Shown piece after piece: positions 1-55,287 of a DNA stretch of 55,287 nt. The position numbers and the translations under genes were made by a program. Under the pieces are notes generated by a model, which made no database searches, was not told the DNA's origin, and saw only the letters and a list, made by a program, of their open reading frames with translations. Source of the DNA: Saccoglossus kowalevskii. Lineage: Eukaryota; Hemichordata; Enteropneusta; Harrimaniidae. The stretch is taken from assembly GCF_000003605.2 (NCBI RefSeq), contig NW_003135341.1:303127-358413 (forward strand), in the 5' to 3' direction. Numbering within the stretch: position 1 is the first letter of the stretch; each line of letters starts with the position of its first letter.

Positions 1-609
1 ACTACGGCTAATCTTCAAACATTAAATCTTTGCTAATTATACTCATTACCACATAATTGGCTTGACTAATTCTTACTTTCCCTGTAGTTTTAACTGAAGT
101 TCACACACACTAACCATAACACTAATTAACTGTCACTCTCACCAACTGATAGTGGGTTCTCAAGTATCAATGAACACCGGCTGGTATACATATACTCACA
201 TGTACTAGCTATCGTACCCTACTCTTAATCGTATGAAATCATTAAGGTCTAATTATTTCAATCGGTTACATATGCAAGTACAGAAACAAGTCAATACAAA
301 ACAATTAGAGAATGATAAGCATGGTGAAGCATTTGATCAAGCAATAGAAGATCTTCAAAATGCAGATATTAATAATTTTGATAATGGGACTCCAAATTCC
401 GAACACCAACAACAGCAAGATTTGGCCGAAAGTTCACAGCCAAGTGACAACTTAAGTTCTTTCATGCCATGTAATGAGAGTCATGCGCAGTTGACATTGG
501 ACAAGATATTGGAATTGCTGTAAACAATCCAAACATGGAAGAACTACAACAGCCAAGAATGAGTGACACTGAACTCAATCCTCTAATATGCCAACAGAAA
601 GAGTTTTAC

Positions 610-1960
610 TATCATGTATTGCATTAGATAAAAACAAAGAAAGGTCCTTTACATGTATTTTTAACTGGCTGTGCTGGCGTTGGAAAATCTCTTGTTCTCA
701 GAGTATTGTATCAAGTACTGCTAAAATAACTTTCCAGCACTCGTGGTGAAATTCTGATGACATAAAGCTATAACTGATGGCACCTATTGGCATGGCTACA
801 ATATCAAAGGCTCTACTATACACTCAGCTCTACAAATTCCTACTTGTCAAAGTTTACATCATACCAAATTTACAGCTGAGAGACTGAATACTTTACGAGC
901 AAGGTATATGAAGTTAGAAGTTGTGTTCATAGATGAAATAAGTATGGTTGGTAATTCTATGATGAATTATATAAATCGTAGATGGCAAATAACCAAAACT
1001 TTGGTGTAAGTATAATTGCTGTTGGTGACTTATTTTATTTACGACCTGTGATAAACTTATGGAAAGATTCGTTCACAACGTTTGAATTGAAAGACATTAT
1101 GAGACAAAAGGATGATTTGAATTTCGCTCAATTACAAAATACAAATGACATTAGCATATTCCAAATCCGGATTGTACAAACTGACATAGAAAGTCCACCA
1201 TATGATGAGACATCGTTATATATTTTTTGCAAAAATAAATTGCTGAATAACTACAATTTATTAGTATATAATAATCTGACTGACATACAAAACAGATGTA
1301 TATGTCTCTGACAGTATAGTTTGAGACATGCCTCAAAGTGTAAAACAACAAACTTTGAATTATGCTGATACTCTTAAACCACAGAAGACCATATGATTAT
1401 TTTACCAATTGTCAGTTGGGACTGACCAACGAGTAGAGCTGTGCATTAATCTAAGTGTACAAGATGTGTTGGTTAATGGCACTCCTGAGTAATAAAGTTG
1501 ATTGATGGTCCAAACTTGCAACAAGTCACCATATTATGGATTCAGTTTGATGATGAGAAGGTTGGTAGAAATTTGCGTTATGAAAAACGTCATTTAATGC
1601 ATAACAATATTTGCAATGCAAGGACACCAATAATGCAGATTTCTCGCCAATTTAGAGTAGGGTGACATAAAAATGTAGAGGTATTTAGAAAACAATTCCC
1701 GGTTAGACCTGCCAGTGCAAAATCTGTACTTAAATGCCAAGGTGGCACACTCAATGAGATAGTTGTTGATTTTACTACACCCCGGAAAGGTAACCCAGTA
1801 CCTTCACATATGCAATATGTTGCTCTTAGTAGAGTTTCTAAACTTAGTGGTCTCCATATTAAAAACCTATATGAGGACAAGATATCTGTTAACATCCAGG
1901 TTGAAGAAGAAATGCAACGTATTACAAAATATGCAACTATGAAACAATGTCTAACTTTCT
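610..1960 (+). pseudogene. Pif1-like helicase domain of the Helentron, broken
   Basis: Translated pieces in shifting frames give the SF1 helicase motifs in order. Walker A reads GCAGVGKS at about 669-692. Walker B reads VVFIDEISMVG at about 918-950. The next motif reads AVGDLFYLRP at about 1018-1047. The C-terminal motif reads HMQYVALSRVSKLSGLH at about 1808-1858. These match the Pif1-like helicase that unwinds DNA during rolling-circle transposition. At least three frame changes or stops separate the motifs, for example a TAG soon after base 620. No full-length product is possible. Confidence 0.85.
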
Positions 1961-1973
1961 TATACAGTACCAA

Positions 1974-2038
1974 TAATACATTTGTGATTGCTCATCAAAA
2001 TGTTAATACATTTTATTTGTGATTGCTCATCAAAATGT
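1974..2038 (+). repeat. Short direct duplication inside the Helentron
   Basis: The phrase atttgtgattgctcatcaaa occurs twice about 35 bp apart, at the helicase-endonuclease junction. It looks like a local slippage duplication that adds to the frame breaks. Confidence 0.8.
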
Positions 2039-2651
2039 AAGATCACTACACCGACATTATAAGGATGTTGTTAATGTTGTACTGAGATTCCAATGACTCC
2101 TACAGTATAGATGGTTTTGAAATGTACCGAAGTGATAGTACTATGGAACAGTTTACAAGACCTCATCATAGAACAGTTTTATACACCAAATTAAACTCAC
2201 TTGAACAGTTGCACATTTACTTAAACAACATGGTACATACTTAATGTTGTCAATACACAAAACACTATATGGGCTTGTTCAGGTTGTTAGTGTGTATCGA
2301 TCACCATCATTATCACTTCAAAATTCTCTACATACTTTCATGAAGCTTTTGGAGAATATGAACCACAATCTACCCACTGTCATAATTGGTGATTTCAATG
2401 TTGACCTATTACAGCAGACTGATGCTTCCAAACAGTTGACAGAACTGATGACAGAAATGTATCACTATACTCAACTGGTTAACCAGTCCACTACAGATTA
2501 TGGTTCTTGCCTTGATCATATTTATACAAACATTCACACTGCTAGGAGTGGAGTACTTGAATCATACTACAGTGATCATAAACCTATATGGATTGCACTG
2601 AACTGCTTTGACCTCTTAGTCACGTGTGTACGTTCATGTCGTCATCGTTGA
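1985..2651 (+). pseudogene. APE-like endonuclease domain of the Helentron
   Basis: The open stretch 2244-2651 carries the endonuclease/exonuclease/phosphatase fold motifs IGDFNVDLL (metal-binding Asp and Asn), a CLDHIYTN segment and the terminal YYSDHKPIW with the catalytic Asp-His pair. Upstream, near 2020-2060, a fragment reading NVRSLHRHYKDVV resembles the N-terminus of the same domain, but stops separate it from the rest. The domain lies directly behind the helicase, as expected for a Helentron. A solo CR1- or L2-type LINE endonuclease is the alternative, but no reverse transcriptase follows. Confidence 0.8.
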
Positions 2652-2723
2652 TCACGCATTTCAAAGCTGCTCGCATCTTGCGTGTCTTTACTGTGTTTTT
2701 AAAAAGTTTAGATCTCAGTCAAA

Positions 2724-2889
2724 ATGAGCAAATCATATAGTAAACGCTCAACGTACAAGCCGTCACCACATCCTTCCATGACATCCATGAGGATGAGAGA
2801 TCAGGGTGACAGCGTACCAGTGACTACAAGTACAAGTACAACGACAACAACAATGGTGTTACCCCCAACTCAACACGATACAGTTTCAG
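2724..2889 (+). CDS. Candidate first coding exon, Ser/Thr-rich, unknown
   Basis: An ATG (context gtcaaaATGa) opens 55 codons rich in Ser, Thr, Lys and Pro, including a run of Thr and Ser, and ends at a good splice donor TTTCAG|GTAAGC in phase 1. There is no signal peptide and no recognised domain. No partner exon was proven. The next phase-1 acceptor with an open frame is near 4568, but that exon is also served by the signal-peptide exon at 4087. It could instead belong to a 3' flank of the Helentron. Weak call. Confidence 0.3.
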
Positions 2890-4086
2890 GTAAGCATGAT
2901 AATATTGACGGTATACTTTCATCTTATACTATCGCATTTCATTCTGTTATTTATTTGATTTACGAACTGTTTTAGTGTTCCCGATAACTTGATAATGTCG
3001 TGTTTCTAAAACATAGACATGAAGCAACATCCTTACACAGTTGTCACAGGGATCATGGAAAGGCAATTACGACAGTACTTTCGTTCAACGATACATTTCA
3101 ATCAGTGTAATTTGTTTAATTCCATAACTTGTTGAATCTTCTATCAATAATACCCACATAAACAACTTGAAAGCGTCTCCTTATTCGCAATGCAAAAAAC
3201 TTCACATTCTTCGACGAAATCTGAACTTAGTTCATTCATAGACCTAAAAAATGAGGCTTGACTCCCTTCGATGCTGCATTGTTATCATGACTGTTGCTGA
3301 ATAGATTAAAGTTCATGTATTTATCGAGCAATTGATGAACGTGAATATTTAAGTACATGATTGGAGATTCACGGATAAGTTCGGCCATTTTCGTAAAACA
3401 AATCTAAAAATAGCAGACTTCGTCAGTTCATCAGGTTTTTCAAGCAGGACTAATTCCTTGGATAAACATAACCATATTCATGTATTTATCGAGAGATTGA
3501 TGAACGTGAATATTTAAGTACATGATTGGAGGTTCACGGATAAGTTCGGCCATTTCCGTAAAACAATTCTAAAAATAGCAGACTTCATTGTTGTTCAAGC
3601 AGCACTAATTTCTTGGATAAACAGAACTTTATAATTAGCATTATGACAGTGTACCAGAAAATTGTGTGTTGTGGATAATTTGCATACTAATTAACATAAT
3701 TTATAGTTTCATTTTTTTTAAATGAACACTGTATACAGTGAAACACTTTAGGAAATTAAAATGAGATATATTGCCAGAAATATATTGCATATGTAGTTAA
3801 TATTGTTAATTGGTTACAGTTATATAAAATTGATATTTGTAGTTATGAAAAAAAATCATAACTATGAAATCATCATCAAAATTGTGAATTACGTAAATTT
3901 GAGCTTCAATCATGTGTTGGTGATTTGCATACCTCATGTCAACAGTAAAACAACATGGCCACAGTTAGAAACTATCAATCACAGTCGGAATTATTTATTT
4001 TCCTATTCAAAATTGAGGTTAATTGTGCATGCTGAACAATTCAACTGTTGTCCTTACTTAATCAGCAAGAAAATAAATAGCTGATT
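2890..4086. other. Non-coding stretch with one tandem repeat
   Basis: Apart from the duplicated block at 3306-3622 I see no coding or RNA signal. Short open frames here have no domain and no splice context. Confidence 0.6.
3306..3622 (+). repeat. Two-copy tandem repeat, period about 166 bp
   Basis: Two long, highly similar copies begin near 3311 (gttcatgtatttatcgagc) and 3477 (attcatgtatttatcgag). Each continues through a shared stretch containing aagttcggccatt and ends near ggataaaca. A few substitutions and small indels separate the copies. Confidence 0.85.
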
Positions 4087-5175
4087 ATGAAAATGCGTCT
4101 CTGGTCTCTGGTGTGTTTACCAATAAACTTCGTTGTCCTGTCTTCCACAGTCAGTGATGAAGGTCAGTTATGGATGTCATCATACTTTACATATTTTTTA
4201 CCAATAATTCTCGTCTAGTGCATTGTCATGTTTATTTCATTTCTTCTTTTGAATGCAACAGAAGCTAAGCGAAACTATAGCGAGAATAGTACAATTGTAG
4301 TACCATTGCAGATGCGTTGTGTTAGCAATTGATAATATAAGCTACCAACACAATCAATGCAACAAATGTCCAAATAAATCAGCAATTGCCAGTTTGGCCA
4401 TGGTATTCCGTTATTCTCACTAACCTTAGCATGTTGTAGAAAAGGTCAGCCTTCTATTCAACTAAATTGCAACGTCAGTGGGCAACATTTTTATGAGAAA
4501 TATAGAATTTACCATAATTTAGTATAATGTTGGTTATGTTTTATTTATTTTTGAATATTATTTTCAGATCAAATAAACAATGATACACTCCAAGGACAAC
4601 TCTCAGTTAGAAGAAAACTAATTATATCAACTGGTAAGAAAACAATCTATATGAGCACTATTTCAATATCATCTAATTTACAGACAAAAATTAGATTTCT
4701 CTGCTACATGAACATATATATTTCTCCATTTATTTATTTAACAAAATAAGACAGATACAAATCGAAAACTCGCTGTAATAATTAGTTTCTGAGTTTCTAG
4801 GTTTCATAAAAACTACCCACTACTAGCCATTTCATTTCCTATTTTATTATACATAATAAACATTACCGGTATGAAACATTGATTTAAACATACTTAAAAC
4901 GTCAATTAGACTGACCCCCCTATGGGTCCTTGATATAAGTTCTGTCCCAATATGTTTTCAGGTGAGTGAACCGTATACCTTTCTTAATTAAAGCATCACT
5001 TGATATTCACTGCTTGTAACATTATGTAATACATTAATTTTAATATTTTATTTTAATTTCAGCAGCAGATCTGAATCACTGCCTGAGAAATCATATATCG
5101 CACAGGTATTTAACTGCGCCTAGGATACAAGAACTATGGGTACAAATTATTAGCCCAGTCCCAATATGTTTTCAG
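4087..5175 (+). CDS. Candidate secreted-protein gene start, three exons
   Basis: Three exons fit by splice site and phase: 4087-4162, 4568-4633 and 5063-5175. Exon 1 encodes a likely signal peptide, starting MKMRLWSLVCLPINFVV with small residues before a cleavage site near SSTVS, and ends GAAG|GTCAGT in phase 1. Exon 2 runs from TTTTCAG| to ACTG|GTAAGA, phase 1 to 1. Exon 3 opens at a CAGCAG tandem acceptor and ends TTTTCAG|GTAAGT in phase 0. The 5' end is plausible for an extracellular protein, but I recognise no domain and could not find the next phase-0 exon. Exon 3 lies within a tandem repeat whose other copies are not open, so the third exon is the weakest. The gene may be truncated. Confidence 0.4.
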
Positions 5176-5480
5176 GTAAGTGAACTGTATACCTTCATTA
5201 ATTAAAGCATCACTTGATATTCACTGCTCGTAATATATTTTAATGAATTAATTTTAATATTTATTTTAATTTATTTTTATTTCAACACTAGATGTGATTC
5301 ACTGCCTGAAAATTCTTATATCGCAGAAATTCAACTGCGACTAGACTGACCCCACTATTGGTACAAGTTATAAGTCCTGACACAATATGTTTTCAGGTAA
5401 GGGCACTGTATTGTACCATTATCTGAACCATCACTTGATGTTCACTGCTTGTAACATTACATCTGTTTAATTCTTTTAAA
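4895..5480 (+). repeat. Three-copy tandem repeat carrying splice-site-like motifs
   Basis: The phrase caatatgttttcagg followed by a donor-like gt(g/a)ag occurs at about 4949, 5162 and 5384, so the period is about 214-221 bp. Each copy continues with a block containing atcacttgat(a/g)ttcactgct. Copy 2 and copy 3 also share an upstream exon-like part (ttcactgcctga). Copy 2 is open and is used as exon 3 of the candidate gene at 4087. Copy 3 has an in-frame stop. Confidence 0.8.
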
Positions 5481-6290
5481 ATATTCCTCTCATTAGTAAA
5501 TAGTGCCCTCACTAAACAATAATTAGAATGAGTGATTTTTGTTTGTTGTGTCATTGTTTAGACACCCTGCAGCTTGCAATGGTATGGTTCAAATCAAAAT
5601 TTGATATGGCGGTGTCTTCTAATAACATGGCATCAACATTATTTCTGCTCATTTATTTACTGTTGTAGATCCTGAGAACTAGCCACTGAATATGATGTCG
5701 GGAATAAATGGTATTCTGAACAAGCTTTATTAATTATTGCTGGCAATCTTCCAATATGAATTGGGAGCAAACTGTGACAGTCGTTGTATTGTTATGCTTC
5801 TAAAATATTTTTTTCAAATGTCTTATTTTTTTTTAATATTAGAATTTCTTTTCTTTGGGAAGGTTCTTCTATAAAAATAGAACAGATATACTTATGAATA
5901 TAGCACCTACTGCTCTTTTGAAAATTACACCAACAATTCTTTTTCATTATTCAAGTACAGATTTATGCGAAAAATGAGTTTGTACTTGTCAGGGTAATTT
6001 GAACAACTTCAACAATGTGAAGCCAAGACATACAATAATACAAGTCTACAATAAAAAATACAAAGACTTTTTGTTAGGCTCTGGGTTCCTATAAACCTGC
6101 ATCTGCGTCTTAAATTATTGATACAATTGTTCAAATCTTAATTAATTTATGAAATGATCACTAGACACTATATAATAATTTGCACAATTGTTATAAATAA
6201 ATTATTCTTCTAACCATTACATATAATTCTCGAAATATTCCATTTGTCAGAGATTTCACAAGTCGCAACTAATGACGTCACAGCTTTGTA
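5481..6290. other. No feature seen
   Basis: AT-rich sequence with no long open frame, domain, RNA structure or repeat that I could support. Confidence 0.5.
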
Positions 6291-6470
6291 GCCATCATAT
6301 ATATTTACATTGACTACCATATTGAATCTCATCTGTACAATGCGACAATTCAGCATTTATCATCTGTGGCAAATTGTAGCATGTAATTCCAGCAAATGAA
6401 GACGGCCTGTCACTGATGTTTTGAACATATTGGTTCATAATGGGGAAAAAGAGGCCCCGAGAAATATGAT
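6290..6470 (-). pseudogene. Decayed sushi (CCP) exon
   Basis: Read on the minus strand, a stretch with the pattern TCYNLP...C...YGSQCKYI resembles the first half of a sushi/complement-control domain. The expected next Cys is replaced by a TGA stop immediately after CKYI. No good splice acceptor precedes it. It resembles the neighbouring fragment at 6780-7000, so both probably come from one multi-sushi gene. Confidence 0.5.
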
Positions 6471-6769
6471 CTAGTCCCATGTAATCGACCTAGGTGTAAT
6501 ATTTGTTCTAGTTACATATTCTGATTGCTCAAAATGTCTAGCTATATTGAATAGTTACTTAGGACAACGATTACCGAATATAACTAACAACTAGCATTAT
6601 TTTTACTGAAAATAATATTTGATGGACAATGATCTTAATATATAACTTGTCATCACAGTCTTTCTAAAAGTTTTTTCAAGTTTTCAAATATCCACCTTTG
6701 ATTAATATCACTTCTTGGAATTATTACATTATTTTGAACAGTATGCAAGATAAGTGTATTTATTCACGA

Positions 6770-7000
6770 CGTATGCTTATATTTATATTAATAATTTCTA
6801 ATAAGTTGTAACACGTACTGTTGCAACACACAATATCAATATCCCATCCTCCAGTCATATTACATGTCGTAACCATAACGTCATATTCACTATTTGATGG
6901 AAATCTAGTATTTGTTCCAACTGGAGGTAAACCAGTATTGTAACCTGTATCACATATATATGTACATTGGCTACCATAGTTCATAATATTTGTACATGAC
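6770..7000 (-). pseudogene. Decayed sushi (CCP) exons
   Basis: The minus strand reads YGSQCTYICDTGYN, then TTCNMTGGWD and a Cys, which is the second half of a sushi domain with its Trp and Cys. It is followed at once by TCYNLLEI, the start of another unit. The frame ends after about 74 codons without a splice donor I can support. Sushi domains mediate protein-protein binding in complement-type and adhesion proteins. It is on the same strand as the receptor locus upstream but no link is proven. Confidence 0.5.
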
Positions 7001-7204
7001 GAGTATCCAGTATCCAGTATTTGTCTGTGAATAACAATATAAACCTAAAAAAACCAAGCATGGTACGTCCCCGTAAGTTAACAAATCTAAGTTATATAGT
7101 AACATACTGTAGAATACTGAATCATTCCTTCAGCCAAAATAAAGTATTTTACAGTAGTACAAGTACTTGTTCATATCGAGAAACATTGCTCTGGAACAGC
7201 AATA

Positions 7205-7700
7205 ATTAAAAAAAATGGCCACCAGTCGGCGATTTTGAATCGGATTGTCAAACCAATACAGCTGTATATCTACGATGTATAATGAGTAAATATAAAATTT
7301 ATTAAAAATCATTCAAAGCATATCAGATATATAGCACTAGAGCCGCATTCACTAAAACAAAATGTCTGCTAGTCGGTCATTTTGAATCCGATCTGAAAAA
7401 GAAAATAATGTGCATCTGAAACCCATAATATCTAATATATGTACCAAGTTAGAATGAAATCCATCTATACATGCCGAGAACGAGTTTCTGAAGTCTAATT
7501 AATGTTTTCTAGCACAAAAATGGCCACTATTCGGCCATTTTTAATCGGATCGTCGAACCAATATATTTGTATATCTATGAGATGATGAATAATGAATATT
7601 TAAAATTTGAATATAGTTAGCCAAACCAGAAATAAGACACTTACTAGAACCGCATTCAGTAAAACAAAATGACCATTTTCAATCTTATCTGAAAACCAAA
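7205..7700 (+). repeat. Two-copy tandem repeat, period about 306 bp
   Basis: Blocks beginning aaaatggccac near 7212 and 7516 share attcggcc/agtcggcg, ttaatcggat or ttgaatcggat, and a following gtatatctatga-like stretch. Second blocks near 7335 and 7640 share agccgcattcactaaaac or aaccgcattcagtaaaac. The unit looks like a dispersed satellite. Confidence 0.75.
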
Positions 7701-7820
7701 ATGACGCGTGAATAAGCCCGAGCCTGCCCTCTATCTGAGGTTGAAAGATAATTTCGCGAGCCACCCAGTGTTTATCTTGCCACATAAAGTTGTTGAATGT
7801 TGTTTGCAGCGATTCGATCA
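7660..7820 (-). pseudogene. LINE reverse-transcriptase C-terminal fragment
   Basis: The minus strand translates as FNNFMWQDKHWVAREII followed by PQIEGRLGLI. This is the pattern of the post-RT region of L1/Tx1-like LINE ORF2 proteins (FxW...K..RV....L..P...GGLGL). Only about 50 residues remain, flanked by repeat sequence, so this is a short dead fragment of a non-LTR retrotransposon. Confidence 0.6.
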
Positions 7821-7965
7821 GATCTTCGGGGCAGACATAGAATGAGACAATGCCACAGTTTGGATGCACAAAGCTCATTGATGACCAGTACCCGACCACG
7901 GTAAGACCACGGTACCCATTGTAAATATATGAGAATTGCGGATCGTGGCCTTCCTGTGAAAACAC

Positions 7966-9050
7966 AAATAGCAGTCTATGGTATGTTGAACAAAGTTTGC
8001 AATCATCACACTTTCTATTACAGGGTTATTACTTTGTCGCAGAGCAGGTTGATACGAGTGACGTCATTGGTTAGTATTATCCACAAACCCAATTTGATTT
8101 GTAATATAGCCAATGACACAACGGATACCACCCAGTTCTACCAATAGGTATCAGGTGATACAATTTTATCACATGAGCAAATTTGGATACGACAGAGATA
8201 TCAAGATATTACAGAACTACGATTACGAAACATATGCTATTTTATGTTAATCGAATGTAATTTCTCAGCGCATGAGTGGAACGCAAATTTTCAGTTTTCA
8301 CTTGTTTTTTTGTTTTTTTGTTTTTTTTTCGAAATTGGCCAAAAATATTACATTTCTAAAAAAATGTTTTTGAAATATATGTTCATTTGTCATTCCTCTT
8401 CTTTGTTATCTGAATTTTCACGTGATAATAAATATTTATCACATGCATAACTTGCTAATCTCTACGATGAGCTATAACGCAGGGCAGATCAAAAATGTAT
8501 ATCACATAGTCTGACGTCACATACTGCTGATCTGTATTTGCGATGAAAGCACTACAAGGAAGTTGTCAGGACTTCCTGGGCTTATTTGCGATGGAATCTT
8601 CAAAGTAATAAAAAAATAATCTTAATACGTTGAATAAAAAAATACGAATGAGTAGAAGAGTCGCTTAAGCAATGCGGGACGCATGAAATCAAACTCCTTC
8701 ACGTAAACAAAATTAGCATACTACGCACTTGCAATGACATATTTGAAGTTAGTTTTGCAAAGTTCAACAATCTGTTATTTCTCTTTTGAACTGTGAAAAT
8801 TTAAACGCGTTTTTCTTTGTTGTTTTTTTTAAATCGCATTGTATCTTTGCAAATACAAATAGCGATTCGCAGAAAGGCTAAATCCAACGCACCGCTAGGC
8901 TTATCTTTTTGGCTGGATGTACTTGTCACAGATCAAATTATAATTGTCCCCTGCCTCGCAAACATAATCACTACACAAAGAAAACGTCCATAATATGAGG
9001 GGGAAATACGTTTCAACTCTCGGCTTAGTCGGTCAGTCGAGCACTCTATA
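7966..9050. other. No gene seen
   Basis: Poly-T stretches near 8308-8328 and 8820 and short open frames only. I looked here for the GPS and seven-helix exons expected downstream of the minus-strand GAIN exons and found none. Confidence 0.5.
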
Positions 9051-9054
9051 AGAA

Positions 9055-9175
9055 ACAGATCCCTGGGAAAAAGTCCCCAAGACTATCCTAAGACTGACCC
9101 AAGCCTCTCTCTAGACTAGACTCTAGACTGCCCAAGACTAGCCCAAGACTGCCTTAGACTGCGTCTATCATGGTG
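9055..9175 (+). repeat. Degenerate short tandem repeat (aagactgccc type)
   Basis: The motif aagactg/aagacta followed by cccaag recurs several times, with a run of ctagactagactctagactg in the middle. It is a decayed minisatellite. Confidence 0.7.
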
Positions 9176-10003
9176 TTCTCGCCAAGACCACCTAAAAACT
9201 CTTTATTCACTTTCAAAACCTTAACCAATTACAAAGCAGTTAAAAGACTATAAGGCGTGGCCTTCACACATTTAACCAATCACACTAAGTACTGAACACG
9301 TCATATCTTTTGATTAATCGTTCACTACATTAGTAACTGCGAATACCAAACTGTCAGAAATAGTAGTCCGAATAGCGACGGTTATATCGTAATTAGTTCC
9401 AAATCACTGAGTCGAGTTCCGTCCAGGATCCTCGCATGGGCCTAAACGATGACAGATATAACACAGCCATTCGCTAGTAATCAACTAAATAAGTCGAACA
9501 ACAGATACGTACAAACAATTTCATCATAATAATCTGGATATTAAACATCATGCAAATATTAGCCAATCGGAGATTGTTTTAATATTAGCACAAAAATCAT
9601 TTGATTGTTCATGTCGATGTTCGCAAAAACACATTGATGATATAATGTCATTTTAAATTTCTTGTTAGAACTGTTACCATCTCATTTTTTTATGCACTGA
9701 ATGTCACAATAATGACATTACAACCTAAAGAAGTGAAAGTCAACCCTAACACAATTACGTTGTTTCTGACAATGTGGATACTCGTACACAAGTCATGTTT
9801 TTTCCGATGTGTTAAAAATGTGTTAAAAAGATGTTATGTGTAGCCTTACCTTGTTTCCATATAACTGCATATTTATTGACACACATATATGTTGGTTGGA
9901 TGTCAATTTTGAATACAGTAATTATGTTTGTCTAGTTTCTACCCAACAGTCCTATATTGTTTTTATCATTCTATTAGAGCAAGTTTTTTCCTAAATGCAA
10001 CGA

Positions 10004-10005
<2 letters not shown>
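9176..10005. other. No feature seen
   Basis: AT-rich sequence without a supported gene, RNA or repeat. Confidence 0.5.

Positions 10006-10040
<35 letters not shown>
10006..10040. repeat. (AT)n microsatellite
   Basis: A pure alternating AT run of about 35 bp. Confidence 0.97.
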
Positions 10041-10043
<3 letters not shown>

Positions 10044-10298
10044 GTACTTTGTCATCATCTCGCGGCTAGGCACGAAGAAATATAATGTTATTATAGTACC
10101 AATGAGTAATTAAATTATATCACATTTTACTGCTTGTTGACCCGGAGTTGCAATAGATTAAATTAACTCTAACATTACTCAAAATAATGGTAAATGATTT
10201 TGATCGTGTTATTTAACATAACAGTCGTATTTGTGTAGTCGATATGCTCTTGATGACATATACCTAAAGACTAAACTATATAGTTCCTCTTATCTTAC

Positions 10299-10446
10299 CT
10301 GGTTCAGTCTCATAAAACTTCGCTTGGTATATGTAATTTTGGTACTGGTATTGTCGACTCATTAGGTGCTGCCGAACGTTTATTCTTTGTATGTACGGCA
10401 CGAAAATCTGGATCGACTTTACCATCTGCATATCTTCCGACCAGAT
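10299..10446 (-). pseudogene. GAIN-region exon 3 with frameshift
   Basis: In phase with the previous exon it reads DLVGRYADGKVD and then VPKLHIPSEVL, which matches the IP-x-E-V/A-L strand of GAIN domains, followed immediately by TGA. One missing base here would restore an open end at the good donor CCAG|GTAAGA. An alternative frame is open but lacks the GAIN motif and would not join in phase. Confidence 0.5.
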
Positions 10447-10528
10447 CTGAAAATATTGTGTTCTTATCAACTTGTATTCAAGAAATAATTAAAACGACAT
10501 GTACGATATCGAATTATAATTAGGTCAC

Positions 10529-10655
10529 CCTTCCCGATCTTTTCTCCCGGTATTACGATATCTATTCCTGTCTGGGTCGTGTGCTTATAAACAGTATCGG
10601 CGAAATTATCAAGCGTGGTAAATATACTGACGACATCATTTGTTATTACATGGCG
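10529..10655 (-). CDS. GAIN-region exon 2
   Basis: A 127-bp exon, phase 0 to 1, running from RHVITNDVVSIFTTLDNFAD to the IDIVIPGEKI strand. A helix followed by a beta strand is the usual transition inside GAIN. The acceptor TTGAAG| and donor AAGG|GTGACC are both weak. Confidence 0.5.
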
Positions 10656-10839
10656 CTTCAAATAATACACACAACAAGGTTAATTTAAGTCTCTAATCAG
10701 CGACACACAACCGTATATGTCAACAATAATACGCACTTATTTACAAAATAAAGTGTTACGAACAATTCTGATGAATGATGTACTCAGAGTATCAGAAAAA
10801 CAATGCCATTTTTTATTCATGTTAACCAGTCACTGCGCC

Positions 10840-10985
10840 CACACAATGGACATTTATAAACGGTTACCTGAAGAACGGTTAGGAAACTCTCTCGGTTCTT
10901 TTTTAAAAATGCGTATCCCGGCAAACATTTAAAAAAAGGGGAATTAGCATACTGCCGACGTTGCGGCGATCGTAATTTGCATAAA
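10840..10985 (+). repeat. Dispersed repeat, empty-site copy
   Basis: This copy reads cggttaggaaactctctcgg, then a stretch with ggcaaacatttaaa, and ends ttagcatactgccgacgttg. The reverse complement of the same family flanks the mariner at 22334-23584. A weaker related piece is at about 21610-21655. Confidence 0.75.
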
Positions 10986-11167
10986 ATTATATATTCGTTC
11001 TAAGACGATTCTATCGATTGTGATTTTCTGTAATGTCTATTTTTCTTACAAATGCTACCAATTAATACAGCATAGTTGGGACTTGGTATACATAATAACA
11101 CTGAAATATGTTTTTAATTGTCCAAATAAGATAAGTTTAAATGTTATTTTTGAAGTAATTACATTAC

Positions 11168-11344
11168 CTGGATGTAATAGTAAACAGCGTTGTAGTTTCC
11201 TGTAATGCCACTCAAAGCCATGTGATCAAGAATGTCCTTTATCAGAGCGATGTCGTCACCCATGGGAATAACTTGGCTCATAAGTCTTGCCTGCAAACTG
11301 TTCAGCAAGGCAGCGACTTGACCTGGATCGGTTACAACCATCGC
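11168..11344 (-). CDS. GAIN-region exon 1
   Basis: A 177-bp phase 0-0 exon (ATACAG| to CCAG|GTAATG). It encodes a helical stretch from AMVVTDPGQVAALLNSLQAR to the NYNAVYYY region. Helical repeats like this make up GAIN subdomain A of adhesion GPCRs. I base the call on its position behind HormR and on the next exons rather than on a diagnostic motif. Confidence 0.5.
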
Positions 11345-12278
11345 CTGTATAATAAGCACATACCAGCGTCCGAATATGCCTTATGACTGTCATTCACAGT
11401 TGCAATATACGGCATTGTTAGAATGACTCGGCAGTGAACAAACAACCCACACAATAATCGTACAGTGTATTTAAGAGGCCAGATATTTTTAATTCATGCA
11501 AGCCGTTCTTAACGTTGCCCCGAATTAGAATTTATTTAATGGTACCATTTAGTCAGATAAACTTGTTAATTCCAGTCCGAAAGATGGTATCGATTTACAA
11601 TCAGACACAATTAGTTGGTAAAATGCTGGTTTAAAAATTGACTGATTTTATTAGACGACTCAAAATCGCGGGAAAATCCGCATGCTATGCACGCGATACG
11701 GGATCTTAAAATAACATGTGCATACGTAGAAGAGAATATAGAAGAAATGTAAATACTATAAGGGCTTGAGGGTGTTATTCCGGTCGATGTGAGCCGTAAT
11801 GTTGTCGTTTCACAAATCATGTAAAGTCAGACAGCCCATATACGATAATAGATTTCCAAAAATATTCCTTTAACGATTAGATAAATCTATGAAAACAGTT
11901 TGCTTCAAATAATTTTGGACAGCGATGACACCCACTCAACTCACACGGTAACTAGCATTTCACGCGCTTTGGAGTTCTATGATTATGTCAGTAATATTTT
12001 CAGTAATTCATCGAACTGTTAAGTTGACATTGCCTATTACATATTATTGTGGAAAATTTTGCCATCGCAGTGCTTTTATGTCATTGTGACATAAACAATG
12101 TTGACAATTCATTCCGCCATTTATAACAAGTTCTCCCAGTAATTAGCCCTAGTAAATTTATGCGTTTTTTTTCATTATAATATACACGTGTTCATGCAAC
12201 CTATCGATACGAGTAACATTACGAGCTTGTATTGTCATCGTACATGTAACCAAGTCTACGAATAAGAGATACTACTTA

Positions 12279-13379
12279 CAGCAATTCCAGGCACTGATTT
12301 GACGCTGAAGTAGTGCTAGATGTTGATAACTTACTACAATAGGTTACACACTTTGTTTTCACATTTACATAAGTTGTTACAAATAATGCAGACATCATGT
12401 CTGCAATTTGAATGCCCTGGATGAAAGCTCCGCCCATAAAAGTGGCAGTACATTAGTTTTGAATTTCTCCTCCAATAAACGATCGAGGCTCTCAACTTAG
12501 TTTTGTACTTCAATTTGCGTCACATGTTATTTCAGTGAGAGGGCGCATACAGTGGTGGCACTGTAAAGAACGTTATTTTATAGAACCAGCTGACCGACTG
12601 ATCATGACAGAATTATTGATCAAAGTGCATTCATTATTACTATGGAAATATCCGTATCACGTCGATGTATATAACTGAAAACTGCCTGCAACAAATGTTC
12701 TATAAAGACGGCATCCAGTATATCAATAATGAAATTGAATACATAAGTAGAATGGGTGTTATTCGATTATTAGTTCTCGACGATGAGAACCAAAAGGTTG
12801 ATGTGCCACCAAATAATCGCTTTAAAAAGCTTATCACTGGCAACACACGATCACACGTCGGGGAGGGTTGCCGCCGTACACAAGTAGTTTTTGTTCGAAT
12901 TTCCCGTCCGTAAATGCGCGGTGCAATGTTTTATAATATTCGACAGTCTATAACGTTGTCAGATTCCTGGCAGGATACTCTCGGTGGCTGTCTGCTTTGA
13001 AACACCATTTCGATCTCTAATCTCAGCAAATGACAGTCCACGGAAATACAAATGGACAACTCTTGTTCTCACTTCAACTGGTTTTTTTACTCCTTGCTTC
13101 TCCATCGTGGTGCTTAAACAACTTGGACGAATGCCGATTTGTAGACGCAAACTACACGATGACCGACCAAAAGCGAATGAAGTCTAGGTGTACCTGACTT
13201 TGTAGCAAAAATAGAAAACATTGTGGGCAATATCTGTCAATCATTCCTCTGATTTGCAGTCAATGTTTATATTTCTAGTTACAACTTCTGTAAATTTGAA
13301 AACAAAGTGTGTAACCTACTGTAGTAAGTTATCAACATCTAGCACTACTTCAGCGTCAAATCAGTGCCTGGAATTGCTG
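12279..13379. mobile_element. Tc1/mariner-type element with 90-bp inverted ends
   Basis: Terminal inverted repeats of about 90 bp (starting cagcaattccaggcactgat) bound the element, with only one to three mismatches between ends. TA is duplicated at both edges (12277-12278 and 13380-13381). Inside, only the N-terminal HTH part of a transposase is recognisable on the minus strand. The near-identical ends suggest a recent insertion by a non-autonomous copy. It lies in the intron between the HormR and GAIN exons. Confidence 0.88.
12959..13122 (-). pseudogene. Tc1-like transposase N-terminal HTH fragment
   Basis: From MEKQGVKKPVEVRTRVV through LYFRGLSFAEI to NGVSKQTATESI the sequence is a helix-turn-helix of the kind that binds the ends of Tc1-like elements. 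It ends at a stop after about 50 residues. No DDE catalytic domain follows, so the element needs an outside transposase. Confidence 0.65.
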
Positions 13380-13654
13380 TAACAAACCCTACCACGCGCA
13401 TACATATGCAGGGCATCTAAATGTATTTATGGCGGTTATTAAACAGTTATTATACATACTTCCTTGTGATCATTTAACACAGATTGTGATCTGCAATCTG
13501 AAGTATCCTACTCCATCCATTCATCATTTGCATTGCAGTATCTTCGCCTTACTCCTATAAAAAACATGGGCATACGTAAAGACATTGACATATGTGTTGA
13601 TACATAAGATTCACCAGTCGATAATAAACGTGATAGAGTAGCATTTTTCAATAC

Positions 13655-13768
13655 ATATTATTTCAATAGGACAAGCAACGCAGTCAGTGAAATTTCCTGG
13701 CAATGTTTCTTGCCATTCTCCGTAAATTTCTGTGTCAATATCCTGACGGCATGGTCGTGTGGCATCGC
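13655..13768 (-). CDS. Hormone-receptor (HormR) domain exon
   Basis: Reads ATRPCR, then YGEWQETLPGNFTDCVACP, the Cys-Trp-Cys pattern of the HormR/HRM domain found just ahead of GAIN in adhesion GPCRs. The acceptor is GAATAG| in phase 1. The proposed donor ATAATAT|GTATTG is weak and leaves phase 1, which does not match the phase-0 GAIN exon, so a linking exon is missing or lost. Confidence 0.65.
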
Positions 13769-14206
13769 CTATTCAATATAATAAAACAAGTGATGATTAA
13801 TAAATTACGTCAGTAAGCATTAGATTTAAAGGTAAGTAGTTGTTATGCATATAACAACTGATTTTACACTATGTCTGGTATCACACTTGTAAAAAGCGGG
13901 AATATACATTCTGTCCCCTTGATTTCTTCATGGTTTTATTAGATGTCGCTTTCACCGATATATACATCAGATGATGAAATAAGGTTGCAAGTACAATAAA
14001 ATATAAATTAGTACATTCTACATATTAATGGTTGCAAGTTACAAACATCGATACAAATATGTTTTCACTATTCTCAATCTCACGATTTATTTTTTACCTG
14101 CGGGTACGACACGTATAAGATACCAGAGTCAACAAAACTAACCCATATTCTAGCTTTAAGACGAATCATGTGTAGGATAAGACACAGAAAAACGTTATCA
14201 AAATAC

Positions 14207-14359
14207 CTTCGTCTTTAATATGCAATGTCAGCGGCACGCATTGATTCGATTGACGATTACATCCATGTTTACATACACAATAGTAACTGCCCTCTTCATT
14301 TATGCAGTCTTCGTTGGCACTACATGTATGTGTACTCTCACTAGCACACTCGTTAATGT
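14207..14359 (-). CDS. EGF exon i, intact, next to HormR
   Basis: A 153-bp phase 1-1 exon. It begins DINECASESTHTCSANEDC, followed by YYCVCKHGC and a final Cys. The spacing is like the long calcium-binding EGF units of adhesion GPCRs. The acceptor is TTTCAG| and the donor is GAAG|GTATTT. It joins in phase to the HormR exon. Confidence 0.75.
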
Positions 14360-14584
14360 CTGAAATATACATGACACAAATCCACCATTTATAGGAATAT
14401 CAGCGTACCTCAAAAAATACAATGTGGAATTGACGGATGAGTCTCTTACTTCATTTTATCTAAATTGTGTATATGGCGAACACAACTTGCTGTGAAAGAA
14501 TTGGACACAAATGTATCGTATTGCTGATCTAGATACGGTATTTTAAAATATATTACAGTTGTATATTACTCGTTCGCGCTAGAA

Positions 14585-14673
14585 ACATTTCAGACAGTCA
14601 CACATGTATGGGCCAATGGTATTTCTACACACACCGTGCTGACATGGGTTGCTGAAAGAACATTCGTCTATAT
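14585..14673 (-). pseudogene. EGF exon h, truncated
   Basis: It begins DIDECSFSNPCQHGVC and runs to YMCDCLKCF, where a TAG follows. The closing loop and donor are missing. The acceptor GACAG| is intact. Confidence 0.6.
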
Positions 14674-14689
14674 CTGTCATAATCATAGA

Positions 14690-16100
14690 CATGGTAAATT
14701 ATTCAACTGAATCCTACTGACCGTTATCAAATAAATACAGGATTTCTCGTTACAGACATGTTTGTTGAGTAGGATATAACAGCTTTTGGAAAAGAAATAA
14801 ACATGTCGGTAAATATTTGTGATATATACCATTTTTAGTGTGCGGTTGGTCTAACATTAAAATGTTAGATGATAACATCTCTCATTTTTATACATATCAC
14901 GTCTATAGCCAAAGTTCAGTTTCATTTGAGCGCCCATTCCTTTCCCGGTCAAAATGTGTTCACATTTTCTTTTATTTTAACTGAATTTGATATTAATTTT
15001 GAACTAAAGAAACATAATGTGACATTGCTTTTAGTTTTTGATAAACAGTAATTATACATTTTCTTCCACATGTCAATGAAACTATCTTTCGCGCTTAAAG
15101 GATTAATATTTAAAGCAATGTGAACATTACTGGCTTAAAACTGTGTTGAATAAATGTATTAATACAGCTAAGTAACACGTAGATCAAATAACTGTTATGT
15201 GATGTACGTAAATACTTCAAATTAAACGATTACTAGAAATGCAACTGTGATTACCTAGTGTATATCATTAGTACATTATCAGTACTTGCACTGATACTAA
15301 TCAAATGTACTTTCAACAACACAGTACAGTCGTATTATGGTACCATATTAGCAACATTTCACTAAAATCAACTGATCTAAATTCCTCAAATCACGTGATA
15401 ACTACACATGTGACCAATGTTTTTGTAACATGTAAAAATTCGGTTTAAGATTTTAAACATTCTTAAACAATTTTACATTGTTCGCAATGAAAATATAGGA
15501 AGTAAGAATCAAGCAGTACTTAAATGGTGACAGTCTATTAACTATCACCAAAGCAATGAAAACTAAAATATAGCTGAGAAATAAAGTGTAAAGCTTAAAC
15601 ATGTTTCCTGCAATAAAGTTGTTTTGATCAGATTGTTACCGTATATCCGTATTTCCGGAATGCCTGTAGTAAATTGTATTGCACCTTATTTGGTATTACA
15701 CATGTTGCAGATGGAGTTATCTTATATTGATTCTTGCAACAAAACAGAAATAATATAACCATCGGGGTCAGTACCATAGTACATTTAGTTATATGTAAAC
15801 ACAATATATCATCAATACATATATACATGCACACAATACATGTTTGGCTATATCATAACATAATATACGCACCAGAATGTATACAATCAAGAAAGGTTGT
15901 CAGAAATGTTCATAAATAAATATGCAATAGTCTGTGTCACTTCCTACACATAAATTCGTATTGATATATCGATATAACCTACGCATGTGCTGCATAGGGA
16001 CTGCATAGGGGGGAGTTATTCTCGATAGTCCTGAGAAAAGTCGCTACCACTGGGGCGGAATCATGATAATCTACACTGTCTTGCCATGATGTAGTATTTC
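14690..16100. other. Intron-like stretch, nothing recognised
   Basis: AT-rich sequence between EGF exons h and g. An open minus-strand stretch at 15628-15834 has no EGF Cys pattern and no supported splice sites. Confidence 0.5.
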
Positions 16101-16115
16101 ATTTAAACAAATCAC

Positions 16116-16230
16116 CTTCATCACAGTAAAATCCATTGTACCCAGTTCCATCATAATTGCATATATATGATCCATCTGTGTTTTTACATAAACCATTATG
16201 TAGGCAGGGAATCTATACACTCGTTTACAT
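16116..16230 (-). pseudogene. EGF exon g with frameshift and lost Cys
   Basis: It begins DVNECIDS, then a length change (115 bp instead of a multiple of 3) shifts the frame before CLHNGLCKNTDGSYIC. The next Cys position reads Tyr (NYDGTGY). Splice sites ATTACAG| and GAAG|GTGATT are good. Confidence 0.65.
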
Positions 16231-16371
16231 CTGTAATGTATAACCATGCGTAGTGAAGATTAAATTAAGCAATTAATAACAAATCGTTAGAGTAACATGA
16301 CCCAGGCAAATGTAGATCAAGTTCGTACTGCAGGAAGAAATGCCTAATGAGCGAGCATTAACGATGCTCAC

Positions 16372-16471
16372 CGATTTCACAGGTTATAACTTTGTATCCA
16401 GTGTCTTGACAATCACAGGTAAGGGAACCATTAGTATTAATGCATATTCCGTTATATGCACTCATGCATAT
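16372..16471 (-). pseudogene. EGF exon f, 5' truncated
   Basis: The exon is 100 bp between TTCCAG| and ATCG|GTGAGC. It holds GICINTNGSLTCDCQDTGY and the last Cys but lacks the leading DxDEC part. The length change breaks the phase relative to the other exons. Confidence 0.55.
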
Positions 16472-16745
16472 CTGGAAAAAACAAAAAGTTTGCTGTTTAT
16501 GATAATATAAATACATCTGTAACATAAACGGCATTTACAATTATACTTCTCTTATTTATGTCGTGTTGTATCATCATACTAAATTTGTAATATATCTGAT
16601 TAACTGACTATCAACTCAAACATCTATGTCTGAAATATAGATTTTATGTTTGAGGTTGTACTTCTTTGTAATTACGTTGGGATACGTTGGCAAATATTAT
16701 ATACCTTGTACAGTACTTAACTTATTTTCCATATAATATCCTCAC

Positions 16746-16865
16746 CTATTGCACAGTTTATGTCTTCATACCCAGTGTTCTCACAGTCACAAATATATTA
16801 TCCATCCGTGTTTGTACATACACCGCCGTTCAGACATGGATTTCCAGAGATGCATTCATCTATGT
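16746..16865 (-). pseudogene. EGF exon e with in-frame TAA
   Basis: It begins DIDECISGNPCLNGGVC. TNTDG is followed by TAA where sister exons have TCA (Ser), so a single C-to-A change explains the stop. It ends CENTGYEDINCAIG with donor ATAG|GTGAGG. Confidence 0.7.
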
Positions 16866-17024
16866 CTGAAATCAAAAGTCACAGGTGAACTAATTATGCT
16901 CCTATCATAACTATATATTATACGTTTTTGTCCCGAATAACTAAATTATTGTAAACAAATATGGCTAATCTTTCATAGAGTGAGTAAAACAATTGCGATT
17001 CCTTAAATTTAAAAAAAAACTTTG

Positions 17025-17144
17025 CAGTTTCACATTTGGTTCCTCAGTATCCAGTCATGTGACATTTGCAAACACACGATCCACGGGTATTCTTGCATAC
17101 ACCTCCGTTTAGACACGTGTTACCAGTTAAGCAATCATTTATTT
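17025..17144 (-). pseudogene. EGF exon d with in-frame TGA and no donor
   Basis: It begins EINDCLTGNTCLNGGVC. Within the closing loop, HMTGY is followed by TGA and then GTKCET. The expected GT donor after ACTG is replaced by CAAAG. The acceptor ATATCAG| is intact. Confidence 0.65.
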
Positions 17145-17323
17145 CTGATATATAAATAAAAGTTGGTAATTAAGCTCTAATTGTATGCGATGTATGATAT
17201 GTTTTCACATTGAGTAAGTGAAGTAAATAATCATTTTAACAGAATGTATCTGCAACACACAACCGGTCAAATCTCAGGATTATATAAAGTGTATCAAAAC
17301 ATTATCGGCAGCCATATTCTCAC

Positions 17324-17443
17324 CAATTTTACAGTTAAACCCTTCATATCCAATGTTGTTACAGTTACAAATATATGAACCAATAGTATTTGTGCATTCA
17401 CATTCTTTTAGACAAGGATTATCCTGGACGCATTCATTAATAT
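17324..17443 (-). pseudogene. EGF exon c with lost splice acceptor
   Basis: A 120-bp open EGF unit, beginning DINECVQDNPC and ending CNNIGYEGFNCKIG, with donor ATTG|GTGAGA. The acceptor dinucleotide that is AG in sister exons is TG here (TTTTTG|ATATT), so the exon would probably be skipped. Confidence 0.65.
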
Positions 17444-17647
17444 CAAAAATATAAATTCACAGTTGTTATTTAGGCTCCTATTTTTATGATATTATATTAT
17501 ATGTTGACAAATACTCGCAGATTATCAATTCATTTATAGTAACAACAACAGCACATATATTGTAGATGAAAGTGACAAATTAAATACATATCAAATATTC
17601 CCAATACACTAGTATATTAACTATAATCGTAAATGTACATATCTTAC

Positions 17648-17770
17648 CAACATTGCATATTTGTCCTTCATATTCTGAATTGCTGCAGTTACAGACAAAA
17701 GATCCATCGGTGTTTACTTATGTTGCATCATTTTCACTACAAGAGTAGTCAATCGTACACTCATCTATAT
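17648..17770 (-). pseudogene. EGF exon b with in-frame TAA
   Basis: It begins DIDECTIDYSC and ends CNCSNSEYEGQICNVG with good splice sites (AAACAG| and GTTG|GTAAGA). The third Cys codon is replaced by TAA, just before VNTDGSF. One lesion removes a disulfide and stops the frame. Confidence 0.7.
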
Positions 17771-18259
17771 CTGTTTCGAAGGTAAACACAATTTTACGAG
17801 TGTGTATCTCACATTTCATTTTGAGACTACTCGAAATTCTCATTCATATGATGTAACCGACTTTCAAAAACATCTGATACTAGTATACTTAAAGAGATTT
17901 GCTTGTATTCGTGTATATGTAGTTATATTCTTCTTCTGCATGCGCTTTCTCAATATTGAAAACACATATACATTACAATCTATGTTTTCAATTACCAGCT
18001 AATCATAAATACACTTTACACATTTCTGACATTACATTAAAAAATGTGACTAATTAGTCAATAAGTTAGTTTGAAACACAATGAATATATATTGTGCCAT
18101 ACATGTGTATTTTTTAAGTTTATAAATTTATAGTATTGTTTATTCTAAAGAACATTTCAACTGAATGCGTGAGTTATTTTATAGAAAATTGCCCTAAAGT
18201 GAAATGGTATTGTTTTAATATCAAAGTTAACGGGGTCTGTGACATCACATAAATTTTAC

Positions 18260-18379
18260 CTGTTTCACAGTTTATCCCTTCGTATCCAGTGTCATTGCAG
18301 GCACAGAAATATGATCCAACATTATTCGTACACACCCTATTATGTTCGCATGGATCATTACATTTACATTCGTCTGTTT
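18260..18379 (-). CDS. EGF exon a, intact
   Basis: A 120-bp phase 1-1 exon. It begins ETDECKCNDPC and closes with CACNDTGYEGINCETG, so all six Cys are present and the Asp/Glu pattern suits calcium binding. The acceptor is TTTGTAG| and the donor is ACAG|GTAAAA. It is one of only two fully intact EGF exons in the array. Confidence 0.75.
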
Positions 18380-19039
18380 CTACAAATTGTGACCATAGAT
18401 ACCTAATTATGCACCTGATATAGCCTATTGATATACTAATATACTGGCTACTGATATACATACTGCTGCAACTCACGTCTTTACCATCAGTCATAAAACG
18501 AGACCTGGAAGACAACGAAGTTTTCCATTCTACAACTGACTTATTTACTTTAACATATTCCAAAATAAATGAAGGGGCAAACTACACCTATGACGATGAT
18601 CGCTTCACAATCAATGGGTAGAATATTGGGGAGCCACAATGGTCAATTTAGATCATGTGATTAGTCGAATATTTTTGTGTTGTCGATGATGAACTATCGA
18701 GTTAGAGAAGACTATAACGCATTGTGCAAAGCATATTTATAAAAAACAATAACTCATCGTTATGGCGATGTTTTATTAGACACATTAACAAATAATTAGC
18801 AATTAAATATAGATTATAATTTAATTAATACGCATGATAAATTCAGGAGAATCGTGTTAGGCGTGTAGTATACATAGACATTTTTTGATCCCCCCCCCCC
18901 TGTATTTTCGGTAAAGATATGACCACCATATTTGGTGAGAGCAAAGTATGTTACTGTGTGTCCCAAAAACATTAATGTTTACATAATTAAAACATAGCAA
19001 TCAAAATTGTCAAATGTATTAAAGTGACTATGAACCCAC

Positions 19040-19340
19040 CGTTGAATAATGTGTGTAATAGACAATTCTAAAACCGGCGAAAGAACCTGTAATTCCAAAC
19101 TCTTGCCATCTGGTGGAATCCAACTGGTTATTTGCCACGCTCAGTATCAATAAGTAAAGTAAAGCCGTCATCTCTATCTTCATTTCTATGTGAATACATA
19201 GATGTTCCCTTCATAACACCATTGATATACATCCCAGCATCTTCTTCATAGTTGTAAATGAACACAGAGTGAAACCATTTTGGGGAATACCATCATAAGA
19301 TACCCATCACGCGTTATTTTTATCGAACGAATATATCTTT
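19040..19340 (-). pseudogene. LamG/pentraxin-like exon with stop and frameshift
   Basis: The minus strand reads KWFHSVFIYNYEEDAGMYIN followed by GV, the central strands of a LamG-like jellyroll (W-H-x-V, then x-x-Y-I-N-G-V). A second piece in the next frame ends GITGSFAGFRIVYY, the usual closing strand. The two pieces are one base out of frame near 19137, and a TGA lies just upstream of KWF. A possible acceptor is TTTTAG| at 19341 and a donor is ACG|GTGGGT at 19040. Confidence 0.5.
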
Positions 19341-19555
19341 CTAAAAGACTTGAAACAAAGTTGCTGGTAGTATTACGTGTGGATTGTTGTCATATGTAAG
19401 GATACACTATAACGTCGACAAATATTGAAAAAAGTAACTTTGGAATTCAGTGGTGAATACCGGTACCACATGTTGAGAGTCTAGTGTCGAAAAACAACAC
19501 GGCTCGTTACTTTACACAAAGTATGTTTGATAAGTTTAACACGAAATATTCTCAC

Positions 19556-19625
19556 CTTGTGCACCCCTTAGCTGTATTTGCCAGAGAAGCAAATAATTGA
19601 ACCATGCAATACAAGAGACTATCAT
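19556..19625 (-). CDS. Receptor locus exon 1: signal peptide
   Basis: The ATG at 19625 opens MIVSCIAWFNYLLLWQIQL and continues RGAQ, an N-terminal hydrophobic signal peptide. The exon ends CACAAG|GTGAGA in phase 1, the same phase as the EGF exons downstream. I chose this start because it is the only Met in frame ahead of a hydrophobic stretch and a good donor. Confidence 0.6.
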
Positions 19626-20324
19626 CGTGTCGTGTTTTGATTTTGTGTAGTAAGACTGGCAATGTCTAGAACAGACGATGGCAGCTGAGAACACGTAGTC
19701 ATCATGTGACGTTGTAGTTATATTACGGCGATGTGTTCAACGCATCATCAACGATGAATATAATTAATAGGTAGCATTCTATTTTTGATACAGTTTCGCA
19801 ATTTAAATCATTCAAGTGAAATATTGTTGCACAATCATAAACAGTTAACTATAAAACATTAACATTAATATTATTAATACCTATCCTATTGATATAACAG
19901 CCGTGACGTGACTAAGTATATTCTGAATGCTAAGCATACATATTGGATATATTACTACGAATGGCCATTCTAGTGTTGAAACAAAATACACGAAGCAATC
20001 AGAGAATCTATTGACATTGGTCTGGAGATATCAGTGGTATGTGCAAACACGTACTGGTTATGCAGGCAACATTATTTTATTTTTAATAGTAGTTATAAAT
20101 AAATAAACGCTGCTCGGACTTAAGTATGATATATTGAAGATAATATTTGGTAATCGTAGTCCTAAATAACTATTTAAAATAGCTAGACGTTTCGAGCAAT
20201 GGCTCTTTATCGATAGCATAGAAGCAAGTGTGATAACGTACAGGTAGAACATAGGAACGTAAGAACGCGCATGAACTATAAGTTAGAATCACAAAAAATT
20301 CCACAATAGAACAAATAACGCGCC

Positions 20325-20969
20325 TTAGGTAGTGAGCTCAACAAATGAGTTGAACTGTTTGTTAATACCATGGGGTTCTTTAGTTCCAAGGCGGAATATA
20401 GTTTCCTCCTTGACACGCCTGAGCTGATTTTCGTTGCCATTGACAACACATACACCAGAAATAGACATATCTGTAATATTATGTCCACTAGAATTAAAAT
20501 GAAGTGAAACCGGATAATAACGATTTTTCTGTCTAGTTTGCCGTAGATGCTCAGCAAACCGATCACCCAGTCGANNNNNNNNNNNNNNNNNNNNNNNNNN
20601 NNNNNNNNNNNNNNNNNNNNNNNNAAAGTTTCCGGCATCTAATACATGAAATGCAATATACAACATCATAGTGATACAACTGAACGGATATTTGACCTCA
20701 ACATCTCCCTTGGGACCAAATATACGATTAGTGTCTGTAATAAAAGGACAAGTATTACACCTAGGACGATTACACGGGACAGAACCATATTTCTCAGGGT
20801 CTCCCCTTTCACCCGTATGCACCAATAAACTCCTTAAATTAGTGTCACGGCGCCAGGCAGTAGTAGGCCTGTAGTAGTATTGGTTCCACCCTTCCAATGT
20901 AACTACGATGTGGTGTACGTAGAATGTGGAAGCACGCTTCCTATGGGATAACAACATCATATTAAACAC
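20325..20969 (-). mobile_element. Penelope-like element, 3' coding end (GIY-YIG region)
   Basis: The minus strand reads WRRDTNLRSLLVHT, then a CNRPRCNTCPF Cys cluster, then after the gap RLGDRFAEHLRQ, SLHFNSSGHNITDMSISGV and a C-terminal EE/ETIFRLGT region. This is the segment between reverse transcriptase and the GIY-YIG endonuclease in Penelope-like retroelements. The RT domain is absent, so the copy is 5' truncated. The GIY-YIG core falls in the N gap and cannot be read. The frame is open on both sides of the gap, which suggests modest age. Confidence 0.85.
20575..20624. other. Assembly gap of 50 N
   Basis: Fifty unknown bases inside the Penelope-like element. A round number suggests a placeholder, so the true distance is unknown. 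Confidence 0.99.
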
Positions 20970-22270
20970 AATCGAATATTAGTGTCCGGAAGTTGCATTG
21001 CAAGTCGAAAAACGCAAAATAGTGGAATAAACACGTTTACTTTTGAATATTTAGTTTCACACAAGATATATTGATGTTTGTTCTACACATTTACATAATA
21101 CCCATATATAATATCTGATATACAAAGGGTCATTAATCAACATGTAATTTTGAATACTGTCTAAAACAGTACTAACCAGATCACGCGGAAATATTCTATT
21201 CTTATATCTGTATCTTTACACGTACTGTGATGCCAAAAAACAGTTCACGAGCTTTGCGTTGCAAATGATGCCTAATTATCAAGTAAATTGCATTGCACAT
21301 TTCGCAGACAATTATTAAAATGTCCAAATTCATTTTAAAGCCCGACCACTTAAACAATTGTTTTAGTGTGTGAAATATGAACAAAAGAACTTTGTTATCG
21401 TTAATTACATTTTTCCGCGGTGGACTATATTCCACGGTAACATTCTTGTCATTCGTAAAAAAAGTCCAGTTTTGTTGCGGTTATACTAATGTTAACACTG
21501 TAATGTTATATCAGCCAATGATGTAACAAAATGTGTTCACGTTATTTACGAGGTAACAAACATGCATAGTAAATTTGTCTACGGTAATACATATAGCGGA
21601 GCCAAATATAAACACGGTTACAAGAACAGTTAGGAAACTCTATTGTAAGATATGCTAATTACCAAAGACTTCACTTTGATGCGTGTCCAACCATTATGAC
21701 GTCATCGCTTATATTGCTTGCGCCGTTCGTTTTCTATGCCAGTCCACTAAATTGAAGAAATAGAGCTCATTAAGCCGAAAGATCGACGTCATCGAAAACA
21801 TCACCGGCTTATGTGCGAATGTTGTGTGAAATGAAAATACCGATAGTTTGTTTTTCTTGACAGATTTGCCATCTGTGAATCAAAATTGAATGTTCTAAAA
21901 TTTTAGTATTCGTTACTACGTTATTGTTTGGGTATTTTAGTGCTGAGTTGCGAATAATATAACTAGTTTCAATCGTAAATTTAGACAATGACGCTTTTTT
22001 GTTGAGGTCAGCCATTTTGTCTGTCTTTGTCGTAACAGTTCGGGAAAATTGCTGAAAAATCGGATTATATTATAATTTAGTATAACGCATTGTTAAATTG
22101 ATTTTGTTATCATTTATGTGGGTTAAATATTAGGTTGATGTAGAAAATTGTTTCAGTAGATCTGCGTCTGCTGATGTCCAACATGGCGACGAAGATGTGT
22201 ACCCCAAAATGCATCTCTGAACGTTTCATAAGTTCATTTTGTACCTTGAATTAAAATCTGCGAATATTTT
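20970..22270. other. No gene seen
   Basis: AT-rich sequence with a piece of the dispersed repeat near 21610-21655. No supported exon. Confidence 0.5.
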
Positions 22271-23690
22271 TTGAGAAATTCATGATAATAATTTTATGCT
22301 AAGTATTATTGCCGCAACGTCGGCAGTGTGCTAGTAGGAGCGTTCAATAAGTAATACCCCTGACCCACTTCCAGTTGTCTGATCTAAATGAAATTTTGAA
22401 TGTGCAATGATTCACATCTCTATGGGTTATGTTGCAAAAAGCTGCTCTGAACTAATTGTGGTTTCTGATTTACAGCTGTTTGAACAGAGTCAGGTGTGAA
22501 ACGGAGCCCTTGAGTGCCGTGCAATGATCCGTTTTTTTGTATTTAAAAGGACGTACACCAAAATAGACTTTTGATGAAATTAAAGAAATTTATAGTGATG
22601 ATGCCCCATCATATGACCTTGTAAAACGCTGGCATCGTGAATTCAAACATGGCCGGAAGTTTTTGGTAACAGCTCCGAAACCTGGTCGTCTCTCTTCTGC
22701 CATTGATGAGGTATCTGTCCGTCAAGTTGAGGCAGTAATTTTGTAAGATCGACGCATCATATACTGTTTGCCAAATAGCCCAAGAGGTCAAGATTAGTAC
22801 AGGGTCTGTGGAAACTATCATTCATGACCATTTGCATATAAATAAGGTGTCTGCCAGATGGATTCCCAGGTTGCTCACACCTTTCCAGAAGCGAGAACGT
22901 GTTGAATGCTCGAGGATGAATTTGGAAATGTGCCCAGGAGATGAGTTAAAGTTTGTCATAACTGATTACACAGGATGAACCCTGGGTCCATCACTATGAT
23001 CCAGAGACCAAAGCCCAGTCAATGCAGTGGAAGCACTGGGACTCACCACCTCCAAAGAAGGCAAGAGTGCAGCCCTATGCTGGCAAGGTCATGCTCACAG
23101 TCGTCTGGGAGTAGTGATGACAGATTTCCCGGCACAGGATACCACAATTACAGGAGCCTATTACGCTTCACTTTTGATGAAATTAAGAGAAGCTATAACA
23201 ATCAAGAGGCGGGGCAAGATCAGCAAACGTATCCTCCTCCCACAACTCGCATCTCGCCAGATCAGAGGCACGGGCGTGTGGCTATGAAATCATCCCCTAT
23301 CCCTCTTACATTCCTGACCTTGCACCTTCTGACGTTCATCTCTTCCCAGCCATGAAGTTGTTTTTTGAAAGGAAAGCGTTTCCCAGATGATGCAACCTTG
23401 ATTTCTGAAGTTACGACGTGGAGGACCAACCTTGGGTGTTCTACAAAAACGGTATCCAGAGCTGTATCAAACGATGGGAGAAATGCATAACTTGGGGTGG
23501 TTCCTATGTAGAGAAAGACTAATAACTGTGCCAAGTTTCTGCTATGAGAAATAGGTCAGGGGCATTACTTATTGAAAGCCCTCGTAATTCCCTTTATTTT
23601 AAATGTTTACCAAGACACGCATTCTAACAAAAGAAGTGAGAGAGCTCACTAACCGTTGTTCTAGTAATCGTGATATAAAGTAGTACATAT
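22270..23690 (-). repeat. Dispersed repeat copy interrupted by the mariner
   Basis: The left flank (ending gccgcaacgtcggcagtgtg) and right flank (starting attccctttattttaaatg) join into the reverse complement of the repeat at 10840-10985. The repeat is therefore older than the mariner insertion. Confidence 0.75.
22334..23584 (+). mobile_element. Dead mariner element with TA target duplication
   Basis: The ends are imperfect inverted repeats: ttcaataagtaatacccctg at the left and caggggcattacttattgaa at the right. Translation in shifting plus-strand frames gives mariner transposase pieces: FDEIKEIYSDDAPSYDLVKR and WHREFKHGRK near the 5' end, then a region ending VMLTVVWE, then TTITGAYYASLLMKLREAI and KRRGKISKRILL. 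Several stops and shifts break the gene. The boundaries are supported by comparison with an uninterrupted copy of the flanking repeat at 10840-10985, which gives a TA duplication at 22332-22333 and 23585-23586. Confidence 0.85.
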
Positions 23691-25379
23691 GTTGTCGCAG
23701 TAATAATAAAATCAAGCCAGACTTGTTTGACAGTGGGGATTGGTATAGTAGTATTTGAATAACAAAGAAACAATACGGAATACCATATACACTATGTAAA
23801 ATACAACAAGTTATATTAAATATAAATGCAAGATTATCAATATTAAATGTTTATTAAATAAATTTATTAAAAAAATATTATTCAATGTTTATTAATATTT
23901 ATTGTGTATACCTGATCTGGATTCGAGCTAATAGAACAATAGGGACAGAATAATTTGCACATGTTTGAATGTATTACAATAGATCTTCCAAAATGTTATA
24001 TATGCGCATTTTCAGACAAAAAAAATACCTCATACACGGGATTGTACAGTTATTTAAGCGACTGACACTTTATCTTGGGCCTGGCTTCAAATCGCAGAAG
24101 ATGATCGTTTTGAGGCTCTAACCTATGCGTTTACATTACTAAATGTGTATATTACTTAATACTAAACACATAATATGTTAAGTAAAAATACTATTTCTAG
24201 CTATATGTATTATTGTTCGCTAATCATGCAAAACATATAACGTAATGAAACATAGTGGTCATTGTAAAACAACCACATCTACACTCTATCATCGAAGCAC
24301 ATCCATATTCTATCTTTCTTTGGTCCACTCAGTTCTTTGCTGGTGGAGTCACAATGTGAACATATTTCAGTTGATCGCCTCGGAATAATTGGACAGTCTC
24401 TGCATAAAATTGTATTCCGTATGTAAATAGACAATTGGTAACATGACATGAACAAGTATATAACAATATATTGTGTAATATGTAGAATCACAGAACGTGA
24501 CCTGGTCGAAATTTGAATTCAATAACATTCATCTATAATGGTTGGACGAGCATGTATTACCTAATTGTGCCTCGTCTGATTTGCAATGCAGCGTTGCTAT
24601 AATTAGCGCTTTCGGTCTTGTGGTGGTGAAAAATGTAGTTCAAAATACAGATGTGTTTCTGTGTAAAGATTTTCCCTTATTTGGAATATAGGGAACCTAG
24701 CAAATACGCATTTTACATAAACAAATGGCGACATAACTGTTAACGCTAGAGGGCGCAACCTTAAGGGAATTCGTTTTTAATTGATCGATGAAACATTGTC
24801 TAGGTATATAGTGTAAATCATATTAATCAATTAGGATCAGTCATTGAAGTATTACTATCTATTGAACACATTATTATTTACTTTCAAGTTATTTATACTT
24901 GATTTTTACATTCATGTTATCTCATTTTTCTTGATCTTGGTCTGGATCTTGTGTTGTTGCAGTCAGTTATTTTTTATTGGAGATTATGTCTGCATATGCT
25001 TCTATTGGCAACGACAAACAAGTGGGCTTCCAAATCACCCATATAACACGATAATTGATCAATTTCATTCCAAAACATTCCTGAACAATAATTTACTTCC
25101 TGTGTTTATTAAATGTAATGTGATTAAAATTATTATGTACAATTATCAAGGATAATTCTCGATATGTGTTCTCAACCAACGCACACCAATCTGACCATTC
25201 ATCAATATACATGATACAAATGGCCTTCGATATGTTGTTGAGAGGTTCCTGGTTTTCTTTCAAACTTTCTTGATTCGATTACTGCTTCCAATTTACCAAA
25301 TACCAGGAAAACAGTGAATGCAATGTCATGACGAGAGCGTGGGTAACACTATTGAGGAGACAAAAGCAAGTTTTGTGGT
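23691..25379. other. No gene seen
   Basis: AT-rich. A 103-codon open plus-strand frame at 24844 is hydrophobic but looks like AT-rich chance coding, with no motif or splice context. Confidence 0.5.
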
Positions 25380-25890
25380 TTTCTCTCTCTCTCTCACATA
25401 CATTGATTTGTATTTGCGTGAGTTTAATATCTTGGCCCACTCAAGAATATAGTAAAGCAGCAAGAGTAGTGAAGCCCCCTGGGTTTGTAAATGCTTTCAC
25501 CATCAAGCCAAATAAGACGGTGGTAATTTAAAGTCCTAAAGTTGTGTGTGTTTTTTTTTTCTCTCTCTCACACATACATTGATTTGTATTTGCGTGAGTT
25601 CAATATCTTGGCCCACTCTAGAATATAGTAAAGCAGCAAGAGTACTGTAGCCCCCTGGGTTTGGAAATGCTTTCACCATCACGCCAAATAAGAAGGTGGT
25701 AATTTAAAGTCCTAAAGTTGTGTGTGTGTTTTTTTTCTCTCTCTCATACATACATTGATTTGTATTTGCGTGAGTTCAATATCTTGGCTCACTCTAGAAT
25801 ATAGTAAAGCAGCAAGAGTAGTGAAGCCCCAGTGTTTGTAAATGCTTTCAGCATCACGCCAGAAAAGAGGATGTACTTTAAAGTCCTAGA
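25380..25890 (+). repeat. Three-copy tandem repeat, period about 180 bp
   Basis: Each copy begins with a ctctctct run, then acattgatttgtatttgcgt, caatatcttggcccactc, aagcagcaagagta, and ends near taaagtcctaaag. Copies start near 25381, 25560 and 25735. Divergence is low. Confidence 0.92.
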
Positions 25891-26674
25891 GAGCCCAAAA
25901 TCATTGTTGAAGCCGGAGGCCACACCAATGTAAACGTTAAGTCATGGTTGCAATCTTTACAAATTACCTTTGCAATAAAACACTAACCTGCCTATATAAG
26001 GATTTTAGTACATATAATTACATATAACATTAATAATATGCATGGCACAATATACATTTACGCACATACATAGGACACTGTGTACAGTGATACACAAATT
26101 AATGTGCACGAAATGATGTGACGAGTCCTGCAGTATTCACAGTAGTGTAGATAAGATTGACATATGAACCTCAAGGTTAAATCCAAGAAGGGACCTTCTA
26201 CATAAGACAAATGAGATTAAAATAATCATATGCCTGAATGATTTGTTGTATTCTGTCAACAGTTCATGATATTTGCTATAAGAACACTTAAATTTCGGGA
26301 TAAGACGTTCTCTCAACCACACTTTGACTTAGCAGCTTGGAAGACAGTAATTTATAACTTGTAACCAGTGCAAACTATAGCATCTCGGACAATTCGGGAA
26401 ATGTATGCACCGACTGCAAAATAAAGATGGATATGACAACAAGATGGGGGAAAATTGATGAAGGTAAAATTCTCATTTTTCTTGTCAGTATAATGTGGTG
26501 AAATGAGGCATACAAACCTGATTCTGTGGTTTCTTTGATTCGAAGTTCAGGTAGATATATCATAGAAAGGCGATAATTAGTAGACGGATTGTTGATGGAA
26601 AGTACATCAATATACCAGAAAGTGAAATTATTACACCACTCTGTGTCTAAAGTGTTAAAAGAAGTTTGTCTCGT

Positions 26675-26675
26675 A

Positions 26676-26770
<95 letters not shown>

Positions 26771-26773
26771 ATA
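26675..26773 (+). repeat. (AAAT)n microsatellite
   Basis: An almost perfect tetranucleotide run of about 100 bp. Confidence 0.97.
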
Positions 26774-27923
26774 GATCAGACACGGATTTAGTTTCCATTG
26801 GAATACTAATGCTTTGTTAAATAAATGGCCATCAAATTTTACATCTATGTTGTTAATCTAATATTCAGACCTCTTCTATCTAAAAGCTTTTGCATCTGTA
26901 AGAGATTTTCACGCTAATACAATGTAATCTTGATAGAAAAAAGTTGTTCGGAATTCTGCAAATCTACATTTGAATAATACCACTCTGGGAAAATATAAAA
27001 TAGTACAAGTCAAACTTTGATGTTTGAAAAATCACTATAAGGATCGATCTTGAAAAGTTCTTTAGTTGAGCACTTTAAGCTACAATAATTATACGGTGTT
27101 TTACCCTGGCTTAGATATCCAATATAAGATGGGCAAGTTACTGAATTTTCCCATGGTGGAAATCCCCAGTGTTATTATAAATGACATAAACTTGAACAGC
27201 CAGTATGTATATAGGCTGAAACTAAGTTTTTTTTTATTAACCATTGAATGTTTAATGTCATGGAGAGAAGTATGACATTTACGACGAGTTAAGATTCTTA
27301 GTTGTTGTATAGCGCGGACTATTAACACAACACATCCTGGTACACCCAGAGATATCGCCGACCAACATTAGGGTATTCCAGACTTGATTGTCAAACATAA
27401 TGTCGTTAATTGATTTTACAAATCACTAAATTTACACACCCATGATGAAATACGCTATCAATGAATACAAATATAATGACAACACTTGTTTGATTACTAC
27501 CATAAAAAAAATAAGAAAAGGTACATTTTATGTTGATGAATGCTTGTTTTATATATATTCTATGTACGTGTTTTATTTCTTCATTCCAAACCAAATTAAA
27601 GTGTCTATTTATAAATATATTTGATCTTAGGAGTATGAGATTATATTGTATATGTATCAAAGGATGTGTGTTGGTTGGGAATAAAAAATGCCCACAACTC
27701 GAACTAAAATCAATTCAGGCATTTTATTACATCAAATACATTATTTATTACGTCATTTATTAAGCTTTTTGATATTGGTCTAGCACATTAGTATTGCATT
27801 ACAATAAAACACCATCATAGCATGATAGCAATATTACTATTGATGATTTAACTAGTGTCAAAACTATTGATTAATGTTTTTTCAGAGGGAATTAGGGCAT
27901 AGTTCCCCTAAACAGATTTGATG
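26774..27923. other. No gene seen
   Basis: AT-rich; overlapping short open frames on both strands only. Confidence 0.5.
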
Positions 27924-27929
27924 TTTATT
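27924..27929 (-). promoter_or_regulatory. Candidate polyadenylation signal for the sulfotransferase
   Basis: AATAAA on the minus strand about 200 bp beyond the stop codon of the Gal3ST-like gene. Confidence 0.45.
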
Positions 27930-28127
27930 CAATGTGATGTACATTTTGCACTTCTGGGCATAATAAAAATGAATAACACCGATGGTTTATGCCAATCATT
28001 GAGACTTAGTAACCAGTTTGAATCGAAAAATTGTAAACAATATTTCGCTATAGCATACGCTCATGAAAACCGCGAGTATCACAGTAACAACATGTTGCAA
28101 TAACTACTTTGTAATTCTGCATTCACA

Positions 28128-29663
28128 TTAATATCCACAAAATCTATTGAGCTGTGTGGATTTTATCAATTGATCAAGGTAATTTACATCACTTTTGAGT
28201 AGGATACAATACCGATCGTGTATATTTTCAGCTTTGTCACAATTTTCAGTAACCTCAGATAGCCTCGCACGGAAACGAAACAAATCGTGTTCGAAGTCTC
28301 CATCATAGTTATCAATCTTATGCCACAATGTCCGGTTGAAATGTTGATAAACAATTAAGTCATTTGCTAGGCCTTTACTGAGTATTCTTTCCATTGCTTT
28401 CGTGATAGGTTGCCGTTTTCTTTTAGATACTTTCCTTGATCGATATAAGATGTCATCAAATGTCCAACACATCATTTTTTTCAACAGGACAAGTGATTCG
28501 TCCATATATTCTGTTATCAACACTAGGTCAAATTCTTTGTCCAATTCCACCAATCGTGATTCTTGTCCTGCTTTAATCCCAAAACAATCCAAGAATGATT
28601 TCACCTTTCGTTTTGAAGCTTCCGTTTTTTGTAAATATGTTGCAAATGGATTGCTGGAATTCTCCAATCTCTTAGTGTTTCTGGTGTAATAGTATAATGA
28701 CTCAAATTGTTTGAACGGTGAACGCAGAATACTAACGAACTTCGCTGTTGGAATTAAAGCTTTTAACGAATTATAATCATAGTTCTGGATGTGACTAGCA
28801 ATGTAATTGTAACCAGGAAATGTTTCAATGCACGAATATTTTATAGCAAGTACTTCAGATTCTCGAATGCGCAACAAATTTAATTTTGTAGACAGCGATG
28901 ACAACGCAGCTGTTAGATTGTTTCTTAACCCATATCTCTTGAGCAACGCCGCGAGTGTGCTGCTACCGGTTTTATATGTTTTAACATATATAAAATTGTG
29001 TTCCGGTGTACATGTGTCGAGCCTTTGCATTGTAAGGATAGAGGCATTAAACTTTTGGTCTCTGACATTGATCTGTTTTGTATCTTCAGTGAGTTTGATG
29101 CCATGTGGTTGAGGAATCAGATGTTTTTGCTTATGTTTCACTCTCTTGTAAGACAAACTGAAACGAATAATTTTAAAATAGTTTAGTTGAAAAAGAGAAA
29201 CATAAAGGGTAAAAACACATGGACTGAGAGGTACGAACGCTAAAAGCATTTATTAGTCAAAGTATTTATTTATTAGGCAAGATACTTGTTTCGCGAACCT
29301 TGCAATGGTAATGCAAAGGTCAATTGCATTCAATTACAAAACCGGCAAATACAATGATATGACTAAATGAAATATAGGTTATAACATAAGTGGCCACAAA
29401 CACACATTTTATTTGTAGTAGTCCGGTATAAGTGCTTGTGTGTTTATACTTAATATTGAGCCTTCTATTTCAACAACAAAAAACTTTGGGACTACTAACC
29501 TTTCATGTCCTATGTCTGCCATATATTTGATTGATAATTTCCATGGCCCAATATAAGCATAAAGAAGGAATGTGACAATCAAAACAATCAACAGGGAAGT
29601 GATAATCACCTTCATCACTGATGCGCTCTGTAATTGATTGAACACAGTTTTATGCAGTTCCAT
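28128..29663 (-). CDS. Galactose-3-O-sulfotransferase-like protein, two exons
   Basis: Two exons, 29663-29500 and 29157-28128, join in frame (GAAAG|GTTAGT to TTTCAG|TTTG) to give 397 aa, normal for the Gal3ST family. Residues about 16-39 form one transmembrane helix after a short N-terminus, as in type II Golgi enzymes. The 5'-phosphosulfate loop is VKTYKTGSST (about 113-122), preceded by HNFIY. The 3'-phosphate-binding segment is FVSILRSPFKQFESLYYY (about 195-212) with its Arg-Ser pair. Such enzymes move sulfate from PAPS to C3 of galactose on glycolipids or glycans in the Golgi lumen. Several N-glycosylation sites (NLT, NSS, NRT) fit this location. No break was seen. The substrate cannot be predicted. 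I chose the start at 29663 because it gives the membrane anchor. Confidence 0.9.
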
Positions 29664-31910
29664 AGATTGGAATATTCACATCATCCTCATCCTCACACAA
29701 ACATGTATCATTTATTACATCTTACTGTTGTTCCACATGCTGTGATTGGTTAAGACTCAGTCACATGTCTACATTGAAAAAAAATGGATATTACTAGTAT
29801 ATTGTCCGCGCAATAGGTACTACATGTCATTTTCGACGTCACTACTACTCCGTCCCGTTCGCTGTGGTTTTTGGAGTTGCTTTTAAGGTTTTGAGAGAAC
29901 TTCGGTCATCCAAAATAAACAACGAACATGCTAGGATGGATATTATGAAAGATACTCTGTTTTGATATTGATATCATGATCGCCAACCCTTGGGCAGACA
30001 GCAAATCGTGGTTACTGAAATCATGAAATCTGGTTACTGAAAACATGTACTCAAAATTTAACATGCTAAAAATAATGATTATATGAATAGAGTAATATCC
30101 ATTTACAATCTCATTATGTAAATAATAACTGTGACTGTTTACAATTTCCATAAGAAAAACGCATCATCGATATACTCACAGTTTTATTTCCACAGAATAT
30201 GACGATATCCTCAATACAATGATTTGATTGCTTTACTGGTTGAAATAGAACTAGATAAACTATAACATACACATTATGTGCTGTTATTATATGTTAATTC
30301 AGTTGCCGTCTGTTTTTGTAGTGGTCTGCTTATTATTATTTATCATAAAATAATATGTATCTTAGTATCATAATATATTACAATAACAATACCTGTGTTA
30401 ATATCATAATATATTGCAAAAACAAGGAAATATGATGGCAACTGAATAAACACTACAACACGAAATTGATTCATATTATTAACAAAATAAAAAAACATTT
30501 GTGGATTTAACTCTTGGTATTCTGTCTTAAACATACTTTGATCAATGTTGATGAAACTTGGCATTCATATCACTATTTTTAATATTTTCTTCCCATTTTT
30601 TTTTTAAAGTTTCATCAGAATAGTTCACTCCTACAGCAGACTATGTGACATAATTCAACAGATTGACGTGTTATTGAGGACCTGGAAGACTAACAAAGTA
30701 ATTTAAGTTGATTTATATTTGGTAATTTAAAGACTACGATTTTGTAGTAATGATCCAATATTTTTAAAATCAATGTAATTGAATGTATTTTGTTTTAAAT
30801 ACTGTTCTCTGCAGGCTCTACACCATTGATTCAAATTCATTATTGACTTTTATACTTTTTTAAGTTTTCGGCTTTGACTTTCCTGTACTATATGTATGAA
30901 CTGCGAACAAAATTGGTTCTAAATTGGTATTATGCGCTTCTTTACAAGACAAAATGTGAACATTCACTTGTCGCCAATGACCCGCAGATTGACCCTTAAA
31001 AAAACTCCGTAGATTACATTTCTAAAATGTTGTCGGTGATTTGAATTATGTTAAAATGTACATGGATAGATTCAAATTTTAAGTCCGCCTATTTACAGTG
31101 TTGGCGGTGTTTTCTTCTACTGTTACACGCTTTCAAGATACCTAGAATTGTAACTTCTATTTGATTTTGTGGGGATTTAGATTTTCCTTTGTTTTTTTTA
31201 ACATAGTAAATGTTATATACATCACATTATTCTGCAACAAATCTATCAGCTCGTGGTTCTTATGAGCACCTAGATTTATATACCAATTTTTACAATTTTG
31301 TCATTGGTTTTTAGTGCATTTTTAACCGTAGAAAAAGCACTGCACATTTTGCAAAGTAATTTCGCACCATGCAGACAATATCACACCATGCTTGAACAAA
31401 ATGTCAATTTTTAACAAGATGTGTTTCCTGGGAAGAGCAGAATGTACATAACTATTTTGTGGATGGTGACTATTAGTAAAGTGGGAAATAGAATTTAAAT
31501 ACGTTTTTATCACCAGTAATGTAATATATGTACCAAGGAATCAAAAAGAAAAAGAAACATTACTCATAAAACCATATCTCTTTGACGAATTTGTTACGTA
31601 TATAACATGTGTTGGTTCTGTGTAAAATTATATTTATTTTTATGTTTGATCAGATGTTATTTATTATTATCTGTTTAACAAATCCACAACATGTATGACT
31701 AGTTGATACTCGCATTTTCTTCCTATTATAGGTGTTCAATTTCATCAGAAGGAATACACCTCTATATAAAAATTGAATCTGAGTTGTACAAATTTTGAGC
31801 ATGCTGAACTATTATAATCATAAGACTAACATATGTATCATAAGTTCGAGCAGCTTATAAAAATGAAATTGGGAGAGAATGAGATATTCTGGTTACCAAG
31901 CTTCCTGTCT
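29664..31910. other. No gene seen
   Basis: The upstream side of the sulfotransferase gene. AT-rich, with short open frames only. I could not identify a promoter. Confidence 0.5.
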
Positions 31911-31912
31911 AA

Positions 31913-32056
31913 CACAAGCTAGTGTCGAGAATATTAAATCTTGCAAGCAAGTGTCTGAGCATTTTATCTGGTGAAAGCTAGTGTCTAGACATACTATCCG
32001 ACAGTGAAAGCTAGTGTCTAAGCATATTATTTGTTGAAGGCCAGTGATCAAGAATG
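31913..32056 (+). repeat. Short tandem repeat, unit about 30-42 bp, about five copies
   Basis: The motif agctagtgtctaagcatatt and variants (aagtgtctgagcatttta, agtgtcgagaatatta, agtgtctagacatacta) recur, spaced by ctggtgaa-like linkers. Copies differ in length and sequence. Confidence 0.8.
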
Positions 32057-34330
32057 GGAGCCTGCATATAGAATACCAAGCTAAAACTTAGGTCCAATTT
32101 GTCTAAATAACTATTTCGCCACTGCTTTCTCAAGATTGTATTTTGCAATGCTTTTTTATTTGCATTACTGATGCATGTTCATATTGGTGTGTAATGTTTG
32201 ATAACCTCACCACATCCTCATTTTTGTAGTGTTCACCTATGTGTGTGTGTATGTATAGAGTACGGGATCTATTATGTCCATGGATGTCATTATGTACATG
32301 ACAAACCCACTTTTACCAGTAAGTCACCTGTTATATATAAAAACATGACTATGTGCATTTCCAATATACCAAGACTCAAGAAGAGCTACATGATGCATGT
32401 CAAACATTGCTGTTGGCTACTAATGAACAGAATGAATAAAATTTTAATGCAAAGGCTAACTGACCGTGCAGGTGATCGATGTGGCAGAATGACAGGGATT
32501 TCTTCAAAGAGTTTGTGAACTTCTTTTCTCGTATCCCTCTGTCACGGTGCCCAGTGGAGTGTTCCCTTTGAAGAATTAACTTAGGTAGACCATGATCCTT
32601 CATTCTTCATTCACAGACATGCCCTGTCTAACATAGCTGTGTTTTATCAGCAAGACCCCAATGCTGTTGATTTTTGCCTGTCCCAACATCAACACATTGG
32701 CGATGTGCTTTCTGAGGGATGAGCCGGTGGAGAACGTCTGTCTTCTTCAGACTAAATTCGAGGTAAAAAAGCTATCTGTCTCCAAATCAAATTTTACAGC
32801 AATTCTATTTTGTCGCGTCGAATATATTTGGAATATGTGACGAGTTGACGTTGATGGTACATTTGCTATGCAAATCAAAAGTCTACTTCCGCTGAATCGA
32901 GCAAGATATTGACGGCGGTGCATTGCCATTATCCCACACTCATCGGATTGCAGAGATTTGTATATAATAATATATCGGGTAAATAATATACCTAGTACGA
33001 AATGAGGCAGCTGGTATGCAGCTCACTTACATATTTAATCACGCAATTAATATAGTAATACTAAACTATGAAGATTCCGTGCAAATTACACTACAATATG
33101 TGGAAAGTATTTACAAAACACAATACGTAGCAAAATACAATATTGTTGGTTCTAAGATATTGCTAGCAGATAAAACATGGGTGAAATATGAATTGATAAC
33201 ATATTTGTGCAAATTCGAATTCGTCGGTGTTCGCCAATCTGAATAAAGAATAATAGATCATATGTTCCTTTGTAAATGTATGTAAAATTAAATAAATTTG
33301 AAAGTATGGATGTTTTGATATAGATAAATGTCTGGCGTATAAAGTATCTGGCGTTGTGCGTTGTATCTTTGCATGATTTGAGTAGATTATTGGATAATAC
33401 AGCTTTGGGTGCTGAAAACGAAAAAAAAAGTTTATTTGCAAACAATGAATGTCAGTACATTTCTTACTTACATTATATGATGAGATTTTTCAGAATGAGC
33501 AATGTGTTTTACACGCTTTGTATACATCGCGATGGGTCCCACTTACTTAATAACTGTAAACCAAAGAAGGTTAATGGCTGATGTTCATTTGCTAAATACA
33601 AGTTTGTACATAATATATACTAATAACTTCAGTAAAAATAAAATGCAAAATTTTCCTAAAATCTGAGTATAAAATAACTGGTTTGTGTAAATTTCGTGCA
33701 AGCATGTCAAACAGAGCCCTGCAAGAAATTGTACAGTTGCGCACGTGACTGCAGATTCACGCTACCCTGTGTAGCTCAGCGCATGTCATAATAGTCAGAT
33801 GATAATAACGGCATTGTTTAACAGTATCGGGGACATTTTGTGTGAACTGTGAAACATGTTACAGCCACTACATGCAATTTAAATAGAACTGGAAATGTAT
33901 CGTTTCACGAGACCCTGAAGTTGCATTACGGTGACTCAGTTGGGGAAACGACTAAAAACTCTAGAAGTACTGGACGTACAATATAACACCAACATAGAAT
34001 AAAATTCGACGAGTTGGCATTTAAAATCAAAATAATTCATGACGCATCAAAACAACGGACAAATTTAGAAACTGAATTGAAGATTCTTTGTTACTCTGAA
34101 TGTGTGCTTTTGCCATTTGAATACGAACAACACTCAAACATTGCTTTAGGGGCGAGTTTCGTAATGAGAATTGTCTGTTTAAATAGTCAACTGGTAAAAA
34201 CAATAACATACAGTTCATGTCATTGTTAGTTTGTGGCAGTTTCAATGAGCTATCCCTCAACTGTGCTATAAAGATATATACATTATGCACAATATGCCAA
34301 TGTTATGCTAAATACAACACGCTTAAGTCA
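32057..34330. other. No supported gene; possible coding relic near 32.4-32.95 kb
   Basis: Plus-strand translation between about 32430 and 32950 has protein-like pieces, such as DPSFFIHRHALSNIAVFYQQ, separated by stops, but I recognise no family. The rest is AT-rich without signals. Confidence 0.35.
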
Positions 34331-34332
34331 AC

Positions 34333-37300
34333 TTACTTTTGTGATTTTCTCTTTTTCCGTTTAGTCTTGTTGTTTCTGGTTTCTAGTTTACGTCCGCTGT
34401 TTCGGGTATTCTGAGAAGATAAACAATAAATCAATGACGAGGGAAATCGATATCAGGCACAATATGATATCCTACTAAGTCTGTTTTTCGTAGTAATTCT
34501 TACTAAATTTAACACAAGCAACAAACAAACAAACAGTATTAAATAAAAAGCCTCATGTTAGCCTCAGCACTAGCAATCAGATCACTGTTATCATTTAAAG
34601 GCTGATATACCTTCTCATGACGTGGTTTGTCTTGTTTTGCTTCCAGTGAGGAAGACACTTGCTCTGAATTTAATGGCAGACCTGCTTGTTGGACAGTTGC
34701 GTACCCCTTTGTTATCTTTTCATGCTCTTCATTTACACACTTTGGCCGATCCACACTAATAGAAGGTTGTGATGAGCTTCTTTCTCGCGGTTCGGGTATC
34801 ACTTCTCTTTGTCGCTATCGTCAAAAAAATGTATTTAAAAAACAGAACAAGATGAGGTAGGTAAGGACAAATAGTAAACACGATTATCATCTATAATGCA
34901 ATTAACAGAGCTTATTGGTGACACTTCTCACTAAAATTAATCATACAGCGATACAATATACAACTGAAAATAATTAAAACAGCATATTGATGTAGGTAGG
35001 TCACGGTTTCATCAATTAAATCTCACAATTCAACATAACGAATACACGTAGTAATTCCCTTAAATCGAATCGATATTAATGTATTGGTGTCAATATATTT
35101 TCAAAGATTCGAACCACATAACATAAAATTGAAATTATATAGATAATCTAATGTAAATATGTAACTACTTATACAGTTAACAATAATCTGAATAACATAG
35201 TATATTCGTGTATGCATACTCATTTTGATCTAGTATTAATTGTATATCTTTTGCTGGCATGTATTACCTTAATTGTATCGCCCCTTTGATTTTAAGTAAT
35301 ATATACACTATTTAACACAACATAGCTTATATAATATTGTTCAGACACAAACAAGTTGTCGCACGAGATACCTCATAAATAGAGTTGTAAAGAGAAAATC
35401 GGTTTTCACATGGGGAAATGGGGGGAAAGCGATCTTGGGGTAATGGGTCTTGGGGCATGGGGTAAAACAGTAATATGCAATCCCAAACAAAATAATGAAT
35501 AACATGTTTTAGAAATATGTAAATTAGTCAAGGCCTAGAAACCAATATGCTTACTTTATCATCTAAAAGCATATCACGATTAGCCATGGGTTTCAAATCA
35601 ACAAATTGTTTTGCTTTTGCTAAGGTTACTTTGATTTTTTTGAAGTATTGAATATTTAAATTTGGGTTTCCTCAACAATTCAAAGAATCGTGTTGGTAAC
35701 ACTAGTGGTAATCACGTCAATCAAACCTACATCAATGTTTAGAGATTTCCTGTAGTCTTCTTTCATCACATGGACCAATTTAATGTACTCCCCCTTTCGT
35801 CCAAATTTGGTATCTTTCAACTCGCTAATCATCTCCAATTCCCACTCGGACAGTATCCCTTCTCCATCCATCATTTCTTGCTAAAATAGAAAATGCATGA
35901 TTTAAAATAAATTGTCGTATAGCTCAGATCCTCATCAAACAGTCTTATCGGCGTACTAATAACTGCTCGACAATACTATAATGTGGTTATATGATATTAT
36001 TATTCATCTGTCACCGTAACGCCACAAGCTACAGCGTGCCGTAATTCTGTGGTATTTTACAGGGCTTTTTCATCCTACCATATAAGGAAATACGAATCCA
36101 AATATGGAATGATTACGCGCGTAAGCGCCCATCAAATAATAAAAACAAACATGGATGCCATCTGAAATTAACCAGACTCCACACAAAGAAGTTTGCTGAT
36201 TCTGTTCTAAACTTTTTGGATTCCGGCATTCCAACGAGGTATCCTTGGAAGGAAAAGATGTATAATAATAATAAGGTTATAACGAGATTACCTCAAAGTA
36301 TGCACTCAGACAGTAAGCCGCGCGTCGATCGATACCCTAGCTGTACTGTCTTCGTGCATACTTGTAGGTATTCCCGTAATAACCTTATATTATTACATGG
36401 ACATCGTTATGAACGTGTTACGAACCAATTTTACACACGTCAATCTCACATCACTACTCATTATTTTTTTTCAAATATGTTCATTCAAATAGATTGTATA
36501 TGCAAATATAAGATCTCGCTGTGAACGAGAGAGCAACAAGACTTGTTTTTGTATTTTAAATAGTGCTACGATCACCCGTCATCGTTTGTACTGTTCTCTA
36601 TGGTTACAGTGAACACAGGGGGACAGTGAACACAATGACATGTGTGAACGGGACACTAATTGTCGGGCAAAATCTCGAGAATCTCTCGCTCTCAACGAGA
36701 TCTCGACAGTCATTCGCGACTGAGGTCTATGTCATATGAAAGTGGAATAGAACAACCTGTGCATGGTTCATTTTCACACTTAGAATTTGACTTTAATTGT
36801 CGGACTTTCACACAGATGACTGAATCAAATGATAGTGTTTTTTTCCGATGCATCACCCAGAAGATGTACAATTGGCGGGTTCGATTTGTAATTGTATATT
36901 GTATATTCTGTATATTGCGATATTCACGGAATTGAATTCCGAGACCACAATGTCATCGAGTGAATTGACCCCCCTCCCATAATAATATGCTAATAGTATG
37001 GACTACTTACTTGGATGTCGAGGTTTGTGGTCGAAGACATACTTGACATTTCACAACTTTGACTGATTTCAGACGGTGTGATATTCTCGTCTAATAAACA
37101 CTCTTCTTGGCAGATTTCTATGGATTCACACGAATTGTCAATGACGTCCTGTCCTAAGCTGGTATGGCTCTGTGAATGAAATCGCAAACAATAATAAATG
37201 GTCGATTCACCGTGGTCAGCATCATATTTAACATTGTCTTATGTTATGAAGTTCACCATAATATGACTGTATAGGATAAAGTTAACGAGTTGGAGTGCAT

Positions 37301-40300
37301 TCTTTAATGTATTGAACGACACGAGAGCAACAGGCCCAAGTGAAGTTTAATATCTCTTGATGAAGCACGGTGTCCTTAATCGGCGAACGTTGACACATTC
37401 ACACGGTGGGCGTCACAATACCACACTTACAGTGAACGTCACCACATATACAGCGAACGTCACCACACTTACTGTGAACGTCACCACACTTACAGTGAAC
37501 GTCACCACGTTCATATCCGCATCCACAATGTTCAAGGAAACTTGTTAATAATGTAAGACTTGAAGAAGAGAAATACTAATACATATTTCAATGCTTACCA
37601 CTTCACCGCCTAGGTTATCAATGCTTGTGTTTTGCACGTCGTTTTGCGATTCCGACTCTACACACGTAATGGCGTTCAAATCTTTAACAGCTTCTTCGAT
37701 TGAACTACCATCATTCTTGAGGAATCATTGTGAATAATACAAAAGTAAATGCGTTCTTTTAATGAAGTACGATATTTAACACAAATGTGTTAATTGACAA
37801 TTGTTTACGTTACAAATATGACGAATTTGAAATAAAAATATGAAATAATTTCAGAAAAAACATGAAACATTTAGTTTCTGTAATAGAACTGATATTCAAA
37901 TGGCCGATGATGTCGCGTTGGGAACGATAAAGTCACGCGAGATGTTATGCTGCCAAATATTGTTCGAATATCTGCCGCCATTGTGAACCGAATTCCATGC
38001 CTACATAGGTCGGCGTAATAATGGACGCGCTGGTGGCAGAAAGAGAAACAATATTTCGGGGCAAAAACAAGTCACGTGGCTCTCCGATCCCCGAGGAAAA
38101 TAGGGTATATGTATTCACCTGGCTTCTCTATATCGCGATGTGTGGTGAAATTGTCAAAATTATATACATCTTGACTGATTGTTGATCGATGTTAATAACC
38201 CATATCCCAATTTTGAAAATAATAGTGTCAATGCTAAATATAAATTCACAAGAAAATTGACTTTATCGTCTCAACGAAAATACTAATAGCTTAAAGCAAT
38301 GGTCAGTCTCGTGTCTAAACAGTCGCTGCAACAGACGAGCATGAAGTATTTCAACTTCTCGGAAACATTTGTTCCCGTTCATTGCGATAATAATAATTGC
38401 ATTGCATACCTTTCCATATATATGACTCGTTAAACTTGACTTGCATCGAAGTGTATTCCCTTTCTCGTATGTAGGAATATTATTAACATGATCGGCATTA
38501 GGATGTCCACTGCGAGCTTCCAGATGACATTCATTGGCATGGCAACAATCTTGTAATTCTATGATGAATATAATATAAAACACGTGACGCAGTATATGTA
38601 TGTAACATTTCACCTGATACACATTTCACAATGCAATATTATACAATCACAAATGTAAACTCGTTTCAGGTCGAAAGAAAGTCATAGTTCCTCATCAAAT
38701 GGATTGTAAGAATACATGCGTCAAATCATACCTTGTTTGCATTCTTTATCTGATTCTGGCGATTCACTGTTCGGTGATTGAGTGTCACTGGTAGCTGTAA
38801 GGGCGTTGTTAATATCATGGTTGTGTACCTCCTTTCGTAACGGACGTATCAACTGATGTATTGTTCCTTCGAGAGTAAATGAAATTATTTATATAATTAT
38901 GCGATAAACGAGGTGGCTTACAATATGACCTTTTGATTAGTTTTTTTTTTTTTAATCCATGTTGATTTTTTTAAATAGGCTTTCAATCCCTATTTTGTTT
39001 GAAATCCGATTCAAAAATCTATTCTATTTTGGGGGGATTCAATTATGAAAGATATATTTGTGTTTGAAATACCTACTCATTTTTAAAATACAATTTTAAG
39101 TAATATGTTTGTACAAATGACTAGACCACTGCCATGCCTAGTAAATACTTTTATAGCGTAGAAGTACGACTTTCTGACACGCCGTTTCTGACATGCATAT
39201 CAAAAGTATTTTGCGAGTATAATATGTTCAGACAAAGGCTAATAAAAGGGAAATGACTTTTAAAAAATCACTACATTTCAGATTTCTTTCTCGCATTCCT
39301 TAGTATTCTTCGAGAGTGTGTTACAGACAAAACGTTTCTACTGTCATGCTTAACAATACTGGTACAGTATTATTGATGTTGAGTATATTCGTAGCAAGAT
39401 AATTTGGTAATAATGAATTTTAACTTTTTCACCAAAAAAATGTATAAATGCAGATACACTGTTGCAGGTTTCAAAAATATAGTCCGTTGCATTCATAGTC
39501 CAGAACCTGACGATATTCAGCTATGCAGTACCACAGTTTACACATTTCATCTATACAGTTCTTATTGCCGTCGGAAAACCCCCGAGGACATGATATGCCA
39601 CCATGATGTACTATGATGTGCTATCTTACTAGAAACTAAAATAACATCAATATATTATTACATTTGTCATCGTCACGGCGCGGGTCTTATTTATTATTAA
39701 ATAACACAAATAAATCAGGCTTCATAATTTATTTATGATAAATTAAATATTAAAACAATGTTTGCTTTATGGAACTAAAAGCGTCAGTATGTTTGTAAGT
39801 TCAAACACTTACATTTTCTGTAGAAAGATAAGTACTATTAATGTGATATATATTTCTAACCTGTTAGATTGGTTACTACTTCTTTTAATAGTTCAAGTTC
39901 TTGAGAATAATGATCACCAACATTTACCAACGAATTCTTTGTTAAGTCCTCATTTAATTTGTCTACTCTTGTGTTTAAAGCAGTGAGTGAATGTTCAGTC
40001 TTGACCAGTAGCTGTCCCATGTCAGCTGTCAGGTCATTCTCTGGACCATTTCCCATCTTGTCTGTGTATCAACAAAAAAATAGTATTGTAGTTTATGCGA
40101 ATCTATAATATTCCAATATTCGTTTCCAATATCGCACACAATATTGATAAGTACGACTCTCACCATTCAAGTTACGTATTTCCGGGCCAACATACGACTT
40201 TTGGCAAGTACTTTTACCAGCCTCATCCTAAGAAAGAACAGATATATTTGTGATAAATAGAACTTGTATTTTAATGCAAGTTTGTAACTTGTAATACACG

Positions 40301-43300
40301 GACAACAATGCGGAGAATTTATTAAGAGATTCTAGTCATTTGTGATTCAAAACATGACATAGAAAAAACAAACTACTGTTAGTGACAATATTCATGCCGG
40401 GTCGGTTGATGTCGGTCGATCGAGCGTGGTTGGCGCAGAGATACGTATACCATTGCAATAATGCACCATAACAGAAATATTAAAGCGGGATGGTCGTCAC
40501 CTGCGCACGCGCGGGAATCGAGTGCCAGGCGACGATGACAACACACGCTAAAACGTAAAGGCTCATGGGTAGACGCTTGTTTATAAACAATGACACGCTA
40601 TCCGACGCATGCGCAGGTGACGACTCCTCCGCTTTAATTATGTACTACTCCGCTATGTACTTCCAATTCAATATTACACAACATTATCACAATTTCCAAA
40701 AGTCAAGAGGAGATTTCGTACGGGATAACAAAAATTATAGAATTTACTACGAAAAAAACATAGCAATACCTCAATTTGGATGGAAAAACAATTCATGCGT
40801 TCACCGTTAATTCCCCAGAATGATTTCACCGGTTCGCTAAAACAAGGAAAACATTATCCATAATCATTCAGGTAGATTTTATAAGACGAAGAAAGAAAGG
40901 TATGTGGTTCACACTATTTTACGACCATTGTTTTCACGATAAATAAACATGCAAATAATTGAAAAGATGTTGCCAGATTGAAATCCACGGCATGTATGTT
41001 TCGAGTACTGACGCATCATTTGACGCACACTTGATCAGATTGCCTACCTAATATGCATAGAGCTATGACACATAATGTTTGTCATGAAATCACGAAGACC
41101 AGTCCTCCTTTCTTCAAGAAAATCTGTGTAAGAAACATACGTCTCAATAAACATAGAACATCGCATTGTAGTCTGTATTTGCTTTCAAACTATCCCTTCA
41201 TAATTGTTTACTGTTACTATTTGACATTGCTATACGGTTAACGCACATACATTTATATGCAGTTATCATGAACTAATTTGTAGGAGATGGCGTACACAGC
41301 AATAAAGACAACCAATCATGTGGTTGACTTCACTCCATGTCAATATATGGAAATTGACTTTGAAATTACTTGCAGCAAACATCTCAGCTCCTTGCTACGT
41401 CACATTATTTTACGTAAGCGTCTCGGTCCCGTCAAATTACACGCTTTCAATACTGTTAATATACTGTTACTTATCGTCAATATACTGTTATTTTATCGTT
41501 TACATGGACATGGTCACAAAGAAACCATTCTGTCAACACTAAGCCGATTTGTAATTAATTATCGAAAGCATAATGTAGTGTTTGTTACTCCCCGTGTTCA
41601 ACGTAACATGGAATATTCGAACGGTCAAAATAGCATTCGAACTCTCTGTTACACCAAAGAAACAACAACAGTTGTTTGTGCTTTTATTCTCTAGAGTAAT
41701 TGCTTAGACTTTGCAGCTTGTATTATTGTAAATTAATCATCTGGTACGTATTGGGAGCGTATTCAATTAAATATTGTGAAATATCTATTACATTAGTATG
41801 AAATAATATGAAATGTTCTATAAAACACATAGCTGTTATCATTTAAAAAATAATTATATTTTCATTTCATTCCTTATGACTTTATTCTGAATTATAGATA
41901 TATTTCATTCCACTCCCACAAAAAATCCAATTACGAATAAAAGCAAAATGTTGTACCTGCATCCGGGATCTCGTCTTCATCAGTCCACAGTGGAGGAAAT
42001 GACAATTTAATTGACGGAAATAGCCGATGTAACTAGAATATAATATCATAACATGTGACGGTGTGTATTCATTGTTTATAAAAAAAAACTATTAGTGTTA
42101 TTTTAAAAGTAAATGCAGAACTAGTTCAAAATACACAATAGTTCATCTATTAGGAATGGTGAGCAGAAGTTTATTATTAGTTTGTAAACAAAAATATTCA
42201 GTTCATGTGAGAAACACAAGTCTTACTCTGATGGACATTTTATCTCCCGATATAGCTATACAAGTAGTGAGTATTTACGAATGTATCAGGTATGAAGTTT
42301 TAGTATGGCTAAAGTAGTATTATTTTTTTTTGTCGGTGAGCAGAGCTGAATGTGGAAGCTTCCACGTGACTTGATATCATAAATGAGTCTTTGGAGAGTT
42401 TCGGAGCTTTAGTCGAAATAACTAAGAGCAATACAACTGGAAAAGACAAACAGAAAATGGGAACTTGAATATTTTAAAATAAAAAGGTGTAAAACACCAG
42501 GAGTATTTTATCCAATTTACATAATTAATGTACTAAGAACGGAAGTTATAAAGCTACATTATTTAAAAATTAACACACACAAAAAAAAAACAATTCAGAA
42601 AAGTAGATTTAGAATTTTAAAAATATCATTAAAACTATCTTTCATTAGTCATTGTATTTTGAGTAACCAGTACCAATTTTCTTGTGTATGTATTTTCCAA
42701 ATCCTGAATGTAAATCACCACTAATTCACTGGTGCTACAACTGTGCCATTGAACAACGCTATAGTCGGTTTTAGTCGCTGCTCAGTAACATCAGTTTAAA
42801 ACCGGCTGGTAATATAGTTAAACACGTTAAAGTGCGTATTGTATTTAGCAAACAGCAAATGACAGCGCGAACTAAATGCATTCACGTGGTGAAAAGTCTC
42901 TAATAAAACGTCAATGATTGAGTCGTCTTGTAAATATATAAAATAACACTAGTTGTAGAAGATGTTAATGAAACGCAAGCGTCAATAAAAGGCGCGACAC
43001 GGAATGTGTTGCCCTTATTCATCATTTCAATGAATGGGATACATCAACCGTTGTTAACGCGCACAGAGTACATAGACATATACATTTACTAAATCCATTA
43101 ACATTCAGCCAGTCAGTCAGTGAGATTGACAGCCACAATCTTGTGCTAAATTTTCATTGATTGATTTGATTGATTTATTCATACTGTATTTGCGAGTACT
43201 TAAGTTTCAATACCATATATGCCTCTGTATATGCAGCTGTCCCCACTAGACAATATAAATATGTCCCTCTGTAATCTTTAGAAATTATTAAATTATATGC

Positions 43301-43806
43301 CTACCTCTTGATTGAGTGTTAGTAAATCATTGTACAGTTTTTCAACTTTATATATACCCGTCTCTGTGTGTAACTGTAAACTATATGCCTAGAATATAAA
43401 GTGGTGTATCGAACATATCATGTTGTGATTGGCTTCAATATGAGAACAGAATAACAGAAAACATGCCCATAGTATGTTTGAATTTCAATAATTTAAATTC
43501 GATTCGATGAATAACCAGCTTATAATTCTACAGTAGATGACACAGTTAAAGTTTGATTTGTACAAGCCTATTCAATAACCATCTACTTTCGAAGTCATGA
43601 CAGAATTTGTAGATGTTTTTTTTTTCTCATCACTGAAACAACAGAATGAAACTGCATTAATTTACTACTTACGTACGATTCAATGATATACTGACCCTCA
43701 GATTGTTTTTGCTCCACGTTCTCGCCAAGTCTTCCACAGTTTCATCTTCACTGTCGAATGATGTATATGATACAAAATCTGTGTCATCCCAATTACTTAG
43801 ATCCAT
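34333..43806 (-). CDS. PX-like domain protein, long paralog (15 exons, 596 aa)
   Basis: Exons: 43806-43696, 43388-43305, 42032-41957, 41123-41048, 40836-40770, 40227-40164, 40061-39861, 38866-38732, 38558-38410, 37715-37599, 37169-37011, 35880-35727, 35670-35555, 34814-34611, 34410-34333. All sites are GT-AG, phases agree throughout, and the sum is 1791 nt. Residues about 25-125 resemble a PX domain: EKLYNDL (usual RRYSDF), LFPSIKLSFPPL (proline loop), FLEERRTGLRDF (second basic site) and EPVKSFWG (closing helix). PX domains bind membrane phosphoinositides, but the first basic site is degenerate here. Residues about 160-226 look coiled-coil. Residues about 240-413 are acidic and Ser-rich. Residues 572-596 form a basic tail with KRKKRK. 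It starts MDLSNWDDTDF. I cannot name the family beyond PX-like. Confidence 0.72.
35671..35726 (-). other. Very short intron (56 bp) of the long PX-like gene
   Basis: It runs from GATGTAG|GTTTGA to GTTGAG|GAAACC. It is needed to keep the frame open, because reading through hits a TGA. The other introns of the gene are about 100 bp to 1.8 kb. Confidence 0.5.
36007..36440 (+). repeat. Dispersed repeat of about 430 bp with internal hairpin, copy 1
   Basis: It starts atctgtcaccgtaacgcca and matches the reverse complement of 46135-46565 along its length. Near its end, two arms of about 45 bp (around 36260-36303 and 36356-36398, carrying aaggttat and ataacctt plus the shared tatgca/tgcata) can pair into a hairpin. 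The copy lies in an intron of the long PX-like gene. Confidence 0.8.
37403..37512 (+). repeat. Minisatellite, unit about 21-22 bp, four copies
   Basis: The unit cttacagtgaacgtcaccac is repeated with a few changes. In one plus frame it reads TLTVNVTT repeats, but this is in an intron of the minus-strand PX-like gene and is not coding. Confidence 0.9.
40479..40638. mobile_element. MITE, copy 1, in an intron of the long PX-like gene
   Basis: Terminal inverted repeats of about 33 bp: the left begins attaaagcgggatggtcgtc and the right ends gacgactcctccgctttaat, both followed inward by cacctgcgca. It is about 160 bp and has no coding capacity. A second copy in opposite orientation is at 49074-49216. 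Confidence 0.85.
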
Positions 43807-45375
43807 TTATGTGACTACAGGTAACTACCATTACTAAGAACGCAATTACACATTCATAAATTGGATATTTTACATTTTCTCAGTCGTAAATAATGCAATT
43901 AATGCAAGATGCATGTACATTTCACGTGACAGGCCAAGTGAAATCAGCGGCATTATGATGTTCTGATTTAATTGAGCGAACGTAGTATTTTTCTAAGCAA
44001 AGTCATTTGGTGCCAATCGTTAGATTTTATTCGTAAATATTGTGGATTATTTTACGAATATGCGTGATAACAATTGCAAATAAAAACAATATTCGATGAC
44101 CTTAATCATCAACTAGGTTCTAATAGTACGTTCCATCGCCATTATTACTATTTAACTTCTATTATTATAAATTCTCAAAGTTTTAGTTGACAGTAAAATA
44201 ACGAGCAGAATATTTTAAGACGTGTACGTCGATCACAAGGAACCCGAAATATAGACGTTTTAGCAGAAAGTAGTTGCAGAACATTAATCAAGCTAGGTTT
44301 TAAAGTATTACCGTTCAAAGGTTTTTTTTCACATAAACACAACATAATTGGCACTCACATAAATAGAAAATATTCTTGAATGAAAATTTAGGGTGTTCGC
44401 CCCTAAACCAATTCGTATTGAAGTGTCAGCAACATTTCACGTTTCGAGACTTGTTACGGTGTTAATTATATGCAACAAGTTACCGATCACGGTATCCAAC
44501 TGGAACTCGTGAATTAAATGTCATTCATTTGCCTGTGTCGATAAGACAGTCAGTAGAATCAGTTATAAACATTGTAATCAATGCCAAGGACACTAACAAA
44601 AAAAAGAGAACTACACGTACACACGCGTTAATGTGTAACTGGAATTGTGTAGTAATGTATATTATCGTAATCAATCTTTACTAGGACGATCGGCAGACCC
44701 ATCGAATTGACGTGTCCTACCTAAATAAAACAGTAGTGCGCGAAAACCTGGCCTCCTCCTTCACCTACATAACGAGGATGCACATAAAGAGAAGTGGTTG
44801 TTTGGAGACCAAGGAATGTCGCTTGGTGATACAACACAGTCGTTACCTTGATATATAATTAAATGCCGGGTAATTAAATATCTCGCGAGACTATTTCTGA
44901 TGAATACAGCTAGGATAGAATTAGTATTTATGTAGGTATATTTACTGGTACTCTATGGCAATCTACGCATAATCATTGGTGTCGATGAATTTTTGAGTTG
45001 GTATGAATAACAGTAGAAGAGAGGTCTTAAACTACTGTTTATATATCAACAAAACAACATCAGCCCGCATTTAATTTTAGGTACACGCAAAATAAGGTAG
45101 TTCCGTCATTGAGATGCCACAAACATCATACACAACTACGCCAAGCGTCGTGGTATCAGAATGTTGTATTATATATCACAGACGGATTGCCTTCCAGTCG
45201 TCGATTCGTCGTGTGTGACGTCTGCACAAGGCTATTACAAGTTGCAATCAGGGGTATTGTGATTGTTGTAGACTCACCTGAAACGTTCTTTGCGTATTTC
45301 TATATGAGTCCAGCGCTGACGAGAATAAATTATGTTGTCAACGTAGACCCGCTTGTTGAAGGATAGCGTCCGCCA
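43807..45375. other. 5' flank of the long PX-like gene, no feature seen
   Basis: AT-rich. An open plus-strand frame at 45109-45366 (85 codons) has no recognised domain. No promoter element can be called with confidence. Confidence 0.5.
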
Positions 45376-45625
45376 TGTTATGATATGATATGATACGCCG
45401 GTCATGGGTTCAAAGTTTAATGACATTATATATCAATACGCCGCCAACGCAAAGTGATAATGTATATCAGTACGTTGCAAGTCAAAGGTGAAACGGTGTA
45501 TCAATACGCCGCCAATTAATAATGATATGGCATAGCTATACGCCAAAAGTGATCCGGTATACAATTAGCCTACTAAAATTGACATGCTATATCATTACTC
45601 AGCCCACCAAATGTGATACGCACTG
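45376..45625 (+). repeat. Degenerate tandem repeat (tatatcaatacgccgccaa type)
   Basis: Units of about 35-60 bp with tat(a/c)(t)atcaatacgcc and gtgata phrases recur five or six times with decreasing similarity toward the 3' side. Confidence 0.7.
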
Positions 45626-46134
45626 CACTACGCACTGAATTATGCGTACTTCTGTTGAATTGAAGACACAGACTGGTTGATCAGTTCCATTTACATTCTC
45701 ATAAAAATATAAATAAATCCGTAATAAATATAAACCCGTAATTGGTAAATAATCGAATATAAAGAAGAAAGCACAATAGATTGACAAACATATTTGATGC
45801 TCAAACCAGAGTGAGACGAAAGTATTTGGATCTGACAGAATACAGCCAAGAATAGATGCTACGAAAATATGCAAGCACATTGGAATTGCGCCGACAAATA
45901 TTTATTTGCGTTTATACACAGAATTAAATTTACGCATTGCAATAACTAGATGCGTATCAGTCCTTCCGTATGCATTCACACACAAAAATGAATTTGCATT
46001 TTTAATTATTAAATGGATCCTTTTGGTTATGGTATTTTCCACACGTGCCATAGTTGTTTGCACAGAATGAATGACTGCAGCTTCAATTTATTTCAGGTTT
46101 ACGTCTAGGGACTAGCTAAAACCGCGAAGCGTAT

Positions 46135-46565
46135 GTCTTAGTAGTGCAAGCAAGATCTGTATAATATGAGATTATTACGAGGGTACCGCAAATCATGCAC
46201 GAAGACAGTACAGCGGAAGTATCGACTGACGCACAGAGAAGGTCGATGCAATCGTCTACTGTCTGAGTGCATACTTTGCAGTGTCCTCGTAATAACCTTT
46301 ATATTATACATCTTTTCCTCCCCGGAGTACATCGTGGGAATGCCGAAATCCCAAACGTTTAGAACAGATATAGCGAAATTATTTGTGTGAGGCCCGGTCA
46401 AACCCTGGGGCTGCCATGTTTGTTTTATTATTAGAGGACGCTTACGCGTGTAATCGTTCCATATTTGGAATTCTCATTTCCTAATATGGTAGGATGAAAA
46501 TACCCAGTGCAATACCGCAAAATTACGACACGCTGTAACTAATGGCGTTACGGTGACAGATGTAT
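46135..46565 (-). repeat. Dispersed repeat of about 430 bp with internal hairpin, copy 2
   Basis: Reverse-complement copy of 36007-36440. It ends tggcgttacggtgacagatg on the plus strand and has the same internal hairpin arms (attattacgagggtacc against ctcgtaataac). The two copies are about 10 kb apart in opposite orientation. Confidence 0.8.
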
Positions 46566-48213
46566 AATAATATGTAATATTGTATTTATCATGTTTGCTT
46601 CTAGTGAGAATCACGTTATATTAACACACTATGGAAAAACCGGTACAAGTTAATTAATCGGTAAAATTTAGATTAAACTTGTGAAAGTGTATTTATCATT
46701 CCACACCGTGATGACAAATTGATTAAATCTCCCTGACCACAATTCAGCTTATATGTAGACCTAGCAAAAGTGGTAACAAAAAAAACCCTGTCATATAAAT
46801 ATAACCATGTCTTGACAAATTTACATTGTTTTGGGTATTCTTACTGCATCTATAAAACCATGCCGTTTTGTTATTTTCAACTTGCCAACAAAACACGTAT
46901 TAGTCAAAACAGATTTCGGCACCGGCACAACACTCGCATTTATCCAATATAGGGGGAACACTACTCTGCCAATAACAACATGATAACATGTGAGTAAGCA
47001 GGGCTAAGCCAAGGATTTCGTTAAAGATGTATTGGTTTGATAACATTATCATTGTATTCAGAATCATTTCACTCATAATATTAAAATTAAGGATAATGCA
47101 ATTAGCAAATATTTGTTTAATGTTTGTTTGTTTACTTGAAACAAAAAAAAATCATTTTGAAATACCACTTTGATGTAGTTATCAAGTATCCTGGCTAATA
47201 TATTTTTCATGATATTTTACCAAATATGCATTTTAGGCACAAAACAAGATTTTATGCATTTATCTGGAATATATATAATAAGACGTGTTCAAATATCATC
47301 TTCCACATCTTTCACGTCGTTTAAAAAAGTCATTAAAAGGTGTGTCCCATATTCGTTGAGTTAGAGAGTCAACCTGTGGACGAAATCTGTATTGAGAAAA
47401 AAAATACAACGTGCTAGAAATGCATGTGTCGATCCACATTCTATGTATTAGTAAAAATCGATTTTTCAAAAAACAGGTTCGTGATCAGTTTATTGTTATC
47501 TATAAAAAATACACATATACATTTAAAAGGATGTTTAATAATTATACATGAATTTAAGTAATGGCAAGTTTTAATTATATATGATATATACTAGTGTGGT
47601 TCGTATGGCGCAGTTTCATAAGATTGGTTTCTGTGTTGAAAAGATGGACCCACAGACGATATACCAATATTCTGAATAGAAAGAAAAATATAAAATGTAT
47701 TATTTGTTCAATGTGAATACTTTATAACAAACACGGTGAAACATTTATTGCAGCAATGTGATTTTTATGCGACAATGCTCACCAAATGAATGAGCCGCGT
47801 AGATTGCAAAATTAGATCTGAATATTTACCTGTTTGCGTTTCGTCTAATACAATTGATCCCATTGTAAGCTCTCACATGAAATTGCTCTTCCCAATTGAT
47901 GTTGTACAACTCTCTTTTCGTTTTTCATAAAGAGAGGTTTGCTCTATATAAAAAAAACAGAATATAGCGGTAAATAACAAATATTTGGCAATTTGTTACT
48001 CTTATTCTCTTCACCAGTCCCACAGTAAAATCATTGTGCAATCAAATATAAGACAAGGTGCTGCCAAAATGAGAAAATTTCCAACAAATGCTGTGAGGCA
48101 ATTCTCACAAGTAAATTTGGTCTATAATTCGCTGACTTTTTTTTGGACTAAACATCGGATTATTTCGTCACTTAATCATTTTATTGACTGTAATATAACT
48201 TAGTCAGACCTTA
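46566..48213. other. Between the PX-like paralogs; exon-like pieces only
   Basis: The minus strand 47671-47591 is an exon-like segment: TATTCAG| followed by 26 codons (NIGISSVGPSFQHRNQSYET then APYEPH) and a stop. Another candidate lies near 47941-47830. They could be leftover C-terminal exons of the short paralog, but its own stop at 48350 and a nearby AATAAA make this unnecessary. Confidence 0.3.
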
Positions 48214-48219
48214 TTTATT
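48214..48219 (-). promoter_or_regulatory. Candidate polyadenylation signal for the short PX-like gene
   Basis: AATAAA (in aataaataagg) on the minus strand about 130 bp beyond the stop codon at 48350. It supports the choice of terminal exon. Confidence 0.55.
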
Positions 48220-48349
48220 AAAAAAATTAAAACGTAATTATGGTTCACACTACGGTTGGTATGACATAATACAAAAAGATAAAATCGATTGCGTGATACA
48301 TTAATATAATTTAGAGTTGAGTAGTGTTGGGTTGTCTGGTAGACATCAG

Positions 48350-51300
48350 CTAAGTCAAAACCAACATTTTCAGTAAATTGGTGGGCAAGCTTGCCAACTC
48401 ATTGCCCCAATGGGATTTGTATAATCCCCTAAACCTGTTCATACTCGCCTTTGTATTCATTGCTGTAATTTTCGTCGGAGATTTTTCTTTGAATTCTACT
48501 TCATTTCCAGCATCCTTGCGATACGACACGATGGTTTTAGGGTCGCCTGCTGGCTTAGCAATTTCCATTGTGGACTTGATCAGTTCTTTTCCACGCTTCA
48601 TCCATTGAGATGCGAATGCATTAACCTTACCGGACGCTGACTGCAGAAACAATATTACATATATGACTAGTGTAGTAAATTGATTGAAATAGGATGGGAC
48701 AAATTGCAACGTAATTTACATGTTGATAACCTGTGACATATTTGTAATTCATTAACATAAAATGAACACCTAATAATAAACAACAATATATATGACATAC
48801 ACATGAGCTGTAATGTTTGTCTGGGCGACAAAGAGCGTCGCGTAAAATTAAGTAATTACGCATGCGTCGCCGACGAGTCCTACGCGACATCAAATGTACG
48901 TATATTTAGCAATTTAATTTGTTTCACAAAACAAATAACATAAAATATGGAACTCAGTTTAAACTCAATATTGTTATGGTGATGTCCAATGAAAATATTT
49001 GAAGCTAAAATTTAACTACGCCCTATTAGTCCTACAAACATCCGTCCTACAAACTCCATGTATCTTTCCAAAGTTTAAAACGGGGGAGTCATGCGTCAGG
49101 TCATTGTTTACAAACACGCGTCTACCCATGAGCCTTTCGCGTTCTTAGCGTGTGTTATTATCATCGCTTGGGACTCAATTGCCGCGCGTGCGCAGGTGAT
49201 GATTCTCCCGCTTTAACAGATTCGGACATAATATACGTACTTCATTTGGGCATTCCGGAATCGATGGTAGGCAACTTGATGTGGCGTGGTCGAGATAGTC
49301 GTCCGTATCCGACTCTGTTGGACTTTCATTCATGTCATCATAGGGCAGTGACTTCGAGTAGCATTGTTTCATTTCTTATTTAAAATAGAATAATTAAATA
49401 TGAAAAAGTTTTCAATAGACTGATATTAAACAATGTCAAATAGCATAGGGAATTGTCGTATATTTTTAATAGCACCGAACACAGACGTTACTTACCTGTT
49501 TTTGCAAGTTTGTCGAAAACAGAAGACCAATCTTGCGTAACATACTCCTGCCGTGTGTCTTCAACACGGTTGGAGGCAGTACCTAAATGTTCCCATAGTC
49601 TGTGAATCTCATCTGTAGGAAATATTTATTTACAAAGAATATAAACAAAATCTTTCAATATACGTGAAATTGAGTGGTGAATTGATCGTATTGTGTGTTA
49701 GAATCTGGAGACACCAAAGACTGCAATGTAATATTTTCAAAGTATCGCGAGGTGTCGACATCCGACTTATTGTGAGATGAATATGTATAATCGAGGTATG
49801 TGGTATTTCATTTCGAGTATTTTTTTTTTCAATATTCGATCGTGCACACATTTAACAAAGGTGAGCATTAGAACCATAAACAGTGTGCCTCGATCGGAAC
49901 ATCGTCTCGATATAATTTTTAGACATGTAATGTGTATCACGGTGTATCATTAGCTTTAATTCACGCTACCTTTGACTACATTAGTGGCAAGTCGGATACA
50001 TTCAAGTTGATCGCTTGAGTAAAGAGCATCGCTTTCGCTGATAGCTTCAAGTTCTTTGCTTATATCTGTAAAGTCTTCTTGCAACACTGCTATGGTCCTT
50101 TTAGGCAAAGAATACTCTTTGTCTTTCTCAGTTCGAGTTTCGTCTGACAAGTGAACAACTTGTAATACGCCTAAACCTATTTATGGTAGAAATCCAGTGA
50201 TTTGTTTTATAGAGAAACAAGTTGGGTTTACGTGTATGTTTGGGGTGGGGAACAAAACGTATTCGACACATAACACATAATGAAGTCGCGGGAAAGGTTG
50301 TATGCAAATTGAGATGTCTGGATATTTGTACAAAATTTAATAAAATTATAAATTGATTCAAGATTCACCATGTAAAGTTAATTGCCATTTGAATATATTG
50401 TAAGAAACCAAATTCCATTTACATTTTAAAGTGTACAGAAAAATATTCAAGTAACTAAGTCTCTTTGTCATTTCTTTATGTTGTTCATTTCGACTCTTGC
50501 ACCTAGATTCTCCGTCACCTTGTCATATAATAAACCTGTCATATACATCGCGCCCTCTTGTGTCGAAACACTTCAATGACATAAATAGGTGACACGACTG
50601 CCGTTCGAATTGCGATATCGTTTGATCTATAATAGATTTTACTATATCCTTAGATGATGAACGACTACACAAACAAGCCATATACGTAATTGTCACGTCA
50701 GGGAAGCTCTCTGTAACTAAAGGGTGCGGTTTTATGAATGATGCACTATACAGCATGCCCTTTGCCAACATCCAGTGATCGATTACGTATAACATTCCCA
50801 TTCGAATATATTAAAAATATTGAGTTACCTTCGCCAGCAAAAAGAGTCTCATCTTGTAAATGAAGTACTTCATCAAATGCCTATAACGAACCATTGCTTT
50901 ATTTAGTATAGAAAGTACGTTGTAATGTTTCGTATTCGAAGTGAATGTAATAATGTACGTATCATCCGCACGCACTGTTTTACAGAGCCCTAATTGCTGA
51001 TATCCTCCGCTGTCAACAAAGGCATATGTGCTGTAGACTAAATCTATATAGTTTCATGCACTGATGCTTTAAAAGTAAATATACAGTCTGAATGTTCGTG
51101 GACAATGGTATGTCGTGATTATACATGTTTGTTTTATAAATATTGAAATGAACATCACCTGGTCGCGAAAGGATATATTTACGACTTTCTCATTGACACC
51201 GACGAAATCCTTGACCGGGTCACTGAAATCAATGAAACGATGCTAACATAAGCTCACGCGAAAATATGGCATTTACTCATATAGGAACTGATCGTGTTTA

Positions 51301-51786
51301 CCGCTGTGTATCACGTGGTGCCAACACTGGCATGTGTCATGTCGTACCAATATTGGTATGTGTCACGTGGTACAAACATTGGTGTATCATTATGAATCAC
51401 ACATGCAACTCTGAGCAAAGTCTAAACGATGACCTTACCAATAGGTGATTTCCGTGTTGACTTTGTTCACTTACTGGGTGTATATTTGAAGACATGATAT
51501 AGGGCCAAATCAAATTTTATTGACGGGAAATTCATATACCTGATTGCGTATATTATTTTCAAGGCGACGAAAAATAATGCATGTCCAGAAAAACAACAAT
51601 ATAATCACAGGCAAATCACGAACATATCAAGATGCAGCATTTGAGATCCGATCTCACATCAACGGCAACGCGATTCGCCGCTGTGAACAGATGCGTACCT
51701 TACTAACCTACATCAAACGTCCCAAAAATCAGCAGCAGCGATAGCAGATAGCAGCAGAATTGGTGATAACATGAATATCAGTATTG

Positions 51787-51840
<54 letters not shown>

Positions 51841-53386
51841 CGCATGCGCATGGTGCATATTATGCTATTGTGGTCTATTTACCTGTTAATCATACGCCTA
51901 TGGCATACCACGTTTTCTATGAACTGTTCCAGTCCACACTGTCTTTCAATTAAGAAATCTGAAGTGTAATATATCGTAACAGTTAAACTGTATTCACTAA
52001 TGGACACGGATTCGGAGGAAAATCTCCATGATTTAGAATTATACAGAAGTTAGGCGATTTGCAAAAACTGTGTCATGTTTATATGTAACACTTCATAGTA
52101 TTATACTTCTAATCAAGACCCAAAGGTAATATATCGGCGATATTTTTAATTTTGAGGGTTCGCAAAAGTCCTTGAAATGACCAGTTGTCTTTGTTTCACT
52201 TTCGGGCATCACGGAATAAAAACTCGACTTCCGGTTTTGAAAAATTTCGAAGTTGTATTCGACAATTACTCGTCAGAGAGTTTTAATCATTTGACTACTA
52301 CTGTCTCGAGATGTGTTTTTATGACTAACCTTCTGTTACACTTTCCTTACACAACAAAGGCGGAAACAACAGTTGAATTGAAGGAAATATTACTTTAAGC
52401 TATTAAAATAATGTAGAAAAATATTTGACATAAATATTGTCAGTGTAAATAACATTTAGCAACAGTCACATACTAGTAGGGGAAATACAATTTCATTGGG
52501 CACTAAACAAGTACAATCAAACACATTAATGATACATTACAAAACATGCAGTAAAAAATAACTTACAAAAACGCGAGGTATACAACCAGGGGAGGTATCA
52601 GATGTTTTGAAACGAGTGAGTACATTCTGCTCCACATGTGTGATACTCACCATCATATATATCAGTAGTTGTCTATGACAGTCTATATATATAAGAAGAC
52701 CGTCATTTGCGCTGTCATCCAAGTATGGTCTAGTGACACCCATGTGATTATTCTTTATCAATCCAAATATATTTGCTTCCAATGTGTTATTATAGTACAA
52801 TAATATGTGACAATGCCATTATGTACATAGTTAAAATGCATTGTACTTTCTAATTAATTGCTTGGTTCAATAAGTGCGTTAAATGTGTGTAATTGACAAT
52901 GTTCTGACTCGTATTATGCACGTGACATTGTGTTTAATCATGAAATAATATAGACTCACTTGCTCATTGAGTAGATAAAAGTCGCCATATTTCTTCGTTA
53001 TCTCAATTATTTTATTTTCCACTGTGACGTCAAGGCAATACTCCTATAACAGATATTGATTCAGTGAATGAATATGAAAATCTATTCATTATTTTGTCAG
53101 TTAATTGCCGTTAGCATTGCGCGAAATGTTTTGTATTTGACTACAATAATCGTTTTGTGATTCCATGTTGCGCGCGCGTCAGCGTCAGAAGTGACACAAG
53201 AGACGCCACCCCATTGGATTAGGGGATATATTATTCTCAGCTTTTGAATCGCGGCAGCAATCGCTTGCATATGCGCAATCAAACACTTACATTAAAATTA
53301 TTATCTTCCAACTCTAAGAACAGTTCCCCCGTTTCTCCAGTAGGTGATACTGGCTGTGTATCTTCCTCGCTTTTTCTTCTCGACAT
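48350..53386 (-). CDS. PX-like domain protein, short paralog (10 exons, 385 aa)
   Basis: Exons: 53386-53291, 53043-52960, 52399-52330, 51958-51883, 51222-51159, 50880-50829, 50143-49970, 49612-49496, 49374-49241, 48640-48350. Phases agree and the sum is 1158 nt. Exons 1-9 pair with the long paralog in order and phase; exons 2 and 4 have the same lengths (84 and 76 bp). The PX-like region spans about residues 17-125: ITKKYGDF (closer to consensus RRYSDF than in its sister), IFPSIQLLFPPL, FLIERQCGLEQF and DPVKDFVG. About residues 148-206 are helical and possibly coiled-coil (LQEDFTDISKELEAISES). Exon 9 is acidic. The last exon is basic (WMKRGKELIK) and unrelated to the sister's C-terminus. An in-frame 60-bp segment at 52626-52567 could be an optional exon. 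Probably cytosolic, membrane-associated. Confidence 0.72.
49074..49216. mobile_element. MITE, copy 2, beside a splice donor of the short PX-like gene
   Basis: It matches the reverse complement of 40479-40638 over its length, including acccatgagcctttcgcg and the gcgcaggtgatgattctccc end. Its right edge is about 24 bp inside the intron that follows exon 9 (donor at 49240). Confidence 0.8.
51789..51839. repeat. (AT)n microsatellite
   Basis: A pure AT run of about 50 bp in an intron of the short PX-like gene. Confidence 0.97.
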
Positions 53387-53828
53387 TGGTCCTCAGTATA
53401 TTGCACGTGGTATAGTCTACAATCTCTAATAATTATTAGTAAATAAATATAAACGTTAACACTGATATAGTACATATAATTGTATCGATAATTTACTCCA
53501 ATATATGTATATATTTTACTGACAATTGTTTTAATTTTATTTTTAAAGATCATATTTACAATACAGTTTTGTAAATATTAGATATAATATATCAAATGTA
53601 ACACAGTGATCCTTAGTTAAATATTAACGGGTCCACTGGTTGGCAAGCAACAAATTATATTATATGTCGGTGGCTAAGGTTTGGGGTGTTTTATTTCTCT
53701 ATTGCGGCGTAAAACATGATACATACACACATGTCGACGTATTATAGAGTAACTAATATTAGCATCACACACATTAGTCCGACAGCTGTCGACTGCATGC
53801 AAGTATTGTAGCTACTGAGGACGTTGAC

Positions 53829-54050
53829 CTTGAACTGTTTGAACGGGGTGACGTAAATTGTTATCAGTACACTACTGAGTGTCTGGCTGGAGATATTGAA
53901 GGGCATATCTATGACGGTTGGTAAACGTGTACAGTTACATGCCTCCTGTAGGGTTGCTGTAGTTGCTTTCGCTGATTCCAGTTTTTCAATTTTGGTTAGA
54001 CCAAGTTCATCAACATACTCCGACAATGAAATTCGGCAATACCGAATGAT
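53829..54050 (-). CDS. Candidate exon, 74 codons, unrecognised
   Basis: A phase 0-0 open segment between ATATTAG| and TTCAAG|GTCAAC on the minus strand. The residues look protein-like (SEYVDELGLTKIEKLESAK, then a CNC pair, then TVIDMPFNISS) with balanced composition unlike AT-rich chance frames. It lies just upstream of the short PX-like gene but does not match any exon of that family. It may be a 3' exon of a gene entering from beyond the window. Confidence 0.35.
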
Positions 54051-55287
54051 CTAATATAATTAGATCGACATTATAGGAAAGCGATCGGCGAGTCGACGTA
54101 TCTTGAGTACGATATACAAAATGGCTGCTATCTACGCGCAGAATCATAACAAACATACAAGCGTATTGACCTACCTTGGACGTTAGTAGAATTGGATACA
54201 ATACGTATTCGCACGTGAATGTGAATGTCACTATTCCATTTATGAAATATCGCTGAAGAATGTCTCATATAAACTCACACATCCGGTTCTACGTGTCTGA
54301 TCGTTGTAGTTTCCGCTAACGTGATTGGCATGCATTAGGTAAATATTGGACTGGTAGGTGAGTGGAGGGGGTACTTTGTTTGTAAATGCAGTGTACAAGC
54401 GCATTTTATCAGATTTTTCATTGGACGTGCAGTATACACATTATTAACGACGTGTACACATTATATAATTGGAAAGTATTAGTGTACTTCAAAATTGCCA
54501 ATTTAGTTTATAATTGTCACGGAAACCACAATAATTGCCATGTGTGCATAGGAAAATGATTTAAATATAACACCGTTTAATGAATAAATAAATACAATTA
54601 AACCAGTAATTACATGACATTTTTTGGTCTATAATACATCGTGCGACCGAAAGCGCAATCACTCACTCGCTTGCTGCTTTGTTTTTGCCAGAACCGTCCA
54701 ACTGAAAAAGGTAAACAAACGAAACTAGTAGATCGTCGCTGGTGGCGCGTTGATTTAGTGGAACATTAGTTTTAGGATATGTACGCCCTTCTACTGTCCA
54801 GTTGGGTGAACCAATAACATAACAGTTATCCTATAATTATGGTTTAAACGTGTGTATTGATTTTAAAATATTACATTCCGATGAATGACTCAATATATGC
54901 TGTTTACAATCTTTTTCCCCCTGACAATCATGCTGCATCAGATAGAACCCAATTTTCATTAGTTGTGCGAAGCGCCCTCTGGAATCGTTTTTTTTTTTCT
55001 ACCGAGACGATATACCAGACTAAACTACACACACGCAAATAACAGTGCCACCTTATATGGTACGGCTATCGGAATCTTGGATAATAACAGTATTAACTAC
55101 TTGTCATTTGGTGGCCATGATGAATGATCGAAGTAAAAAAAAAACCACGACTGCAGGTAAACGAACCCAATACTGTACTGTCGACTTGTTTTTATACACG
55201 AATACTACGTGACCCTGCCTACCGCCTGTATAATCGTCAACTGTGCGGCGAAACTGTAGGGGAAACTACAAATCTGATAAACGCACG
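54051..55287. other. No feature seen
   Basis: AT-rich sequence to the window edge, with short open frames only. Confidence 0.5.

Follow-up and report, generated by a model that had tools for sequence, protein, structure and literature searches.

Genes A and B of Saccoglossus kowalevskii, judged from their sequences, are old tandem duplicates of each other. The reading that we favour, with a probability of about 0.64, is that they form a divergent tandem pair of the SNX16/SGK3 type, in which a PX domain is followed by a helical tail and the PX domain has turned into a protein-interaction module, a function that we infer. Annotations usually treat a PX domain as a reader of phosphoinositides, and the first-pass annotation had described the pair as unnamed PX-like genes that may be a lineage-specific family of phosphoinositide-binding proteins.

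The sequence examined is the forward strand of contig NW_003135341.1 (assembly GCF_000003605.2), positions 303,127-358,413. This whole stretch of 55,287 nt is referred to as the window, and the positions of all features are coordinates within it. The pair spans 34333..53386, and both genes lie on the minus strand.

Structure of the two genes

Gene A (48350..53386) has 10 exons with 1191 nt of coding sequence, stop included, and encodes 396 amino acids that comprise a PX domain and a tail with predicted helices. Exons 1 (53291..53386) and 2 (52960..53043, 84 nt) end in phase 0, and exon 2 carries K50 and Y51 at the place of the usual Arg-Tyr pair. Exon 3 (52330..52399) ends in phase 1, and in its FPPL motif L75 replaces the usual Lys. 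Exon 4 (51883..51958, 76 nt) ends in phase 2 and carries R89 of helix alpha2, and exon 5 (51159..51222) ends in phase 0 and is where the similarity to B stops. Exons 6 (50829..50880), 7 (49970..50176), and 8 (49496..49612) all end in phase 1, exon 9 (49241..49374) ends in phase 0, and exon 10 (48350..48640) includes the stop. An AATAAA signal lies at 48214..48219 on the same strand, about 130 nt downstream of the stop.

Gene B (34333..43806) has 14 exons with 1671 nt of coding sequence, stop included, and encodes 556 amino acids. Its layout is a PX domain, a helical exon 7, a long tail without a known domain, and a basic C-terminus. Exons 1 (43696..43806) and 2 (43305..43388, 84 nt) end in phase 0, and L55 and Y56 are in exon 2. 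Exon 3 (41957..42032, ending in phase 1) again carries FPPL, where L80 stands in for the usual Lys; exon 4 (41048..41123, 76 nt, ending in phase 2) carries R97; and exon 5 (40770..40836, ending in phase 0) is the last with similarity to A. Exons 6 (40164..40227), 7 (39861..40061), and 8 (38732..38866) end in phase 1, and exon 9 (38410..38558) ends in phase 0. Exons 10 (37599..37715), 11 (37011..37169), 12 (35731..35880), 13 (34611..34814), and 14 (34333..34410, with a Lys/Arg-rich end and the stop) are the least certain part of the model, because what supports them is open frames and splice signals. Exons 10-13 have phase 0 at every end and no family match in Pfam. Neither AATAAA nor ATTAAA is present in the 900 nt downstream of the stop of B.

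The junctions of both genes are GT-AG, and the frames stay open across the 10 exons of A and the 14 exons of B. The two closed minus-strand genes of the first-pass annotation are thus found again at the coordinates given there. Its coding lengths of 1158 and 1791 nt are not: 1158 nt is given by none of the last-exon acceptors listed for A, and an in-frame 120-nt exon was not found in introns 9-13 of B.

Relationship between A and B

The PX regions of A and B are 42% identical (45 of 108 residues in BLASTP, 84.3 bits), and the similarity of exons 2-5 corresponds to z values of 6.8 to 11.4, a score reached by 0 of 500 shuffles. On this basis chance similarity of the PX parts is ruled out. When A and B are compared exon by exon, strong scores are confined to the diagonal. 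Several features reported earlier are reproduced, namely the equal sizes of exon 2 (84 nt) and exon 4 (76 nt), the identical series of exon-end phases in exons 1-9 (0,0,1,2,0,1,1,1,0), and, counted on the alignments, the identity of 12/25 residues in exon 4 and 10/15 at the start of exon 3. Over 92 PX codons, pN is 0.39 and pS is 0.83, which is saturated, and the same residue occurs in 40; together with the open frames, these values point to constraint. In a small tree of 8 rows, A and B are set apart from the other six rows with values of 96/95, and the branch of B is long (1.96).

A one-to-one correspondence of exons 1-9 had also been proposed. It holds for all phases and for the residues of exons 2-5, but not for the residues of exons 1 and 6-9, in which A and B have no convincing similarity (z 0.8, 1.4, 0.9, 2.1, and 0.0). 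As a result, the correspondence past exon 5 depends on phase and on similar size (52/64, 207/201, 117/135, and 134/149 nt in A/B for exons 6-9). The chance of four matching phases alone is about 0.02 when computed with animal phase frequencies. It is somewhat unlikely that the models are partly wrong, with the phase agreement of exons 6-9 due to chance or to choices made in the modelling, and with exons 10-14 of B belonging to another gene. Such errors would explain the missing residue similarity outside exons 2-5, the disagreement over coding lengths, and the uniform phase 0 of B exons 10-13 with no family match, but exons 6-9 agree jointly in phase and size, and exon 7 is predicted to be helical in both genes. 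Partly wrong models can in any case be compatible with the favoured reading of the PX part.

When the window and about 30 kb on either side were searched with A and B by tblastn, no third tandem copy was found. The only further match, with E 0.21 to the tail of A, contains a stop and was rejected as a copy. In the whole genome, searches of limited sensitivity found no copies besides these two. The A query missed B, the B query missed A, and a PX family search with 24 matches listed neither, so further diverged copies may have escaped. The window has no Rfam match to a structured RNA above threshold. Among 52 pattern matches in viral contigs there was no relative; both patterns lie outside the PX core, hence this result is little informative. 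A literature search on PX gene expansion led no further; the papers listed included some on protists and one on a planthopper virus.

PX domain and nearest relatives

Both proteins match the PX family of Pfam (PF00787), A over residues 41-116 with 35.1 bits and B over residues 49-122 with 32.0 bits, the gathering cut-off being 21.6. A joint profile of A and B compared with the PDB matches SNX16 best (53.8 bits, E 9e-14), followed by SGK3 (about 34) and then MVP1 (22.7). Among solved structures, the PX domain of SNX16 is therefore the closest to A and B, and that of SGK3 (CISK) is second. Residues identical to the solved SNX16 fragment number 27/82 in A and 26/82 in B. Together with the similarity of A and B to each other, these matches bear out, at the level of sequence, the earlier claim that the two genes are related and encode a PX domain.

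The genome also contains separate canonical SNX16 PX exons (contig C2986), which share 44 of 70 residues with the solved PX fragment of SNX16, and separate SGK3-type PX exons (C54). The SNX16 exons and the 8-row tree rule out A or B as the SNX16 orthologue. The description of the pair as unnamed holds in part, since by best match and by introns shared within the genome A and B are near SNX16 and SGK3. SGK3 has a kinase domain, whereas A and B have no kinase match and their pocket residues are changed. Neither a kinase nor a BAR family occurs among their Pfam matches up to E 5, and a BAR or kinase tail is ruled out on that ground. In excerpts of one study (PMC8280035), SNX16 is placed with SNX3, 10, 11, and 12 at low support, and SGK3 is outside the human SNXs named.

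Three PX introns of A and B are common to the SNX16 and SGK3-type exons of the same genome, in the same place and phase. Two are in phase 0, one just ahead of the V-F/V-Y of strand beta2 and one just ahead of LK; the third, in phase 2, follows the HK stretch. Because SNX16 and SGK3 both share them, the pattern is not unique to SNX16. A wider comparison covered the LK-site intron, whose exact position recurs in 0 of 12 other PX matches of the genome (9 above and 3 below the Pfam cut-off); in one of these, C3811, the donor is two codons earlier. The best reading of these sequence comparisons is that A and B belong inside or beside the SNX16/SGK3 branch of PX proteins.

A and B have a fourth PX intron, in phase 1, that separates exons 3 and 4 and is missing in SNX16 and SGK3. 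Seven other PX genes with two exons were compared: in three (C1608, C345, and C3354) a phase-1 intron lies in the exon 3/4 loop a few residues upstream, two have a phase-0 intron in or near that loop, and two have an intron further upstream. Given the three phase-1 cases, this intron is not peculiar to A and B. It is thus no proof of their sisterhood and may be an old PX intron, and confidence in the favoured reading is reduced to that extent.

Residues of the lipid pocket

According to excerpts of Chandra 2019 (PMC6449406), every PtdIns3P-binding human PX domain tested has four side chains, namely an Arg-Tyr pair, a loop Lys, and an Arg of helix alpha2, and groups II and IV are the canonical PtdIns3P-binding PX domains. 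The aligned residues are K50, Y51, L75, and R89 in A and L55, Y56, L80, and R97 in B. Each protein keeps two of the four, and the label 'phosphoinositide-binding' is therefore unsupported for both. The SNX16 and SGK3-type exons described above retain RRY, PPK/PGK, and the Arg. In SNX16 the change Arg144Ala abolishes membrane association (PMC3130770, in excerpts), and by alignment the equivalent of Arg144 is changed to K50 in A and to L55 in B. Acidic residues outnumber basic ones in both PX regions (9+/15- in A, 8+/14- in B). There could be a second lipid site in helix alpha1, which we take, from SNX1 numbering, to be marked by the Tyr column of SGK3; in the 8-row alignment this column holds N58 in A and N63 in B, and Y55 of A is three residues before it. 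Non-canonical phosphoinositide-binding PX domains (group III) have a His or Tyr in helix alpha1 with basic neighbours.

These residues bear on the reading that A, and perhaps B, are ordinary sorting nexins that bind PtdIns3P or other phosphoinositides via substitute residues and are endosomal like SNX16. We consider it unlikely. The Tyr and the alpha2 Arg are retained in both proteins, both PX scores are above the cut-off, and A has K50 in place of Arg, an additional Lys (K78) three residues past the usual loop place, and Y55 close to where helix alpha1 begins, which leaves room for a second lipid site in A; through K50 and K78, A may bind lipid weakly. However, all four residues occur in the PtdIns3P binders tested, Leu replaces the loop Lys in A and in B, the Arg is Leu in B, the single Arg144 substitution suffices in SNX16 for the loss of membrane association, and both PX regions are net acidic.

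Tails and proposed mechanism

SNX16 is an endosome protein, and its coiled coil, which makes dimers, follows the PX domain. In A and B the PX domain is followed by predicted helices, in exon 7 of both. Predicted alone, exon 7 of B forms helices at 6-41 and 44-65 with a mean pLDDT of 89.6, and exon 7 of A forms helices at 11-20, 25-47, and 54-67 with low confidence (pLDDT 66). The heptad z values of 5.2 (A) and 3.3 (B) come from the top-scoring window among 71 and 134, respectively, and are uncorrected for that choice. Downstream exons encoding the tail of SNX16 were searched for on C2986 and not found, and an NCBIfam search with three tail pieces gave nothing useful.

Based on these comparisons, A and B would have arisen by an old tandem duplication inside or beside the SNX16/SGK3 branch, with the canonical SNX16 and an SGK3-type gene retained separately. 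Their PX domains would no longer read PtdIns3P and would instead hold a protein partner, as the PX domains of SNX5/6 do, and the exon 7 helices could dimerise like the SNX16 coiled coil. If the proteins reach endosomes at all, they would do so as A-B pairs or as partners of SNX16, and there they may act as a scaffold or modulator of sorting.

The comparison with SNX5 and SNX6, which belong to the SNX-BARs, has its bounds. A and B have no BAR match, and SNX5, SNX6, and SNX32 are outside their PDB matches. In the excerpts cited, the PX domains of SNX5, SNX6, and SNX32 bound none of the lipids tested (PMC6449406), and binding of a cargo protein by the SNX5/6 PX domain requires an insertion in that domain (PMC7082075). 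The insertion is missing from A and B in the 8-row alignment, and the analogy is therefore loose.

A more elaborate proposal, which we regard as quite doubtful, is that A and B are a co-evolving 'pseudo-PX' heterodimer, joined via the helical tails, that acts on endosomes to regulate SNX16 or SGK3 and does so through protein contacts instead of reading lipid. Decay of one or both genes, untranscribed or becoming pseudogenes, is very improbable: it would account for the lost pocket and would fit the loss of the same functional residues in A and B, the absence of a close poly-A signal in B, and tails diverged past recognition, but all junctions are GT-AG, the frames are open across the 10 exons of A and the 14 of B, and 40 of the 92 PX codons still encode the same residue although synonymous sites are saturated.

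Implications

A and B warn against naming a protein 'phosphoinositide-binding' from a PX match alone. If the 'pseudo-PX' reading is true, they would be the PX counterparts of pseudoenzymes, in a branch of PX proteins without a described member. More generally, a duplicated pair with an altered lipid pocket but its PX domain and ancestral introns retained, next to intact SNX16 and SGK3 genes, would offer a clear natural example of a membrane reader put to another use, with partners that can be tested.

Gene structure

Two neighbouring PX-domain genes occupy the minus strand of the window, gene A at 53386-48350 (10 exons, 396 aa) and gene B at 43806-34333 (14 exons, 556 aa). Both were rebuilt from sequence, with GT-AG at every junction. 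The first-pass annotation described a tandem PX-like pair, and in its main points this observation is real: exons 1-9 end in phases 0,0,1,2,0,1,1,1,0 in A and B alike, exon 2 is the same size in both, as is exon 4, and alignment reproduces the identical-residue counts for exons 3 and 4. The coding totals of 1158 and 1791 nt could not be reproduced; the models built here have 1191 nt for A and 1671 nt for B, and none of the alternative models tried for the former lengths yielded them.

The introns carry an (AT)25 microsatellite (51789-51839, A intron 4) and a 21-nt tandem repeat (37420-37508, B intron 10). A short element in B intron 5 (40479-40638; terminal inverted repeats of 38 nt, 82%) looks like a MITE, and A intron 9 contains a relative of it (49100-49216). 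Inverted copies of one repeat, 78-91% over 34-109-nt arms, are located in B intron 11 (35994-36393) and between A and B (46161-46573); a trace of the gene duplication was considered and set aside, and the repeat is taken as an interspersed element.

Elsewhere in the window, a single open frame on the minus strand (28128-29249, 373 aa) matches galactose-3-O-sulfotransferase (PF06990, 115 bits against a cut-off of 27). A calcium-binding EGF domain (PF07645, 37.8 bits) is encoded at 14166-14399 (minus strand), and a weaker EGF match, under the cut-off, at 18174-18581 (minus strand). Transposable-element pieces at 761-2651 (plus strand) include a PIF1-like helicase (21.9 bits, under its 25.9 cut-off) and an endonuclease (PF14529, 41 bits, over the cut-off), which would fit a Helitron-type element carrying an endonuclease.

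Similarity, age and copy number

The similarity between A and B in the PX part is beyond chance, because 45 of 108 residues are identical (84.3 bits) and the individual scores of exons 2-5 (z 6.8-11.4) were not reached in any of 500 shuffles per exon. Such similarity was not seen in exons 1 and 6-9, where agreement in phase and size only is suggestive of a correspondence that is not proven; the chance of phase agreement was judged with general animal phase frequencies. Among 92 aligned PX codons, 40 encode the same residue in both genes, with a pS of 0.83 (saturated) and a pN of 0.39. The duplication is old, and selection has kept both proteins, at least partly.

Neither the window nor about 30 kb on each flank showed a third copy, and searching the genome with A and then B as query turned up no additional ones. 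Sensitivity for diverged copies is low, since A did not recover B in these searches, nor B A; nor are A and B among the 24 matches of the genome's PX family search.

Placement among PX genes

A and B are tandem paralogues that belong within the SNX16/SGK3 branch or beside it. In Pfam, each protein exceeds the curated cut-off for PX and for no other family. The nearest PDB chain belongs to SNX16 (2.3e-11 for A, 1.7e-7 for B and 9e-14 for the joint A+B profile); SGK3 comes second, with MVP1 and SNX3 a long way down, in a ranking that covers PX families with a solved structure. When the genome (572,110,611 bases, 4830 contigs; the window sits in C2722) was searched with the PX part of A, 12 matches were obtained, four of them its own exons and eight others, including a canonical SNX16 on contig C2986; the PX part of B gave five, its four own exons and C2986. 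This separate SNX16, which shares 44 of 70 residues with the solved SNX16 PX fragment, led us to reject A or B as the SNX16 orthologue. One of its exons before the PX domain and two within it were located (C2986:30001-60000), and exons past these were not found as far as C2986:80000. A canonical SGK3-type PX (54/91 residues) lies at C54:94001-114000, with three intron positions as in SNX16.

Two phase-0 introns are common to A, B, SNX16 and the SGK3-type gene, one before V-F/V-Y of strand beta2 and the other before LK after helix alpha1; a third, of phase 2, follows the HK stretch and in SNX16 is seen from the donor side only. As a control, the LK site was placed ungapped, 12 residues from RR, in 12 other PX matches covering it (nine pass the Pfam cut-off, and C4558, C1432 and C3811 fall short of it), and none of the 12 has GT at that site; C3811 has a donor two codons before it. 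The remaining 12 family-search matches were left out: seven were second exons of genes already counted, two were SNX16 and SGK3 themselves, C2723 and C1465 do not cover the site, and C4070 was unreadable.

A and B have an additional phase-1 PX intron, between exons 3 and 4, that is absent in SNX16 and SGK3. It was rejected as their private mark, since C1608, C345 and C3354 have a phase-1 intron in the same loop, before helix alpha2, a few residues upstream. Therefore, this intron may be old, perhaps an ancestral PX intron lost by SNX16 and SGK3, and the branch point of the pair may lie just outside these two. A tree of eight hand-picked rows sets A and B apart from the others (support 96/95), with B on a long branch.

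The lipid pocket

According to Chandra et al. 2019 (PMC6449406), all tested human PX domains that bind PtdIns3P have an Arg-Tyr pair, a proline-loop Lys and a helix alpha2 Arg, and those that do not bind it miss at least one of the four. The corresponding residues are K50-Y51, L75 and R89 in A, and L55-Y56, L80 and R97 in B; all four are present in the genome's own SNX16 and SGK3. A study of SNX16 reports that Arg144Ala abolishes its membrane association (PMC3130770). The PtdIns3P pocket of A and B is thus degenerate, which leaves the earlier designation "phosphoinositide-binding" unsupported. A second lipid site, a His or Tyr in helix alpha1, is probably absent: where SGK3 carries its Tyr, both A and B have Asn. 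The position was assigned by SNX1 numbering, however, and in A a Tyr stands three residues ahead of it. Judged from sequence, A and B are divergent tandem duplicates of the SNX16/SGK3 type of PX gene, and their PtdIns3P pocket is degenerate.

Proposed working of the proteins

Exon 7 of B is predicted to form two helices with good confidence (pLDDT 89.6), and that of A is predicted helical with low confidence (pLDDT 66). In SNX16, a coiled coil follows the PX domain, and its deletion shifts SNX16 location, according to the same study (PMC3130770). The exon 7 part may form dimers, A with B or either with SNX16. The C-terminus of B is Lys/Arg-rich (17 basic and 5 acidic among the last 60 residues) and could be a putative nuclear signal or make non-specific membrane contact.

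SNX5/6 use their PX domain to bind cargo protein (PMC7082075). Because this precedent exists and the pocket residues are changed, the PX domain in each of A and B would, by analogy, most likely hold a protein, although in SNX5/6 an insertion accompanies cargo binding, whereas A and B are without it.
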